DNA from: Rosistilla carotiformis
GTDB lineage: Bacteria; Planctomycetota; Planctomycetia; Pirellulales; Pirellulaceae
Length of the DNA: 64,000 nucleotides
NCBI RefSeq assembly: GCF_007753095.1
Contig: NZ_CP036348.1
Coordinates: forward strand, 2,480,001 to 2,544,000
Direction: 5' to 3'
Shown here: positions 1 to 64,000 of the stretch, one piece after another
Layout of the letters: the number at the start of each line of letters is the position of its first letter
Position numbering within the stretch: position 1 is the first letter of the stretch
Made by a program: the position numbers and the translations under genes
Notes under the pieces: model-generated
What the model was told of the DNA's origin: nothing
Seen by the model: only the letters and a program-made list of their open reading frames with translations
Databases searched by the model: none

Positions 1-432
1 CGGGATTTCAACCTCCCCCTTGAGGCTGGCATCGAGATCGATCCGCATCACGACGTCCAATTCAGCGCGACCGCCGTTGGCCTCGCCGGTAATTTCGATC
101 GAATCAAACGTAAAGGGAGCCCGGCCCGTGGGCGTGCTGCCGACAACCTGGTTGCGACGCTCAAACTCGCGATAGGGAGTGATCGGGATGAAGACCCGGG
201 TCCCTTCGTCGAGCATATAGATCGCTGGTGGCAATCCATCCTGAGGTGTGATCAGGTCGTCGATGCCATCGGGGAACTTCAGCGGAGGGGGTGTTTGCGC
301 ATTGCAGGGGAGAACCGCGAGACACACCAGCGCACAGACGATCCAGGTGCACCACACTCGGGCGAAATCGAATCGATTTGCAGACCTGAATCGCACTCGA
401 AACCCATCGGAAGAGAGGAAACGGTTATACAT
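1..432 (-). CDS. Secreted protein of unknown function, C-terminus cut by window edge
   Basis: The open frame runs off the left end of the window; only the first 144 codons are present. The ATG at 432 gives a 24-residue basic N-region, then a hydrophobic stretch at about residues 26-44 ending in CNAQ, which looks like a Sec signal peptide. The mature part begins proline-rich (TPPPLKFPDG) and contains IYMLDEGTRVFIPITPYREF, followed by a beta-rich region. I do not recognise a family. The long N-region makes a downstream GTG start (about residue 13 or 26) possible. The call as a real gene rests on the signal peptide and the uninterrupted frame. Confidence 0.6.
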   Translation of the reverse strand, partial: MYNRFLSSDGFRVRFRSANRFDFARVWCTWIVCALVCLAVLPCNAQTPPPLKFPDGIDDLITPQDGLPPAIYMLDEGTRVFIPITPYREFERRNQVVGSTPTGRAPFTFDSIEITGEANGGRAELDVVMRIDLDASLKGEVEIP

Positions 433-670
433 CACGCGGTCCGAAATGGCACATGTCGCTTCATATCGATGGGAACGTGTCATTTCGGTTCAGGCACGGT
501 ATAACGCAGAAAAGCTTTCACCATTTTAAGCCATTCGCCGTCCAGTAAAAAGCTTGCGACTAATCGGATTGGGTAATCTAGCGATTTCAGCTGCAAAACG
601 GACTGATTTTCTCCAAATAATCCTCAAGACCGGAAAGCCTTGCGAAGACCATCACCGCAGCCAGAGGGGG

Positions 671-1462
671 TTAGGCAATGCAGCGAAGGAGCTGATCGTT
701 CAGTGGTTCGGTGGCGGTTGCCGCGAATCGCGGGTTCCAGGGATCAAAGCGGTCGCCCGAGAGGGCACGGATCTGCCCCCCCGCCTCGGTTACGATCAAC
801 GCTCCCGCAGCGACATCCCACGGTTTGACGCAGGTCGCCCAGTATCCATCGAGTCGACCGGCCGCGACATAACATAGGTTCAACGCCGCCGATCCCAGTC
901 GCCGAACGGACTGCGCTCCGTCCAAGGCAGCGGCAAAACGGCCTAATTCAGCCGAATCGTGCTGCGTGCCTGCTGAAAAACTGCACGCCAGCAGCGCTTG
1001 GTCCAAGCGATCGGTCTGGCTGCATTGAATCGGGCAATCGTTCAGAAACGCCCCTGCGCCGCGCTGGGCCCAGAAAATCTCTCTCGTTACCGGATCGTGG
1101 ACGATCCCGATCTGCAGTTCACCGGCGTGGTACATCGCGATCGAAACCGCAAAGCTCTGCAATTGATGGACGTAATTGACGGTCCCATCCAACGGATCGA
1201 CAATCCAGATCGGCGGGTGTTTCGGATCGGCCAACATCTCGGCGGAGACCTGGTCATGCCCCTCCTCCTCGCCGACAAATCCGTGGTCGGGAAAATTAGA
1301 GAGCAGGATCTTTTGGATCGCTTGCTGCGCCGCGACATCCGCTTCGGTGACCAGATCGCGCGGTGCCTTTTCGCGGACCGAAAACCGTCCTTGATAGGAA
1401 AGCAGCACCTCGGCGCCGGCAGCCGCTGCCAGACGTGCCACTTTCAAATAGTTGTCGTTCAT
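671..1462 (-). CDS. Inositol monophosphatase family protein
   Basis: A 263-residue Mg2+-dependent sugar-phosphate phosphatase of the IMPase/SuhB/CysQ fold. Metal-site motifs are intact: GEEEG at about 64-68, WIVDPLDGT at 86-94 (D89, D92), and KPWDVAAG near the C-terminus. The substrate cannot be fixed from sequence; inositol-1-phosphate, histidinol phosphate and 3'-phosphoadenosine phosphate are all used in this family. The frame extends upstream to 1573, but the extra 37 residues do not resemble the family, and the ATG at 1462 places the first conserved helix (ARLAAAAGAEVLL) where it normally lies. It sits 160 bases downstream of the NfeD-type gene on the same strand and may be transcribed with it. 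Confidence 0.9.
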   Translation of the reverse strand: MNDNYLKVARLAAAAGAEVLLSYQGRFSVREKAPRDLVTEADVAAQQAIQKILLSNFPDHGFVGEEEGHDQVSAEMLADPKHPPIWIVDPLDGTVNYVHQLQSFAVSIAMYHAGELQIGIVHDPVTREIFWAQRGAGAFLNDCPIQCSQTDRLDQALLACSFSAGTQHDSAELGRFAAALDGAQSVRRLGSAALNLCYVAAGRLDGYWATCVKPWDVAAGALIVTEAGGQIRALSGDRFDPWNPRFAATATEPLNDQLLRCIA

Positions 1463-1624
1463 ACCCACGTTGCTCCATGCCGTCGGTTCGATAATTGGAA
1501 GCGATCCCCACCGGTAAGCTTCCCTGTTTGATAAGGGATATCCCGTAAGAGGACCACCCGCCAAGCCCCCCAATTTGCGCCAGATTCAGAAATCGGTTGC
1601 TCGGGTTGGTAGGCCGGCAGCAGC

Positions 1625-3847
1625 CTATGGGCCGGCTCCCTCGTCGAACAGCTCTTCGACGACGACGCGATTCCCGTAGACCTGTTTTACGATCACCGGT
1701 CGCTGGGCATCGATCATTGGCCCATCGCTGACCACAGCGATCCATTCCTCGCCGAACCGCGCTTTTCCCGAGGGGACCAACGGTGTCGTCGTTATTCCTC
1801 GCTGGCCCTGCAAATGATCCCAATGCACGATCGCTTCGTTTTCGGCCCGAATCTGCTTCTCCTCTTCGTCTTCGACCATCATTAGATGGCGGAAGAAGGG
1901 TAGCTGAGGCAGCATCCAACGAAGCGCCAGGCCGCCCCCCAACATCCCGCCGATCGCCGCTAACACGCCGATCAAGTTGCCGGTCAATTGGTTGTATTGA
2001 TACGCATTGTTTGGCACCACAAAGGTTTGGCTGACAAGGATCAGGCTGGCCACCAGCATTACCAAACCGCCGACGCCAAACACACCAAAGCCGGGAAACA
2101 GCAACACCTCTGCCGCCAGACAGACCACGCCTCCGACAAACAAAAAGATCTCCAACCATTCCGCGGTTCCGCCAGCGGCTTGGATCCAAAAGAACAGCAT
2201 CAGGCTGACCAGTGCGAGGAACCCGGGGAATCCGATCCCCGGTGCGCCCATCTCGACCGACAACATGAAGAATCCCACAAACAACAGCACGCGAGGCAAC
2301 CAAACCTGACGGCCTAGGTTCTCAACAAAATTCACGATCCGCCGTTCGTCCAATCGTTGGGGAATTTCATCGAGTCCAACGGTCTGGCAAACGTTGGATA
2401 GATCGGATTCGATTCCCGAGATCAACCCCAGCTGCAGCGCCTGTTCGGCCGCGATTCCATCGGCCAGGGAAACCTCTCCCTGCCGCGTCCAGCGTGGTGC
2501 GTCGTCGCGGGCGGCATGTTCCGCTGTGGAAAAATAGGCAACACGACCGCTGCGGGCGTCCCGGTATTCGAAGACGTTCAAATCTCGATCCAACAGTCCT
2601 CGCAAGAGCGCGGGACTGCGGCCTGTCGAACGTGCGATCTGGTCGATCGCCTCGCCAAGATCATCCAACGCCGCGGCGTCAATCGAAGCGGCTCCCGGCC
2701 CTCCGAGGAAGGCATCTGGAGACATGTAGACCTGCTGGGCCGCCAACACGACCAAGGCGGCATCGCCGATCGCTTGCGTGTCGACAAACGCGGCCGTTCG
2801 AATTCCCTGCCTTGGAAAACTGGCAATCGTCGCGCCCAACTGCAGCGATTCGTTCAAATCCCCTCCGGGACTGTTGAGATGCAGCAGTACGTAATTCAAG
2901 TCGTGCCGCGCAATCGCGTCAGCGAGGTTGTTGTGGACCCGACGCATGCGGCGTCGGTTGATCGGTCCGTTGATCTCCGCCAGCACGGCATGTGATTTTT
3001 CTGTGGACAGCGATTGCGGTTCGATCAATTGCGACAATCCGAGCGCGGTGGCCAGTTCATCCAGATCGCGGACTTCGTGCGTTGCCCAACGATAGGTCCT
3101 CATCTGCGAACCGACAAAGTTTGCCAGTTCACCCTGGGGCGCAAGTTGTTCCTCTTTCCAGACCTTTCCTTGATCGCGGAGCGCTGTCAGTTCCGCTCCC
3201 GAAAGGAATAGATCGCCACCATCGACCTGGCTGATCCGCGCCAGCTCCAAATCGGCATTCAGCATGGCTCGAACCGCGCCGATCGGAATCGTTCGCCGTC
3301 GTTCCGCAATCGATTCATAGGCCAATTGAACGACTGGATCGACAGCGGCTTGATCGATTCCGGCCGCGCCCAATCGGGCTCCCGGCGCCACGACGATCTG
3401 ATCGCATGCGAGCACAGGCAATACCGCATGCCCTTGAACATCGCCAGCCACATAGGCCACGGTCTTTACATCGGTTGCCGATTCGCTGGTCAAGAAACGG
3501 GCCAGCTGCAATCCACGCTCGAATGCGGTGTCGGCTCCGCTAGCCGGATCCCCTGGATTGCCAAACTGCAAGACAATGGTTTGGCGTCCGGTTTGCGGTG
3601 TGGCCGCCAGGCGAAGCGTATTGATCGCCGATTCCACCTGTCGCTGGGCGGCGTCGTCGATCGGCAACCCGACGTTGACCACCACGCCGGGCTGCGCATC
3701 CTGGCTGAATACGTTTGCGACGAGGAAAAACGCAACAAGCAACAACGAAATCGCAACTCGCCGCAGACGCAAAAATGCGTCACACCAAGCTTTCGTCGGC
3801 ACCGCAACCCATCGAATGATTCGTTGCGCGGACTGCTGGAACATCAT
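1625..3847 (-). CDS. NfeD-type membrane protein with two degenerate ClpP-like domains
   Basis: A 740-residue membrane protein related to the ClpP-class membrane-bound serine proteases of the NfeD/YqeZ group. The ATG at 3847 has a good ribosome site (AAAGGAGG about 7 bases upstream); the upstream extension lies inside the next gene. Order: signal/anchor at about 32-48; a ClpP-like fold at about 55-250; a second at about 285-480 with the oxyanion-type motif LNSPGGDLNES; four or so membrane spans at about 555-680; and a C-terminal NfeD OB-fold. Where active relatives carry SAG around the serine nucleophile, I read QGH (about 138-140) in the first repeat and GDA (about 361-363) in the second, so peptidase activity is doubtful. 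NfeD proteins usually act in membrane quality control with stomatin partners; no stomatin gene is adjacent. Confidence 0.85.
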   Translation of the reverse strand: MMFQQSAQRIIRWVAVPTKAWCDAFLRLRRVAISLLLVAFFLVANVFSQDAQPGVVVNVGLPIDDAAQRQVESAINTLRLAATPQTGRQTIVLQFGNPGDPASGADTAFERGLQLARFLTSESATDVKTVAYVAGDVQGHAVLPVLACDQIVVAPGARLGAAGIDQAAVDPVVQLAYESIAERRRTIPIGAVRAMLNADLELARISQVDGGDLFLSGAELTALRDQGKVWKEEQLAPQGELANFVGSQMRTYRWATHEVRDLDELATALGLSQLIEPQSLSTEKSHAVLAEINGPINRRRMRRVHNNLADAIARHDLNYVLLHLNSPGGDLNESLQLGATIASFPRQGIRTAAFVDTQAIGDAALVVLAAQQVYMSPDAFLGGPGAASIDAAALDDLGEAIDQIARSTGRSPALLRGLLDRDLNVFEYRDARSGRVAYFSTAEHAARDDAPRWTRQGEVSLADGIAAEQALQLGLISGIESDLSNVCQTVGLDEIPQRLDERRIVNFVENLGRQVWLPRVLLFVGFFMLSVEMGAPGIGFPGFLALVSLMLFFWIQAAGGTAEWLEIFLFVGGVVCLAAEVLLFPGFGVFGVGGLVMLVASLILVSQTFVVPNNAYQYNQLTGNLIGVLAAIGGMLGGGLALRWMLPQLPFFRHLMMVEDEEEKQIRAENEAIVHWDHLQGQRGITTTPLVPSGKARFGEEWIAVVSDGPMIDAQRPVIVKQVYGNRVVVEELFDEGAGP

Positions 3848-3902
3848 GGATAATCCTCCTTTTCCAGCTTTGATTATAGGCGACCCGATCGTCATTATCG
3901 TG

Positions 3903-5648
3903 TCATTCATCCGCTTCGCGCGACAGCAATCGAGCGCGAATACGGTTTCCATGTTCTTGAGGATCTCGTTGTGTCTTGTAGTATTCGATCGCTTCTTTAT
4001 CACGATCGAGATGCTCCAGCGCGCGTGCCACATTGTAACGAGCCGATGACGCCCAAGGGGACTGGATGTCGCGGCCCAAGACGCGTTTCTGCTGCCAGGT
4101 CGCTGCGTTTTCGTAGCGCGAGTCTTCGAACTGGATCAAAGCCAACCAAAACGTTGCCGCCTGTTTGGCTTGGCGATATTGAGCCTGGATGATTCGCAAC
4201 TGCTGGTCGTACGCTTCCTGAGGCTGGCCGGGTTGGCGGCGAGCGTTCAGTTGCACTTGCAGGTTCACGTCGTAGGGTAGGTTTTCGATGTCGGTATCCG
4301 GGATCCGCAGGTTCATGTACTGAATCCGCGCTCCGTCCTGTTCGCCGCCATCAAAGGCACCGGTCAGATGATTCCAGCGCGCCTTGGCAAGCGGGAAATT
4401 GGGTGCCAACATTCCCCAACGCATCTGTTGGTCGATGAGGACCTTCAGATCGTCGGCCATCGCGCGCTGCATGGCAAACTGATAACGCCGTGCCAACGCA
4501 TCGATCGACCATGCTTCCACATCATCGATCGAATCGAGCGCCTTCAACGATTCAAAGGTCTCTGGATCGTAACTCAACCGCATCCGCGCGTCGCCGGTCA
4601 GCCCCCGCTGCAAGGCCTGCATCCGCCAACAAAACGCCTCGCTGGGAACGTCGACGAAAGCGACGACCTTCTTCAACCAAGACGGATCGACCGGATAGTC
4701 AAAAAGTCCCGCAATTTTCATCCGCCGCAAAACCGACGGATCGGATTTAGCATCCGCCAAGGTCGCGATTCCTTGTTGTCCCGGTCCGGGGACATACGTT
4801 CCAAGCATCGCGTCGAAAAGAAAGATCTGCTGTTCACTGCGGACGCCGACCAACCACGGCACGACATTCTCGCGATCGGGTTGCTTGATCGCCAACATGC
4901 AGCAATCGATTCCCGCTTGTTGGCACAACGCCATGAAGACACGCGATCGCTGCAAGCCATCGCCGGTGCCCCGCCACAAACATTCTTCCAGCGTTTGCCG
5001 ATAGCCGGGGCCATCGACAATTAACCCGGCGGGCAATTCATTGGGCCCGACGCGGGGCGGGTTGGCGGGAAATTGCATCGGCTGCAATTGAATGTTGCGA
5101 AGCGTCCAATCGAACAGTCGAGAGGCCTTCTCAAGCGTTTGCACTTGTTTGGCGTCGAGTCCCGAGTCTGCGTCGGCGAACCAAGCCGCCAGCAGCGGGT
5201 CGTGTAGTGGTCGGTCGCCCGCCCAATTGGCAATTCGGCTGAGCAGATAACAGCGGCGAAAATAAGCGATGTCGCCTGGCAGGAAGGTGTCCGAATCGGG
5301 ACGCACCGCGTCGAATTCGTCGGGAAACAACTGCTTCCGCTGCGCAGCCAACGGGGAGAGCTGGCGATCGACCTTCGGCGGCGAAGCTTCCAACCAAGCG
5401 TTCAGATGGTAATTGATCTGGCGCGTCGCCGCTTGCGGATCGAGTTCGACCATCCGGCTGATATAGCCAGCCGCCTCGTTCAAGTGGTCGACGGTGGCCG
5501 CTTCGTTCGCCAGCTGCTGCTTTTGTTTGCGCCGCGCTTGGCGGACGATCTCCGCTTCGTTGTTGCAGCCGACAAGAGCCGCATTGGCAGCGATCAAAAG
5601 GTAGACCAAGCCAATGCGGTAACGAGAGTTTGTGATCCAGATCATCAT
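3903..5648 (-). CDS. Lipoprotein with transglutaminase-like core and C-terminal TPR-like region
   Basis: A 581-residue predicted lipoprotein. The signal peptide ends in a lipobox (LVGC, Cys28). The middle (about 205-290) carries a transglutaminase-like pattern: GTGDGLQRSRVFMALCQQAGID followed by a hydrophobic strand and FLFDAMLGTYV. The last 130 residues are helical and repeat-like (ASSARYNVARALEHLDRDKEAIEYY), as in a tetratricopeptide. It starts only 6 bases after the kdsA stop and is followed 55 bases later by the NfeD-type gene, so the three are probably co-transcribed. The Cys-His-Asp triad is not clear, so it may be a non-catalytic binding protein. Planctomycetes have many such lipoproteins without assigned functions. 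Confidence 0.75.
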   Translation of the reverse strand: MMIWITNSRYRIGLVYLLIAANAALVGCNNEAEIVRQARRKQKQQLANEAATVDHLNEAAGYISRMVELDPQAATRQINYHLNAWLEASPPKVDRQLSPLAAQRKQLFPDEFDAVRPDSDTFLPGDIAYFRRCYLLSRIANWAGDRPLHDPLLAAWFADADSGLDAKQVQTLEKASRLFDWTLRNIQLQPMQFPANPPRVGPNELPAGLIVDGPGYRQTLEECLWRGTGDGLQRSRVFMALCQQAGIDCCMLAIKQPDRENVVPWLVGVRSEQQIFLFDAMLGTYVPGPGQQGIATLADAKSDPSVLRRMKIAGLFDYPVDPSWLKKVVAFVDVPSEAFCWRMQALQRGLTGDARMRLSYDPETFESLKALDSIDDVEAWSIDALARRYQFAMQRAMADDLKVLIDQQMRWGMLAPNFPLAKARWNHLTGAFDGGEQDGARIQYMNLRIPDTDIENLPYDVNLQVQLNARRQPGQPQEAYDQQLRIIQAQYRQAKQAATFWLALIQFEDSRYENAATWQQKRVLGRDIQSPWASSARYNVARALEHLDRDKEAIEYYKTQRDPQEHGNRIRARLLSREADE

Positions 5649-5654
5649 TCGATT

Positions 5655-6491
5655 TTATAGGGCCTCAAGACCCCGGCGGATTGCAAGCATCCGGCCCACC
5701 AATCCCGAAAACTGATCCAGCGGAACCATGTTCGGACCATCGCTCGGTGATTTATCGGGGTCGGGGTGGGTTTCAAAGAATAACGCGTCGGTTCCTATTG
5801 CTACGGCAGCCCGAGCTAAAGGTTCAACCATCGCGCGATTCCCACCCGTTGCGCCACCTAAACCACCCGGCTGTTGGACGCTGTGCGTTGCGTCAAAAAC
5901 GACAGGGACGCCCAACGCATGCATCTCCGGAATCGAACGCATGTCGTTGACAAGGCGTCCGTAACCGAAAAACGTTCCCCGCTCGCACAGCAGGATGTTT
6001 TCGGATCCGCTCTCCCGCAGCTTTTCGACGACGTATCGCATGTCGCCGGGAGCCATAAATTGCCCCTTCTTCACGTTGATCGCCTTGCCCGTTTCGGCTG
6101 CCGCGACCAACAGATCGGTCTGACGTGCGAGAAACGCGGGGATTTGTAGCAGATCGCAAACCCGCCCGGCCGCCTCGGCTTGTTCCGGCACATGGATATC
6201 GGTGGTCACTGGCAGGCCAGTCGCCTCGCCAACGGCTTGCAAAATCTCGAGGCCCGCTTCGAGCCCCGGCCCGCGGTAGCTGCTCAAGCTGGTCCGGTTC
6301 GCCTTATCAAACGAAGCTTTAAAGACGATCGAGGCACCGTGCTCTTGGCTGATATCGCGCAACCGCAAACCGATCTCGATCGCGGCGTCGCGCGTCTCCA
6401 GAACGCACGGGCCGGCAATCAACAGCAATGGATTGCCGGGGCCACACGTGTAATTGCCGATTTTTGCCGGGGTTATGCCATCCTGATGCAT
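5655..6491 (-). CDS. kdsA: 3-deoxy-8-phosphooctulonate synthase (KDO-8-phosphate synthase)
   Basis: A 278-residue enzyme condensing phosphoenolpyruvate with arabinose-5-phosphate to KDO-8-phosphate, the first committed step to the KDO of lipopolysaccharide. Family signatures are complete: IAGPCVLE near the N-terminus, [12 protein letters not shown] at about 57-68, [23 protein letters not shown] and [11 protein letters not shown]. Length matches the family. It indicates that the organism builds a lipid-A/KDO-type envelope, as expected for planctomycetes. Upstream on the same strand are the Dabb and FHA genes; downstream is the transglutaminase-like lipoprotein at a 6-base gap. Confidence 0.97.
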
Positions 6492-6562
6492 CGTTTCTCA
6501 GTCCCTTTTCGATTGGATCGCCCCCGCTTGGCGGGCGCCGGATTCCTGCTTGCCGCAGCCGT

Positions 6563-6871
<309 letters not shown>

Positions 6872-6887
6872 CGGTGCGGATTCCTAA

Positions 6888-7343
6888 TTAAAAATCGAGG
6901 TCGTCGTGCTGTTCGTTCTTGAAGCGATTCGACTCGCTGCGGCGGTTCATGCCGGCGCGGTCCATCAACGAACGTCGCAGAACGTCGGACAATTGGTCTT
7001 CGTCCGGCGGTGGTGGGCCAAACGCCCCCAGGTCCTGCGGGTTGTATTCGATGGTGTATTCGTGCTTGGCAAACGAGATCACCGATCCGGGATCGAGTCG
7101 TTTGCGCAAGATCCGGCTGCCGTTGACCTTGGTGCCGTTGCGGCTGTCCATATCGCGAGCGAACCAGTATCCATTCTCGAGCGTCAGCCGACAATGCTGC
7201 CCCGAAATATTTGCGAACTTCAAACAGATGTCGCACGAATCGCGGCGTCCGACCGTCAATCGCTCCTTTAACAACGGCACCGGATCGCCGCCGCTGGAGG
7301 GTTCGAGCATCCCGTAACGTTTAACTTTGCCAATATCGTCCAT
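6888..7343 (-). CDS. FHA domain protein
   Basis: A 151-residue cytoplasmic protein with a single forkhead-associated phosphothreonine-binding domain at about residues 25-105. The conserved pattern is present: VGRRDSCDICL, the SGQHCRL motif with Ser and His, and DSRNGTKVNG. The last 45 residues are charged and proline-rich and lack a known domain. FHA proteins read Ser/Thr kinase signals, which are abundant in planctomycetes; no kinase gene is adjacent. It is the first gene of the leftward run ahead of the Dabb gene and kdsA. Confidence 0.9.
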   Translation of the reverse strand: MDDIGKVKRYGMLEPSSGGDPVPLLKERLTVGRRDSCDICLKFANISGQHCRLTLENGYWFARDMDSRNGTKVNGSRILRKRLDPGSVISFAKHEYTIEYNPQDLGAFGPPPPDEDQLSDVLRRSLMDRAGMNRRSESNRFKNEQHDDLDF

Positions 7344-7494
7344 CGGTTCCCTTGCCTGCCCACGCCGTTGGCGCTATCTATGCGCTGAGTAATAGTGGAC
7401 CTTACACTCAGGTTGCTGAAAAATGGTAGCCTTTTTCAAAGTCCCTTAGCGCTCCATTTATTGTCACTTCACCTAACTATAATAGCTCTCAAAC

Positions 7495-8466
7495 ATGCAA
7501 TCCTCAATTCCGCCGGGGCACGATCACTTCGATTGGCGGCTCGATGGTGCGTTCTATTTCCCTTATAGCGCCTATTTGCGGAATCGCTTCGGCGGTCGCG
7601 TTCAACGGGTCAGCATCAACGCCGGTTTCACTTGCCCCAACGCCGACGGAACGCTTGCCAAAGGGGGCTGCAATTTCTGCAACAACCCTTCGTTCAGTCC
7701 CAGCCGGCGGACGCGGCGGTACGAGATTCGTGAACAGATCGATCGCGGGATCGAAGCCCTAAAGCGGCGATACACCAACATCAAGGGTTTCATCGCCTAC
7801 TTCCAGCCCGCTACGAACACCTACGCCGACGTCGACCATCTGCGCGCGTTGTACGAGGAATCGCTGTCGCATCCGGAAGTGGTCGGCCTGGCGATCGGCA
7901 CCCGTCCCGACTGCGTTGGCGAGGATGTGTTGGATCTGATCAGCGAATTGGCTCAGCAGCGGTACGTCTCGGTCGAATACGGCATGCAGACGATCCATGC
8001 GGAGAGTCTCGATTGGATGAACCGCGCCCACTACCACGACTCGATGATCGATGCGGTCGAGCGAAGCCGCGGCCGCGGGTTCGAGATCAGCGGTCATGTG
8101 ATCCTGGGTATCCCACGCGAATCGCACGCCGACATGATGGAGACCGCCGTCGAAGTCGCCCGGCTGAACCTCGACGCCGTCAAAATCCATAACCTCTACG
8201 CCGTCAAAAATACGCGTCTGGGGGATGAAGTCGCTGCGGGGGAGGTGGAATTGATGCCCCGGGACGAATACGTCCAAACAGTCGTCGATTTCATCGAACG
8301 CCTGCCCGAAACGATGATCATCGAACGGGTCAGCGGCGAAGCCCCGCCGGCCTACCTGATCGCTCCGGAATGGTGCTTGCAGAAGTCGAGTCTGCGACAT
8401 GCGATCGAGCAGGAATTCAAGCAGCGTGGCACGCGGCAAGGCAGTCGCTACGTGGCGTCGCCCTAG
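7495..8466 (+). CDS. Radical SAM protein of the TIGR01212 (YhcC) family
   Basis: A 323-residue radical S-adenosylmethionine enzyme. The cluster-binding cysteines are C47, C59 and C62 (spacing C-x11-C-x2-C, in CPNADGTLAKGGCNFC), which is the pattern of the YhcC/TIGR01212 group rather than the classic CxxxCxxC. Further family motifs are AYFQPATNTYAD, VGLAIGTRPDC, VEYGMQTIH and GHVILGIPRES. The reaction is not established for this group; an RNA modification role has been proposed. It is divergent from the FHA gene, with a 151-base shared upstream region. Confidence 0.92.
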   Translation: MQSSIPPGHDHFDWRLDGAFYFPYSAYLRNRFGGRVQRVSINAGFTCPNADGTLAKGGCNFCNNPSFSPSRRTRRYEIREQIDRGIEALKRRYTNIKGFIAYFQPATNTYADVDHLRALYEESLSHPEVVGLAIGTRPDCVGEDVLDLISELAQQRYVSVEYGMQTIHAESLDWMNRAHYHDSMIDAVERSRGRGFEISGHVILGIPRESHADMMETAVEVARLNLDAVKIHNLYAVKNTRLGDEVAAGEVELMPRDEYVQTVVDFIERLPETMIIERVSGEAPPAYLIAPEWCLQKSSLRHAIEQEFKQRGTRQGSRYVASP

Positions 8467-8939
8467 TAAATTCCATCCGTCACGGCGTCATTGAACGTGG
8501 GACGCAACAACCTTGCGATTGCGTCTCGGAAGTAAGAAGCCGGCGCGGCGCAGGAGAGGTGAGCGTCGACGTGCCGCGCACCAATGCCCCATCCCGCGGC
8601 TAGCTTGCGTTGATGGGGGCGTCGATACGATCTTCCGGTGCTCGGGTGCTGCGCGCTGCAAAGTTTGCGTGCTGCTGGCGATCCGCCTCCCTGTCTGGTG
8701 TTCGCCGATCGGTCAATCGCGACGGTTCCGGCAAGCACTGGACGCGTTGGTAGACTGAATAATAAAGAAGCACGCTGCACGCAAACGCTCGCCCTGCTGG
8801 CGGAATTGCAGTAGAGCCGTCTGCGGGGGGAGGGCTACTTCCCGACAAAAGCAACGATCGATGTTGGGCTGGCCGAACGACGACGCGTTGAAGCTCAAAA
8901 CACAAAATCGATAGCCCCCGCCCCTTCAGGAGAAACAGG
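8467..8939. other. Intergenic stretch without a convincing gene
   Basis: Between the radical SAM gene and the peroxiredoxin-like gene lie 473 bases. Short open frames exist on both strands, but their translations are rich in Arg, Ala and Pro without domain features and none has a good ribosome site. The last 15 bases contain the AGGAG ribosome site of the downstream gene. It may be a decayed gene, but I cannot support one. Confidence 0.5.
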
Positions 8940-9590
8940 ATGTCCAGCCTTCGAGCACAAACCGAGGCAAAGTTTGCGAACACACGGAAGAACAATCCAG
9001 CGTTCGCAAAGCAAGTCGATGAGATTCTGTCGTCTGCCGAAGCATTCCAATCGGGTTCCCTGGCGATCGAAACCGGACAGCCGGCTCCCGACTTTGAGCT
9101 TCCCAATCCGCAAGGGGAAACGGTCTCGTTGTCCGGCTTGCTGTCGAAGGGCCCGGTCGTCGTGACGTTCTATCGCGGAAGCTGGTGTCCGTATTGCAAT
9201 CTGCAATTGCGAGCGATGCAGCAGCGGTTGGCGGACATTCATTCGGTCGGAGCCGAACTGGTTGCGATCAGTCCGCAATTGCCCGATCAATCGATGACGC
9301 ATGCCGAACAAGTGGCGTTGGAGTTCCCTGTTCTTTCCGACCAGGACGCTCGCGTCGCAGCTCAGTACGGTGTCGCTTGGCAGGTCCCCGATCTGATCCT
9401 GGATCACATGCGGAACGATCGCAAGCTTGATCTGGCAGAGATTAACGGCGGCAACGGCAGCGTGTTGCCCATCCCGGCAACCTTTGTGCTGAACCGCGAT
9501 GGAAAGGTGGCTTGGCGGTTCGTCGATGTTGACTATCGCAAACGTGCGGAACCCGATGACGTCCTGGCGGCGCTGCAGGAGCTCTCATGA
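8940..9590 (+). CDS. Peroxiredoxin-like AhpC/TSA family protein
   Basis: A 216-residue thioredoxin-fold protein. The conserved region starts at about residue 45 (GQPAPDFELPNPQGETVSLS) and includes VVVTFYRGSWCPYCNLQL, whose WCPYC places two cysteines three residues apart, as in the peroxiredoxin-like AhpC/TSA group. The C-terminal half has IPATFVLNRDGKVAWRF. It probably reduces peroxides or thiols in the cytoplasm; no signal peptide is seen. The start is supported by AGGAG about 8 bases upstream of the ATG. The following secreted-protein gene begins about 70 bases after the stop. Confidence 0.88.
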   Translation: MSSLRAQTEAKFANTRKNNPAFAKQVDEILSSAEAFQSGSLAIETGQPAPDFELPNPQGETVSLSGLLSKGPVVVTFYRGSWCPYCNLQLRAMQQRLADIHSVGAELVAISPQLPDQSMTHAEQVALEFPVLSDQDARVAAQYGVAWQVPDLILDHMRNDRKLDLAEINGGNGSVLPIPATFVLNRDGKVAWRFVDVDYRKRAEPDDVLAALQELS

Positions 9591-9658
9591 ATTTCAATGG
9601 GCAAGATGGGGCGGTCGAATCTAACAACCTAAAGACAGGTACCTCAAGGAAATTTACG

Positions 9659-10729
9659 ATGCTCAAATCAAACCTTTCTCTACTCGTTGCGTTCGCAATT
9701 TTGGCCGCGGCGACTTCGACTACGATGGCGCAAACGCCATCCTCCGGCGCCGGGATCGACGACAGCAAAAGTCCCAAGGTCGGCAATGGGGCGACACCCG
9801 ACTTCATCACGGTTTCGCAAAAGCAGCCAGTCTCCGAACAGCCTTCGTTCACTCAGGGCGAATCGCAAAGTGATGTCGTCACTCTGTTTGAATGGACAGG
9901 AGCCAACCCGCGAACGGCAAAAATCGCCAAGATCAAATCGACAGACGGTCGCCAGTGGACGGTTCCCGCAAGGACCCATTTTCAGTTCGCCCCCAAAGCG
10001 TTCGATCTCTACAACGAGGCCAACAAAGTGACGCCTGCAGGACTGGCCGATGTCGACGTGAATCAGATACCCGTGATCGACGCTGGAGGAGACGAAGTCT
10101 TCACCGCCTATGTTTTTGGGGACAACTATTTTGAGTTTTACGTCAATGGCAAACTGCTGGCGGTCGACCCCGTTCCGATGACGCCGTTCAACAGCAATGT
10201 GATTCGCTTCAAAGCCCAGCGGCCGGTTACGATTGGCGTGATGGGGGTCGATTGGGAGGAGCGACTCGGGCTCGGCTTTGAACAATTCCGCGGGGCTCCC
10301 TTCCATCAAGGGGATGCCGGTTTGGTCGCCGTCATCAAGAACGCAGCTGGCGAAACGGTTTCCATCACCGACGAGCCCTGGAAGGCTCAGACGTTTTATG
10401 TCGCACCGCTGAAGTCGCCCGACTGCCTCGTCGTCGACGGCAGCCACCGAGACAGTTCCAAATGCAGCACCGAAGATGTTGAGGATGGGACAACTTGGTT
10501 CGCCGCTCATTGGCCGATCCCGCAAAATTGGGCTGCCGCCGATTTCAAGGATCATCATTGGCCCAACGCCGTCACCTTCACCAACGACTTCGTCGGGGTC
10601 AACAACAAGCCGGCCTACACCAACTTCACCGACCTGTTCGACGCGCCCGATGCCGACGCAAAATTCATCTGGTCATCCAGTCTGGTGCATGACAATCTCG
10701 TCCTGATGCGAACCACGATAGGCAAATAG
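9659..10729 (+). CDS. Secreted protein of unknown function
   Basis: A 356-residue protein with a clear Sec signal peptide (LLVAFAILAAATSTTMAQ, cleavage at about residue 25). An ATG at 9587 overlaps the stop of the preceding gene, but the ATG at 9659 is preferred because it is preceded by CAAGGA and puts the signal peptide at the N-terminus. The mature part is beta-rich, with EVFTAYVFGDNYFEFYVNGK and PVTIGVMGVDWEERLG, and several aromatic residues. I do not recognise a domain. The adjacent peroxiredoxin-like gene could be co-transcribed. Confidence 0.75.
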   Translation: MLKSNLSLLVAFAILAAATSTTMAQTPSSGAGIDDSKSPKVGNGATPDFITVSQKQPVSEQPSFTQGESQSDVVTLFEWTGANPRTAKIAKIKSTDGRQWTVPARTHFQFAPKAFDLYNEANKVTPAGLADVDVNQIPVIDAGGDEVFTAYVFGDNYFEFYVNGKLLAVDPVPMTPFNSNVIRFKAQRPVTIGVMGVDWEERLGLGFEQFRGAPFHQGDAGLVAVIKNAAGETVSITDEPWKAQTFYVAPLKSPDCLVVDGSHRDSSKCSTEDVEDGTTWFAAHWPIPQNWAAADFKDHHWPNAVTFTNDFVGVNNKPAYTNFTDLFDAPDADAKFIWSSSLVHDNLVLMRTTIGK

Positions 10730-10869
10730 CCAACGGAAGCCGCGTCGGTCCCGGTCGGTCGTCTCGCCTTGTGGTGGCCGCTGCGACACAATTTGCTACA
10801 CTCAGGCGATTCGGGAGCCCGTAACGTTTCTGGTCGCTCCCAATCGTTCCTTTCAATCGATTCACACGT

Positions 10870-12759
10870 ATGAAGCTTCACGCGCTGACTCTCGGCATCG
10901 TCCTGTTTGTCCTTACATCGACCGCGACGGCAGCCGATCCCAAGCCGCCTCGGCTCTTCCTCGATAAGAGCGAGCGGGTGGTGATGTTCCAACTCAATCG
11001 GCTCTCCAACGAGCAATTGGTGATGGTCCCTCGCGCCACCGACGATCCCAAATACAAACCTGTCTTCGCCACGATCCTGACTCGCGGTGGCCTGTCTCGA
11101 CAGGACCGCCAACAAGCCGCCGAAGGATTGGCGGTGCTCAACGGTACCAGCCCGGCGACCGAACTGCTCGCTGCGATCTCGGGGCTCGATGAAAGCGATT
11201 CCGAAGAGAAAGAAGTCGGCCGCCAGTTGGCCGCGATGCTGCTGGCTCAGTCGACCGCAGACCTGGCGGCTCAAAAGCAAGCCTTGATCGACGCGGTCGC
11301 TTCCGATTCGGCGATGCTTCGCGCCGTCGGATACGCCGGTCTGATCGCGGGAGATCAATCGGATCAGGCATGGGAACTGGCAACCGCCAGCTCGAACAGC
11401 AAGCTCGACTATTTAGATTCGATTTCGCTGCTACCCAAACCTAAGCTGCGATCGTCGCAGCGAGCGCATGTGATCGAACTGTTTGAGCAATCAAATGAGA
11501 AGCAAATGCGTCGCGCTGCGATCGGTGCGCTCCGCAGCATTCCGGCCGACCAAGCCGACACGTTTCGCCGCGTTGCAAAAACGATCGCCGAAAAGCCGCT
11601 GGTCGCCGAAGCGGTCTCGACGCTATTAAAGGTCCCCGCTGACGACCGCGATCCCTCGATCGCTCAACAAGTCGTCGCCAAGCTGATGCAGCTGGCCGAA
11701 GCAACCCCCGCCGCCGATCGGACCAAGCCCGCTTTTTTGAACGCGATGCAATTGGTCGATCAATTGATCGGCCTGATGCCGGTCGACCAGGCGCGCGACG
11801 TCCGCAAGCGACTCAGTGAAATCGCCGTCCGCGTCGTCCAGATCCACGCGGTGGAAGAGGAGATGCGATACGACGTTCCCTATTTCGTCGTTCAAGCGGG
11901 GAGCGAGGTGCAGGTCGTTTTGGTCAACGAAGACCTGATGCCGCACAACCTGGTGATCACCACGCCGGGCGACTTGAAAGAGGTTGCGGAGCTTGGTTCG
12001 GCCATGGATTCGACTCCCGGGCCGTCCGGAAAAATGCACGTTCCCGACAGCGACAAAGTGCTGCATTCGACATCGATGGTCGGAGCGCACCAGCGCGAGG
12101 CGCTGACCTTCACCGCGCCGGAGCAGCCGGGGGAATATCCTTATGTCTGCACTTTTCCTCGTCACTGGATGCGGATGTACGGCGTGATGGTCGTGGTCGA
12201 AGATCTCGATCTGTGGCTGAAGAATCCCGTCGAACCGAAGGATCCGATCGGCAACGATCGGGCGTTTATCAAGAGTTGGACGGTCGATGATTTTAAGCAG
12301 GATCTCGACCTCGCACTCCGCGGTCGGTCCCCAGAGATCGGCAAGCGAATCTTCACCGAAGCCAGCTGTGCACAGTGCCACAAGATGCAAGGCGAAGGGG
12401 GGGCGGTCGGTCCCGACCTGACCGACGTCGTCGCGCGTTGGAAGGGAGACCGGTTGGGCGTCTTGCAGGAGATCCTCGATCCTTCGCACAAGATCGACCC
12501 CAAATATGTCGTCCACGTCGTCCTGACCCTCGATGGCAAAGCGATCTCGGGAATCGTCGTCGAAGAGGACAAGAAGACGATCTCGCTGTTGGCCAATCCC
12601 GAATCGAAAGAGCCGACGGTGATCGATCGCGACGACATCGACATCATGAACAAATCATCGCAGTCGATGATGCCCAAGGCGCTGATGGATCGCTTCACTC
12701 AAGACGAGATCTACGAACTGATGTCCTACCTCGAATCGGCCGAAGCGGCGAAGCCATAG
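10870..12759 (+). CDS. Secreted fusion of HEAT-like repeats, azurin-type copper domain and cytochrome c
   Basis: A 629-residue periplasmic or surface protein. A signal peptide (to about residue 21) is followed by an alpha-helical, HEAT-like region to about 310; a cupredoxin domain at about 325-445; and a C-terminal haem domain at about 485-620 of the Pirellula/Verrucomicrobium type (TIGR02603-like). Type-1 copper ligands are visible: H359 in MPHNLV, then C427, H432 and M436 in CTFPRHWMRM, which is azurin spacing (C-x4-H-x3-M). The haem site is C500-A-Q-C503-H504, followed by GPDLTDV and an ILDPS motif. The arrangement suggests electron transfer between copper and haem within one chain; the donor and acceptor are unknown. 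Confidence 0.88.
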   Translation: MKLHALTLGIVLFVLTSTATAADPKPPRLFLDKSERVVMFQLNRLSNEQLVMVPRATDDPKYKPVFATILTRGGLSRQDRQQAAEGLAVLNGTSPATELLAAISGLDESDSEEKEVGRQLAAMLLAQSTADLAAQKQALIDAVASDSAMLRAVGYAGLIAGDQSDQAWELATASSNSKLDYLDSISLLPKPKLRSSQRAHVIELFEQSNEKQMRRAAIGALRSIPADQADTFRRVAKTIAEKPLVAEAVSTLLKVPADDRDPSIAQQVVAKLMQLAEATPAADRTKPAFLNAMQLVDQLIGLMPVDQARDVRKRLSEIAVRVVQIHAVEEEMRYDVPYFVVQAGSEVQVVLVNEDLMPHNLVITTPGDLKEVAELGSAMDSTPGPSGKMHVPDSDKVLHSTSMVGAHQREALTFTAPEQPGEYPYVCTFPRHWMRMYGVMVVVEDLDLWLKNPVEPKDPIGNDRAFIKSWTVDDFKQDLDLALRGRSPEIGKRIFTEASCAQCHKMQGEGGAVGPDLTDVVARWKGDRLGVLQEILDPSHKIDPKYVVHVVLTLDGKAISGIVVEEDKKTISLLANPESKEPTVIDRDDIDIMNKSSQSMMPKALMDRFTQDEIYELMSYLESAEAAKP

Positions 12760-12919
12760 GCAACGATCGAAATGGAATGCCCCTCCGAAAAGCTTACGAA
12801 ACGTTCGTTTTTGGGCCCTCCCATGGCTTCGCCGCGAGAGGGTGTAACCGAGCGGTAGCGAGGACGTTGCCGGTAGCTATTGCGTCGGGGGCAATGGGAT
12901 GCGAAGCGTTATTTAGCGG

Positions 12920-13315
12920 CTATCGCATCGATTGGCCCAGTCGCTCGGCTTGCGAACGGCGGAGGTCGTCGAGCACTTTTTGCAGCGCCCAATCGGGCGA
13001 GATGTTTGCTTCCGCTGCGTACCGCAACGCGGCTTGATGAATCTCCGCCGTCGTGGGGGAAACCGAATGCAGCCCGCCGCCATCGTACGAACGGATCCAC
13101 GGGATCGACACCGCCAGAAACAACGCCGCTCCCAACGCAGCCCAGCGGACGCGGCGGCGCGTCGCAGCGAGCCCCTGCCGATCCATCGCCGCTTCGATCG
13201 TGCGAGGTCGGAGATCGTCCGAGACGACAACGTACTCGCCGGCAGATCGGATGATCGCTTCGATCGCAGGCGGATCGCCAGGATCGGCGTCGACAAAATC
13301 GTGGTCGCCCATCAT
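12920..13315 (-). CDS. Single-span membrane protein, putative partner of the ECF sigma factor
   Basis: A 131-residue protein whose ATG overlaps the sigma-factor stop (ATGA, 4 bases), implying translational coupling. A cytoplasmic N-terminal part of about 55 residues is followed by one membrane span (RWAALGAALFLAVSIPWI, about 58-75) and an outer C-terminal region. This is the layout of membrane anti-sigma factors, but no zinc-binding HxxxCxxC motif is visible, so the anti-sigma role rests on position and topology alone. Confidence 0.65.
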   Translation of the reverse strand: MMGDHDFVDADPGDPPAIEAIIRSAGEYVVVSDDLRPRTIEAAMDRQGLAATRRRVRWAALGAALFLAVSIPWIRSYDGGGLHSVSPTTAEIHQAALRYAAEANISPDWALQKVLDDLRRSQAERLGQSMR

Positions 13316-13875
13316 CGCCGCTCCTCCACTTCGTCACCCCGCAACTCGATCTCCAGCTTGGCGATTCCATAGCGGTATCGACTTGCTGCGGTCGCCGGCG
13401 AGATCATCAAGACCTCGCCGATCTGTGCAAAAGTAAAGTTCTCCCAAATTTTCAGGGCAACGACTTCGCTTTGTTTCGGTGGCAAACGGCGCATCGCCGT
13501 CCAAACCAGCCGATACGTCTCCTCCTGTTCCAATTCATCGACCGGACATCGAGTCAACAGATCCAGGATCCCCGTTGCGAACCGCCAGCGTTTCTTGCGT
13601 CGCAAAATCAGCAACGACTCGTTGCGAACCATCTGCAACAGGTAAGGCCAGGGACGTTCGGCGCGGCGAAGCGTCCGCGGGTTGTCGGCCACTTTGACGA
13701 GCGCCGACTGCACCGCATCTTCGGCATCGTGTTGGTTGCGAGTGATCGTTGTGGCAAACCGAACCAACCGGCTGGAGGTCAAATCGTAGAGCCCCGAGAG
13801 CGCCGCAGCACCGCTTTCAGCGATGCGGTCAGCACATTCGCGAACCTGCTCGGAAATGGGGTCGATGTCACTCAT
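13312..13875 (-). CDS. ECF-type RNA polymerase sigma factor
   Basis: A 187-residue sigma-70 family factor with only regions 2 and 4. Region 2 spans about 30-95 (VRFATTITRNQHDAEDAVQSALVKVADN, then RPWPYLLQMVRNESL). Region 4 spans about 125-175 (LPPKQSEVVALKIWENFTFAQIGEVL with a helix-turn-helix ending ATAASRYRYGIAKL). It would direct polymerase to a stress or envelope regulon. Its stop overlaps the start of the membrane partner gene. The ABC-2 permease gene ends 55 bases upstream on the same strand, so co-transcription with the exporter operon is possible. Confidence 0.9.
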   Translation of the reverse strand: MSDIDPISEQVRECADRIAESGAAALSGLYDLTSSRLVRFATTITRNQHDAEDAVQSALVKVADNPRTLRRAERPWPYLLQMVRNESLLILRRKKRWRFATGILDLLTRCPVDELEQEETYRLVWTAMRRLPPKQSEVVALKIWENFTFAQIGEVLMISPATAASRYRYGIAKLEIELRGDEVEERR

Positions 13876-13930
13876 ACTGCCATGCTCGATGCGCGAACCG
13901 GGAAGATTTGTCTAAAAATCTTTAAAAGTC

Positions 13931-15553
13931 TCACCCATTGTCTAATATCGCCGAGGCCGCTTCGTCTTCACTCACGCGCGTTGGTGTCGCGACATGGCGG
14001 AACGAAAACTCGCGGAACAACAGGAACAGATTGATCATCGCCAAGGCGCCTCCGACAACCAAAGTCGCGGCCACGACAGCTTCATCCAATTTCTGATCGT
14101 CGAAAACGCGGAAGATCGTCCACATCCAATTGGTCGTTTCCTGAACGCCATAGAACGACGACGGCGAACCGGTCACGATCGCCATGAAGACCGACGGGAC
14201 CACGATTCCCAGCACCAACAGACTGCACATCGCGGCAAGCGCGAGCCCCATCGAATGCCCAAATCGCCGCGATAGAACCAGCATAATCAAGCGGACGGCA
14301 GACAAATACATCAGCAGGTATCCGATCATCAACAGCGCAAAGACCAGCGGTTGAATCGATCGGGCCACCAAAAGGCTGCACATTCCCAACGACAAGATCC
14401 CCGTCGCCGCCGTGGTCAACGCAAACATGTATCCGGTGCCGGGGCCGGGGATCATCCACAGCAGAAACATTCGGCCCAAGGTCGTTTCGGGCAATGTGCG
14501 AAGCACGCGGGGACTCAAATCGACCGACTCTCCCAACATCAACGTTCCCATCAACAGCCAATAGCCGCCCAACATGAGACAGCCGAACATCAGCACATCG
14601 TCGTCGTTGGACCAAAGAGCCAACGTGGCGATGCTGCCGATCCAGATCAATTGTTGCGCAAACATAATCCAACGCAGCGGCGTGGATCGGTTTTCGGTGA
14701 CCGGAGCGATCCGCGACGCCGCCGCTTTGACAAACAGCACCATGCACGAAACCGCAACCAGACCGAAGAGTGCGGTGAACAACAACGCTTCGAGATCCCA
14801 GATCAATTCCTGAGAATAGACAGCGCTTAACACGAAGATCGCCGTAAAGATCTCGGCAAGAAAGATCGTCGCCAACAGCATCAGCAGCGTCAACATCTGG
14901 GTCGCTCGGGTTTCCGCGACCGTCGACAACAGCAGTCCCCAGGTCGTCAATAAGACCGAAACTGTGAAGACGACCACAATCGTTGTCGCGATCATCGGCA
15001 GGTCGACACCTCGCAACAGGTAACAGAAGGCGAAGCAGGGGACCAGCACCGCAAAATAGACAAGCATTTGCAGCAGTGCACTTCCCAGCTTCCCGGTCAC
15101 GATCCGCAGCGCCGAGAGCTTTGTGATCGCCAGCATCTCAAACGTTCCCTCATCCAGTTCGGCCGCCAAGGAACGGTGAGCAGCTAAAGGGACCATCGCC
15201 AGCATCGGAATCGCTAACAGGAAATAGTAGCCGGTCATCATGTAGACACCCGACGGCACGTAATAGATATCCGGGGCGAGCGTGACGACCCCCACGGTCA
15301 TCCAAAACAGCGAGGCAATCAGCAGCAAGAAAAACGTTCCGCTGAACTGACGACTCTTCAGCGACTGCCGCGCTTCTTTGATCAAGATCGGATTCAGCCA
15401 CCGGGCCGCGCGATCGCTCCAACGATCGATCGTACCCCAAAATCCGGTGCGATCGACGTCGCAGACGTAGCGATGGTAAGCGTCGTCGGATTCGACCGGT
15501 TCGGTCGTTGGAAGGTCCTCAGCGACCAGTTCCGCGGTGATTGGTTCGTTCAT
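13931..15553 (-). CDS. ABC-2 type transporter permease
   Basis: A 540-residue integral membrane protein with about 12 hydrophobic spans. The region around residues 75-140 (LNPILIKEARQSLKSRQFSG, then PLAAHRSLAAELDEGTFEMLAITKLS) matches ABC-2 permeases, where the elbow-helix segment before the second span is diagnostic. The chosen ATG overlaps the stop of the ATP-binding subunit gene (ATGA); the frame extends 30 residues further upstream, but that part lies inside the neighbour. It pairs with the ATPase encoded directly upstream. The exported substrate is unknown. Confidence 0.88.
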   Translation of the reverse strand: MNEPITAELVAEDLPTTEPVESDDAYHRYVCDVDRTGFWGTIDRWSDRAARWLNPILIKEARQSLKSRQFSGTFFLLLIASLFWMTVGVVTLAPDIYYVPSGVYMMTGYYFLLAIPMLAMVPLAAHRSLAAELDEGTFEMLAITKLSALRIVTGKLGSALLQMLVYFAVLVPCFAFCYLLRGVDLPMIATTIVVVFTVSVLLTTWGLLLSTVAETRATQMLTLLMLLATIFLAEIFTAIFVLSAVYSQELIWDLEALLFTALFGLVAVSCMVLFVKAAASRIAPVTENRSTPLRWIMFAQQLIWIGSIATLALWSNDDDVLMFGCLMLGGYWLLMGTLMLGESVDLSPRVLRTLPETTLGRMFLLWMIPGPGTGYMFALTTAATGILSLGMCSLLVARSIQPLVFALLMIGYLLMYLSAVRLIMLVLSRRFGHSMGLALAAMCSLLVLGIVVPSVFMAIVTGSPSSFYGVQETTNWMWTIFRVFDDQKLDEAVVAATLVVGGALAMINLFLLFREFSFRHVATPTRVSEDEAASAILDNG

Positions 15554-16500
15554 TGCACCTGCCCCTTGGTCACTTGAAGGAACACGTCTTCCAAGGAATT
15601 GTGCTGCGGCGTGTATTCCAAAACCTCCAACCTCGCGTCGCACATCGCATGCAAAATCGCCACCTGATCCGCCTCGTCCCCCGCGATCGAAAACCGAATC
15701 GCGCCATCGACCTGGCGAACGTTGTTCGCTCGCGAATCGGACTGCAGCATCTCGAGTGCTCGGGCGTCGTCCGACGCGACGCGAACCAAAAGGTCACGCG
15801 TCGGTTGCAGCGTGCGACGAATGTCATCGACGCTTCCAGTCGCCAACAATTTGCCTCGCTCGATGATCCCGATCCGGTCGCACATCTCCGCCAGTTCGGT
15901 CAGGATATGGCTGCTGATCAGGATCGTCTTGCCATCGGCTGCCAGCGCCCGAATGATCTGACGTAATTCGATGCGGGCTCGCGGATCCAGCCCCGCCGCC
16001 GGTTCGTCCAACACCAAGACAGCCGGATCGTGGATCAAGGCGCGTCCCAGGCAAAGTCGCTGGCGCATCCCTTTGCTGAGTCCCCGCATCGGCTTGGTCG
16101 CCAGCGGACGCAGCCCCGTAAATTCCATCACCCAACGCAACCGCCGCGTACGATCGCGACCGACCAAACCATAAGAACGGGCGAAGAAGTCGAGGTATTC
16201 GATGCAGTTCGTATCGCCGTAGGTGCCAAAGCTGTCGGGCATGAATCCCAACCGACCGCGCACCCGATCGGGATCGTTCACGCTGGAAAGTCCTTCGACC
16301 AAGGCGTCGCCGGAGGTGGGCAGTTCGAGCGTCGCGAGGATTCGCATGCTGGTCGTCTTCCCGGCTCCGTTGGGGCCGATGTAGCCGAACACGCTGCCGC
16401 GGGGGACCTCAAACGAAACATGGTCGACCGCTTGCGTATCGCCAAAGCTGCGGCAGAGGTCGCGGATTTCGATCATCGGTCCGTCGTATCCGGTGGTCAT
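15550..16500 (-). CDS. ABC transporter ATP-binding protein
   Basis: A 316-residue ABC ATPase. The nucleotide-binding motifs are intact: Walker A GPNGAGKTT, signature LSKGMRQR, Walker B VLVLDEP and switch histidine in SSHIL. A C-terminal extension of about 90 residues (ending NSLEDVFLQVTKG) is typical of DrrA/CcmA-like exporter ATPases paired with ABC-2 permeases. The stop overlaps the permease start and the start overlaps the stop of the upstream gene, each by 4 bases, so the cluster is tightly translated as a unit. Confidence 0.95.
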   Translation of the reverse strand: MTTGYDGPMIEIRDLCRSFGDTQAVDHVSFEVPRGSVFGYIGPNGAGKTTSMRILATLELPTSGDALVEGLSSVNDPDRVRGRLGFMPDSFGTYGDTNCIEYLDFFARSYGLVGRDRTRRLRWVMEFTGLRPLATKPMRGLSKGMRQRLCLGRALIHDPAVLVLDEPAAGLDPRARIELRQIIRALAADGKTILISSHILTELAEMCDRIGIIERGKLLATGSVDDIRRTLQPTRDLLVRVASDDARALEMLQSDSRANNVRQVDGAIRFSIAGDEADQVAILHAMCDARLEVLEYTPQHNSLEDVFLQVTKGQVQ

Positions 16501-18719
16501 GGCAGCTCTCCCATGATCACGTGGACGCTTCCCTCGGTCCGAGCGTCGCTGACGCCCAACGCATCACTCTGCAACTGCGTCGTCGCCAAAAAATGATCGT
16601 TCGGCAGCGAACCGAGCCATTGATTTAACTGCTGTTCCAATGACGTGAGCTCCGCGTTGGTCGAATGATTGCTGTAACCATCGTTATGAAGAACGGGGAC
16701 CGGCGAATCGATCCGCAATGGGGCGACGTCGATCAACGTGTTGGGCGAGGTGCTTTGCGATCGATTCATCGTGGCCGCTTCACCCGCTGGTACGTCGCGT
16801 GCAACCCACAACTGCCCCTTCGCGTCGGCAGCGATAACGCACGCCAGCGGGTGCGCCGATTGATTGCGGACCAACAACGAATCGTCCGACCGATCGAAGC
16901 CGATTTTTGGCGGGACCGCTTGCGGTTGCAGCGTCATGTATTGCACCTGAGTCCGTGCCGGCAAAAACTGTCCCGTGTAGCGGTAGTCGGTCTCCGAAGC
17001 ATCGATCGCGCGCCGCGAGCTCTGGTTGCTGGGAGGGCGATAGCGGTTCTGAACCGCGGTGTTGCGGATCGGAAAGAGCGCCGTCTGATCCGGCAATTGA
17101 ATGCCATCGGCGCGACCAAACGAAGAAAAATAGGTCTGCCGGTTTTGCGAAACGCAATAGCCGGCATCGGTATCCTGCCAGGTCAGTTGCCGTGCGCGGA
17201 CGCGCGTCTGCCATCCGTCGGCCAGCAATGCGTAAGCGAACAATCCCAACGTCAACAACAACGCCAAGGCGGGAGCGAAAAAGAGGAGCAAGTGAAGCCG
17301 CGCGTGCCTGCGGAAAAACAGGTAGCCGACCGGCCCAATCACGATCACAAACAGGGTGTTCAGAGCGAAGAACAACTTCACCGGCGGCCCGCCCACCGCT
17401 TCGATCAACCACTTCCAATAATGATCGTCGCCGCGACGCACATCGATTCCGTTGCGCTGCGTCCAAACAAGTTGTTTCGGACCGTAGAGATCGCGAACCG
17501 TCTGCCACAACTGAAACGAACCGGGAAAGGGATAGGGATCGTCGATCGCAGTGATCGTCCCCAGCCCCATGCGCGTCGTCCTCAACATCGCGCTCAGTTC
17601 GGATGGCGATTGAATCGCCGCGGCGGGATGCTTCTCCTTCTCCATCGCTTCGAAGACCTCTTTCCGCAGCGACAGTTCCACGCCAAGCTGCTGCCATTCC
17701 CAATTCTGAGACTGTTTTGTCACTTCGCCCCAATGTTCCAACTCCAACGGGGTCGTATCGTTGGCCGCGTTCAGATCGAGCGATCGTCGGACAGCCGACG
17801 CGTCGGCGACTTTTCCCGCCGCCACCGGTTTCAATTGCACGCTACCGATGGGAAATTCAAAACCTTGGGCGTCGTAGATCCATAGATTCCCACCGGCGGC
17901 AATCCAATCGGTCAACGCCTTAAAAGGCTCCGCATGACGCGCGATCTCCTGGAGCGTCGATGCCTGGACGATGATCGCGTCCAACTGCGAATACCCCAAC
18001 CAAGATCGGTACATCGTGTGCGGATCGCTGTCGATCGCACGGAACTGAACCCAAGCCGACTGGACTCGTGTCGCAAGGTCTCGCAACTCCGTGTCGCTAA
18101 GATTTTTCTTGTCGGTCGATTCGTCGAGTGGACCATCGCCAAGCAGCGTGACCAGCGAGCGCACGTCGGGGTATCGCGCCGACGGCGCTGCTGCCATTGC
18201 TGCTTTTGCGTTTGCAACGTTGCGGGATGGATGCAGGATGCCAACCGACGTGTGCTGTTCCGCGTAACGCGTCTCCAATCTATCGATCGAAAACGTCCCT
18301 CGTCCCTTCTCGACCGGCTCCCCCGATTCGATCAACTGGACCGTCAGCTGGCTCCAAGGAACATAATAAGGAACGTAGACGACAAACCGCTCCCCCGTCG
18401 AATCCTGCGGAACGGTGCAGCGAACATGGAAATCGAAATCGAGTTGCGTGGTATCGTTGCCGCGTGGCGACAAGACGACATCAAAGGTTCGGTCGGCGGG
18501 GAACGTTGGCGTTTTTGGGAACAAACGCAAATACAGCGGTTGGTATCCGTTGGCAGCCAGCTTGGGAGTCGCAATCGTCATCCCCACGCTGCGTTGTCGC
18601 GGCAACGTCGACAGCGCGCCGATATGGACCAAACCGGCACCATCCTGGCCAAACGACGGACCGCTGCCAATGATCGCAGTCGCCCCAAGCAGCCAATAGA
18701 AACAGACGCATCGGATCAC
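16497..18719 (-). CDS. Membrane protein of the ABC exporter operon, function unknown
   Basis: A 740-residue protein starting with GTG (GTGA overlap with the preceding small gene's stop). A signal peptide at the N-terminus is followed by a large extracytoplasmic region (to about 440), two membrane spans around 445-495 (LFFALNTLFVIVIGPVGYLFF and LLLFFAPALALLLTLGLFAYAL) and a further extracytoplasmic beta-rich part. The layout resembles GldG- or DUF4350-like auxiliary proteins of ABC-2 exporters, but I see no diagnostic motif. Position and translational coupling argue that it works with the ATPase and permease. Confidence 0.8.
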   Translation of the reverse strand: MIRCVCFYWLLGATAIIGSGPSFGQDGAGLVHIGALSTLPRQRSVGMTIATPKLAANGYQPLYLRLFPKTPTFPADRTFDVVLSPRGNDTTQLDFDFHVRCTVPQDSTGERFVVYVPYYVPWSQLTVQLIESGEPVEKGRGTFSIDRLETRYAEQHTSVGILHPSRNVANAKAAMAAAPSARYPDVRSLVTLLGDGPLDESTDKKNLSDTELRDLATRVQSAWVQFRAIDSDPHTMYRSWLGYSQLDAIIVQASTLQEIARHAEPFKALTDWIAAGGNLWIYDAQGFEFPIGSVQLKPVAAGKVADASAVRRSLDLNAANDTTPLELEHWGEVTKQSQNWEWQQLGVELSLRKEVFEAMEKEKHPAAAIQSPSELSAMLRTTRMGLGTITAIDDPYPFPGSFQLWQTVRDLYGPKQLVWTQRNGIDVRRGDDHYWKWLIEAVGGPPVKLFFALNTLFVIVIGPVGYLFFRRHARLHLLLFFAPALALLLTLGLFAYALLADGWQTRVRARQLTWQDTDAGYCVSQNRQTYFSSFGRADGIQLPDQTALFPIRNTAVQNRYRPPSNQSSRRAIDASETDYRYTGQFLPARTQVQYMTLQPQAVPPKIGFDRSDDSLLVRNQSAHPLACVIAADAKGQLWVARDVPAGEAATMNRSQSTSPNTLIDVAPLRIDSPVPVLHNDGYSNHSTNAELTSLEQQLNQWLGSLPNDHFLATTQLQSDALGVSDARTEGSVHVIMGELP

Positions 18720-19036
18720 TGTGGCTCCTCCGCGGCATCGCGTTGATCAACGACCGGCGGCTGCAACCGCGAACGGGTCGGTTGCAAGATCGATCCGGTC
18801 ATCGATGCAAACAGTGACGCCAGCGCAAAGGCCAACGCGTACATCGCAAAACAACCGATCGCCGTCGCCAAGACCACCGCGACACATTGAGCCCAGAAAA
18901 CGTTTTCGAGGATCGCGGCGCGAAAGACCCACATCAGCATCGCGCACAGCGTGACCAGAAGCATTAAAAAACGCAGCGACCACTGTGGCATCGCTCGCTC
19001 GGACGATGCATGGGGTTCCGATGAGATGTTGGACAT
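18716..19036 (-). CDS. Small two-span membrane protein, first gene of the ABC exporter operon
   Basis: A 106-residue protein with two predicted spans at about 19-40 (WSLRFLMLLVTLCAMLMWVFRA) and 48-80 (ending FALASLFASM), and polar ends. No family is recognised. Its stop overlaps the GTG start of the 740-residue gene by 4 bases (GTGA), so it begins the four-gene exporter unit reading leftward. Confidence 0.7.
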   Translation of the reverse strand: MSNISSEPHASSERAMPQWSLRFLMLLVTLCAMLMWVFRAAILENVFWAQCVAVVLATAIGCFAMYALAFALASLFASMTGSILQPTRSRLQPPVVDQRDAAEEPQ

Positions 19037-19123
19037 GGCAGACGCTATCGATGCGTGGATCGATTCGAAAAGAAGCGTCTAGTGTAGCGTGTTCTGCTGA
19101 AACATGCTCGCAGGGAACCGTGA

Positions 19124-19142
19124 GGCAGACGCGTCGTCTGCC
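19124..19142. repeat. Perfect hairpin, GGCAGACG arms
   Basis: Two 8-base arms (GGCAGACG and CGTCTGCC) flank a 3-base loop. A second, looser copy of the same word (CAGACGCGGTGGTCTGCC) follows about 15 bases later. It lies about 67 bases beyond the stop of the leftward gene at 19209, between two minus-strand genes. It could be a terminator without a clear T-run or a dispersed palindromic repeat. Confidence 0.5.
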
Positions 19143-19208
19143 TTGTCCTGTCCAACCGACAGACGCGGTGGTCTGCCATTGATTTCGATCGCTCGATCGC
19201 GGCGGCGA

Positions 19209-20318
19209 CTAAACTTCGTTTGTTGCCAGAGCTTGCAAGCCGCTGATCACCTTCAACACCGTCTCTTGCGAGACGTCGCCCCACTGGGCGGCCTTGTGAC
19301 GCAGGATCGCCAGTTTGAACATCTCAAGCGCTTCGGACATGTCCGGTGGCAGTTCGGGCAGGCCGGCGAACGGCTGAGCGACGGGAGCGGCTTCGATGTC
19401 GTCCCCCTTTTCGAACTCAGCGGTCGGCAGCGGCTTGCCGCCCAGATCCTGTTCGTCCTCGTCGCCAAAGTCGGGACCTTCGGGAGCCGGTCCGGCCGAG
19501 ATATCGCCCGATTCGTCATCGAACTTTGTGTTGCTGCCACCTTGAGCGGGCAGGACGACATCTTCGTCGGGATCGGCGGTGACGATGTCTTCGGCTTGCG
19601 GGCGGTCCTGGTCGACGGCTCCCATCGATTGCCAACGCTGTTCACGCATCCCCGAGACGGACCAACCGCTTCGCATCGCCCCTTCGAGCCACATCGGAGC
19701 GTCGTCCCAATCGAGAGCCGCCAGGAAGTGGCTCCAGTACAGACCGGGATAGGTTTCGTATGACGAACCAAACGTTTCGTGAACGCGTCGCAGACGACCG
19801 ACGTGCGGGCTGGTGACGCCGCCGACGCGCTTCGCCCACGCTTCGTCGGAGTATTCCGTCGCGGGAGCATCCGATTCGATCAACGCCTCGCGCCACTCAT
19901 GGATGATCCGTCCCTTTTCCCAGTTGGTCGTGCTGATCAGGTTTTGCCAACGCCCAACAAACGGCTCGCTCGCCGAATCGAGTTCTTCGAAACTGGAGAT
20001 CGCGATGACGTCCGGTTCCCCCGCCTGATCATCCTCCGCGGCATCCGAAGCTGCCTCGGTGACATCTTCATCGCTCGCATCCGATTCGTTCATCGCGACA
20101 ACGGCAACGTTGGAATCATCATCGCCGGAGATTTCCATTTCGCTGGAGGCTGCAACATCGCTGGAGATCACGGCGTCGCTGCTGCTCGAATCGCTTGCGG
20201 TGTCGCTGGAAACCACTTCGGTCGCCGTTGCACTCATCTGATCGGTGGTACTCGCTTCGGCAGACGTATCGGTGCTGCTTGTTTCGATGTCCTGGTTGGT
20301 TGGGATCGCGTTTTCCAT
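19209..20318 (-). CDS. Acidic protein with Ser/Asp-rich N-terminus and a YhcG-N-like helical middle
   Basis: A 369-residue protein. Residues 1-110 are low-complexity, rich in Ser, Thr, Asp, Glu and Ala. The middle (about 118-230) is a helical domain: NWEKGRIIHEWREAL, RRVGGVTSPHVGRLRRVHETF and then LYWSHFLAALDWDDAPMWLE with GWSVSGMREQRW. This last part resembles the pattern of the YhcG/DUF1016 N-terminal region (LSWSH..LL..aG WSVR.L...I), although the nuclease half of YhcG is missing. The tail (about 330-365) is again helical (SEALEMFKLAILRHK). DNA binding is possible but unproven. Confidence 0.75.
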   Translation of the reverse strand: MENAIPTNQDIETSSTDTSAEASTTDQMSATATEVVSSDTASDSSSSDAVISSDVAASSEMEISGDDDSNVAVVAMNESDASDEDVTEAASDAAEDDQAGEPDVIAISSFEELDSASEPFVGRWQNLISTTNWEKGRIIHEWREALIESDAPATEYSDEAWAKRVGGVTSPHVGRLRRVHETFGSSYETYPGLYWSHFLAALDWDDAPMWLEGAMRSGWSVSGMREQRWQSMGAVDQDRPQAEDIVTADPDEDVVLPAQGGSNTKFDDESGDISAGPAPEGPDFGDEDEQDLGGKPLPTAEFEKGDDIEAAPVAQPFAGLPELPPDMSEALEMFKLAILRHKAAQWGDVSQETVLKVISGLQALATNEV

Positions 20319-20686
20319 ACCTGATTCTGCTCTTCCTGTTTGGATGTCGTTAACGTGTTGCTGGGTCGCGTGGGAACCTCTTCAAGCCGATCGGCAACCG
20401 CACCATCAGGCTAGGAAAATCGAAGCCTCGCGGGAACCAGCGAGATCAGCTTCTTCGACCGCATCGCGGCAAATTTCACTTCGCCGACGATGGTTGTTCC
20501 AGTGAGTGAAACCTTGTCGTCGGACACCTGGGCGGCGGGCAGGCCGGGGATCGCGGCGGCAGTTCCCGGTCGCATCGGATCGCGCCGGCGAGGGCGGACC
20601 CCGATGGAGAAACCGGACTGGGAGGGTGGTGGTGCTGCCGAGCGTAATCGCCGAAGAGGCCCTGCAGCAGTAAAGCGTAGAATCGC
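20319..20686. other. Intergenic stretch without a convincing gene
   Basis: Between the SGNH hydrolase gene (20687-21358) and the acidic-protein gene (19209-20318), both leftward, lie 368 bases. The only frames present are Arg/Pro-rich and unlike known proteins. This stretch should contain the promoter of the acidic-protein gene; I see no confident -35/-10 pair. Confidence 0.5.
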
Positions 20687-21358
20687 TTACCAGCCAAGTG
20701 TTTTTCGGACTCTAGCGGTCCAACGCTCGTATCCCGCCGGAGTCATGTGCAATCCATCCTTGGCGAACAACGCCGGATCGGGCTTTCCATCGTCGCCGAA
20801 CATGTCGGGCGAAATGTCAATGAAATCCAGCTTCGGATTGGCCTCGCAGATCGCCGCGATCCCTTCGTTGGCCGCCTTCATCGTCGGCCACAACTTCCAC
20901 CGGCTGATGCTCGGCTTGATCGCCAAAAAAGCGATCTTGGTCTCCGGCAACGCCGTCGAAATCGTGTTGACGAATTGTTGGAAGTCTTCGATCACCGCCG
21001 CGGCGTCTTTCCCTTTGGCGATATCGTTGTCGCCAGCGTACAAAATGATCTGTCGCGGCTTGTGAGGGATCAGGAAACGGGGAGCAAATTCGGTCGAATC
21101 GGCGATCTCCGAACCACCAAAGCCGCGGTTGACCAGCTGCAGGTCGGGGAAGCTTTTCTTCAAGTCCCACATCCGCACACTGGAGCTGCCGGTGAAGACG
21201 ATTCCACCGGGTTGAGGCGGATTTTTGGCGTCGGCCGCTTCAAATCCAGCGATCGTCTTTTCCCAGCGGCTCGCTTTTTGTTGCGCCTCGGAAATGCTAA
21301 CTCCAGCGGCGACAAAGAGAATGGCCAGGGCAACGATTCGGCGAGGACTGAGGATCAC
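20687..21358 (-). CDS. Secreted SGNH/GDSL-type hydrolase
   Basis: A 223-residue protein starting with GTG (GGAG about 9 bases upstream), with a signal peptide (VALAILFVAAGVSISEAQ). The SGNH blocks are visible: VFTGSSSVRMWDL (block I serine), VNRGFGGSEI (block II glycine), LYAGDNDIA (block III, Asn) and DGLHMTPAGY (block V, Asp-x-x-His). It should be an esterase or deacetylase on an extracellular lipid or carbohydrate; the substrate is not readable. Length is normal for the group. Confidence 0.9.
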   Translation of the reverse strand: MILSPRRIVALAILFVAAGVSISEAQQKASRWEKTIAGFEAADAKNPPQPGGIVFTGSSSVRMWDLKKSFPDLQLVNRGFGGSEIADSTEFAPRFLIPHKPRQIILYAGDNDIAKGKDAAAVIEDFQQFVNTISTALPETKIAFLAIKPSISRWKLWPTMKAANEGIAAICEANPKLDFIDISPDMFGDDGKPDPALFAKDGLHMTPAGYERWTARVRKTLGW

Positions 21359-21424
21359 GTGAAAGACTCCGAGGGCAGCTGGGGTTCAATGATGCAGGGG
21401 ATTTGAAAGAGCCCGAGTATAGTC

Positions 21425-22567
21425 TCAGCCGGCGTGGTGTGCCGCAATTAATTGGTCGAGTTCCTGCTTCAAGACCGGCAGGATCTCATCGTATTTGTAA
21501 GCTCCCAAAGCTTCGGGGCCCCGTTTCAGATTGACGTGATTCGGACCGCACCAAAGCCCAAGATCGGCGTCGTCGGTCTCGCCCGGCCCGTTCACGCGGC
21601 AGCCCATCACGGCGATCGTGATTGCATGTTCTTTGGCGTAGGCGGTCATCTCTTTGACCTTGGCGGCCAGATCGACGAAGGCTTCGTTTTCGACACGCGA
21701 GCAGCTGGGACAGCTGATGATGTTCAACGAATTGCGATCGAAGACGACGACGCTGCGGACGCGTCCCGACGCGATGTCGTCGACGATCCCGCGGCCCGCT
21801 TCGATCTCTTCTTGCTTGCGATCGTTGGGGACTGTCAACGAAACGCGAACGGTGTCGCCGATCCCGTGGCCGATCAATTGTTCAAACGCGATCCGCGTCT
21901 TGATGATTCCGTCGGGCGGCATTCCCGCTTCGGTCACTCCCAGATGCAGCGGCACGTCGGGGCGTTTTTCCGCAAACCGCCGATTCACCTCGACGACCTT
22001 ATCGGGATCGCTGTCCTTGAGCGAAACGACGTAGCGATCGAAGCCCAACGAATCGACGAATTCGCAATGCTCCCAGGCGCTCTCGAGCATCGGCGTGATC
22101 GAATCCTCGGGATCGTATTTGTTCGCCTTCTCCGGGTCGACGCTGCCACAATTGACACCGATCCGAATCGCACAATCGTGGCGTTTGGCCTGATTGATGA
22201 TGAACTCCACCTTCTCCTGCCAAGGCTTATCCTTTTGGTGGTGGTAGAGATGCCCTGGGTTGTAGCGGATCTTGTCGACATGGGGGGCGACCAGCTCGGC
22301 CAGGCGGAAGTTCTCCTGCAGATCGACGGCCAAATTCGCTTGGGTCAACTTGCGGATCTCCGCCAACGCGGCGACATCTTTTTCGCTATCGACGGCGATT
22401 CGCACCACATCCGCTCCGGCGGCGTGCAATGCGTTTGCCTGAGCGGCGGTCGCTTCGACGTTCTGCGTTTTCGTGGCCGTCATGCTTTGAACAGCGATCC
22501 GGTTGCCGTCGCCCACAACGACGCTGCCGATTTGCACGCGGCGGGTTGGATTGCGTTGAATAGTCAC
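21425..22567 (-). CDS. ispG: 4-hydroxy-3-methylbut-2-enyl diphosphate synthase (MEP pathway)
   Basis: A 380-residue iron-sulfur enzyme that reductively opens MEcPP to HMBPP, the penultimate step of non-mevalonate isoprenoid synthesis. It begins [21 protein letters not shown], and the 4Fe-4S ligands are in ISCPSCSR and [11 protein letters not shown]. The length fits the bacterial short form (no inserted TIM domain). The start codon is GTG at 22567. It is 66 bases upstream of the SGNH hydrolase gene on the same strand. Confidence 0.97.
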
Positions 22568-22757
22568 AAAAAATCAACCTGTTCTGATATGCTGAAATGA
22601 ATCGCCGCCGCGGGGGCAGCCGCCAACCATTCTAATCGATATCCGATTCTCGGGCAGTCGGGCTAGCGGCAGCGATTATCATGGTCTGACGATCTTCACA
22701 GCCCTCCGACTGAAAATCCTGGCCCATCCGATTCCCGCAGCCTCCCCAACGCCATCG

Positions 22758-24023
22758 ATGAAAATTTGCTTTTCTAAAACGAACCAACGCTCCGGTTTCC
22801 TGGCCGGCGGTCGACGTGTCCCTCGCTTGTTGCTGGCATCGCTGCTGTGGGTGCCATTGTGTCTGGTCGACGCAGCAGCAGATGATTGGCCCGCGTGGCG
22901 AGGGCCTCACCGCGACGGCGTTTCCCACGAATCATTGCCCGCGGAAAAGCTGGCCGCTGACGGGCTGCAAGTGCGTTGGCGCGGCGAGGTGGGGACGGGG
23001 TTTTCGACCTTTGTCGTCGCCGATGGGAACGCGCTGACAATCGGCAATTCCGAATCGGTCGACACCCTATTCTGCTTCGACGCCGAGTCGGGAAAGTTGA
23101 AGTGGCGGCATTCTTATGATGCACCGTTGGACAATCGCGATTTCGAAGGGGGCCCCACGTCGACGCCGACGGTCCACGAAGGAAGAGTCTACGTTTTGGC
23201 GCGGCAGGGAGATCTCTTCTGCTTGGACTTGGCGACCGGCAAAGTCGTCTGGCAGCAACAGATCGTCGACGCTACGAACATCCGAATCCCCGGCTGGGGG
23301 TTTGGCGGATCGCCGCAAGTGTTTGGCGATCGGTTGCTGCTGACCGTCGGCGAAGCGGGCGTTGCGGTCGACCTTGACGACGGCAAATTGGTTTGGCAAT
23401 CGGGGGACAAAGAGGCGGGATACGCGTCGCCCGTGATTTTCGACTGGCAGGGCAAGACGCAAGCGATGTTCCCTTCGGGACGCAGCTTTTCGGCCGTCGA
23501 TGTGGCGACCGGAGAAGCGATCTGGCAACAGCGGTGGCTGACCAGTTTTGGTTGCAACGCGGCCGATCCGATCGTTCACGACGGGCACGTCTTCCTTTGT
23601 TCGGGATACAACCGCGGATGTGCGCTGCTGCGATTGACCGATGACAAACCCGAGATCGTCTGGAAACACAAGCTGATGCAAAATCAGATGAATGGCTGCG
23701 TCCGGATCGGCGACGCGCTGTATGGTGTCGACGGCGATCTGGAGGCGGAACCAACGCTCAAATGCATCGACTGGGCAAGCGGCGAAGTCCATTGGGCTGA
23801 CGATTCGATTCGCCCCGGAGCGATCGCTGCGACGCGCGAGCACTTGATCGTGCTCACGACTGACGGAGAGTTGTTGATCGGCCCCGCATCGACCTCAGGT
23901 TTTGAACCGCTGACCGAAATGAAGGTGCTCGACGGCAGGTGTTGGACCGTGCCGGTGCTGGCCAATGGATTGATCTACTGTCGCACCGCCAGCGGCAGCG
24001 TCGTCTGTGTCGCTTTAAAATAG
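22758..24023 (+). CDS. Secreted PQQ-like beta-propeller protein
   Basis: A 421-residue secreted protein with a signal peptide (about residues 22-42). The mature part starts DWPAWRGPHRDGVS, a hallmark of planctomycete outer-membrane-assembly-like beta-propellers, and contains repeated blades such as LFCFDAESGKLKWRHS, LFCLDLATGKVVWQQQ and LKCIDWASGEVHWADD. The blades carry the tryptophan-docking pattern of PQQ-repeat (BamB-like) proteins but no evidence of a bound cofactor. A role as scaffold or as part of a secreted dehydrogenase is possible; no partner is adjacent. It is convergent with tsaE. Confidence 0.85.
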   Translation: MKICFSKTNQRSGFLAGGRRVPRLLLASLLWVPLCLVDAAADDWPAWRGPHRDGVSHESLPAEKLAADGLQVRWRGEVGTGFSTFVVADGNALTIGNSESVDTLFCFDAESGKLKWRHSYDAPLDNRDFEGGPTSTPTVHEGRVYVLARQGDLFCLDLATGKVVWQQQIVDATNIRIPGWGFGGSPQVFGDRLLLTVGEAGVAVDLDDGKLVWQSGDKEAGYASPVIFDWQGKTQAMFPSGRSFSAVDVATGEAIWQQRWLTSFGCNAADPIVHDGHVFLCSGYNRGCALLRLTDDKPEIVWKHKLMQNQMNGCVRIGDALYGVDGDLEAEPTLKCIDWASGEVHWADDSIRPGAIAATREHLIVLTTDGELLIGPASTSGFEPLTEMKVLDGRCWTVPVLANGLIYCRTASGSVVCVALK

Positions 24024-24046
24024 AAGCTTCTTGAGAGGCGAAGCTT
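24024..24046. terminator. Hairpin between convergent genes
   Basis: Arms AAGCTTC and GAAGCTT (7 bases) enclose a 9-base loop in the 29-base gap between the convergent beta-propeller and tsaE genes. It has no clear T-run, so it is only a weak candidate for a bidirectional terminator. Confidence 0.35.
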
Positions 24047-24052
24047 TGGGAA

Positions 24053-24505
24053 TTAGAGGCTGTTGAAAAACAGCGACTCCCAAACCGCCGGATCGCCGAA
24101 GAAGGTCACCTCGCGCTGCGTCGGGCTGGCGACTTCGATCCGTAACCACAGTGTCTCGTCTGGAAAAACATCGGCGACCCGATCGCCCCATTCGACGAAG
24201 ACCCAAGCGCCTGGTTCCTCCATCAACTCTTCGATCCCCAGTTCCAGGAACTCGTCGAGATCGTTCACGCGGTAGGCATCGACGTGATAGATCTTTTTGT
24301 TCGCCGCGTGGTAGGGCTGGATCAGCGTAAACGTCGGGCTGGTCGCCGTTCCCTCGGGGACGCCGATCGCGGCGGCGACGCTTTGCACCAACCTCGTCTT
24401 GCCGGCACCCAAGGTCCCGACCAAGCCGATCGTGGCGCGGTCGGGCAACCGCTGGGCGAGCATTCGTCCCAGACGATCGGTGTCGTCCAGCGAGTGGATC
24501 GACAT
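24053..24505 (-). CDS. tsaE: tRNA threonylcarbamoyladenosine biosynthesis ATPase
   Basis: A 150-residue P-loop ATPase needed with TsaB/TsaD for the t6A37 modification of tRNAs. Walker A is GTLGAGKT, followed by SPTFTLIQPY, IYHVDAYRV and VFVEWGDRV, all typical. The frame extends far upstream, but similarity begins at the ATG at 24505 (MSIHSLDD); another ATG at 24529 (MHNHQLCRM) would add 8 residues. Neither has a clear ribosome site, so the start is uncertain. Confidence 0.93.
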   Translation of the reverse strand: MSIHSLDDTDRLGRMLAQRLPDRATIGLVGTLGAGKTRLVQSVAAAIGVPEGTATSPTFTLIQPYHAANKKIYHVDAYRVNDLDEFLELGIEELMEEPGAWVFVEWGDRVADVFPDETLWLRIEVASPTQREVTFFGDPAVWESLFFNSL

Positions 24506-24695
24506 TCGACATAGTTGATGGTTGTGCATCGGAGAGGAAGAGACTCCGCGGGTAGTCTGAATGTTTGACTGGGAAGCGTTTGGAATGGGAGCAAAAAACT
24601 TCGAGGCGGCCACTGGCAAACAATAGCGGCAACGTCCCAGGAGGGGACGGATCCGGTAGGATGGAAAGGGGCATCGAGGAAAGGATTGAAACCTA

Positions 24696-25400
24696 ATGAT
24701 TACCGTTAAATCGCGCCGATGCAACGCTGCACTAGCAATTGTCGTGGCGGCCTGGGCGTCGCTAGCCTCTGGCGGCGAGCATCCCGACGCGGGCCCCAAC
24801 CTGTCGAAATGGACGCTCGAACTGCGTGGTGCCCTCAAACGCGAAGCGACAACTCGCGCGACGGCGGCGCATTCGGCGGCGGTGATCGAGCTGTGCGAAA
24901 TGTGTGCGGCGATGCGAAGCGACGACCGCTATTCGACCAGCGAAGTCCTGCAAGGGCTGGCCGCGCGAGCCCGCCGACGGCTGTTGGACGTGCGTTACGA
25001 CATCCAAGTTGCTTTAAAAAGAGACGAGATCGAAAAACCGGCCGGCTTCGATCAGCAGCTGGAAAAATTGGAGCGGTTGCTGGACGAGCGGGCTGCGGCG
25101 GGGAAGGACTTGGTGCCAGAAACGCTTTCCACGGCGGCAGGGGATTCGCCCAACGAAGGTTCGTCCGACGCGCCGCAAACGCGTCTGCCCGGTGGCGGAT
25201 TTGCTCCCGGTCCCGATAATGGATTCCTGTTGATCGAACTGATCACGCGGACGGTATCTCCCGATTTTTGGAGCGCTCAAGGCGGGCCGGGAGCCGTTCA
25301 TTATTATGGCATGCACCGCGTGATGGTCGTTCGTGCGACGTCGCGCGTTCACGAAGACATCCAGTCCCTACTGCACGCGCTTGGAGGATTCCCGCAATGA
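24696..25400 (+). CDS. Secreted protein of unknown function
   Basis: A 234-residue protein with a signal peptide (ALAIVVAAWASLASGGE). The first half is helical and charged; a Gly/Pro linker (about 155-175) leads to a compact C-terminal domain with LITRTVSPDFWSAQGGPG and VHYYGMHRVMVVRATSRVHEDIQSLL. This last segment looks like the short domain found repeatedly in planctomycete proteins near secretin/STN-type sequences, but I do not assign a function. Its stop overlaps the yacG start (ATGA). Confidence 0.7.
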   Translation: MITVKSRRCNAALAIVVAAWASLASGGEHPDAGPNLSKWTLELRGALKREATTRATAAHSAAVIELCEMCAAMRSDDRYSTSEVLQGLAARARRRLLDVRYDIQVALKRDEIEKPAGFDQQLEKLERLLDERAAAGKDLVPETLSTAAGDSPNEGSSDAPQTRLPGGGFAPGPDNGFLLIELITRTVSPDFWSAQGGPGAVHYYGMHRVMVVRATSRVHEDIQSLLHALGGFPQ

Positions 25401-25594
25401 CACCTGAAACGCCCCAATGGGTCAGCTGTCCCACCTGCCAAACCCGGTTTGTGATGGACGAAACCGAGACGCCACCGTTCTGCTGCGAACGCTGCCAATT
25501 GGTCGACCTCGGCCGCTGGTTGGACGAAGAACACGGCTTGCCGCACGAAGGGGACCCCGGCGACGTGCCGGTGGAATATCGCAACGAAGAGTGA
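25397..25594 (+). CDS. yacG: YacG-like zinc-finger protein (DNA gyrase inhibitor family)
   Basis: A 65-residue protein. Four zinc cysteines occur as CPTC and CERC (C-x2-C ... C-x3-C arrangement around CCERC), followed by QLVDLGRWLDEEHGLP, the conserved helix of YacG that contacts the GyrB subunit in E. coli. It starts with an ATG overlapping the previous stop by 4 bases, so an upstream extension of the frame (to 25268) is not used. Acidic C-terminus follows. Length equals E. coli YacG (65). Confidence 0.9.
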   Translation: MTPETPQWVSCPTCQTRFVMDETETPPFCCERCQLVDLGRWLDEEHGLPHEGDPGDVPVEYRNEE

Positions 25595-25725
25595 TCGCTG
25601 GCAGCCTGGAGACGGTTGCTGCGATGCTCCATTCGGCCGATGTTTTACAGCGCTTTTGAAAAGCATGGAATCCGGCGAGATCGGGCGGGGCGCCTTGAAA
25701 AACAACGACGTAGGAACGGTCAAGG

Positions 25726-26295
25726 ATGAATCTGGGCGCTGTAAAAAAACACTCCGCAGCTGAAGCGGGAGTTCACTGTGCGATCACATTGAACGTGCGT
25801 GAAGGCAGGGAGGCGGAATTTGAAGAGGTGTTGATTCGGTTCGTCCAACGCTCACTCGATTATCGAGGTACGACCGGAGTCCACCTGATTCGCCCCGCGC
25901 CCGGTAGCGGCAGCCGCGAGTTCGGCATCCTGCGATCGTTCCAAAGCGAGGCGCACAGCCGCGAGTTTTACAGCTCGGACATGTTCAAACAGTACAAGAT
26001 CGATACGGCGGAACTGGTGGAGGGGGAACCGGTGATCCGACCCTTGCATGGTCTCGAAGCGTTCTTTCGAGGCACTGGAGCCGCCGCGCTACCACGCTGG
26101 AAAATGGCGGCGGTTACATGGTGTGGTGTCTTCCCGACCGCGTTACTTTGGTCGCACCTGCTTGGTCCCCGTTTGACGCTGTTGCATCCGGTCGCCGTCT
26201 CCGCCGTGGTCTCGTTGGCGATCGTGATCACGTTAACTTGGTTTGTGATGCCATGTTTAACGAAATGGATGCGACCGTGGTTGCACAAGCATTGA
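25726..26295 (+). CDS. Antibiotic biosynthesis monooxygenase (ABM)-like domain with membrane anchor
   Basis: A 189-residue protein. Residues 15-110 form an ABM-like ferredoxin fold (CAITLNVREGREAEFEEVLIRF, then FGILRSFQSEAHSREFYSSD). The C-terminal 60 residues hold two spans (VTWCGVFPTALLWSHLL and VAVSAVVSLAIVITLTWFVM). This fusion of an ABM domain with two C-terminal spans is a known uncharacterised group. It is the last plus-strand gene before the leftward carbamoyl locus. Confidence 0.85.
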   Translation: MNLGAVKKHSAAEAGVHCAITLNVREGREAEFEEVLIRFVQRSLDYRGTTGVHLIRPAPGSGSREFGILRSFQSEAHSREFYSSDMFKQYKIDTAELVEGEPVIRPLHGLEAFFRGTGAAALPRWKMAAVTWCGVFPTALLWSHLLGPRLTLLHPVAVSAVVSLAIVITLTWFVMPCLTKWMRPWLHKH

Positions 26296-26362
26296 ACGGG
26301 CTGTCGCAGCGGTCGACGCTCGCTGAGCGATGGCCCCGAAAGGTATGCGTTCGGTCGATCGC

Positions 26363-27106
26363 CTAATGAGAGTTGCCGACTTTCGAAGGCGCAGGGATTA
26401 ACGGTTCGAGCATACTTGCTGCCTCGGCGAACGTTAAAATCCGACAGTAGCGATCGCGGAGCGTTGCCAACGAAGCTTCGTGCAGTTCGGGCGTCACTGT
26501 GGCACAGCAGTCTTCGACGACGGTCACCAGGTATCCAAGATCGCAGGCGTCGCGAACGGTTGTTTCCACACATTCATTCGTGTAGACACCGACGACAAAC
26601 AGCGATTCGATCCCCATGTTTTTTAGCACATAGTGCAGGTTGGTCGACGAAAAGACGCCGCTGGCTGTCTTGTTGATCACGATCTCATCGCGAGATTCGT
26701 CGGGCCCGACGATCTCCAGGAAATCGGCTTCACGCGATCCTGGGGCCGCCAACAATCCAAGCCGCCGGTGTCCTTTGCTACGGTCGCGGCCATCGTGGGT
26801 GAGGGCTTGAATCCGCGTGTGAATGACCTCTAAACCGTGGCCGCGGAAACGATCTTGGAGACCGCGAACGTTCGGCAACACGGTCTGCTGCAGACGATCG
26901 AAGTAATATTCCTGCGCCGCCTTAGGCACTCCGCTGTTCATCGCATCTTTAAAAACGCCGTGCCCCGGAGCGGCATCGAGGTATTGCAGATCGATACACA
27001 ACAGCGCTGTCCGCCCCTCGACCAAAAACTCTCGATGGGCGGGGTTCTCGACAAAGGATTCGTGATAGACCTCTTTGAGCGGATCGACGTGTTCGTTATC
27101 GGTCAT
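26363..27106 (-). CDS. Isochorismatase-like cysteine hydrolase (amidase type)
   Basis: A 247-residue hydrolase. Triad of the family: D39 (LLCIDLQ), K146 (VINKTASG) and C179 (VGVYTNECVETT), with the usual cis-peptide region before C179. Relatives include N-carbamoylsarcosine amidase, ureidoacrylate amidohydrolase and nicotinamidase, all acting on amide or carbamoyl nitrogen. The ATG at 27106 is used (AGGA upstream); the frame extends further but overlaps the M20 gene. It ends the leftward locus, 50 bases after the M20 hydrolase, and I infer that the two remove the carbamoyl and amide groups of the proposed ureido metabolite. Confidence 0.88.
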   Translation of the reverse strand: MTDNEHVDPLKEVYHESFVENPAHREFLVEGRTALLCIDLQYLDAAPGHGVFKDAMNSGVPKAAQEYYFDRLQQTVLPNVRGLQDRFRGHGLEVIHTRIQALTHDGRDRSKGHRRLGLLAAPGSREADFLEIVGPDESRDEIVINKTASGVFSSTNLHYVLKNMGIESLFVVGVYTNECVETTVRDACDLGYLVTVVEDCCATVTPELHEASLATLRDRYCRILTFAEAASMLEPLIPAPSKVGNSH

Positions 27107-27156
27107 CGGCAACTTTTCCTGGGAGCGGTTTTTGAACGGGTTGGGAATAAGAGTTT

Positions 27157-28404
27157 TCAGTTGGTGGCGGAACTCAGCTGCACCAAGGTTTGTAACATCA
27201 AGTTTGCTCCCGCTTCGATGTCTGACCAGGCGGTCCATTCGGCAGGCGAATGACTCTGCCCGTTTTTGCTGGGCACAAAGATCATCCCGACCGGGACCAT
27301 GCTTCCCATAATCTGGGCATCGTGCGCGGCTCCGCTGGGCATCCTCAGGTGATCTAGGCCCAGTTCGCTGGCTTGGTTCATCAGAAGCTGGACGATTGCG
27401 TCATGGCAAGCGACCGGCCGCAGATAACTCTTCTGCGCAAACTCAAACATCAGATTGCGGCGGCGAGCGATTGCCGAGAGCGCTTTGCGGAAGGCGGCTC
27501 CGAGTTCCTCGAGTACCACTTCGCTGGTATCGCGTACGTCCAACGAGAATTCGACCAGACCGGGGACCGTATTGGTAGCCCCCGGCAGGATCTGCACTTT
27601 GCCGATCGTCGTGCGACTGCGTTCGCTGCCGTTCTCTTCCAAGATCCGTGGGATTTCATGTGCAAAATCGGCCAAGCCCATGAAGGCGTCGTTTCGCATC
27701 TCCATCGGTGTCGTCCCGGCATGATTCGCTTCGCCGCGCAGTGTGACCGCCCAGGTGAACAGGCCGGTGATCTCGTCGACCACTCCCACCGCCTTCTTGG
27801 TTCGATCCAAGACCGGTCCCTGTTCGATGTGCAGTTCGATATAGGCGGCGATCGATTCGGGGACCCGCGCCGCGTCCAAGGCCGCCAACGCATCGTGGCC
27901 GTGCCGCGCCAGTTCTTCGCGCAACAGCACGCCGTTCATGTCGGTCGTCGTTTCCAACGATTGAGGGTTCAGTTGGCCACAGACGGCTTGCGAACCAAAC
28001 ATCCCACCAAAACGGCCCTCTTCGTCGCTGAACGCGATCAATTCGAGCGTCCGCTCGGGTTGGAAACCGTTTTCTCGCAGCGTCCGCAGACACTCCAAAC
28101 CGACCACGACGCCAAGCGTTCCGTCCAGTGCACCGGCGCACGGCACGGTGTCGATGTGCGAACCGACCAGCACACGCGGGGCGTCACTGGTTCCGGGAAG
28201 CTCTCCCGAGATATTCATCGCTCCGTCGGTCGACGCGACCAGATCCGCTTGTTCGATCTGTTGTGTTAGCCACTGTTTGCCCTGGATATCGGCGTCGGTG
28301 AACGCCATCCGATAGATCCCGCGATCGGATTCGCGGCGGCCGATCTTGGCAAGCGTCAGGATGTCTCGTTTGATGCGTTCGAGGTCGACGCGGATTTCCA
28401 TCAT
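27157..28404 (-). CDS. M20-family N-carbamoyl-amino-acid hydrolase / allantoate amidohydrolase-like
   Basis: A 415-residue zinc amidohydrolase of the HyuC/AllC branch of peptidase family M20. Metal ligands are H83 and D85 (GSHIDTVP), D94, E128-E129 (FSDEEGRF) and H192 (HIEQGPVL, the signature of this branch). Known members release ammonia and CO2 from N-carbamoyl-L-amino acids, beta-ureidopropionate or allantoate. ATG at 28404 with AGGAA upstream; the second codon is also ATG. It lies between the asparagine-synthase-like and isochorismatase-like genes, 52 bases from the former. The neighbouring carbamoyltransferase makes an N-carbamoyl amino acid a likely substrate. Confidence 0.9.
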   Translation of the reverse strand: MMEIRVDLERIKRDILTLAKIGRRESDRGIYRMAFTDADIQGKQWLTQQIEQADLVASTDGAMNISGELPGTSDAPRVLVGSHIDTVPCAGALDGTLGVVVGLECLRTLRENGFQPERTLELIAFSDEEGRFGGMFGSQAVCGQLNPQSLETTTDMNGVLLREELARHGHDALAALDAARVPESIAAYIELHIEQGPVLDRTKKAVGVVDEITGLFTWAVTLRGEANHAGTTPMEMRNDAFMGLADFAHEIPRILEENGSERSRTTIGKVQILPGATNTVPGLVEFSLDVRDTSEVVLEELGAAFRKALSAIARRRNLMFEFAQKSYLRPVACHDAIVQLLMNQASELGLDHLRMPSGAAHDAQIMGSMVPVGMIFVPSKNGQSHSPAEWTAWSDIEAGANLMLQTLVQLSSATN

Positions 28405-28456
28405 GGTTCCTATTTGAATAACGTTGCCGGCAAATCAAGCTGCCGCACTGAATGAA

Positions 28457-30376
28457 TCAATCGACAGCGGGCAACGGCATGCCTTCGATGTATTGGCCGT
28501 GCAGGATGTGCAACTGCAACGCATGATTCATGATGATGTCGTTGCGGCGAGCGATCGTATGATCGGTCTCCTTCCACGCTTGGTCGATGAAATCACGCAA
28601 CTTTTGCGTGTCGAAGACGCCCAAGGCCGCGATCCGACTGTCCGTCAACCAATGATCGATCATGTCTTGCAGCGCGGCTCGAATCACCGGCGACGTATGG
28701 GCTGGCGGAGCCATGAAGGCGAACTTCTTTCGCTCGTACAGTTCGCGTGGCAAGACGTTGACCATCGCTTCTCGCAACACCCACTTTTCGATTCCATCGC
28801 GGATCCGCACGTCGGGCGGAATCGTGACCGCGTATTCGGCGATGTGGTGATCCAGGAACGCCGGGCGAGCTTCCATGCTGTTGGCCATGTCCATTCGGTC
28901 GCCACCCCAAGTCAAGATCTGCCCTTCGAGCATCGTCTTGCACCAGGTGTATTGCGAGACGTCCAAGCGATGCCGGCCGCGGACCTGATTCGGATCGATC
29001 GCTCCGGCGACTTCGGCCACCGGATCGTACTGCTGCATCAGATCTTGCATCGACGACGATAACAGTGGCCGCACGCGGGCCAGCGTCATCATCCAGGGTT
29101 GGATCCACGAAGGCGTGAAGCCGCACAGATCGTTCCAAGCCGTGTGTTGGAGGTCTTCTTCGGCCAGGATCGCACCGGCAAAGATCCCCGCGTCGTCCTC
29201 ACGCCCGAGCCAATCGCGTTTGAAGAATGGGTAGCCGCCAAAGAGTTCGTCGGACCCTTCGCCCGTGATCACCGCTTTGTAATTGCAAGCGCGCACGCGG
29301 CGGCTCATGTGCCACTTGGCAACCGCCAGGGTGTTGTAGAAGGTTCGTTCGGCGTGCCACGTGGCTCGTTCGAAGGCAGGACCGTAGAGTTCCTTTTCGG
29401 TCAGCAGCAGCAACTCTTGCTCCGCCCCGGTACGCTCGGCCATCAGTTTGGCGATGTTCGATTCGTCGTATTCGTCGCTGTCGAACGCGATCGTAAAAGC
29501 TTTGATCGGCGATTGTTGCAGCGTCGTCGCCAACCCGAGAATCGAACAACTGTCGATCCCGCCCGACAGATAACAACCAACCGGCACGTCGGCTTCCAAC
29601 CGCGTCGCGACCGCGTCGATCAAGCGATCTTGAACGCCTTGCACGTATTCTGCCGGATCGGCGTTTTCGACGTGCGATTCGGGGAATTCCAGGTCCCACC
29701 ACCGCTTCAGCGAGGTTTCCAAGCGACCATCGCGCTCTTGGACGATCAACATGTGCCCCGGCTGCAACGCCTGGACCCCTTCGAACGCTGTCGAGCCCGG
29801 CACCATCACCTGCATCATCTGATGGATGACCGCTTTGGGGCACATCCGCGGCTGGATGTCGGGATGTTTGAGGATCGATTTGACCTCCGATCCCCAAGCG
29901 ATTCCGTTGTCGTTGACGGAGTAGTAGAGCGGTTTGACGCCAAACCGGTCGCGGATCAGGATCAGCCGTTTTTCGCGGTGATCGTAAAGTACGACGGCGA
30001 ATTCGCCGCGCAGATGTTCGACAAAGCTGAGGCCGTATTTGCGGTACAGCGGCAGCGTGATCGCACTGTCGCTCTTGCCACTGGTCGTCAGCGTCTCACA
30101 CGCCAACTGAGTTCGCAGCGTTTTGTAGCCGTACAGTTCGCCGTTGACCGTGACCGCCAGGTCGCCATCGCGCGATTCGATCGGTTGATGGCCGTGATCC
30201 AAACCGACGATCGATAGCCGAGTGTGTCCCAGGGCGAGCCCTTGTTCCACGTACAGCCGGCTGCCGCGATCATCGGGACCGCGGTGATCCAAGACGTCGA
30301 GCATTTGGTCGAGCGCCGTTCGCAATTGACGTTCGCTGGTTCGCGATGGGTTCCAGAATCCGGTGATTCCACACAT
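28457..30376 (-). CDS. asnB: Asparagine synthase-type glutamine amidotransferase
   Basis: A 639-residue class II amidotransferase. The catalytic Cys2 is exposed after the initiator (MCGITGF), with HRGPDDRG, HTRLSI and VNGELYGY of the glutaminase domain. The synthetase domain has the PP-loop SGGIDS at 271-276, then GEGSDELFGGYPFF and EARPAFLDHHIAEYA. It would form an amide from a carboxylate with ATP and glutamine. The true substrate may be free aspartate, but enzymes of this fold also make amide osmolytes (for example the NAGGN amidotransferase), and this copy sits between a carbamoyltransferase and a carbamoyl hydrolase. Confidence 0.92.
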   Translation of the reverse strand: MCGITGFWNPSRTSERQLRTALDQMLDVLDHRGPDDRGSRLYVEQGLALGHTRLSIVGLDHGHQPIESRDGDLAVTVNGELYGYKTLRTQLACETLTTSGKSDSAITLPLYRKYGLSFVEHLRGEFAVVLYDHREKRLILIRDRFGVKPLYYSVNDNGIAWGSEVKSILKHPDIQPRMCPKAVIHQMMQVMVPGSTAFEGVQALQPGHMLIVQERDGRLETSLKRWWDLEFPESHVENADPAEYVQGVQDRLIDAVATRLEADVPVGCYLSGGIDSCSILGLATTLQQSPIKAFTIAFDSDEYDESNIAKLMAERTGAEQELLLLTEKELYGPAFERATWHAERTFYNTLAVAKWHMSRRVRACNYKAVITGEGSDELFGGYPFFKRDWLGREDDAGIFAGAILAEEDLQHTAWNDLCGFTPSWIQPWMMTLARVRPLLSSSMQDLMQQYDPVAEVAGAIDPNQVRGRHRLDVSQYTWCKTMLEGQILTWGGDRMDMANSMEARPAFLDHHIAEYAVTIPPDVRIRDGIEKWVLREAMVNVLPRELYERKKFAFMAPPAHTSPVIRAALQDMIDHWLTDSRIAALGVFDTQKLRDFIDQAWKETDHTIARRNDIIMNHALQLHILHGQYIEGMPLPAVD

Positions 30377-30461
30377 GATTGAGTTCGCTTTGTACAGTTC
30401 GTGTCGAAGTGGGTTTCAGCGGTGGCGCGACGCCGAGGGTCGCGCGCACGTTCCGGCGGTG

Positions 30462-31538
30462 CTAAAGATCGCTGATTCGATTGAGTCGCTGGAGCACCGA
30501 GACCAGCAGCGCTTGGCGGACGAAGACCGCACCGGCCGCTTGGGCGAAGTAGAGGTTGTGATCGGTGTCGTCGAGGTCTTCGGAGAGTTCATCGTTGCGG
30601 GCCAATGGATGCATCACCACCGCCTCCGGCTTCAGATCGCTGGCGAGTTCCAATTTGTAGCGGCCATCGAGGTTTCGATAGCTGTCGCCGAGGAAGGCGA
30701 TCGAATTGACATAAACGACATCCAGTTCGGTCAGAACTTTCTGCACATCGTTGGTAACTTCGATCGGAATCGGTGATTGTTCGATCGGTTCGGTCAAATC
30801 GAGCCCGACTGGATCGGCCATTTCCGAGACCAGCGTGATCTTGGAAACCGCGCCAGCGAACATCAACGACAACCGCAGGAAGCTTTTTACCGCTCGCATC
30901 GATCCGGGCGTGCCGATGATTCCCAAGTGGATCCTCCGCTCGGGAGGACAATCGGGACTGCACAGTTCCGGACGCCATTTCAGCAGCGCGTACCAATCGA
31001 TCAACGCTTGAGTCGGGTGATGCCCGCTGCCATTGCCGGCGTTGATCAACGGACGCTGCAGGTTCTTCTGGATCTCTTCGAGCGAATTGGTATCGGGATG
31101 CCGCATGATCACGATATCGCCGTAGGTGTTGAACATCTCGCCGATGTCCGCCAGCGATTCCCCCTTGGCGATTCCGGTCACTTGCCCATCGGGGACCGAC
31201 AGGACTTTGCCGTCGAGTCGCAGCAGAGCGCTTTCGAAGGAGAGTCGCGTGCGGGTGCTCGCTTCGAAAAACGCCGTGATCGCGATCTTGCCGTCCAACG
31301 GCTTTTCCATCTCGACGTTCCGCGACTCCAACAACGCCGCGAGTTGCGCGATCGCAACTACCGTGCGGCGGTCGAACTGACGGGGGTTTAAGATGGATTG
31401 TCCCGCAAGCGCTTCGAGCGCATCGCGGTCGACTTTCCCGTCGGTCCGATCCAACAGTTGTTGAGGATCAAGCAACCGCCCTTTGGAATTCCTCGCGTTG
31501 GCTTGCAACGCAAGCGATCGTTGTTGTTCTGCATTCAT
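30462..31538 (-). CDS. Aspartate-carbamoyltransferase-like enzyme with altered acceptor site
   Basis: A 358-residue carbamoyltransferase, about 45 residues longer than E. coli PyrB. Carbamoyl-phosphate residues are kept: the STRTR loop at 94-98, K125 from the neighbouring subunit loop (IAKGES), RHP at 146-148 and HPTQ at 174-177. By eye, the segment that in PyrB reads as a TRVQ-ER motif (R229 and Q231 holding aspartate) is replaced by VYVNSIAFLGD (275-285), with Ser and Ala at the two positions. The HPLPR motif is HPLAR (310-314). So carbamoyl transfer is likely, but aspartate may not be the acceptor. It starts 12 bases after the 40-residue membrane gene and 85 bases before asnB. Confidence 0.85.
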   Translation of the reverse strand: MNAEQQRSLALQANARNSKGRLLDPQQLLDRTDGKVDRDALEALAGQSILNPRQFDRRTVVAIAQLAALLESRNVEMEKPLDGKIAITAFFEASTRTRLSFESALLRLDGKVLSVPDGQVTGIAKGESLADIGEMFNTYGDIVIMRHPDTNSLEEIQKNLQRPLINAGNGSGHHPTQALIDWYALLKWRPELCSPDCPPERRIHLGIIGTPGSMRAVKSFLRLSLMFAGAVSKITLVSEMADPVGLDLTEPIEQSPIPIEVTNDVQKVLTELDVVYVNSIAFLGDSYRNLDGRYKLELASDLKPEAVVMHPLARNDELSEDLDDTDHNLYFAQAAGAVFVRQALLVSVLQRLNRISDL

Positions 31539-31550
31539 CGAATCGATGTC

Positions 31551-31673
31551 CTACCAGATGCGTTTTTTCAGTGAGTCACAAACCAGGAACACAATTAACA
31601 GCACTGCCCCAGCAGCACATAACAGCAGGCCACCGTAAACGATGACTTTTAAGAACCAGACCGAAAATATCAT
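31551..31673 (-). CDS. 40-residue membrane peptide, putative symporter accessory protein
   Basis: A very short gene found by reading the gap between the symporter and the carbamoyltransferase. The ATG overlaps the symporter stop (ATGA) and is preceded by GGAAGGGAAG. The peptide has one long hydrophobic span (about residues 6-32, with VYGGLLLCAAGAVLLIVFLV) and a basic end (SLKKRIW). Sodium:solute symporters in other bacteria are often followed by tiny coupled subunits; I infer the same role here. Translation is not proven, but coupling, ribosome site and composition all agree. Confidence 0.65.
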   Translation of the reverse strand: MIFSVWFLKVIVYGGLLLCAAGAVLLIVFLVCDSLKKRIW

Positions 31674-33157
31674 ACAATCTTCCCTTCCACCGCCGCCACC
31701 AATGGCGACTCACCCGGTGGTGCCACGGGTTGCGACAACTGGTCAAATTCGAAACGATCGGGAAGCAGCCACGTCAGCAACGCGAAAACGATTCCCGATG
31801 CCGTCGCACCAATCAATGATGCGACGAACCAGCCGATAGTAAAGTAGGCAACCAGACCGACGCTGCTCCCGACCACCATCGCCGCTCCTGCAGCCCACGG
31901 ACTAGGTCGGCGGAAATAGAGTCCGCCAACGATTGGCCAGATACAGCTGCCGACCATCGGACCGGCAAAAAAGAGGACGGTTGCTAGCGTGCCGATATTG
32001 GCCCACGCAACGGCCCAGGCGATCAGCCCCAGAATTAGAATGCTAAGCACCGACAGTCTGCGTTTGGTCGCGTCGGAGAGTGGGTTTCCGGCGGCGCGTT
32101 CGAAGATATCGTTCACCATCAGGTCGCTGGTCGCGGCCAATAGGCTGTCGATACTCGAAGCCAATGAACAGAAGACGATCACAAACACAAACAGCGCACC
32201 GCCGGTTCCCAGCAGCGTCGCCGCCACCAACGGACCGGCGATATCAGGTTGGCTGATCCCAATCCCCAGCGCCGGGGCAGCCAGTCCCAAGAAGCCCGCG
32301 ACAATCGGCACCGGCAACCACAACAGGCCGCCCAGTGCGTAAGCCTTCGGGCCAACCCCCTCACGCATCGCAAACGCTCGGCTCCACCAAACATTGCTGT
32401 GAAAGATCTCACCGAACCCGAATAACATGTTGTTGAACACGGCCATCATCGCAGCGGGAAAAAGGACCGACAACAGCATCGGCCGCTGGACTTCCAGGTT
32501 GCTATGGACATCGGCAACGTCGACGTGCAACAGCACCGCGACGGCGACGACCACAAGCCCAACCAGAATAATGAGGCTTTGAATGAAATCGGTTCCAATC
32601 ACCGCATACATCCCGCCGAAGAGCGTGTAGAGGACGCAGACCCCAAGCACCGCCGTCATGCCCACTTCGTAGGGAATGCCCGACAAAACATTCAACAGCT
32701 TACCGCCCGCCATCGCCATCGAGATCAACCACGTCATCGCATAGAACAGCGAGATGACCAGGAACGGGATCGCCCCGAGTTGTCCATAGCGACGGCGTAC
32801 AAATTCGACGGCGGTATAACCGTGAGGCATCAGTTGCCGAATCCGGCCACTCATCGGCGCAAAGGCGAACAATCCAAAACTGGCAGTCGAATAGGTCAAC
32901 GCGCCCCAGACACCCAGCTGCAGCGCGAACTGTGGTGCGAGCATCGTCGTGTTCGACGTGATCCACGTCGCCACAGCGGTCGCCGTTCCCAGGGCGAGTC
33001 CGACGTTACGGCCGGCGACGGCAAACCCGTCGTACGATTTCGCTTGTCGGCCCCACCAGACGCCTAGAGCAACCCAGACCACACCAAAGATGATCAGCAA
33101 CGCGTAGCCGGCATTGGGGCTGAGGATTGTGTTGGCAAAAATCAATCCATCGAACAT
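31670..33157 (-). CDS. Sodium:solute symporter (SSS) family transporter
   Basis: A 495-residue transporter with about 13 hydrophobic spans. The second span and following loop (NTTMLAPQFALQLGVWGALTYS) and PHGYTAVEFVRRRYG resemble the SSS family, and the second motif recalls the urea-transporting DUR3 branch; this is a weak hint to a urea- or ureido-like cargo. The ATG overlaps the end of the preceding gene by 16 bases and has AGGGAG just upstream. Its stop overlaps the 40-residue gene. Placed in the carbamoyl locus, it probably imports the compound that the enzymes make or break down. Confidence 0.9.
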   Translation of the reverse strand: MFDGLIFANTILSPNAGYALLIIFGVVWVALGVWWGRQAKSYDGFAVAGRNVGLALGTATAVATWITSNTTMLAPQFALQLGVWGALTYSTASFGLFAFAPMSGRIRQLMPHGYTAVEFVRRRYGQLGAIPFLVISLFYAMTWLISMAMAGGKLLNVLSGIPYEVGMTAVLGVCVLYTLFGGMYAVIGTDFIQSLIILVGLVVVAVAVLLHVDVADVHSNLEVQRPMLLSVLFPAAMMAVFNNMLFGFGEIFHSNVWWSRAFAMREGVGPKAYALGGLLWLPVPIVAGFLGLAAPALGIGISQPDIAGPLVAATLLGTGGALFVFVIVFCSLASSIDSLLAATSDLMVNDIFERAAGNPLSDATKRRLSVLSILILGLIAWAVAWANIGTLATVLFFAGPMVGSCIWPIVGGLYFRRPSPWAAGAAMVVGSSVGLVAYFTIGWFVASLIGATASGIVFALLTWLLPDRFEFDQLSQPVAPPGESPLVAAVEGKIV

Positions 33158-33606
33158 GCTTCACTCCCTTCGCGTCGAGGTCCCGTCTGCCTCGTCTGCC
33201 ACGTTCCGACGACGATCAATCCAATGATTACTAAGAAGACGATGAATCCACATCCCATCAACATCAACGAAAACGACAGCGACCAATGTTGAACGTGGAC
33301 CTCCGCGGGAATCGTCGACTGAGCCAAGAGGTTGCCGTCGCGATCGAAGGCGCGGACATGAAAACGGTAGTCTCCATTGGCTAGCCCGGAAACGAACGCT
33401 TCGGGGAACAAGCCCTTGTAACGGGAGACCTCCGCGTCGTCGACCACCTGGTACTCCGCCGCGTCGGCGATCTCGTTCCATCGCAGCGTCAGATATCCTT
33501 CTTGGATTTCCGTGAATTCGGTTTCCGAAAATCGCAGCGGATCTTCCGCGGCAGCAGCGAAGGAAATGTAGAAGAGAAACGCTAGGGCAACAGCAGCCAA
33601 TCGCAA
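33142..33606 (-). CDS. Fibronectin-III-like single-span membrane protein
   Basis: A 154-residue type I membrane protein. A signal peptide (AAVALAFLFYISFAAAAED) is followed by an FnIII-like beta domain at about 25-108 (LTLRWNEIADAAEYQVV, then GDYRFHVRAFDRDGNLLAQS) and one C-terminal span (about 113-140) with a basic cytoplasmic end. The initiation codon appears to be TTG at 33606, preceded by GAGGA at good spacing; no in-frame ATG precedes the signal. Its end overlaps the symporter gene by 16 bases, so the two are translated together. It is the first gene of the leftward locus, and its role (sensor or symporter chaperone) is unknown. Confidence 0.7.
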   Translation of the reverse strand: MRLAAVALAFLFYISFAAAAEDPLRFSETEFTEIQEGYLTLRWNEIADAAEYQVVDDAEVSRYKGLFPEAFVSGLANGDYRFHVRAFDRDGNLLAQSTIPAEVHVQHWSLSFSLMLMGCGFIVFLVIIGLIVVGTWQTRQTGPRREGSEACSMD

Positions 33607-33957
33607 GCAACCGTCCTCATTGTGGTGGCATTATCTAGTTCGTGCTGTAAGCACACGAATGATGAGTTCGCGGTGATCAGGCGAATGGAATGTGTCTCAT
33701 CATCGAATGAAAGCAATGCCACTACTGGCGGCGCGATCCATCGTAGCAGAAAATGCTTTGAGCTGAAAGTAATGTCCGCAGGTTAGCTCCGTTGTGTTGC
33801 GAACGGTGGCGGCAGGAGTCACAATCGTGCCTCATTGCAATTGCCGCGGCCAATTGACACCAAGCGAAGAGGGTTGTCGGAGCTGCCGACGTCGCCGGAA
33901 TACCGTATTCGAAGGGGGCGATTCCGAGGGACCGATGGCGCCCCGTGAACGATAGGA
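33607..33957. promoter_or_regulatory. Divergent control region of the carbamoyl locus and the MarR gene
   Basis: This 351-base gap carries no credible gene. It separates the leftward seven-gene locus from the rightward MarR gene, so it should hold both promoters. Besides the quasi-palindrome listed separately, an imperfect inverted repeat (CGTGCT-GTA-AGCACACG) lies at about 33651-33667, close to the leftward TTG start. I do not see sure -35/-10 boxes. Confidence 0.5.
33838..33856. promoter_or_regulatory. CAATTG quasi-palindrome, candidate MarR operator
   Basis: Two CAATTG words enclose CCGCGGC, forming a nearly symmetrical 19-base site about 100 bases before the MarR start. MarR proteins bind imperfect palindromes of this size, often in the divergent region beside their own gene. 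The assignment rests on position and symmetry only. Confidence 0.35.
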
Positions 33958-34485
33958 ATGATGACTAAGGTGCCTGAGCTTTCGAACGAAGATCAAATTG
34001 TGGCCGCGATTCGGCAGATCATCCGCGCGGTCGATCTCCACTCGCGCCAGCTTGTTAATGGGCATGGAATGACAGGCCCGCAACTGGCCGTACTTCAAGA
34101 GATCAAACGTTTGGGACCGGTGTCGCCGACGTCACTCTCGCGGGCGGTGCATTTGAGCCAAGCAACGATTACAGGAATCTTGCAACGATTGGAGCGTCGT
34201 GGCTTGATACAACGTCAACCCAGCGTTTCGGACCGGCGTTCGGTCCATGTTCAAGCGACCGACGCGGGCATTGAATTTCTGAGCGGTTCGCCGTCGCTGC
34301 TTCAAGACCGTTTTCGTGGTGCACTTTCGACGCTTGAAGATTGGGAACGGTTGCAGATCCTCTCGACACTGCAGCGCGTGGCGTCGTTGATGGATGCCGA
34401 TCAGATCGACGCCTCGCCCCACCTGACCTCGGGCGACATTCCGACCGCCCACGACGATTTGTCGGGGCCTGCGGCGAAAGCGTGA
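33958..34485 (+). CDS. MarR-family transcriptional regulator
   Basis: A 175-residue winged-helix regulator. The N-terminal helix reads IRQIIRAVDLHSRQLV, followed by GMTGPQLAVLQEI, and the recognition part is LSRAVHLSQATITGIL with the wing QPSVSDRRSVHVQAT. The DLHSRQLV helix resembles MarR proteins beside osmolyte genes (EctR-like and those of the NAGGN system) as I remember them; this is not a database result. AGGA precedes the ATG. It is divergent from the carbamoyl locus and is the best candidate for its regulator. Confidence 0.9.
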   Translation: MMTKVPELSNEDQIVAAIRQIIRAVDLHSRQLVNGHGMTGPQLAVLQEIKRLGPVSPTSLSRAVHLSQATITGILQRLERRGLIQRQPSVSDRRSVHVQATDAGIEFLSGSPSLLQDRFRGALSTLEDWERLQILSTLQRVASLMDADQIDASPHLTSGDIPTAHDDLSGPAAKA

Positions 34486-34596
34486 ACCGGGCCGTACAAC
34501 GAGTGGCAAACCGGGGCGGCAATTGGTAAGTTGCTGCGTTATCGGCGCGTCCAACTTCGAACGATCCGCCACGGCCACAAGTTAAAGACAAGAGAC

Positions 34597-35628
34597 ATGA
34601 AGATTGAACAATTTCCGTTTGGCATGACAACTGACGGCCAGCCGGTGACGCGATTTAAATTGACGAACGATCACGGCAATTCGGTGGAATTGATCGATCG
34701 CGGCGCGACGATCGTCAGCGTCAACGTCCCCGATCGTGAAGGCAAGCTTGCCAACGTGAATCTCGGCTTTTCGTCACTGGAAGGTTATCTGCAGAGGCAT
34801 CCGTATTTCGGGTCGACCGTTGGTCGAGTTTGCAATCGTATCGCCAACGGCCAGTTTTCGATCGATGGACGCCAATACCAGGTCGCCAAGAATCTGGGGG
34901 CTCATCATTTGCATGGCGGCTTGGTCGCCTTCGACGCGTTGATGTGGACCGCCGAACCGATCCAGACGCCATCCCATGTGGGAGTGCGGATGCGGTTGGT
35001 CAGTCCCGACGGTGATGAAGGCTATCCAGGAAAGCTCGACACGACGGTCGAATTCACTTGGAATGACGACAACGAATTGGCGTATGCCTTTACCGCACAG
35101 ACCGACGCGCCGACCCATCTCAATCTGACCAATCACGCCTACTGGAACCTGGCCGGTTCGGGGACCGCGCGAACACACATCGTGACGATCCAAGCCGATC
35201 AATCGTTGGAGGTCAATGACGACCTTATCCCGACCGGTCGCCAGATCGATGTGGCTGGTAGCGTGTTGGACTTCCGAGAACCGCAAGCGATCGGCGATCG
35301 GATCGATCAGTTGCCCGAGACCAAAGGCTACGATCATTGTTACGTCGTGCGCGGCACGCCGGGACAGTTGCGGTCGGCGGCGCTGGCCGTTGATCCCTCC
35401 AGCGGTCGCACGATGGAAGTCCTGACCACCCAGCCGTGCATGCAGCTGTATACCGGCAATCATTTGAGTGGCCAGGCCGACGCTGGAGGCTTTGGGCAGC
35501 ACGAAGCGTTCTGTTTTGAAACCCAACATCCTCCGGATGCCGCGAATCAGCCGGCATTTGCATCGACGCGGTTGAATCCTGGCGAGACGTTCCGCGAAAC
35601 GACAGTCCATCGGTTTGGTTTGGCCTAG
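34597..35628 (+). CDS. galM: Aldose 1-epimerase (galactose mutarotase)
   Basis: A 343-residue enzyme that interconverts alpha and beta anomers of aldoses. The general acid/base pair is visible: the histidine in TNHAYWNLAG and the glutamate in FETQHPPDA, with HLHGG before them. The ATG at 34597 is favoured; the frame extends upstream through an unlikely Arg/His-rich stretch. No sugar-catabolic genes adjoin it, so it is probably a stand-alone housekeeping enzyme. Confidence 0.93.
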   Translation: MKIEQFPFGMTTDGQPVTRFKLTNDHGNSVELIDRGATIVSVNVPDREGKLANVNLGFSSLEGYLQRHPYFGSTVGRVCNRIANGQFSIDGRQYQVAKNLGAHHLHGGLVAFDALMWTAEPIQTPSHVGVRMRLVSPDGDEGYPGKLDTTVEFTWNDDNELAYAFTAQTDAPTHLNLTNHAYWNLAGSGTARTHIVTIQADQSLEVNDDLIPTGRQIDVAGSVLDFREPQAIGDRIDQLPETKGYDHCYVVRGTPGQLRSAALAVDPSSGRTMEVLTTQPCMQLYTGNHLSGQADAGGFGQHEAFCFETQHPPDAANQPAFASTRLNPGETFRETTVHRFGLA

Positions 35629-35818
35629 TCTTGCAATGGCCGATGTGCCGCGCAGGACGGAGTTTGGCATATCTGTGGGAATCGGCATACCGCTGCGACG
35701 GGGTCGATTGCAGCGTCTTTGGCGGCGTGGTAATCTTGTCGCAGATCACGATCTACCCCCTGCCACGGCAGCGGCGCGATCTCCTTCCTCGTTCTCCGAT
35801 CAATTGAAAGCAGGAGCT

Positions 35819-36184
35819 ATGGCAGCTACCACAATCGAAGTCAAAGAAGAAGTCGTGGTTGTCTATTTTTCCGATGGAAAGATTCTGGACAGCCAACGCA
35901 TCGAACAGGTCGGCGGAGAACTTCAGAGCGCGGTTCCTCAAGCGATCCACAAAAAGCTGCTGCTGAACTTCCGCGGCGTCTCCTTCATGTCGTCGGCGAT
36001 GATCAGCAAGCTGGTCACGCTGAGCAAGTCATGCAAGGCGGCGGGCGTTGAGATGAAGTTCTGTGAGGTATCGCCGAACGTCATGGAAGTCTTTAAAATT
36101 ACTAAATTGAACAAAGTGTTCGACATCAAACCTGCTGAAGACAAGGCAATCGCTAGTTTCGGCAAGAAGAGCTGGTTCGGTTAA
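35819..36184 (+). CDS. STAS-domain protein (anti-sigma factor antagonist type)
   Basis: A 121-residue single STAS domain like SpoIIAA/RsbV. The central motif is LNFRGVSFMSSAMISKLV with Ser58-Ser59 where relatives carry the phosphorylated serine, followed by KSCKAAGVEMKFCEVSPNVMEVF. A strong ribosome site (CAGGAG) precedes the ATG at 35819. No anti-sigma kinase gene of RsbW type is near. A soluble histidine kinase begins 75 bases downstream and may belong to the same circuit. Confidence 0.9.
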   Translation: MAATTIEVKEEVVVVYFSDGKILDSQRIEQVGGELQSAVPQAIHKKLLLNFRGVSFMSSAMISKLVTLSKSCKAAGVEMKFCEVSPNVMEVFKITKLNKVFDIKPAEDKAIASFGKKSWFG

Positions 36185-36259
36185 CAGCTGGCCAGATTGA
36201 AAGTCTCCCAACGAGGACTCAAATCTTGCAGCTGTAATCGCTAGAGAGCAACTGCGAGC

Positions 36260-36910
36260 GTGATGGACAATCCAAAAGATCCGACCCAACAATCCGCGAC
36301 CGAACTAGCCGAGCTGGAACGGACCTGGATGGCCCACGAACTGCACGACGGATTGATGCAGTGGGTGGTGGGGGCGAAGATGCAGGCCGAATCGCTGCAG
36401 GCGAGGAGCATGGATGGCAAAGCTCCTACGGCGGAACAGTTGCAGTATCTATGCACGCTGCTTTCCCGTGCAGTGCTCGAAGGACGCCGGTTGATGGCGG
36501 GACTGCGTCCGCCGGAACTGGACGAATCGGACTGGCATGTTGCGATTGCGCAATGGGCAAATATCGCGGGGGCGGGCGGTCAAACCGCGATCGAATTCCA
36601 TCTCGAACCTGCCACGCGTAGCATCAGTGACGCCATGCAACGCGGCGTCTTCCGGATCGTCCAAGAGTCGGTCGGCAATGCACTGCGGCACGCAAAGGCC
36701 GAAACCATTCAAGTCGACGCGAAATTTGTCGACAGCAATCTGATCGTTTCGATCCAGGATAACGGAATCGGTTTCAATAAAGCCGAGGTGGGGGTCGACC
36801 GCTACGGACTCAAAGGAATCCATGAGCGGGCTGCACTGTTGGATGGTTCGGCGACGATCTCGTCGAAACCCGGCAGCGGAACGGTTGTCGAAGTTTCCCT
36901 GCCCCGATGA
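36260..36910 (+). CDS. Soluble histidine kinase of the HisKA_3 (NarL-partner) type
   Basis: A 216-residue kinase without sensor or membrane domains. The dimerisation/phosphoacceptor helix has WMAHELHDGLMQWV (His29 by the HELHD pattern); the ATPase domain has IVQESVGNALRHAKA (N-box), VSIQDNGIGFN (G1) and GLKGIHERAALLDGS (G2). The first codon is GTG at 36260 with an ATG one codon later. Such kinases normally act on LuxR/NarL response regulators, and none is adjacent. The upstream STAS gene suggests an input from a partner-switch system. Confidence 0.88.
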   Translation: MMDNPKDPTQQSATELAELERTWMAHELHDGLMQWVVGAKMQAESLQARSMDGKAPTAEQLQYLCTLLSRAVLEGRRLMAGLRPPELDESDWHVAIAQWANIAGAGGQTAIEFHLEPATRSISDAMQRGVFRIVQESVGNALRHAKAETIQVDAKFVDSNLIVSIQDNGIGFNKAEVGVDRYGLKGIHERAALLDGSATISSKPGSGTVVEVSLPR

Positions 36911-37051
36911 AACGTGCGTCGCAAGTTGGCTGCGTTTTAATTAAAATGGATTCGGCTAGCGGCGTCCGCTCGCCATTGACAGCAATGGTTACTTCGCCGC
37001 AGGCTTCTGGGGCTCCATCCGCCCTCCCCTCTCCTCTACGAAACCGCTCGC

Positions 37052-37546
37052 ATGAAACGAATCGGTGTTTACACGGGCTCCTTCGATCCCGTGACCCTTG
37101 GCCACCTGCATATCATCCGTCGTGCCACGCGGTTGTTTGACGAATTGATCATCGGGATCGGCATCAACGCGGAGAAGCGGTCGCTGTTTGAAAGCCAGGA
37201 ACGGATCGAGTTGATCGCCGAGGTGACTCGCGATATTCCCAATCTTCGAATCGAGACCTTCGACGGGTTGGCGGTTGATTTTGTTCGCAACAGCAACGCC
37301 GCGGCGATGGTGCGCGGGATCCGTCCGCTGACCGATATCGCCGGCGAGTTTACGATGATGATGGCCAACCGCCAGTTGGACGATTCGATCGAAACCGTCT
37401 TTTTAATGGCCGACGAGGAATACGCTCACATCAGCAGTTCGCTGCTCAAGCAGATCGCCGCGCTCAGCGACGACGACTCGCGATTGGCGAAGTTTGTCCC
37501 CGCCGCGATCATTCCTCAGTTGCGTGAGAAGCTGCGTCTCCGATAG
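37052..37546 (+). CDS. coaD: Phosphopantetheine adenylyltransferase
   Basis: A 164-residue enzyme making dephospho-CoA from phosphopantetheine and ATP. The nucleotidyltransferase motif GSFDPVTLGHLHII is near the N-terminus, and MVRGIRPLTDI and HISSSLLKQIA match the family. Length fits (E. coli 159). Its last 38 bases overlap the end of a convergent membrane-protein gene, a tight antisense arrangement. Confidence 0.97.
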   Translation: MKRIGVYTGSFDPVTLGHLHIIRRATRLFDELIIGIGINAEKRSLFESQERIELIAEVTRDIPNLRIETFDGLAVDFVRNSNAAAMVRGIRPLTDIAGEFTMMMANRQLDDSIETVFLMADEEYAHISSSLLKQIAALSDDDSRLAKFVPAAIIPQLREKLRLR

Positions 37547-37976
37547 AGACTTCGTAGACACCGCGCGATCCGCTGGGTAACCGCCCCGTCACGGTGATCG
37601 TTTGAATCGGGTAGTTGTCTGGGTTGAAGCGGAGGCTGCTTTTGGTCGAGAAGATCGACTGAGGCAGCACCAATTCCTCGTGCGGTCCCAGGGGCGAATC
37701 GCGGTAAAGGAAGTATTGCGAATTGATCGAGATATCGATTTTCGGCAATTCGTGTTCGCTGAGATTGGTCAGCACGATCACGTCGGTCAGGGTCGCTCCG
37801 CTGCCATCGGGAACGTCGACCATGCGTTGATCGAGCTCTGCCTTGACAGGCAGCGGCTGATCCGATGCACGCCCCATCCAAACCGTGGTCCCAATGACGG
37901 TGGTGATTGTGATGAAGATTAACCCGTACAACAACAGTGTCGTCTTGGGGCCACTTAAGCGAGGGCCAGGTCTCAC
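37509..37976 (-). CDS. Single-span membrane protein of unknown function
   Basis: A 155-residue protein. It likely starts with GTG at 37976, overlapping the purN stop (GTGA); the longer frame runs inside purN. A span occupies about residues 12-30 (TLLLYGLIFITITTVIGTTVW), and the outer part is a beta-domain (VDVPDGSGATLTDVIVLTN, then FNPDNYPIQTITVTGRLPSGSRGVYEV). No family is recognised. Overlap with purN upstream and with coaD (convergent) downstream makes it unusually packed. Confidence 0.65.
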   Translation of the reverse strand: MRPGPRLSGPKTTLLLYGLIFITITTVIGTTVWMGRASDQPLPVKAELDQRMVDVPDGSGATLTDVIVLTNLSEHELPKIDISINSQYFLYRDSPLGPHEELVLPQSIFSTKSSLRFNPDNYPIQTITVTGRLPSGSRGVYEVSIGDAASHATEE

Positions 37977-38605
37977 GATGAACTCTCTGTGGGTTGAGTG
38001 TGAACGCGGCGACCGGTGACCGAAACGCGGCCTTCGGCGATCGCTTGAACCACACGTGGCAAGGCGTCGCATTCGCGCTCAAAGACACGCGCTGCAAGCG
38101 ATGCCGCGGTGTCGTCGCCGCGGACTTCGCAGGCGTGCTGCGCGATGATCGGTCCGTGATCGAAATCGTTGTCCACAAAATGGACGGTGCAGCCGCTCAG
38201 CTTGGCGCCAAAATCGAGAACCGCCTGATGAACCCGCGTCCCATACATCCCCGCTCCGCAAAACGACGGGATCAGACTCGGGTGGATATTGACGACGCGG
38301 TTTTCAAAATCGGCGGGGATCAGAACGTGTTTCAGGAAGCCCGCCATCACAACAAGCTTCACGCCAGCATCGCGGCAGGGTTGGAACATCGCTTCGCTAT
38401 AAGCCTGGTCGTCGGCAAATTTGCTTTTGACGATCACCTGCTGCGGGATCGATTCCCCGGCAGCGAACTCGAGCCCCTTGGCGTTTGCGGCGCTACTGAT
38501 CACCAACCGAAAGTCGACATCCAACTGGCCTCGCTGTTGCCAGGCAATCAGGTTGCGCAACGTCGTTCCGCCACCAGAAATGAAAACAGCGATTGGAAGT
38601 GACAT
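37973..38605 (-). CDS. purN: Phosphoribosylglycinamide formyltransferase
   Basis: A 210-residue enzyme using 10-formyl-tetrahydrofolate for the third step of purine synthesis. It starts MSLPIAVFISGGGTTLRNLIA; the active site has VVNIHPSLIPSF (Asn and His) and TVHFVDNDFDHGPIIAQ (Asp). The SGGGTT loop differs from the common SGSGSN of E. coli PurN. The frame extends to 38734, but the extension covers a hairpin repeat and is not used. Confidence 0.93.
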   Translation of the reverse strand: MSLPIAVFISGGGTTLRNLIAWQQRGQLDVDFRLVISSAANAKGLEFAAGESIPQQVIVKSKFADDQAYSEAMFQPCRDAGVKLVVMAGFLKHVLIPADFENRVVNIHPSLIPSFCGAGMYGTRVHQAVLDFGAKLSGCTVHFVDNDFDHGPIIAQHACEVRGDDTAASLAARVFERECDALPRVVQAIAEGRVSVTGRRVHTQPTESSS

Positions 38606-38660
38606 GGAAAGTTGGTTGGGTGAAAGAAGGAGTTGTGGGATGGCAAAGTGAGCTGGTCTG

Positions 38661-38688
38661 TTTGCCGGTGGCTTACACCACCGGCAAA
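38661..38688. repeat. Perfect 11-base-pair hairpin (TTTGCCGGTGG arms)
   Basis: Arms TTTGCCGGTGG and CCACCGGCAAA pair perfectly around the loop CTTACA. It lies between the ileS end and the purN start. It could act as an ileS terminator or an intergenic palindrome of the REP kind; similar GCCGGTGG-containing palindromes are, as I recall, common between planctomycete genes. Confidence 0.6.
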
Positions 38689-38767
38689 TCTTGTGTCGCC
38701 CTCCGGGCTTGAGAACGCTTGGCTTTGGGAGCAACGTGTCTACAGCCGCGCCGCCGGTCTGCTTGTC

Positions 38768-41700
38768 CTATTTCCCGGCCAGGGTGACGTAGAACTGGAC
38801 TTCAAAATCGCCGAGTGTCGCGGCGACCGATTCGGTTTCCGGCAGCGAGGCGAGGGCCAGATCTTCGGCCAGCGTCTCTTCGCAAATGAAGGCGTTGTTC
38901 TCTTGAATCGCTTGGCGGACATCGTCGCTGTCGGTCTCGACGCCAACGCGGATGCGATCGGTGAACTGCAGGTCCATTCCCTTGCGGCGTTCTTGAACAA
39001 AACGTACCAAGTCGCGAGCCATTCCCTCGCGAACCAGTTCCGGCGTCAGGTCGGTCGACAAGACGACGACACAGCCGCGTCCTTGAGCTGCGGTCCATCC
39101 GTCGCGCGCTGTCAGGCTGATTTGAATGTCATCGCTGTCCAGATCGATCGCAGTGCCGCCAACTTCGATTGTCACTTTGCCATCGGCCTGCATTTGAGCC
39201 ATCATTTCACCGCCATCGGCTTTGCCCAGCAATTGCTTGACTTGCGGGATCAGTTTGCCGACGCGTGGGCCCAGGCGTTTGAAGTTCGGCTGGACGTTGT
39301 AGGTGACGTATTTGTCCGCTTCGGTCGTGTATTCGACCTTTTTGACGTTCAGTTCTTCACGCAGCAAGGCGTCGTGCATTTCCAACCACGCTTGGTGCGA
39401 GTTGTCCGCCAGGACCACTTCGACGCATGCCAGCGGTTGGCGAACCTTCAGCTTTGCGTTGGCGCGAGCCGAACGGCCCAGCGAAGCGATCTCGCGCAGC
39501 AGACTCATCCGCTGCGAAAGCGTTTCGTCGATGTAGCCTTCGGTGGCGGCGGGGTAATCGCACAGATGGACGCTCTTGCGCGGCGTCCCGACCGAAGCCG
39601 AAGCTTCCGATTCGGCGAAGGGGGCCGTCAGGTTCTGCCACAGCGTTTCGGCCAGGAATGGCACAAACGGCGCGATCACTTTGGAGACTTCCAACAACAC
39701 TTCGTATAGTGTCCAGTAGGCGTCCAGTTTGTTCTGGTCTTGTTTGTCGGCGGCCCAGAAACGATCGCGGCTGCGGCGGACGAACCAGTTGCTCAGTCCA
39801 TCGACAAGTTCGTTGATCGCTTGGCAGGCCGCGTAGTTGTCGTAGGCATCCATCCGATCGACGACGATCGCCACGTTGCGATGCAGTTCCGAAAGGATCC
39901 AACGATCGATCTCCGCTCGCTCGGCAACGGGGCGGTATCCCTTGGCCGAAGCGAGTTCGGCTGGCGACAATTGGTCGACCGAAGCGATGCCCGCGGTCGG
40001 ATCGAACCCGTCGATCTCGGCATAGATGCTGAAGAAACTGAAGACGTTCCACAGTCGCAGCAGGAACTCGGGGATCGATTCCTTGATCGTCCGCTCGCTG
40101 TAGATGATCGAATTCCAAGGCGCTTGGTTGGCGAAGAAGTACCACCGCAGCGCGTCGGCGCCGTACTGGTCGAAGATCTCGTTAGGGCTGCGGTAATTCC
40201 GCAGCTGTTTCGACATCTTGCCCGTCTTCTTGTTGAAGCCTTTGTCGCCGCACGCTTGGCGGGCTTCGTCTTCGGAAAGGTATCGCTTGCTGGGATCTTT
40301 CTTGTCTTCGTACCACTCGGCCAGCATCAGCCCCAGCACGATGCAGTTCTTGAACGGATGCGGGTAATCGACGGGATGCTTCGGATCATCCGCGTTCAAC
40401 AGCGTGCTAATCGCCAGTTGGCTGTAGAACCAACCGCGGGTTTGGTCCAACGCTTCGCTGATGAAGTCGGCTGGGAACTGCGACTTAAACTCGTCGGCGT
40501 TTTGGTGCGGGTATCCCCACTGGGCAAACGGCATCGCACCGCTGTCGTACCAACAGTCGATGACTTCGGTCACGCGTCGCATCCGCGATCCGGCGGCAAA
40601 CGGCGAGTCGTAGGAGACCTCATCGATATACGGTTTGTGGACGCGGAGATCGTCGACCAATTCAGGGTTCTTCGCTTTCGCTTCGGCCCAGACTTCGGTC
40701 CCCGTGATGCCTGGCTTGGCGAGCAGTTCGTCGTAGCAGCCGATCGCTTCCATCTGGCCGGTCTCATCGCAGACCCAGATCGGCAGCGGCGTTCCCCAGT
40801 AGCGCTCACGCGACAACGCCCAATCGACGTTCGATTCGAGGAAGTTACCGAACCGTCCCTCTTTGATATGGCCCGGCAACCAGTTGATCTTTTGGTTGTT
40901 GGCCAGCATCGCGTCCTTGAACTCGGTCGTCCGCACGAACCAGCTCTCGCGTGGGTACTGGATCAACGGATCCTGATCGGCTCGCCAACAGAACGGATAA
41001 TCATGCAGGTACTGTTCTTGGTGCAGCAGCAGGCCGCGGTCTTTCAGTTCGCGGCTGATCGCTTTGTCGGCATCCTTGACCCACTGGCCTTCGAATTCGG
41101 GGAAGGCGGCGGTGAACTTGCCGTCGGGGCCGACGCAGTAGAGCAGTTCGGGAGCTTGGCCGTCGGCGAAGCGAGATTGCTGTTGAGCCAACACGTCGTA
41201 ATCGACTTCACCAAACGCAGGGGCTTGGTGGACCAAGCCGGTTCCGCTGTCGGTCGTCACGAAATCGGCAGCGACCACGCGCCAATACAGGTGCTGTTTC
41301 CCCGAGCCATCGGCCAGCGTTCCCTCGGCGTCGGCGAGCTCCTTCGAATAGATATCGAATGGCGGCGTGTAGCGCCGGCCGATCAGATCGGTCCCCTTGC
41401 AGGTCGAGACCACTTCCAACGTCAGCTTCGCCTTATCAGCGATCGTCTCGACCAATGCGCTCGCGACGTAGAACTGTTGGTCCGAATCGGCGTCTTTGAC
41501 CAACGTGTATTCCAGCTCCGGATGGACCGCGGCAAACATGTTGCTCGGCAGCGTCCAAGGAGTCGTCGTCCAAACCAGCAGGCTGGTGTTGGGATCGTCG
41601 ACCAAAGGGAAGCGAACGTAAACGCTGGGGTCGGCAACTTGGCGATATCCCTGGCCGACTTCGCCCGCCGACAGCGCGGTTCCCCCTTGCGACCACCACC

Positions 41701-42238
41701 AAACGATCTTGTGCCCTTTGTACAGCAGGCCGCGATCGAAGAAGTTCTTCAGGCTCCACCAAACGCTTTCGACGTAGCTCTGGTGGTAGGTGACGTACGC
41801 CTTCTGCAGGTCGACCCAAAAGCCGAGCCGGCGGGTCAGTTGTTCCCATTCCTGCATGTAACGCCAAACGCTCTGTTGGCATTTCTGGATGAACGGTTCG
41901 ACGCCGTACGCTTCGATCTGTTCCTTGCTGTGGATCCCCAGTTCCTTGCCGACTTCGACTTCGACCGGCAGCCCGTGCGTATCCCAGCCCGCTTTGCGTT
42001 CGCAAAGATAACCTCGCATCGTGCGGTATCGCGGGAACAGATCCTTGATCGCGCGGGTCAAGCAGTGGCCAGGGTGCGGCATCCCGTTGGCGGTTGGCGG
42101 ACCTTCGTAGAAGACAAACGCCGGGGCGTCCTTGCGCAGCTTCAGCGATTCCTCATAGATCTGGTTCTGGTCCCAGAATTCCAAGATCTGTTGTTCTTGC
42201 GCGGGGAAGTTTACGTCCGTGGAAACTGCTTTAAACAT
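38768..42238 (-). CDS. ileS: Isoleucyl-tRNA synthetase
   Basis: A 1156-residue class Ia aminoacyl-tRNA synthetase. The HIGH-type motif is HPGH at 55-58 ([11 protein letters not shown]) and KMSKQ lies at about 674. The editing domain between them is full-length ([18 protein letters not shown]). The C-terminal part is the type with [13 protein letters not shown] and no obvious zinc finger, like the long eukaryote-like (mupirocin-resistant, IleRS2) form. The ATG at 42238 ([15 protein letters not shown]) is the natural start; the frame extends 44 residues upstream. Confidence 0.96.
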
Positions 42239-42399
42239 GAGTTTAGTCGCGTGCTCTGGCGAAGAATTTGTTGTGCGTCGGCTCGGTTGGGACATGCCGC
42301 CGTGGGGATCCCAACCGCCGTTTAATCCCCGCAACCACTCAGCGGGGATCGATCGATCATCGAAGCGCACCGCTGGGGCAGCGGCGGCCGAGCGTTGCT

Positions 42400-42783
42400 T
42401 TAGTCGATGTCTTCGAAATCGCCATCGGCATCGTCTTTGTCGTTGCCGGTAGAGAGATCATCGTTGAGATCCAATTCGTAATCGTCTTCGAGTTCTTCTT
42501 CGAAATCGTCGTCGAAGTCGTCATCGAAATCATCGTCGTCGATATCTTCGAAGTCGTCCAGGTCGTCGCCATCGAGGTCGTCGCCGAAATCATCGTCGGC
42601 GAATTCATCGTCCTCTTCTTCGTCGTCGTCATCATCGTCGTCGCTGTCGTCATCATCGTCGTCGAAGTTCGAAAGCTCCGCTTGCGAGCCGTCGCCAATC
42701 CAACCGGGGGAGGCCGGCATTCCTGGCAGCAGAGGCGAGATGAAGGTTTCCGGTACGATCGGGGCAGCTAGCGAGGCGAGCAT
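42400..42783 (-). CDS. Aspartate-rich acidic protein
   Basis: A 127-residue protein, if started at the ATG at 42783. The first 40 residues are mixed ([13 protein letters not shown]); from residue 41 on, the chain is almost only Asp and Glu with Phe and Leu ([17 protein letters not shown]). On the DNA this gives a long stretch of GAT/GAC codons. Strongly acidic chains can bind calcium or basic proteins; no fold is predicted. The long frames on the opposite strand here are shadows of the repeat. A longer start at 42834 is possible. Confidence 0.6.
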
Positions 42784-43080
42784 AGGGTGGCGGTTCCGGT
42801 ACGCGATTGGGGGATTGGGTGCAATTGGGTTCAAGAAGATATCAAAGTTTCGTCAACCTGGTTGGTTTGTCAACGCAACTTCATGCCAGTTTACAGTTTA
42901 GATCTGCGGGTTTTGGCCAAATTTGGGACTGCGAAGGCCAGAATCCGAAAGCCGAGCTTGATCGATGACCGATCATGCCTGTAGGACCCTATATATTCAG
43001 CAGCCAATCGGTGCAGCGCTTGCCGCTGCCCCCCCAGGGGAACGATTCGCCTGCAATTAGCTAGCAATGGAGCCCGCGCG

Positions 43081-43809
43081 ATGGATCGCCGAACTTTTCT
43101 GTGCCTGACCGCCGCAGCGACTGCCGCATCAAGCGGTTGCCGCAGCCACAATTATGCCCATATCCTCAAAGGGGACGACATCGACCTGGTTGGCAGCCAT
43201 CAGGCCGGCGCCGCGGTCTGGAATCCGTTGGTCGACGAATCGGTCGGCAAGTTGATGAGCCGATGTTTGCCGGGGGCCGAAGCGATCCAACCCGTGGGCC
43301 CCGAGGAGATCCCCCCAGGGGTGATGATGCCCGCCAGCCACCAATTGCCTTTGGTGGGAACGCGCCCCGCGACCGTCTGCTTTGTCGGGATCGAGAACAA
43401 GAGTTCCGAAGAGATCGGCGACTTCAAGGACCAGTTGTACGAGCGGATCGATTCGCAGGTCTCTGGGCACGATTCGTTCCAATTGGTGAGCCGCCGGATG
43501 GTCGAAGCGGCGCTTCGCGAAACACGGCTGCGCCCCGATTCGTTGTTCCTGCCGACCAATCGCGATGTCTTTGCCGGAACACTGGGGCGCCAGGGTTCGC
43601 CGATCGATTTCTTAATGTACGCAACGATCACGTCGGGAACGACCGAGCGGAACAAGTCGACACAGCGCGATTATCTGCTGTCGCTGGAGATCACTAACAT
43701 CCACACCGGCGAATACTTCAAGGAATCGGCGACCATCCGCAAGGGCTATCACAATTCGCGTGGTGGCAAGTGGTGGCAATACGGAGTCTTCCAACAGGGC
43801 GATGGTTGA
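43081..43809 (+). CDS. LpoB-like lipoprotein (penicillin-binding protein activator family)
   Basis: A 242-residue lipoprotein with a lipobox-type signal (ATAASSGC, Cys20). The core matches the LpoB/YcfM family: CFVGIENKSSEEIGDFKDQL near 103-122, SFQLVSRRMVEAALRETRL, and LMYATITSGTTERNKSTQRD followed by LEITNIHTGEYFKESA. In E. coli LpoB stimulates the synthase PBP1b from the outer membrane. The next gene, which follows directly, resembles COG3014, the usual companion of LpoB in Vibrio-type clusters. Confidence 0.88.
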   Translation: MDRRTFLCLTAAATAASSGCRSHNYAHILKGDDIDLVGSHQAGAAVWNPLVDESVGKLMSRCLPGAEAIQPVGPEEIPPGVMMPASHQLPLVGTRPATVCFVGIENKSSEEIGDFKDQLYERIDSQVSGHDSFQLVSRRMVEAALRETRLRPDSLFLPTNRDVFAGTLGRQGSPIDFLMYATITSGTTERNKSTQRDYLLSLEITNIHTGEYFKESATIRKGYHNSRGGKWWQYGVFQQGDG

Positions 43810-43864
43810 TCGCGTGGCCGCTGTGAAGAGCGACATTCACCGCCGGCCCCAATTGGGCAGGCCG

Positions 43865-45190
43865 ATGGCGATGCTGCATCGCTGGTGTTTGGGGGGGCTG
43901 GCACTGCTGTGCTGTCTGCCGACGGGATGTCGTGGTGGGATGCCGCTGACGACGGCTCGCAACCAGTTCTACCACGGCGCGTTCGACGATTCGCAAGCGA
44001 CACTCGAGAAGATCAAAGAGTCGGATCGGAAGGCATCGGTCGTCTCAACGCTCGATTTAGCGATGGTCCACTTGGCCGCCGGAGAGACCGACGACGCCGA
44101 GCAATTGCTGCTGGAAGCCCGTGCCAGGCTGGACGAAAACCAGGCGGCCGATCCGGTCGCCGGAACGATCAGCTACATCACCGACGATACCGCGCGTCAA
44201 TACCGCGGCTGGGGTTATGAACAGGTGATGATTCGGGCGATGCTGGCGCTTTCGAGCATGATGTCCGACGCGGTCGATGCCGAAGCGTACGCGTTGCAGG
44301 CGCAAAGCAAGCAGATGGAGTTGCAGCAGGCGGCGATCGATGCCGGCATGCTGGACGCCGACAAGCATTATCAACCGTTGGCCTTAGCCCCTTACATGCG
44401 CGGCGTGCTTCGCGAGATGAACTACCGCGATTACGACGATGCTTCGCGGGCGTATCGTTTGGTCTCGGAGATCCAGCCCAGCTTCGCTCCGGCGGAGATC
44501 GACATCGCCCGTGCCGAAAGCGGTGTCCATTGCCAACCGGGGCATGGCGTCGTGTATCTCTTTGCTCTGGTCGGCCAGGGGCCGCAACGGGTCGCTCAGC
44601 GGGCACCGGTCACCAGCGATGTGTTGCTGGTCGCCGATCGGATCGTTTCGGCAATCGGTAAGTACAGCGTCCCGCCGACAATGGCTCCGATCGAGATCCC
44701 TGCCGTGGCGATTCCCGAAACGGCAATCGATACCGTGTTCGTGATGGCTGACGGTCAAACGCTGGGGCTGACACAGTCGATCACCAACGTCGGCCAGATG
44801 GCGGTGCAGCAGTACGAAGCGGAGAAGACCGATTTGCTGGTCCGGGCGGTGGCGCGGCGGATCGTCAAGAAATCGGCGGTCGCCGCGGGGAAAGACGCTT
44901 TCGGAATCCAGGACCCGATGTTGCAATTGGTCGTCGATCTGGCTGGCAGCGCGTGGGAGGCGACTGAAAAGACCGATACGCGATGTTGGAGTCTGCTGCC
45001 TCGCGAGATCCAAGTCCTCCGCGCCGAACTGCCCGTGGGAACGCACGCGATCCAAATGCAAGCGTTTGGTCGCGGCAGCCCGTTGCATTTGGATCCGATG
45101 ATCCGAAGCGTCGAAATCGAAGATGGCCGCAACACCTACATCTTGGCCACGGCGCCAAGCGACCGCGTCATCGCCGCGGCGGCCCGGTAG
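43865..45190 (+). CDS. COG3014-like lipoprotein, companion of the LpoB-like gene
   Basis: A 441-residue lipoprotein; the start is set to the ATG at 43865 (MAMLHRWC, with GGCAGG upstream) so that the lipobox LPTGC lies at the proper distance. An earlier ATG at 43802 overlaps the previous stop. The first half has TPR-like helices (ARNQFYHGAFDDSQATLEKI, then DDAEQLLLEARARL); the second half (VVYLFALVGQGPQRV, then IAIP-type strands and DLLVRAVARRIVKK) follows the COG3014 pattern. Partnership with the LpoB-like protein is inferred from synteny. Confidence 0.78.
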   Translation: MAMLHRWCLGGLALLCCLPTGCRGGMPLTTARNQFYHGAFDDSQATLEKIKESDRKASVVSTLDLAMVHLAAGETDDAEQLLLEARARLDENQAADPVAGTISYITDDTARQYRGWGYEQVMIRAMLALSSMMSDAVDAEAYALQAQSKQMELQQAAIDAGMLDADKHYQPLALAPYMRGVLREMNYRDYDDASRAYRLVSEIQPSFAPAEIDIARAESGVHCQPGHGVVYLFALVGQGPQRVAQRAPVTSDVLLVADRIVSAIGKYSVPPTMAPIEIPAVAIPETAIDTVFVMADGQTLGLTQSITNVGQMAVQQYEAEKTDLLVRAVARRIVKKSAVAAGKDAFGIQDPMLQLVVDLAGSAWEATEKTDTRCWSLLPREIQVLRAELPVGTHAIQMQAFGRGSPLHLDPMIRSVEIEDGRNTYILATAPSDRVIAAAAR

Positions 45191-45250
45191 ACGTTGTTCC
45201 TCGGAAAACGGACCTCTCGACGGTCGAGCGGTTACCGCGACGGGGACGGA

Positions 45251-45508
45251 TTAAATTCCAAGATTTGCCAGGCCATCGACGATCCGCCGCAACAAATCGG
45301 TCACCGTGGGATGGTTCACCTCGAAATCTCGAATCAATTCATCGATCTGGTCACCGAAATCGGTCGGAGCATCGGACTTGCCCAATGCCGCTTCGATGTC
45401 GTCGGCCAATTGCTGCAATTTCTCGCGTTGCTCGTCGGTCAGTTCCTCTTGCGCGGCCAGCATCGCGTGCAAGCGTTCCAGCTCTTGACCTAGTTGATCC
45501 TCGGGCAT
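45251..45508 (-). CDS. DUF4404 family protein
   Basis: An 85-residue helical protein. MPEDQLGQELERLHAMLAAQE and LTDEQREKLQQLADDIEAAL, followed by LIRDFEVNHPTVTDLLRRIVDGLANLGI, fit DUF4404, a small uncharacterised family. A TTG at 45529 would add 7 residues; the ATG at 45508 is preferred. It is convergent with the COG3014-like gene. Confidence 0.82.
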   Translation of the reverse strand: MPEDQLGQELERLHAMLAAQEELTDEQREKLQQLADDIEAALGKSDAPTDFGDQIDELIRDFEVNHPTVTDLLRRIVDGLANLGI

Positions 45509-45668
45509 CGGGCGTCTCTCAATCGACAATTCTTTAGGGGAAAGGGGAAGCGGTTAGTTTACGCCAGGGACGACCATCACGCCACACAGCAAGTCAATCT
45601 GTCGTCACCCACGCGATTCGCAATCGTGGAAGGCAAAGCGGTTTCGACCGAGTCACCGGTCCGTTATT

Positions 45669-46160
45669 ATGACATGCATGATCCCACTCGCACAGCGCGT
45701 TGCCGACCGTCTGACCGAACAACAAACCAAGATCGTGTTTGCCGAGAGCTGCACGGCGGGGTTAGTCGCTGCGACGCTGGCTTCGATTCCGGGCATTTCC
45801 CGTTGGTTGTGTGGTTCGGTGGTGACCTATCGCGAATCGATGAAGCGGGTTTGGTTGGGTGTCGACGAAGCGGACTTACTTCGTTTCACCGCGGTCAGCC
45901 CACCGGTGACCGAACAGATGGCGGCCGGAGTGCTTGGTAAGACGGGCGATGCCGATCTGGCTGCAGCGATTACTGGACATCTGGGGCCCGACGCGCCGCC
46001 AGAACTCGACGGCATCGTCTTCGTCTCGATCGCCCGACGCCGCAGCGATGGCTCGCTGGAAATCGAAACGTCCCGGCATCAACTGAAAACCGCCACGCGA
46101 ACCGATCGCCAGCGGGAAGCTGTCGATTGTCTGTTGGCCGATCTGTTGAAGCGACTGTAA
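45669..46160 (+). CDS. pncC: CinA C-terminal domain / nicotinamide-nucleotide amidohydrolase
   Basis: A 163-residue protein equal to the free-standing CinA-C family, which deamidates nicotinamide mononucleotide. The motifs VFAESCTAGLVAATLASIPG (active Ser), GSVVTYRESMKRVWLGV, VSPPVTEQMAAGVL and AITGHLGPDAPPE are all present. An ATG three codons in (45678) is an equal choice of start. It is divergent from the DUF4404 gene. Confidence 0.92.
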   Translation: MTCMIPLAQRVADRLTEQQTKIVFAESCTAGLVAATLASIPGISRWLCGSVVTYRESMKRVWLGVDEADLLRFTAVSPPVTEQMAAGVLGKTGDADLAAAITGHLGPDAPPELDGIVFVSIARRRSDGSLEIETSRHQLKTATRTDRQREAVDCLLADLLKRL

Positions 46161-46189
46161 CGCGGGCACCGACGGATCGTGCACGCGGT

Positions 46190-47305
46190 TCAGGCCAGCG
46201 GCAGTTGGGATTCGTCAAGCATGCCGCGATTGCGGCGCAATTGACCGCAGGCGGCATCGATGTCGCTCCCCTTGCGAGTCCGGAATTGCACGTTCACGCC
46301 CCCTTGTTCCAACGCTTCACGGAACTGGGTGATCGCCCCGGTGCTGGGGGTTTTGTAGGGAAGACCGGCAACGGGGTTGTAGGGAATCACGTTCAGTAAG
46401 GCCGATCGGCCGCGCAGCAGGCGGACGAGTTCATGCGCTTGTTGCATCGAATCGTTTACGCCACCCAGCAGCACATATTCGTACGTCAATCGGCGGCCGC
46501 TGATCGAAAAATAACGGTCGGCAGCTGTCAGGATCTTGTCGATTCCGACCTTCACGTTGACGGGCACCAAGCGGTTTCGCAATTCGTCGTTGGGGGCATG
46601 TAGGCTGACGGCGAGGTTGTAGGGAACGCCGTGCCGTGCCAACCGATCGATCGCTGGCGGCAACCCGACGGTGCTGATCGTGATCCGGCGGGGACTGATT
46701 CCTAAACCATCGGCGTCGCGGGCGATGTCCAGTGTGGCCAGGACGTTGTCGAGATTCGCTAGCGGTTCCCCCATCCCCATCATCACGATGTGGCTGAGTC
46801 GTTCGTCGGCGGGGAGACGCCGCTGCAATCGCAGCATCTGTTCCATGATCTCGCCGCGGGTCAAATTGCGTTTCACACCATCGAGCCCACTGGCGCAAAA
46901 GACGCACCCCATCGCACAGCCGACCTGGCTGCTGACGCAGATCGACCGACGCGGTCCGTCGCGCAGCAGAACGCATTCGATTTCCCCCCCATCGCGGAGA
47001 CGAAGCAATAGTTTTTCGGTGCCGTCGTGGGAGACCTGTTCGATTTCGACGTCGGCGGTGAACAGATCAAAGTCTTCGGACATCCGCTGCCGCAGCTTTG
47101 CCGGCAGATCGGTCATCTCGCCAAACGACATCGCCCGTTGTTGATAGACCCAGCGAAGGATTTGGGCCGCACGAAACTTCGGCTGGCCCTGCTCGGCCAA
47201 CCAGCTGACCAATTCGTCGCGATGCAAGTCCAGCAGGCTGCGGCGTTGCGGGGGAGAGGTTTCGAGATCGCGCGGGGTATCAGTCATTGGTAAAAAGTCG
47301 GCCAT
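46190..47305 (-). CDS. rlmN: 23S rRNA (adenine-2503-C2) / tRNA methyltransferase
   Basis: A 371-residue radical SAM methylase. The cluster motif is GCAMGCVFCASG, preceded by SSQV and followed by RNLTRGEIMEQML; HIVMMGMGEPLANLDNV and the C-terminal VNVKVGIDKIL fit RlmN. The ATG at 47305 is used (GAAG upstream); the frame extends 81 residues upstream in an Arg/Pro-rich stretch that is not homologous. RlmN improves translational accuracy and in several bacteria also methylates tRNA. Confidence 0.94.
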   Translation of the reverse strand: MADFLPMTDTPRDLETSPPQRRSLLDLHRDELVSWLAEQGQPKFRAAQILRWVYQQRAMSFGEMTDLPAKLRQRMSEDFDLFTADVEIEQVSHDGTEKLLLRLRDGGEIECVLLRDGPRRSICVSSQVGCAMGCVFCASGLDGVKRNLTRGEIMEQMLRLQRRLPADERLSHIVMMGMGEPLANLDNVLATLDIARDADGLGISPRRITISTVGLPPAIDRLARHGVPYNLAVSLHAPNDELRNRLVPVNVKVGIDKILTAADRYFSISGRRLTYEYVLLGGVNDSMQQAHELVRLLRGRSALLNVIPYNPVAGLPYKTPSTGAITQFREALEQGGVNVQFRTRKGSDIDAACGQLRRNRGMLDESQLPLA

Positions 47306-47584
47306 TGTGAAGGTTTCTTCAAGCCGATCGATTAAAGCAGAACGCCTCAAAAGACGCAAACGGCGTACCGCAGGTGGGGGCGGGTTGCGCGGCTGGTTCG
47401 GATTACAACGACGCGCCTCGAAGCCGGACTTTTGAAAGCCGCCAAATTGCTCTGAAAGCCAACGGCAGGCACCGGAATGAAGCCTAGTCTTCGGAGGGTC
47501 AAAGCGATCAGCCGCAAATCGCCTCCCGTGCATGGAAATAAACAACAACGTCGCAAGTCGTCCGCGAGTCGAGCAACTTCCATT

Positions 47585-49495
47585 ATGAACCTGCGTTTAA
47601 AAATCCTGCTAACCCTGATCGCTGTCTTTTCGCTGTACGTCGTGATCGACGCGGCGATTCAGCAATTAGTGGTCTTTCCGCAGTTTGTCTCGCTGGAGCA
47701 GCGCGAAGCGACGCAAAACCTGCAGCGCTGCCATCAGGCCATCGAACGCGACATCGAGCACTTGGACTTTTTTGTTCACGATTGCGCCTCGTGGGACGAC
47801 CTGCATCAGTTCGTGGTCGACCCAAAGCGCCAGCTGGGGGCCGAAGAGTACGTCGATTCGATGTTTCAGGATACCAATCTGAATCTGTTGGCCGTGATCG
47901 ATAACGAAGGCAAAGTGGTCCACCGCAGCTTTCGGAAAGAGGGCTCCAGCAAATCGCTCGATTCGTCCATTTTTCCGACCGCCAACTGGCCATTGACGCA
48001 TCCGTTGTTAAAACGTGGCGATGCTTCGGTAGCGCCGAAGGATGCTGCGATCGGCGGTTTGTTGATGACCGAATACGGCCCGATCCAAGTCGCTGCGCGG
48101 CCGATTCTTCGGACCGGCGGGCTTTCTCCGCGACACGGTACATTAATCATGGGGCGGTTCCTGGACGCGAAGGTCGTGAAATCGATCGCTGATCAAATTT
48201 CCGTCGCGTTCACCGTGAAGCCACTGACGGGCGAAGAACGACCGGCCAAGAACGCCGCGGTGTCCGATTCCAAGCAACGCGATGTCCCGGTCTCTATCAC
48301 GGAGATCGATGAAGAACGTCTGGCGGTCGAATCGATGCTGTTGGATATCTCGGGTCAACCCATCCTGCGAACGCACGCGATGGTCTATCGAAACATCTCG
48401 CAAACCGGCCGCGTCGCGATGCGTTATGCCTTGGGATCACTATTGGTCGCCGCCTTTGTTGTCCTGACGATCCTGTTGGTGCTGCTGCAAAACATTGTGA
48501 TCTCGCCGTTGACCCATCTATCGGACCGGGCGAGCCATATCGGCGAGACCGGCGACTTGAGCGTTCGCGTGAACGTCCGTCGCTCGGATGAATTCGGCAA
48601 CCTTGCCCGCCACTTCAATGGAATGGTCGACAACCTTGCCGACACGCAAAGCCGCCTGATCGAACTGTCGCGTCGCGCCGGGATGTCGGACGTCGCAACG
48701 GGCGTGCTTCACAACGTGGGCAATGTGATGACCAACGTCAACGTCTTGTCCAGTTCGATGTCGAATCGGCTGGAGCGATCGAAGCTGTTGGGGCTGAAAA
48801 AGTCGGTGGATCTGTTGCGAGCCCATGAGCACCAGATGAATGATTTTTTGGTATCCGACCCACGTGGCCAAAAACTGCCCAACTACATCTGCCAGGTGAC
48901 CGACCACTTGGAAATCGAACATCTGGAAATTTTGGAACAACTGCAGTCGATGTCGGCCAACCTTCAGCATGCGGGTCAAATCCTGGAGGCCCAACAAAAG
49001 CTGGCCACCGGAGCGCAAGTGATTGAATCGGTTCGACCGAAGAAATTGATCAGCGATGCGATCGGCATGCTGCAGGCTTCGCTGGACGGCCACGACGTGA
49101 AGGTTAAGGTGCAATGTGAGAATCTACCCGAGGTTCGGTTGGATCGGGGCAAGGTGATTCAGGTGTTGGTCAATCTGATCGCCAACGCCAAGGACGCGAT
49201 CAAAGACTACGACGCCAAAAACCGAGAGATTCTGATCGAGGTGACGCTTTCGGATACCCAGGAACTGTGTATTGAAGTTGTCGACCATGGCTGTGGGATC
49301 TCATCGGAGAACCTTGAGAAAATATTCTCCAGCGGCTTCACCACCAAACCACTTGGGCATGGCCACGGCCTTCATTATTGTGCCAATGCCGCCCGGCAGA
49401 TGAAAGGCTCACTCACGGTTCAAAGCCAAGGGGTTGGGTTGGGATCATCTTTCATTCTGTCACTGCCGAATAACTCTGTTTCAGAGGCGGTGTAA
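47585..49495 (+). CDS. Sensor histidine kinase with CHASE4-like and HAMP domains
   Basis: A 636-residue membrane kinase. Span 1 is at about 5-28; the outer sensor (about 40-278) has [17 protein letters not shown], typical of CHASE4; span 2 is at about 281-302; HAMP at about 303-355. The phosphoacceptor region is unusual: [19 protein letters not shown] (His376) rather than the HELRTPL box. The ATPase domain is complete ([40 protein letters not shown]). Its stop is 2 bases before the next start, so it surely signals to the REC-GGDEF-EAL protein. Confidence 0.9.
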
Positions 49496-49497
49496 AC

Positions 49498-51525
49498 ATG
49501 AGCCACGATCATGCAAACCGACCGGGACGAATCTTACTTGTCGACGATCAGCAATCGATTCACGATGCCTATCGAACCGTGTTGCTGCGCAACGACCACA
49601 ACGATTCGGACCTGGATGACCTGGAAGCCGAACTGTTTGGCGATGGGCCATCGGGATCTTCATCTGCCAACCAACAGGCGTTGATGACGTTTGAATTGAC
49701 CCATGCCATGCAAGGCTTGCAAGCCGTTGAGTTAACAACCGCAGCACTCGCCCAGGGCAAGCCGTTTGAAGTGGCTTTTGTCGACATGCGGATGCCGCCG
49801 GGAATCGATGGCCTGGAAACCATCGTCCGATTGTGGCAGGTCGATCCGTCGCTGCAGGTGATTATCTGCACCGCGTTCTCGGACTACTCCTGGCCACAAA
49901 TCATTGAACGGTTGGGGCATCGCGACAATCTGCTGTTTGTGAAAAAACCATTCGCCAGCGAAGAGGTTTTGCAATTGGCGATGGCGATGACGCAAAAGCA
50001 GCGCAGCAGTGTGGCCAGCCAATTGAGGCTGCAACAACTGCAAAACGCCAACGATAAGCTGCAGGAAGAGATCGGCCAACGGAAGACCGCTGAAAGCGAA
50101 CTGCAGCACGCGGCGACACACGACCATTTGACCAAGTTGCCCAACCGCAACTATTTGAAGAACGTCTTGGCGGAACAATTTCGCCGACGCGAGATCAACA
50201 GCGACAAGTGCGATGCGCTAATCTTTTTGGATTTGGACAATTTCAAACTGATCAACGATAGCCTGGGGCATATCGTAGGTGATGAATTATTGGTCCAGAT
50301 TGCAAAACGTTTACAAGACACGTTGCGTTCGATGTGTGGTGACGCCGCCGTGGGGATCGGTCGAGATTCGAACACACCGCACAGCCTCGTCGCTCGCTTG
50401 GGTGGGGATGAATTTGTTGTTTTTCTGGCCAATGTCGAAACCGAAGCGTTGGCGATTCGGTTCGCCGAAACCATTCGCGACGATCTGATCAATTCCTACG
50501 TGTTGACAAATCAAGAACTGAGCGTCGGAACCAGTTTGGGGATCGCGTTTGCGAACTCCGACGTCGCCACGCCCGAAGACCTGATGCGGAACGCCGACCT
50601 GGCGATGTATCGCGCTAAATTCTCCGGCAAACGCTGCCTGGCGGTCTTTGACCGGAACATGCATTCGTCGGTGCTCAAACAATTGGAGATGGAAGCGTCG
50701 CTTCGAACCGTGCTGCAAGACAACGCGTTGAGGATGGTCTACCAACCCATCTTTAACGTGAAAGATGGCACGGTTACGGGAGTCGAATCGTTGTTGCGTT
50801 GGCACCATCCCGAAAACGGATTAATCAGTCCGGCCGAATTCATTCCCGTCGCCGAAGAGACCGGATTGATCGTGCCGATTGGCCGATGGGTTCTCGAAGA
50901 GGCATGCCGGACGGTGAAGCGGTTGAACCCCGGCCATGGACGACGTCCGATCTCGGTCAGCGTGAACGTTTCCAAACGGCAGATCATCGATCCTGGTTTC
51001 GTGGTGATGCTGGGTAAAATCCTCAAGAGTTTTGACCTTCCGGGAAAACTGATCAATCTGGAAATCACCGAGTCGTTGATCATGCAGAACCCCGAACATA
51101 TCGTCGATCGCTTGCATGAAATTCGCAACTTGGGTGTCGAATTGCACATGGACGACTTTGGCACCGGGCACTCGTCGCTCAGCTGCCTGCATCGGTTCCC
51201 GATCGATGTGCTGAAGATCGACAGGTCGTTTGTGTCCACCATGGAATCGAATGTCGATTATGAATCGATTATCCATGCGATCATTACACTGGCGCACAAT
51301 TTGGGTGTGACCGTGATCGCCGAAGGGATCGAGACGCAGCGTCAACTGGGACGGCTTCGCGATCTGGAGTGCGACCTTGGGCAGGGGTACTATTTTTCCG
51401 AACCGAAGACGCTCGACGAAGTGATCGCGTTGATGGATCGTTTGGAACAGATCGCTCAATCGCGAACAACGACGCTGCCCGTTCCACCCCGCCCGGCGGA
51501 CTTCCCCGATCTGGAACCCTGTTAG
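49498..51525 (+). CDS. Response regulator with REC, GGDEF and EAL domains
   Basis: A 675-residue cyclic-di-GMP enzyme. REC (about 10-170) has D16, D17 and the phosphoacceptor D96 (VAFVDMRMP), plus an inserted acidic loop of about 30 residues (34-62). GGDEF is intact at 302-306, but an insert precedes it and the inhibitory RxxD site is absent. EAL begins with ESL at 430-432 in place of EAL; other catalytic motifs are in place ([36 protein letters not shown]). Both synthase and phosphodiesterase activity remain possible; the upstream kinase would set the balance. Confidence 0.93.
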
Positions 51526-51896
51526 AACGGGCGTTAGCGATTGCCGAACGCCTTTTGCAGGAAAGATTTCGTCGTGGGATGCGGCCCAAAGATCGGCGGC
51601 GCTTCCACGACCGCCCGATCCCACCCGGCGAACCCCGCCCACTTGCGGCGAATGAATCTCTTTAGCATCCACGTTAACGTCCATTCGGCAAGCATTAAGT
51701 CCGCCGAAGACATCACCGGAACGCTGACTTCGCAATCCGAACGCGCGTCCCACGCTTCGCGCCGCTGCTCATCGCACCCACATCGTGGACTGCCTTGCGG
51801 AAAATTGGTTGCATTGGCCGCATCGCATGGGTAAAACGGGCCCACAGTTCTCCTACCTTTTGCCCTCCCCTCCCCCTCCGACGCTTCGGGAATCCC
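51526..51896. other. Intergenic stretch, possible small leftward frame
   Basis: The gap between the c-di-GMP protein gene and the ceramidase-like gene holds 371 bases. A leftward frame 51534-51713 would encode 59 residues (MSSADLMLAEWTLTWMLKRF ...) with a natural-looking end, but no ribosome site or relative is recognised. I do not call it as a gene. Confidence 0.4.
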
Positions 51897-54062
51897 ATGA
51901 GACCACTTTCTGTGTTCGCGCTTGCCCTTTGTACGCTACTGTTGGCCCCACCGGTTGCGGCGGAACTTCGTGTGGGTGCCGTCGTCGTCGATGTGACTCC
52001 CCCCGACATGCCGGTAATTGTCAACGGTGGGATTTTGTCGCGAACGGTCGATCAAGTTAAAACGCCGATCAACGCCCGCGCGATTGTCGTCGATGATGGC
52101 AAACAGCGGCTCGCGATCGTGGTCGTCGACAGCTGCATGATGCCTCTTTTCCTATTGGACGATGCCAAAGCGTTGGCCGCCCAACGAACGAAGATCAAGC
52201 CCGATCACATGCTGATCTCCGCCACCCACACCCATACGGCGCCATCGGCGATGGGAGCTTTGGGAACCGACGCCGATCCACGCTACGTTCCCTATCTGCG
52301 GGAAAAGTTAGCCGAAGCGATTGCCACGGCGGAAGCCAAGCTCGCCCCCGCGCATGTCGGCTGGACCACCGTGAACGCCGATAAATTCACCGCGTTGCGT
52401 CGCTGGATTCGTCGTCCCGACCGCGTCGACGACGATCCTTTCGGCAACCCCACGGTCCGCGCCAACATGCACTCCGCTCGCGTTCCCGAGAACGTCACCG
52501 GACCATCGGGGCCCGAAGATCCTGAGGTCTCGATGATCTCGTTTGCTTCTCCTGAAGGAGAACCGATCGCGGTGTTAGCAAACTTTTCAATGCACTATTT
52601 TGGCGATTCTCAAATCAGTGCCGACTACTTTGGACTGCTGTGCAATGCGTTCCAAGATCGTGTCACGCAATCGCAACAGCCGGCCAATCCGGACAACTCC
52701 AAACCACAAGACACGGCGACACCATCGATGGTAGCGATGTTGTCGCACGGTTGCAGTGGTGACATCTGGCGACGCGATTACACCGCCGGGCCCGATGGGA
52801 ACTACAACCCGACGCTGGAAACCTACACCACCGAATTGTTGGACCTTATCTACGGCGCGTTCGAGAAAATTGAGCATCATCCGGTCGATTCGATCGCGAT
52901 GGCCGAAGCCCGCTTGCCGCTGATGTACCGTCTTCCCGATGCCCAACGCTTGCAATGGGCTCAACAGATCGTCGAATCGATGGAGGGCGAATTGCCTAAG
53001 AACATCGAACAGGTGTATGCCCGTGAACAGGTGATCTTGCACGAACTGCAATCGACCGACGTGGTGGTTCAAGGGATCCGGATCGGTGATATCGGGATTT
53101 CGACGACGCCTAACGAGACATACGCGTTGACCGGGTTGAAGTTGAAACTGCAAAGTCCATTCGCCAAACAGATGGTTATCGAATTGGCCAACGGTGGCGA
53201 CGGTTACATTCCGCCGCCCGAACAGCATCACTTGGGCGGCTACAACACCTGGGCTGCGCGATCGGCCGGATTGGAGGTTCAGGCGGAGCCGAAGATTGCC
53301 GAGGCGAATCTGCAGTTATTGGAACAATTAGCTGGCAAGCCGCGACGTCCGTTTGTGCAAAGCGTGGGGAAGCGGACCCAGGCGATCCAGGCTGCGGATC
53401 CCTATGCTTTTTACCGACTGGATCAGATGGGCGGATCGATCGCGATCGACAGTTCGAAGCATCACCGCGACGCCAGCGTCTCGCCCGGCTATGCGTTGTT
53501 TCTCGAAGGGCCCGCCCAGCCGGGGGTTTGCGAAGCGGATGAGATTAACCGCGCGATCCACTTGGCTGGCGGACGATTACAAACACGTCTGCCGATCGGA
53601 CAATCGGATTACAGCGTGGCGATGTGGATTTGGAATGGGATGCCCAATGATGGTCGCGAGACCACCGGGTGGTTCGTTTCTCGCGATCGCCCCTATCAAG
53701 CAAGCCCGGTTGGGGACCATCTTGGAATCGGCGGCACGGCAACCACACCGGGCAAGTTGATCTTCGTCAACGGCAACAACCCGCCGGTGACGGGGCAGAC
53801 GACGCTTGAGCGTTGGAGCTGGAATCATGTCGTGATGACTCGCAGCGGCGACAAGGTGCAGGTCTATTTGAACGGATCGAAGCAGCCTGAGATCGAAACC
53901 ACCGCTTCGGCGACGGGAGTTTCTCAAGTGGGCGAACTCTTCATCGGCGGGCGCAGCGACGACGATTCGAATTTCGAAGGCCGAATCGACGAGGTTGCGA
54001 TCTTTGATCGGGCGCTCGACCAGTCGCAGCTCGAAACGCTGTTGGTTGAACCGATCGAGTAG
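51897..54062 (+). CDS. Secreted ceramidase-like hydrolase with C-terminal LamG-like domain
   Basis: A 721-residue secreted protein with a signal peptide (FALALCTLLLAPPVAAE). The main domain (about 22-480) resembles neutral/alkaline non-lysosomal ceramidases: RVGAVVVDVTPPDMPV, ARAIVVDDGKQRLAIVVVDS, ISATHTHTAPSAMG with zinc-type histidines, and LSHGCSGDIWRRDY. The tail (about 545-715) is a concanavalin/LamG-like sandwich ending VGELFIGGRSDDDSNFEG and IDEVAIFDRAL. The substrate may be a ceramide-like lipid or another amide or ester. The ATG at 51897 follows directly before the signal peptide. Confidence 0.85.
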   Translation: MRPLSVFALALCTLLLAPPVAAELRVGAVVVDVTPPDMPVIVNGGILSRTVDQVKTPINARAIVVDDGKQRLAIVVVDSCMMPLFLLDDAKALAAQRTKIKPDHMLISATHTHTAPSAMGALGTDADPRYVPYLREKLAEAIATAEAKLAPAHVGWTTVNADKFTALRRWIRRPDRVDDDPFGNPTVRANMHSARVPENVTGPSGPEDPEVSMISFASPEGEPIAVLANFSMHYFGDSQISADYFGLLCNAFQDRVTQSQQPANPDNSKPQDTATPSMVAMLSHGCSGDIWRRDYTAGPDGNYNPTLETYTTELLDLIYGAFEKIEHHPVDSIAMAEARLPLMYRLPDAQRLQWAQQIVESMEGELPKNIEQVYAREQVILHELQSTDVVVQGIRIGDIGISTTPNETYALTGLKLKLQSPFAKQMVIELANGGDGYIPPPEQHHLGGYNTWAARSAGLEVQAEPKIAEANLQLLEQLAGKPRRPFVQSVGKRTQAIQAADPYAFYRLDQMGGSIAIDSSKHHRDASVSPGYALFLEGPAQPGVCEADEINRAIHLAGGRLQTRLPIGQSDYSVAMWIWNGMPNDGRETTGWFVSRDRPYQASPVGDHLGIGGTATTPGKLIFVNGNNPPVTGQTTLERWSWNHVVMTRSGDKVQVYLNGSKQPEIETTASATGVSQVGELFIGGRSDDDSNFEGRIDEVAIFDRALDQSQLETLLVEPIE

Positions 54063-54171
54063 CTGGATCAAGGGGTGTTGAGTCGGTTGCCGATGAACCG
54101 GTACGCTATAGGCGCGTCCTGGAATGTACCGGTCCGCGACCTACTTGCACTCTCTTAAAAGATCACGATCC

Positions 54172-54987
54172 ATGGAAAATACCAAACCGCAACTGGCATT
54201 GATTGGTGGCGGCAAGATGGGGCGGGCGTTGGTCCAAGGAATGATCGATGCAGGTTTCACGACGGCGGACCGGGTAACGGTGGGGGACCATAATCCCGTT
54301 TCGCAGGCTTGGTGGAAACAGAACGTCCCTCAGGCGACCGTCACGCCGGACAGCAAGTCAGCTGTCGAAGGGGCCGATGTCGTCCTGTTGGCGATCAAGC
54401 CGAGAGTCGTTTTGGCGGCTGTCAGCGAATTGAAACGTACCGCCCGCAAATCGCTGCTGATTTCGGTCGCTGCGGGGATTCCGTTGGACGCGTTGGTCCG
54501 TCAGTTCGGCAGTAGCCGCGTCATCCGCGTGATGCCTAATACACCTTCGCTGGTCGGAGCCGGCGCCAGCGCCTACTGCTGTGGCGACGATGTCAGCAGC
54601 GAAGACGCAGCTTTTGTCGATGGGATGCTGTCGTCGGTCGGCAAGGCCTTTCGCGTGGACGATAAAGCGATGGACGCGGTCACGGGACTCAGCGGCAGCG
54701 GCCCGGCGTTTGTCTGCATGATCATCGAAGCTCTGGCCGACGGAGGCGTCTTGTCCGGCTTGCCTCGCGAGCTGTCGATGCAGCTGGCGACCCAGACGGT
54801 GCTGGGGACCGCCAAGTTAGTCCAGCAGACCGGTACGCATCCGGGAGAACTGAAAGACGCCGTGGCAAGTCCCGGTGGGACAACGATCGCCGGAATCGCC
54901 GCATTGGAGCGGGGAGGGTTGCGAAACACAATGATTTCCGCTGTCGAAACCGCCACGCGGCGGAGCGAAGAGCTCGGCAAAAACTGA
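54172..54987 (+). CDS. proC: Pyrroline-5-carboxylate reductase
   Basis: A 271-residue enzyme that reduces pyrroline-5-carboxylate to proline with NAD(P)H. It begins with the Rossmann motif ALIGGGKMGRALVQGM; VIRVMPNTPSLVGAGA and GLSGSGPAFVCMIIEALADG are typical, and the end has VASPGGTTIAGIAALERGG. The ATG at 54172 is natural; a longer frame adds 16 unlikely residues. Proline synthesis may also serve osmotic balance in this organism. Confidence 0.95.
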   Translation: MENTKPQLALIGGGKMGRALVQGMIDAGFTTADRVTVGDHNPVSQAWWKQNVPQATVTPDSKSAVEGADVVLLAIKPRVVLAAVSELKRTARKSLLISVAAGIPLDALVRQFGSSRVIRVMPNTPSLVGAGASAYCCGDDVSSEDAAFVDGMLSSVGKAFRVDDKAMDAVTGLSGSGPAFVCMIIEALADGGVLSGLPRELSMQLATQTVLGTAKLVQQTGTHPGELKDAVASPGGTTIAGIAALERGGLRNTMISAVETATRRSEELGKN

Positions 54988-55075
54988 GTTCAAATTTTTC
55001 TCGCGCAACCGATGATGGCGTCTTGCTGAACCCCACGGGGTTACGCGATATTCATGTTTTGGGAGTGTTAAAGCC

Positions 55076-55318
55076 ATGAATAATTCGATCACCATTTTGA
55101 TCGACGACAAGCACGTTCCGTTGTATCGGATCATGTGGGTCGCTGACACGCCGCACTTTTGTGGCGAAGAGGACTGCACCCGCGAAGGTCAATACGAAGT
55201 CCGCTTGGAATTGGACGAATCGGTCTGGGCTTCGCGAGCCGAACGCGACAGCGTGCTCGAATCGATCAACGGTTCCCGCGACGGAGTCGACCCCGGCGAA
55301 GAAGATAGCCCCTGGTAG
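55076..55318 (+). CDS. Small conserved-type protein of unknown function
   Basis: An 80-residue acidic protein (NSITILIDDKHVPLYRIMWV, then HFCGEEDCTREGQYEVRLEL) with two cysteines in CGEEDC. A plausible ribosome site (GGGAG) lies 11 or so bases before the ATG. I recognise no family. It is between proC and efpL in the same direction, with an 81-base gap to the latter. Confidence 0.6.
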   Translation: MNNSITILIDDKHVPLYRIMWVADTPHFCGEEDCTREGQYEVRLELDESVWASRAERDSVLESINGSRDGVDPGEEDSPW

Positions 55319-55399
55319 ATGGCCCCCCGATCGCGCAGCCCTTCCGCTCGCGATCGACACTCTCGTCCCAAGACCCTCTTTCAACTGAATAAGCAGCCC

Positions 55400-55963
55400 A
55401 TGCAGGCAAAAGAAATCAAAACCGGTACGGTGGTCGTTCACAATGGCGACCCTTTGTTGATGCTCGCTGTTCAGGTGCAGTCGCCGTCGGCGCGTGGTGC
55501 GGCAACGCTTTACAAGTTTCGCGGCCGCAATCTCGTTACCCGCCAAAAGGTCGACTTGACCCTTAAGGGAACCGACTCACTCGATATGGCTGACTTCCAC
55601 AAACGCGAAGTCCAGGTGATGTACCGTGACTCCGAACAGATCCACCTCATGGATACGGAGAACTACAATCAATACGCCATGGATTTGGAAGACGTTGGCG
55701 AGCAATTGTTGTATTTGGCCGAAGGGCTCGAAGGAATCCGCGCTCTGATCTACAACGATGCGTGCGTGGGATTGGATCTGCCGTCGTCGATCGAAATGAA
55801 CATCACGCAGTGCGATCCGGCCGTCAAAGGCAATTCGGCGACGTCGCGCAACAAACCGGCCACGTTGGAGACCGGCTTGGTGGTTCAAGTGCCCGAATAC
55901 ATCAAGGAAGGCGAACGGATCAAGGTCGACTCTCGAACGGGCGATTTCTTGTCGAGAGCTTAG
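55400..55963 (+). CDS. efpL: Elongation factor P-like protein of the EfpL/YeiP type
   Basis: A 187-residue EF-P paralogue. The KOW domain has an extended tip loop, QSPSARGAATLYKFRG (Arg32 at the tip), which closely follows the EfpL/YeiP loop QSPTARGAATLYKMR and lacks the Lys that is modified in EF-P. The C-terminal OB domain ends with ATSRNKPATLETGLVVQVP, like EfpL. The ATG at 55400 is natural. EfpL relieves ribosome stalling at prolines and related motifs without lysine modification. The canonical efp is not in this window. Confidence 0.92.
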   Translation: MQAKEIKTGTVVVHNGDPLLMLAVQVQSPSARGAATLYKFRGRNLVTRQKVDLTLKGTDSLDMADFHKREVQVMYRDSEQIHLMDTENYNQYAMDLEDVGEQLLYLAEGLEGIRALIYNDACVGLDLPSSIEMNITQCDPAVKGNSATSRNKPATLETGLVVQVPEYIKEGERIKVDSRTGDFLSRA

Positions 55964-55997
55964 AAAGATGTCGGTTCGCAGCGGTTGCCGGCACGTG

Positions 55998-57638
55998 TCA
56001 ACGTACCAGTGAATTTTCCTGTTGGGCCAGTTGCCAATACATTAGGTCTCCCGCCTGCCGAGCGATCAGCATCGCGCGTTGTGTGGCGGGGAGGCGTTGG
56101 CGAACGAGTTCGTAAAGATCGCGAAGCATCGTTTCGTTGTCGCCATAGTAGCTGTGTCCCAGCAGGCTCAGATCGATACCGCTGACGTCGATCGTTTCGA
56201 TTCCGGGCACCACAACGATTTGATCGCCACTCTCTCCGGCCCGCGGATGCCCGTGGACCTTCTTGCTGGCGATCAACGCCTGGTCGTCGCTGGACGCATA
56301 CAGTGTGACTTGGTTGGCGACCTTCAACAGCGACGGTGCTAGGTCGCGACGGAATCGATCGGCATCGACATCGGGGGCGGCTAACACGATCCGATCAAAC
56401 GGCGTGGTCTCCGCTTCCATCTCCCAACCGATCTGCTGCATCACTGCGGTCATGGGACGATTGCCCATGCTATGGGCTACGACATTCACGCTCTTGGCAC
56501 CGCTTTGGTGAACCAATTCCAGCAGGAATTCTTTCAGGTGTGCGATCGTCCATTCGGAGTTGTTCTCGTCGACGGTGTAACCCACCAACGACGCTTGGCT
56601 AGGCCAACTGTAACAGACCGGAACGCCTTCAAAGGGAAGATCGACAGCGATCTGTGCGGTCCTTTGGACGGCCGATTCGAAGTCGACGTTGTAGCCGTGA
56701 ATGAAGACCAACAGATCTCCCTCGGGGGCGCTGGCAACACGATCGGCAAGACGCTGTTGAAAATCAGCCGCTGCTAGCTCGGTGGCGCTTGTCAAAACCA
56801 TGTGCTGCGTCTGATCTTCGCGCAGTTCAAATCGCAACAGGCTGGGGCGTTCGACCATCCCACGCTGATGCGTGTCGGGAACGGTGACCTCGCAAATCCC
56901 GCGAACCAACGTCCCGCGATCCCCATTGTAGGTGACGCCATGCTTTTCGATATTCGCTTGCCCCAACGCGATCCATCCGCTGGCCAAGACACCAACAAAA
57001 CATGAAGCGACCATCGCGGCAATTCCGACCCGCGGGCTTCCAGTGATCCATTTCATCATCCCGTAGAGCGCCAGCACGATCGCGAATCCCGCGAACATCA
57101 TAAATGCAGATTTTTGCCCACTGAGCTGGTACGACGACAAAGGGACTTCGGTCCGCATGCGATCGGTCGCATAGAAGACCTCCACGGTCGCAAAGCCCGC
57201 TTCGGCATCATGCTCCGCGCCCGCGGGCAGACGCTGAAGGTGAGCGTTCGGTTCGTGAGCGGTCGGCTCCGCAGCGACGGAGTATTCCAAAGCTTGGGGC
57301 GGGGCGACGGTTGCGTTGGCCGCTTTGGGGGCTGGACCGGGAGCGGGCATCGCTTGAGGCAGCGTTGCTTGTGGTGGCATCGGCATCGCCGGCGACTCGG
57401 CTGGCGCGAACTTCGGTTGCTTTGATGCCATCGATGGCTGTGGGGGGGCAGGTTGCGCTTCGGCCAACGCGGGCGGAGGGGACGATGACGCCGGTTGATT
57501 CTCGTAGTTTTCGTACCGCAGCGTCGACTCCTCCGCCACGCGGTCGGAGCATCCGCTGGCGATCGCAATCAATCCAAGCAGCGCGAGGGTGAGCGCTCGG
57601 GGCCCGGTGGTCTGCGGGAAGTTGTGAGTGAGCAACAT
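55998..57638 (-). CDS. Lipoprotein with DUF900-like alpha/beta hydrolase domain
   Basis: A 546-residue lipoprotein: lipobox (IAIASGC, about Cys29), a long Pro/Ala-rich linker (about 45-150), two membrane-like spans (about 175-195 and 205-230), and a hydrolase domain (about 300-530). The domain has LVFIHGYNVDFESAV (oxyanion) and VNVVAHSMGNRPM (nucleophile Ser), plus LAAPDVDAD and HSYYG (His), as in DUF900 hydrolases. The ATG at 57638 is chosen for the lipoprotein signal; the frame extends 28 residues upstream. Confidence 0.83.
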   Translation of the reverse strand: MLLTHNFPQTTGPRALTLALLGLIAIASGCSDRVAEESTLRYENYENQPASSSPPPALAEAQPAPPQPSMASKQPKFAPAESPAMPMPPQATLPQAMPAPGPAPKAANATVAPPQALEYSVAAEPTAHEPNAHLQRLPAGAEHDAEAGFATVEVFYATDRMRTEVPLSSYQLSGQKSAFMMFAGFAIVLALYGMMKWITGSPRVGIAAMVASCFVGVLASGWIALGQANIEKHGVTYNGDRGTLVRGICEVTVPDTHQRGMVERPSLLRFELREDQTQHMVLTSATELAAADFQQRLADRVASAPEGDLLVFIHGYNVDFESAVQRTAQIAVDLPFEGVPVCYSWPSQASLVGYTVDENNSEWTIAHLKEFLLELVHQSGAKSVNVVAHSMGNRPMTAVMQQIGWEMEAETTPFDRIVLAAPDVDADRFRRDLAPSLLKVANQVTLYASSDDQALIASKKVHGHPRAGESGDQIVVVPGIETIDVSGIDLSLLGHSYYGDNETMLRDLYELVRQRLPATQRAMLIARQAGDLMYWQLAQQENSLVR

Positions 57639-57857
57639 CGGAAGAAGTTCCCTGGGAGCGAATCGGATGCAAGACGGTGTCACTCCCGTATAGCAACCTA
57701 GCGAGGGAGAGGTCGACGGCAAATTCAGTGGGGCACCGTTCTTTTTGCTATCGCGACGCGCCCGCTTTGCACTGGTCCCCGTTCTGAGCGGCTACTGTAC
57801 AATCGCCAACACATCGACGCTTCATCACGAACTTTCAGCTTTGGGAACCTTCCTATC

Positions 57858-58382
57858 ATGGCGATCTATCGACTTGGCGACCGCATCCCCACCCTGGCCC
57901 CCGACTGTTTTGTTGCTCAGGAGGCGACGTTGATCGGTCGGGTTGCGATTGGCGCCGAGGCGACCGTTTGGCCCGGCGCTGTGTTGCGTGGCGATATCGA
58001 ATTGATCGACATCGGAGCGCGAAGCAGCGTTCAGGATGGAACCGTGATGCACACCGATCCCGGCTGTCCGTTGACCGTGGGCGAAGGAGTCACGATCGGA
58101 CACCAAGCGACATTGCACGGATGCACGATCGGCGACGGCGCGCTAATCGGAATGCAGGCGATCGTGCTCAACCGCGCCGTGATCGGACGCAATTCATTGG
58201 TTGGCGCGGGCGCTTTGATCACCGAAGGCAAAACGTTTCCAGAGAACTCGCTGATCCTTGGAGCACCCGCTCGCTGGGTCCGCGAATTGACCGCCGAAGA
58301 GATCGAGAACTTAGCGACGACGGCCGAACGCTACGTGAAGCGAGGCCGCGACTATCGCGAGAACCTCGTTCGGCTGGATTAG
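57858..58382 (+). CDS. Gamma carbonic anhydrase-like hexapeptide protein
   Basis: A 174-residue left-handed beta-helix protein of the YrdA/gamma-CA group. The hexapeptide turns are clear (IGRVAIGAEATVWPGAVLRGDI), and the zinc histidines appear in VMHTDPG, TIGHQATLHGC. The Asn/Gln positions (SSVQDGTVMH) match active CAs. A helical end (LTAEEIENLATTAERYV) follows. The ancestral role is CO2 hydration; several members have lost it. Confidence 0.92.
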   Translation: MAIYRLGDRIPTLAPDCFVAQEATLIGRVAIGAEATVWPGAVLRGDIELIDIGARSSVQDGTVMHTDPGCPLTVGEGVTIGHQATLHGCTIGDGALIGMQAIVLNRAVIGRNSLVGAGALITEGKTFPENSLILGAPARWVRELTAEEIENLATTAERYVKRGRDYRENLVRLD

Positions 58383-58398
58383 TTTCCCAGGCAGGGCT

Positions 58399-59349
58399 TC
58401 AATTCTTTTGCAGATCCCACGCTTGAAACCATTCGGTTTGGGTCTTCTTCATTTGGAATTCGTTCCGCAACCGATCGGCCATGTCTGGCAAGTGGCCGGC
58501 ACCATAAAAGACGGCGACCTTTTGGCTTCCCTGTTGAAGCTCATCGGCCAACACACTCATTGCCTTGGCGTTGCGTTCGGTGATGATCGTGCTCTTGCCG
58601 GTGGCATCGGCCATCGCGGCGGTGGCGATCTCCATGTCCTCGAATTGAGCCGCCATGATCTGTTTCATGCGGCGGGATCGATCGGGAGCGAACAACGCGA
58701 ACAACAGCGCGGTATCCGAAGCGGCCGGTTCGGCGGCGGCTTGAGTCGCCATGCCCGAGCCCAACATCCGAAAGACCATTTTCATGATGCTATCGCCCCG
58801 GTCGGCCATGTCGGCGGCAAACTCTTCGGGACTCATGTCGGCGTGACGGAAGTTCTTCGCGTGGTAGTCGATATGCTCCAGCTGGAAGTCGAGATTCAAA
58901 ATGTCCTTCATTCCCAACTGCATCGCTCCCAACGGTCCACGGACTTCGCCCGCTTGCTCTTTGCTGACCGTTGTCCCTTCGGGCGCGACCAATTCGTAGA
59001 GCACTCGATCGTAATCGGCGAATCGCTGGTTCAATTGTTCGTAATATTCCTTTTGTCCAATGTGCACGACGCCAATCAGATCAACGATTCGACCGGCGTA
59101 TTTACTGCCCGGAAGGCCCTCAAAACGAACGATTGAGGTCTCCATCGCATCGGGACGACCATTGTCCAGCTTGGTGATTCGCAGGTACTCGCTGGTCGCC
59201 TTTTTCGCGGTGGCTCCCTTTTCCGCTTCCGTGGTTTCGATCGGAGCGACTGCCGACTGTGCAAACGCACTAACCGCCCCAACCAGCGCCATAACGATCA
59301 GCCCCATGGCCAACAGCATGGTCTTGAACCAAGATTGCAACGCGTGCAT
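58399..59349 (-). CDS. Secreted TraB/GumN (TIKI-like) family protein
   Basis: A 316-residue secreted protein with a signal peptide (LIVMALVGAVSAFAQ). The core has IVDLIGVVHIGQKEYYEQL, VLYELVAPEG and, near the end, VAVFYGAGHLPDMADRL, giving the GxxH and GxGH motifs of the TIKI/TraB metallopeptidase-like superfamily. The activity of bacterial members is not well known. The ATG at 59349 has GGAGG upstream. Confidence 0.86.
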   Translation of the reverse strand: MHALQSWFKTMLLAMGLIVMALVGAVSAFAQSAVAPIETTEAEKGATAKKATSEYLRITKLDNGRPDAMETSIVRFEGLPGSKYAGRIVDLIGVVHIGQKEYYEQLNQRFADYDRVLYELVAPEGTTVSKEQAGEVRGPLGAMQLGMKDILNLDFQLEHIDYHAKNFRHADMSPEEFAADMADRGDSIMKMVFRMLGSGMATQAAAEPAASDTALLFALFAPDRSRRMKQIMAAQFEDMEIATAAMADATGKSTIITERNAKAMSVLADELQQGSQKVAVFYGAGHLPDMADRLRNEFQMKKTQTEWFQAWDLQKN

Positions 59350-59559
59350 TTCCTTCTTCCTCCGATAGTCAGGTGCGATCAGGCCCAAAGCAGCCAACTG
59401 CGTCGATTCCGCAGTCGCACATCGCCTGTACTTTAAAGATAGGCCGTGACAAGGGGAACGTAAAGCGAACGCAGGGCATTGGCTCACGCGAAAGCTCGCT
59501 TGAGTTTCGTAATATTCAACGCAGCGAACACGAACGTACCGCCAAGGCTTCGACAAAAA

Positions 59560-60444
59560 TCAGCTCGCATTCCCACCGTCGTACAACAGCGGGAAGAAGC
59601 GGCCTGCGAGCGGTTGCCCCGCGGCGACCGGATCGGTTCCGTCCAGCAGCGGTTTGTCATCCGCCGAACAGACGCCGTCGCGAACCACATTTAAGACCAC
59701 CGCGCGACGAGGGCGGTCGGTTCGGTTGGCAAACGATCCATGCACCATCAAAGGATGATGGAACGCGCACTCTCCGGCCTTCAGTTCTATCGCCGTGGGA
59801 TTTTGCAACTGCTGCATCTGTCCTTCGCTGAGCACTTCCGCGATCGCCTGCATGTCGCCCGCCAATCCGGTGATCGGCAACAGCGGCCAGCGATGGCTGC
59901 CGGGTACATACTGCAAGCAACCGTTGTCGGCGGTGGCATCATCCAAACCAATCCAACAGGTCAAATGCGCCATGGGTTGGGTGCGCGTCCAGTACGAATA
60001 ATCTTGATGCCAGGCGACAACGCCGCCATGATTTGCGGGCTTGCAAAAGAGCTGATCGTGCCAGAATCGAACCGCTCCATCGAGCAATTGACTGGCCGCG
60101 ACCGTAAACGCAGGATTCCACAACATATCGTGAAAACCGGGCCGCGTTCGCCAAGCTCCCAAAGCGTGGAACAACACCAAATCGGGATCGGCCGATTCAT
60201 TGCTGTTGTATTCATACCACAGTTCGCGGCCTTCGTGATCGGGCTGCGTCAGTTCCGCCAGTTCGCTGCGCAAAAGTTCGATCTGCGCGTCGTCGAGAAT
60301 TCGGACACCCGCTAGATAACCGAACTCGTGATAGTGAGCGATCTGTTCGTCGGTTAACCGGAAATCGGCCTGCCCGATCGCCGACGTAAGTCGTGGGAAT
60401 CGATCGCTTGTCGGTTCGTGACAAGTCGAATAATCGGTCGCCAT
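59560..60444 (-). CDS. Phytanoyl-CoA dioxygenase family protein (Fe(II)/2-oxoglutarate)
   Basis: A 294-residue oxygenase. The iron triad is HQD ([11 protein letters not shown]) and the distal His in [18 protein letters not shown], followed by the Arg for 2-oxoglutarate (PRRAVVLNV). The middle has [26 protein letters not shown], the usual signature. Bacterial members hydroxylate small molecules such as ectoine, secondary metabolites or lipids; the substrate here is unknown. Confidence 0.9.
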
Positions 60445-60493
60445 GTTGTGCCCAAGGGTTTGAATGACGGGAGGGAGAATCGATCACAAAGCG

Positions 60494-61288
60494 TTAAACC
60501 GCCACGGCTGCCTTGATGTGCGGATGCGGATCGTAACCGATCAATTCGAAGTCTTCAAATTTAAAGTCGAGCAGACTTATCTGCTGACCGCTGATCTGCA
60601 TCGTTGGCAGCGGTCGCGGCTCACGGCTTAATTGCAACCGCGCCTGCTCAAAATGATTGTGATACAGGTGCACATCGCCCAGGGTGTGGACAAAGTCGCC
60701 AACTTGCAACCCGGTCACTCGGGCCATCATCATCGTCAGCAGCGCATAGCTGGCGATGTTGAAGGGAACGCCAAGGAAGAAGTCGGCGCTGCGTTGATAT
60801 AATTGACAGCTGAGCCGGCCGTCGGCGACGTAAAATTGAAACAGGCAATGGCACGGTGGCAGCGCCATGTGGTTAACTTCGGCGACGTTCCAAGCCGAAA
60901 CGATCAAGCGACGCGAGTTGGGATTGTTGCGGATCTGCGATTCGACTTCCGCAATCTGATCAATGGTTCCGCCGTCGGGTGTTGGCCAGCTGCGCCATTG
61001 ATGGCCATAGACCGGTCCCAGATCGCCGTTTTCGTCGGCCCATTCGTCCCAGATCGAAACGCCATGCTCTTTGAGCCAGGCGATGTTGGTATCGCCACGC
61101 AAAAACCACAACAATTCGTACAAGATGGACCGTAGATGCAGTCGTTTGGTCGTCAACAACGGAAAGCCGGCCGACAGGTCAAACCGCATCTGCGCTCCGA
61201 ATTGGCTGCGCGTGCCGGTTCCCGTACGGTCGGGACGATCGGTGCCGTGTTCGATGATTTGGTTCAGCAAATCGAGATAGGTCTTCAC
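60494..61288 (-). CDS. thyA: Thymidylate synthase
   Basis: A 264-residue enzyme, identical in length to E. coli ThyA, that methylates dUMP with methylenetetrahydrofolate. The catalytic cysteine is C146 ([11 protein letters not shown]), with [11 protein letters not shown] at the N-terminus, GHQWRSW and [16 protein letters not shown]. The start overlaps the stop of the methyltransferase gene by 4 bases (ATGA), so they form a coupled pair. Confidence 0.98.
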
Positions 61289-61974
61289 GATGCAGTCTCT
61301 TCCGGGGGAGCGGCTGTCTTACGAACGTCCAACGTCCAATGCCGGTCGCTCGTCATCCGCACCGCATCGGCGGGCAGTCCGGCGGCGACAACCATCTGTT
61401 TAACTTCGTTCAATGTCAGTGCGGCGTGCAGCGATTGGCGAAACAATTGTTGAGCAACTTCCGATTCGCCGCCGGCATATTGTGCAACCAAGGCTTCCAC
61501 CGCATCCGCCGATTCGGGGCGGCAGAGATCACGGACAAAAATCCGTCCGTCAATCGCTGTCAATCGAAAGATCTCGGCAAACGTCGGCTGCGGCTCGGGC
61601 AGATGATGGATCAGGCTGTTGCACATCACGCAATCGAACATCTCGTCTTCAAAATCATCCATCGCTTTGGCGTCACCCTGCATCAACTGGATGCGTTCGA
61701 CGGCGCTGGCGATCTCGATGTTGTAGATCGCCAGTTCCAACATGCTGGCGGCCGCGTCGAGTGCCATGATCCGAATTTCAGGCATCCGTTCGCATAACAG
61801 AATCGGAATCTGTGCCGTGCCGGTCCCCAGATCCAAGATGTCATTGCCGATCGATCCCCCCGCCAACAGATCGTCGACAAATCGAAGGTTGACCGACGAA
61901 TGGTTCATGTCGTCGTAGCTGGCCGCTTCGGCCGGGTCGTCCATCGATTCGGGTTCGAGCGTGCGTGGCAGCAT
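61285..61974 (-). CDS. Class I SAM-dependent methyltransferase
   Basis: A 229-residue methylase. Motif I is [15 protein letters not shown], with [10 protein letters not shown] (motif II) and [15 protein letters not shown]. The ATG at 61974 ([13 protein letters not shown]) is chosen; the frame extends to a TTG at 62034. The substrate is unknown. It overlaps thyA by 4 bases. Confidence 0.9.
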
Positions 61975-62171
61975 GGATTTTCTGGAAGGCAGGTTTGGAG
62001 GGCTTTTCTTAGGGAGTATTGAGGACGGATTCAAACCGCGACGTCGGTCGTCCGCCGATCATGATATCAGATGCCGCGGCGATTCGTCAGCCGCACCGTG
62101 GCGGTCGGCGGTGCGAGGAAACGCGTGGGATGGGAACCCGCGCGCTGCCTCCGGCGGGTGTTGCGGACCGG

Positions 62172-62960
62172 TCACCCGAATCGAGCGATCAAGCGATTGG
62201 CGAGCCAGGGACAGCAGCGGTCGAGGTAGACCAGCAGCTTGCCGCCGGGGCTGAGCACAATTTCGTCGCGGCGTTTTTCGATGGCCCGAATCGCTTGCCG
62301 AGCCACTGAGGCGGGGCTCATCGCGCTGCGGCGGTGTTGCGATTGAGCCGATTCGGTTTCGATTGCGACGTCAAAAAATTCGCTCGCTGTCGTGCTGGGG
62401 CTGACCAGCGTGACCTGGATGGCGGACGAAGCCAGTTCGGCGCGCAGCGCGTCGCTCCACCCGTGGATCGCAAATTTGCTGGCACAATATTCACTTTTTC
62501 CCGGCACACCACGATGCCCCAGGACGCTACTGATATTGCAAATCACCGGGTGGCTGGCGACGCGGAGCATCGGCAATGCGAGACGAGTCAGTTCCACGGG
62601 GGCGAAGAAATTGACTTCCATGATCTGCCGCAAACGCTGCGGTGTTGCCTCGGCAAACGGACCGATCCCCCCGATCCCCGCGTTGTTGACCAATAGATCT
62701 AGGCGCGGCGAAATCGATTGAACTCGATCGATGATCTGCTGGCGAAACGTCGGGTCGGTAAGATCCCCCGCCATCGGAATGATTGCGCCAGGGGCGGCTG
62801 CGGCATCCGCTTGTAACTGTTGTAGCCGCTCGGCTCGGCGAGCCACCGCGACAATGGTGGCTCCACGACGGGCCAGTTGCGCGGCGAGTTCCCTGCCGAT
62901 TCCGCTGGACGCTCCCGTCACGATTGTGGTCGCATCCGCCGGACGCCATCGAACCATCAC
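62172..62960 (-). CDS. SDR-family oxidoreductase
   Basis: A 262-residue short-chain dehydrogenase. The NAD(P) motif TGASSGIGREL is at about 15-25, NNAGIGG in the middle, and the catalytic Ser-Tyr-Lys pattern is NISSVLG then YCASKFAIHG. A C-terminal extension (QAIRAIEKRRDEIVLSPGG) resembles DltE/YqjQ-type members. Start codon is GTG at 62960 with AAGGA upstream; the second codon is ATG. Confidence 0.92.
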   Translation of the reverse strand: MMVRWRPADATTIVTGASSGIGRELAAQLARRGATIVAVARRAERLQQLQADAAAAPGAIIPMAGDLTDPTFRQQIIDRVQSISPRLDLLVNNAGIGGIGPFAEATPQRLRQIMEVNFFAPVELTRLALPMLRVASHPVICNISSVLGHRGVPGKSEYCASKFAIHGWSDALRAELASSAIQVTLVSPSTTASEFFDVAIETESAQSQHRRSAMSPASVARQAIRAIEKRRDEIVLSPGGKLLVYLDRCCPWLANRLIARFG

Positions 62961-63183
62961 ATCAATTCCTTGTTGAAGCGGGGATTTCCCGCGGTACCGG
63001 TTTGGCGATTGGCGTTGCGAGAGGTAGTAATTAGGATGAGCAATCGCAAACCGCAGGCGTTTGAAGCGGAAAAAGTCCGAACGCCATGACGGCTGTCGCG
63101 AGGGCGGTTGCGTTTTTTGCCGACTTCTGCCGCGTTGTCATTACGTGGCACCGCACAGCGTACACAATTGAAAGGGTTTTGAT

Positions 63184-63936
63184 TTGCCGGGACGACGAAA
63201 ATGGTTGATTTTCGCGGTCATCACATTGGTCTCGGCGGGTTTGCTTCACGAGCCTCTGTTGTCGGCGGTCACCCGTGGATTCCTAAGCAACGATCTCATC
63301 GATGACGTCGCCACCACGCATGTTTATATGATGGGGGGCGACCGTATGTTGGAAACCGCGATGGAGATGTCGCACGACGGAATCGTGATCCTGCTACCTG
63401 AAGTCTGGGCCCCGCGATCGGTTCAATGCGGTGCCGTCCCCGCCTCTGACGACCTGTTGCCCCGGCTGCTGGCCGACCTGGGAGCGGAGCCCGACCAATG
63501 GATTCGCGTTTCGGGACGAGCGCGCGATCGTCGCGAACGCATTCAGTTTCTTGGTGACTGGTTGGATCGGAATCCTGAGGCCGTCGTCTGCATGTTGTCC
63601 GATGCGTTGTCGAGTGGCGGATTACGACGTCAAATCGACGGCGAACTGAGTGTGGAAGTGGCGGGCCGTGTGAAGATCAAGCCGCTGCAGCCGATCGAAT
63701 ATCCCGTCGATCGATGGTGGCGGTCCACGACCGGTTGGAAGGCTTTTTATGGAAAAGCGATTGGACGATTTTGGGGTTGGTTGTCTCCGGAGGGCATTCC
63801 CATCGCGGACGACCTAAGTCCACAGGAATACGAAGAGGCGTTTCGCCAGCGGTTGCAATCGTTGGGCGTTGATCTAAAACCGACCGAATCGGAGCCGCTG
63901 CCACCGACCGAACTCTCGCCAGTGGGAGCCTCTTAA
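63184..63936 (+). CDS. Membrane-anchored protein, DUF218/YdcF-like at best
   Basis: A 250-residue protein starting with TTG at 63184 (AAAGGG 6 bases upstream). A signal anchor (KWLIFAVITLVSAGLL) is followed by a domain with HVYMMGGDRMLETAMEMS, IVILLPEVWAPRS and VVCMLSDALSSGGLRRQID, which faintly recalls the DUF218/YdcF alpha-beta fold. The end is Pro/Glu-rich. The assignment is weak. Its TAA overlaps the ATG of the next gene (TAATG). Confidence 0.6.
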   Translation: MPGRRKWLIFAVITLVSAGLLHEPLLSAVTRGFLSNDLIDDVATTHVYMMGGDRMLETAMEMSHDGIVILLPEVWAPRSVQCGAVPASDDLLPRLLADLGAEPDQWIRVSGRARDRRERIQFLGDWLDRNPEAVVCMLSDALSSGGLRRQIDGELSVEVAGRVKIKPLQPIEYPVDRWWRSTTGWKAFYGKAIGRFWGWLSPEGIPIADDLSPQEYEEAFRQRLQSLGVDLKPTESEPLPPTELSPVGAS

Positions 63937-64000
63937 TGGTCCGCCGCGTTGGTTTACTGCTGCTACTGTTGATTGGACTGCTTTGGGCCAGCCACGCTTA
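63936..64000 (+). CDS. N-terminus of a secreted or membrane protein cut by the window edge
   Basis: Only 21 codons are present (MVRRVGLLLLLLIGLLWASHA), overlapping the stop of the preceding gene by one base (TAATG). It is a typical signal peptide. Nothing can be said about the function. Confidence 0.5.
   Translation, partial: MVRRVGLLLLLLIGLLWASHA

Follow-up and report, generated by a model that had tools for sequence, protein, structure and literature searches.

The window analysed here is a stretch of 64,000 nucleotides of the Rosistilla carotiformis genome (contig NZ_CP036348.1, positions 2,480,001 to 2,544,000), and all coordinates below refer to it. Between positions 26363 and 34485, it carries seven leftward genes and one divergent gene coding for a MarR-family regulator. 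The gene list of the initial annotation was thus confirmed, with all eight genes present at their positions and the families of six of them identified by profile searches. Overlaps between adjacent leftward genes reach 82 b and gaps between them do not exceed 85 b, and 351 b lie between the divergent fn3TM and MarR genes.

The gene at 30462–31538 (minus strand) codes for a carbamoyltransferase (CT; PF02729 and PF00185) of a distinct clade. The protein shares its fold family and carbamoyl-phosphate site with PyrB, the aspartate carbamoyltransferase (ATCase). However, it scores below the ATCase equivalog cut-offs (TIGR00670, 169.8 vs 236.95; NF002032, 167.8 vs 263) and below the OTCase cut-off (77.9 vs 280.85). 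A separate ATCase gene of the same genome passes the former (317.0 vs 236.95 and 381.5 vs 263), and a separate OTCase gene passes the latter (332.1 vs 280.85). The initial annotation had raised the concern that the CT might be the organism's only ATCase. This is not the case, since another gene passes the ATCase cut-offs and the CT passes neither those nor that of OTCases. On its sequence, the CT is an extra paralogue in its own clade, which is set apart by a 100/100 branch in a tree that took in 43 of 85 transferases. The carbamoyl-phosphate residues STRTR, R105, H134 and R167, together with K84, are kept in 85/85 CTs, and the carbamoyl-phosphate residue Q137 is kept in 84. In contrast, R229 and Q231, the aspartate side-chain ligands of ATCase, are kept in none of the 85 CTs, with S (84) or A (1) replacing the former and A (84) or T (1) the latter. 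R and Q occupy these positions in 19/19 genuine ATCases, a comparison set from which the OTC-like protein L118 was left out. S80 and P268 of PyrB are also replaced in the CT. These changes speak only against a substrate whose side chain is acidic, without identifying the substrate itself; we propose that the CT carbamoylates an amino acid that has no acidic side chain.

Downstream of the CT gene, at 28457–30376 (minus strand), lies a gene for an AsnB-type glutamine amidotransferase (PF00733, 308.1 bits, and GATase_7). The protein scores above the cut-off of TIGR01536, the general model for asparagine synthases (405.9 vs 267.1), and the same genome has further genes of the Asn_synthase family. 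The N-terminal Cys of the glutaminase domain is present in 78 of 80 AsnB proteins of these loci and the SGG-D ATP motif in all 80. The TTIRAS motif of Escherichia coli AsnB has a role in aspartate binding. The window AsnB and the four relatives shown have NTLAVA in its place; the first T is N in 79/80 proteins and the A is V in 79/80, the remaining row being a gap. The absence of TTIRAS is a weak sign, because the other paralogues of the genome also lack it. We propose that this enzyme converts the carboxyl group of a carbamoyl amino acid to an amide.

Two hydrolase genes complete the leftward run. The first, at 27157–28404 (minus strand), codes for an M20-family N-carbamoyl amino acid hydrolase that passes TIGR01879 (353.3 bits vs a cut-off of 204) and NF006771 (529.5 vs 399). 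Its nearest solved structure is 3n5f, an N-carbamoyl-L-amino acid hydrolase, and ten chosen residues are identical in 50/50 M20 proteins. Thus, it resembles the hydantoinase/carbamoylase and allantoate amidohydrolase family by its profile matches and its conserved catalytic residues, but here it is encoded together with a synthesis and uptake module. It is proposed to remove the carbamoyl group. The second, at 26363–27238 (minus strand), codes for an isochorismatase-family amidohydrolase (ISO; PF00857, 119.5 bits, E 2.1e-34) that weakly resembles the biuret hydrolase BiuH (72.5 bits vs a cut-off of 370). The Asp-Lys-Cys triad is found in 48/48 ISO proteins. The true start of ISO is probably Met45, around position 27106, since most relatives are ~245–260 residues long. 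ISO is proposed to take off the terminal amide.

The three remaining leftward genes may form an uptake module. A sodium:solute symporter of the SSS family (31670–33157, minus strand; PF00474, 69.9 bits) would, on our proposal, bring the solute into the cell or recapture it. The gene at 33142–33606 (minus strand) codes for a protein, fn3TM, for which a Pfam search returned no family match. Its predicted fold (mean pLDDT 91.9) comprises a signal-like helix followed by a beta-sandwich and, at the C-terminus, a helix of membrane length, and its best PDB matches are FnIII-like modules, including 3pe9. The protein is a possible partner of the symporter. Between the SSS and CT genes, at 31551–31673 (minus strand), a 40-residue membrane peptide (mp40) is encoded, which has BLAST relatives in several phyla and no match in a family profile search. 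By a crude test, a hydrophobic ORF of 39–56 residues lies between the symporter and transferase genes in 56 of 81 loci; this count, like those for MarR, is a lower bound, because ORF choice in high-GC loci can pick false frames. A C-terminal W is present in all 10 mp40-like examples shown. As judged from these sequence features, the mp40 ORF is not an accident, and the peptide is possibly a small subunit of the symporter.

Our transferase search yielded 107 relatives, of which 80 were examined; L025, a duplicate of L050, was left out of the residue and neighbourhood counts. The core fn3TM-SSS-mp40-transferase-AsnB was found in Planctomycetota, Verrucomicrobiota, Bacteroidota, Myxococcota and Calditrichota. 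Among loci with enough sequence, the symporter gene lies upstream of the CT gene in 78/78, fn3TM upstream in 72/72 and AsnB downstream in 80/80, although these loci are not independent events, as they were chosen by transferase similarity and share common ancestry. The M20 and ISO pair is found near the CT gene in 33 of 45 loci and is missing in 12; where both genes occur, they are adjacent and on the same strand (46/46). This gene order is not due to chance, and it reaches well beyond the marine planctomycetes in which the initial annotation had suggested looking for it. Carriage of the operon is patchy among genomes, and carriers include Chitinophaga and Sphingobacterium, which are not known as marine genera. 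In the Rhodopirellula baltica strain of locus L037, AsnB is split over two frames. Plasmid carriage was also considered and rejected, as a plasmid collection gave no match at E 1e-60.

The MarR-family regulator is encoded at 33958–34485 (plus strand; PF01047). Among its 17 other matches, 7 are encoded directly beside and upstream of ectA and ectB (52–55% identity, all in one genus), 4 lie beside a sucrose-phosphate synthase gene (all in another genus) and 6 beside neither. Judged by gene neighbours, the window MarR thus has the EctR/CosR-type trait of close kin located by compatible-solute genes. The divergent promoter contains an operator-like site, CAGAAAATGCTTTGAGCTGAAAG (33747–33769, plus strand), identified by pattern match. 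It is the sole site in the genome with at most three mismatches to the degenerate pattern, and a control with the pattern read backwards gave 0. Beside MarR genes, the site is matched at 23/23 positions in L022 and at 19–21/23 in L026, L033, L034 and L035, and we propose it as a candidate MarR site. The core TTTGNGCTNAAAG, which was defined from the window and L022, has exact matches in 4 of 77 fn3TM promoter regions compared with 0.06 expected from shuffles; the two other exact matches are those of L050 and L071. Neither the ect nor the sucrose loci showed the operator-like site, and an operator common to them was rejected. Around the MarR genes of the four groups, no DNA words of 10 or more bases were common to three groups.

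A second link to osmolytes comes from glycine-betaine synthesis genes, which run straight into the operon in five loci (L026, L027, L032, L033 and L034) and are divergent from it in L045; the GSMT of these betaine genes passes its equivalog cut-off. In the genome of the window itself, no protein scored above the cut-offs of the glycine/sarcosine methyltransferase profiles, and de novo betaine synthesis was rejected for this organism. The initial annotation had suggested a compatible solute as the product. This idea is strengthened and the solute class well supported, because kin of the MarR regulator are encoded by ectoine and sucrose-phosphate synthase genes and betaine genes lie in the same run.

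Known osmolyte systems offer two comparisons. The NAGGN operon of Pseudomonas aeruginosa (asnO-ngg; PA3458–PA3461) also combines an AsnB-type enzyme forming a terminal amide with a peptidase and an enzyme for N-acylation, is repressed by a divergent MarR protein, and yields an uncharged osmolyte, as proposed here (PMC8070244). However, that operon encodes an acetyltransferase rather than a carbamoyltransferase, and the locus described here adds the symporter, the FnIII protein, the small peptide and the M20 and isochorismatase-family hydrolases. The window AsnB also falls below the NAGGN amidotransferase (AsnO) model TIGR03104 (282.0 vs 570.1). The locus is linked to ectoine clusters carrying EctR by its MarR protein, whose kin are encoded directly upstream of ectA and ectB, and some ect clusters of Planctomycetota include an SSS transporter (PMC13342039). 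In contrast to them, the eight-gene locus has no ectoine biosynthesis gene, and its enzymes belong to other families.

It is very probable that the operon product is an osmolyte, and probable that it is a ureido amide. The whole explanation that we favour, a compatible-solute operon making an N-carbamoyl amino-acid amide, most likely carbamoyl-glutamine amide (CGA), we hold with somewhat better than even confidence; CGA itself as the product is plausible, at a little under an even chance. With carbamoyl phosphate as donor, the CT would carbamoylate the amino group of a non-acidic amino acid, most likely glutamine, and AsnB would then use glutamine and ATP to convert the carboxyl group to an amide. 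The symporter, with fn3TM and mp40 as likely partners, would take up or recapture the solute. When salt drops, ISO would strip the terminal amide and M20 the carbamoyl group, returning the amino acid, and MarR, acting at the divergent promoter, would keep the operon repressed until salt rises. The genes, their conserved linkage, the catalytic residues and the osmolyte-gene neighbours are seen directly in the sequences; from these we infer the substrates, the product, the direction of transport, the order of hydrolysis and the repression, and the proposed chemistry is consistent with the conserved residues. Weighing against this explanation are the loci without the M20 and ISO pair, the MarR matches that have neither kind of osmolyte neighbour, the origin of the ect and sucrose cases from one genus each, the lack of the operator-like site at those loci, and the carriers not known as marine.

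CGA has the structure that the CT and AsnB would make from glutamine. It is named as an osmolyte in the reviews PMC1224877 and PMC7824335, whose relevant passages report the compound without genes. A literature search covering few subscription journals found no published genes for CGA or such a ureido solute. In NMR analyses of R. baltica DSM 10527, as given in the relevant part of PMC3694870, the main solutes are sucrose, glutamate, trehalose and MGG, with no ureido compound named. This counts against CGA or another ureido solute, but the locus is known here from another R. baltica strain, that of L037. The same data would suit a product made by the same route and with the same osmolyte role from another amino acid, i.e. 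a carbamoyl amide derived from asparagine or from some other amino acid, neutral or non-protein, and the CT residues also leave room for it, as they speak only against an acidic side chain. We nevertheless regard it as unlikely, as those passages of the two reviews name no carbamoyl amino-acid amide osmolyte other than CGA.

The remaining readings depart further from a compatible-solute operon. The high nitrogen content of a carbamoyl amide, the ammonia that the hydrolases would set free and the patchy carriage would all fit a ureido compound that serves to store nitrogen, to signal or to defend the cell, with only an incidental link to osmolyte genes; this is improbable given that MarR kin adjoin ectoine and sucrose-phosphate synthase genes and that betaine synthesis is linked to the operon in two separate ways. 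The symporter and the two hydrolases, which come from families that degrade ureides, could also scavenge an environmental ureide, the CT and AsnB having a side role. Such a catabolic cluster is disfavoured, and we consider it very improbable, because no locus with room for them lacks the CT or the ATP-using AsnB, whereas the hydrolase pair is optional. The AsnB match to TIGR01536 would agree with a spare pyrimidine or arginine carbamoyltransferase next to an ordinary asparagine synthetase. This last reading is extremely improbable, and a spare PyrB or ArgF was rejected on account of the paralogues, which include other Asn_synthase-family genes as well as separate ATCase and OTCase genes, of the CT scores below both kinds of cut-off and of the loss of R229 and Q231.

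We tentatively suggest, with slightly less than even confidence, that the compatible-solute operon described here holds the first genes for ureido compatible solutes, with a CT and amidotransferase route to CGA, a patchy distribution over at least five phyla, three-part uptake, a pair of recycling enzymes and a regulator of the ectoine type. As a defined and conserved operon, it makes the question of the CGA genes experimentally testable. If the proposal is true, it would correct the automatic annotation that labels these genes as encoding pyrimidine and asparagine enzymes, and marine and soda-lake bacteria would gain a nitrogen-rich solute among their osmolytes. This conserved gene set appears equipped to produce, import and recycle a small urea-like salt protectant.

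Seven leftward genes with a divergent MarR gene had been claimed at 26363-34485 in the initial annotation, and this layout was confirmed at those positions in the window (G000:C1:2480001-2544000, in a genome of 7.4 Mb). The run (26363-33606) encodes, from the MarR side, an FnIII membrane protein (fn3TM), an SSS symporter, a 40-residue membrane peptide, a carbamoyltransferase (CT), an AsnB-type amidotransferase (AsnB), an M20 carbamoylase and an isochorismatase-family amidohydrolase (ISO), and the MarR gene (33958-34485) points rightward. The enzymes, symporter and regulator were identified by family searches. Adjacent leftward genes overlap or are spaced by at most 85 bases, and 351 bases separate fn3TM from the MarR gene. 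As fn3TM has no Pfam match, it is called an FnIII protein on the basis of its predicted fold. A PQQ_2 beta-propeller protein is encoded nearby (22758-24023), and another (7637-9457) near a MarR/sucrose-phosphate synthase locus of a different genome (L168); this is probably a coincidence.

An alignment of six transferases, used in a single scan against species genomes, gave 107 CT relatives, and the best 80 of these belong, by their titles, to Planctomycetota, Verrucomicrobiota, Bacteroidota, Myxococcota, Calditrichota and one GN15 bin. Neighbours were analysed in 84 loci (the best 80 of the 107 plus four further loci). Gene order, whose conservation had been proposed as a check on the annotation, holds across several phyla: the symporter lies upstream of CT in 78/78 loci with room, AsnB downstream in 80/80 and fn3TM is present in 72/72, counts that are not independent events since the loci share ancestry and were chosen by similarity. 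Of the 45 loci that extend 6.5 kb or more to both sides, 33 have the M20-ISO pair within reach, and three of the other 12 show a lone M20 match. Wherever both were found (46/46), they are adjacent on the same strand, and they follow AsnB or form a separate or an opposite unit. This variable placement suggests two modules, one for synthesis and uptake and one for recycling. In L052, a 965-residue ORF with weak M20 similarity (25%) lies between the transferase and AsnB genes (11077-13974). Carriage is patchy: 5/40 near relatives at ≥78% identity and 2/392 genomes of the phylum at ≥61% (own genome counted in both; the other 10 matches among the 392 are at 33-37%), and 3/240 genomes in the phylum of Haloferula, centre genome counted. 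Carriers include Chitinophaga and Sphingobacterium, which we take to be non-marine.

The CT is not the sole aspartate carbamoyltransferase (ATCase) of its genome, a point on which the annotation depended. Among the three OTCace-family genes, the window CT scores below both the ATCase and OTCase cut-offs, the second gene exceeds the ATCase cut-offs and the third the OTCase cut-off. Thirteen other carrier genomes likewise have three family matches each, the third one of G435 being under the family cut-off. A tree was built from 43 of the 85 transferases together with 20 ATCases and 5 OTC-type proteins. In it, a single branch (support 100/100, length 5.68) separates the CT group from all others; the tool warned that long branches meet there. 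With numbering against E. coli PyrB, S52-T53-R54-T55-R56, K84, R105, H134 and R167 are retained in 85/85 CTs and Q137 in 84/85. S80 is replaced by G in all 85, R229 by S in 84 (A in one), Q231 by A in 84 (T in one) and P268 by A in 83. R229 and Q231 are kept in 19/19 genuine ATCases (the OTC-like L118 was left out). In ATCase, R167 binds the alpha-carboxylate of the substrate and R229 and Q231 its side-chain carboxylate. From this pattern of residues, we infer that the CT would use an amino acid whose side chain is not acidic.

The N-terminal cysteine of AsnB is kept in 78/80 proteins and the SGG-D motif in 80/80. At the position of the E. coli AsnB TTIRAS motif the family has a conserved stretch of its own; the other Asn_synthase paralogues of the genome, which has eight family matches in total, also diverge there. 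The window protein clears the cut-off of the general model for asparagine synthase (405.9 vs 267.1) and falls far under the NAGGN (282.0 vs 570.1) and PEP-CTERM (362.3 vs 816.9) models. As the glutaminase site is intact, the putative reaction is more likely to form an amide than to be that of a cyclase. In a Rhodopirellula baltica strain (L037), AsnB is split over two reading frames of 571 and 108 residues (11074-12992), either because the gene is truly broken or through an error in sequencing. The solved structure closest to the M20 protein is an N-carbamoyl-L-amino acid hydrolase (3n5f). Ten selected residues are identical in 50/50 M20 proteins; they include one Asn and one Arg, presumably carboxylate ligands, which suggests that the enzyme may act on the free acid after removal of the amide. 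ISO retains its Asp-Lys-Cys triad in 48/48, and its best-scoring named models (biuret, PRK11440 and RutB-type hydrolases) are all far under cut-off.

The proposed compatible-solute role gained further evidence from the MarR kin and from linkage to betaine genes. A search of 198 genomes of the class (E 1e-25 or lower) yielded 17 further MarR matches in 16 genomes. Seven, all from one genus, are directly upstream of ectA and ectB; four, from another genus, adjoin sucrose-phosphate synthase/phosphatase genes; the remaining six are elsewhere. In L166, EctA, EctB and EctD exceed equivalog cut-offs and EctC a subfamily cut-off, and the next gene encodes a TRAP transporter permease; L147 also has a confirmed EctA. 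In L168 and L169, the phosphatase domain is above cut-off and the synthase domain just under it (564.0 and 563.5 vs 576). The position of such regulators next to a sucrose-phosphate synthase/phosphatase gene in four genomes of one genus suggests that sucrose synthesis in planctomycetes may be under MarR control. The best-scoring other match (L145, G304:C10:44557-45021; 55% identity) adjoins no recognised osmolyte gene. Five relatives of the operon (L026, L027, L032, L033 and L034) have, ahead of fn3TM, genes for a glycine/sarcosine methyltransferase, a sarcosine/dimethylglycine methyltransferase and a BCCT transporter, with MarR upstream in four; the contig of L032 starts near that point. The model scan covered the genes of L026: the first methyltransferase scores above the cut-off of its model (489.8 vs 350) and the second below that of its own (366.5 vs 550), and the transporter passes the general BCCT model and not the betaine model. 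No gap there exceeds 34 bases from the first methyltransferase through ISO. Betaine-synthesis genes are divergent from the operon in L045, from another class, and occur upstream of fn3TM in L035 (a Stieleria-type chromosome) only as tightly packed pieces, apparently remnants. In a Verrucomicrobiia bin (L071, 15273-19335), the gene after the operon encodes a trehalose-phosphate synthase/phosphatase (784.3 bits, cut-off 634) and is accompanied by a trehalase-like gene, a further osmolyte neighbourhood.

The divergent promoter of the window contains a 23-base operator-like site (33747-33769), first spotted by eye in palindrome lists and unique in the genome at ≤3 mismatches. It has 23 identities in L022, of the same genus, and 19-21 in L026, L033, L034 and L035, where it lies in the interval from MarR to the first methyltransferase gene; all these are above the best of 40 shuffles (14-17). 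L050 (17 vs 15) and L145 (16 vs 14) slightly exceed their best shuffle. The other 26 of the 34 regions, among them L021, L027 and every ect and sucrose region, stay within the range of their shuffles.

The combination of CT and AsnB predicts an N-carbamoyl amino-acid amide. Against the proposed reading we count the R. baltica NMR data, the text of an R. baltica salt microarray study and the carriers taken to be non-marine. NMR of R. baltica DSM 10527, a strain other than L037 with its two-frame AsnB, gave sucrose, glutamate, trehalose and MGG as main solutes, and the accessible part of that study mentions no ureido compound (PMC3694870). The available main text of the microarray study has no match for asparagine, carbamoyl or symporter (PMC2754498). 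A phototroph genome survey that includes an Ectothiorhodospira producer of N-carbamoyl-glutamine amide (CGA) names the solute, and its accessible portion gives no genes for it (PMC7824335). No published gene set for a carbamoyl amino-acid amide was found in the literature, surveyed mostly without full texts; the 27 of 107 CT relatives outside the best 80 may include one from Ectothiorhodospira. On present sequence evidence, the product is probably a ureido amide, CGA itself being a plausible, still tentative, identification.

Regulatory precedents exist at other osmolyte loci. According to the part of the report accessible, the MarR protein PA3458 represses the divergent NAGGN operon, mutants of which grow poorly in salt (PMC8070244). 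Ectoine clusters, including those of Planctomycetota, are described in available text as flanked by MarR-type EctR/CosR genes, and some in Planctomycetota contain an SSS transporter (PMC13342039). The window operon would thus resemble the NAGGN and ectoine loci in its working and is a member of neither, and its product very likely belongs to the osmolyte class.
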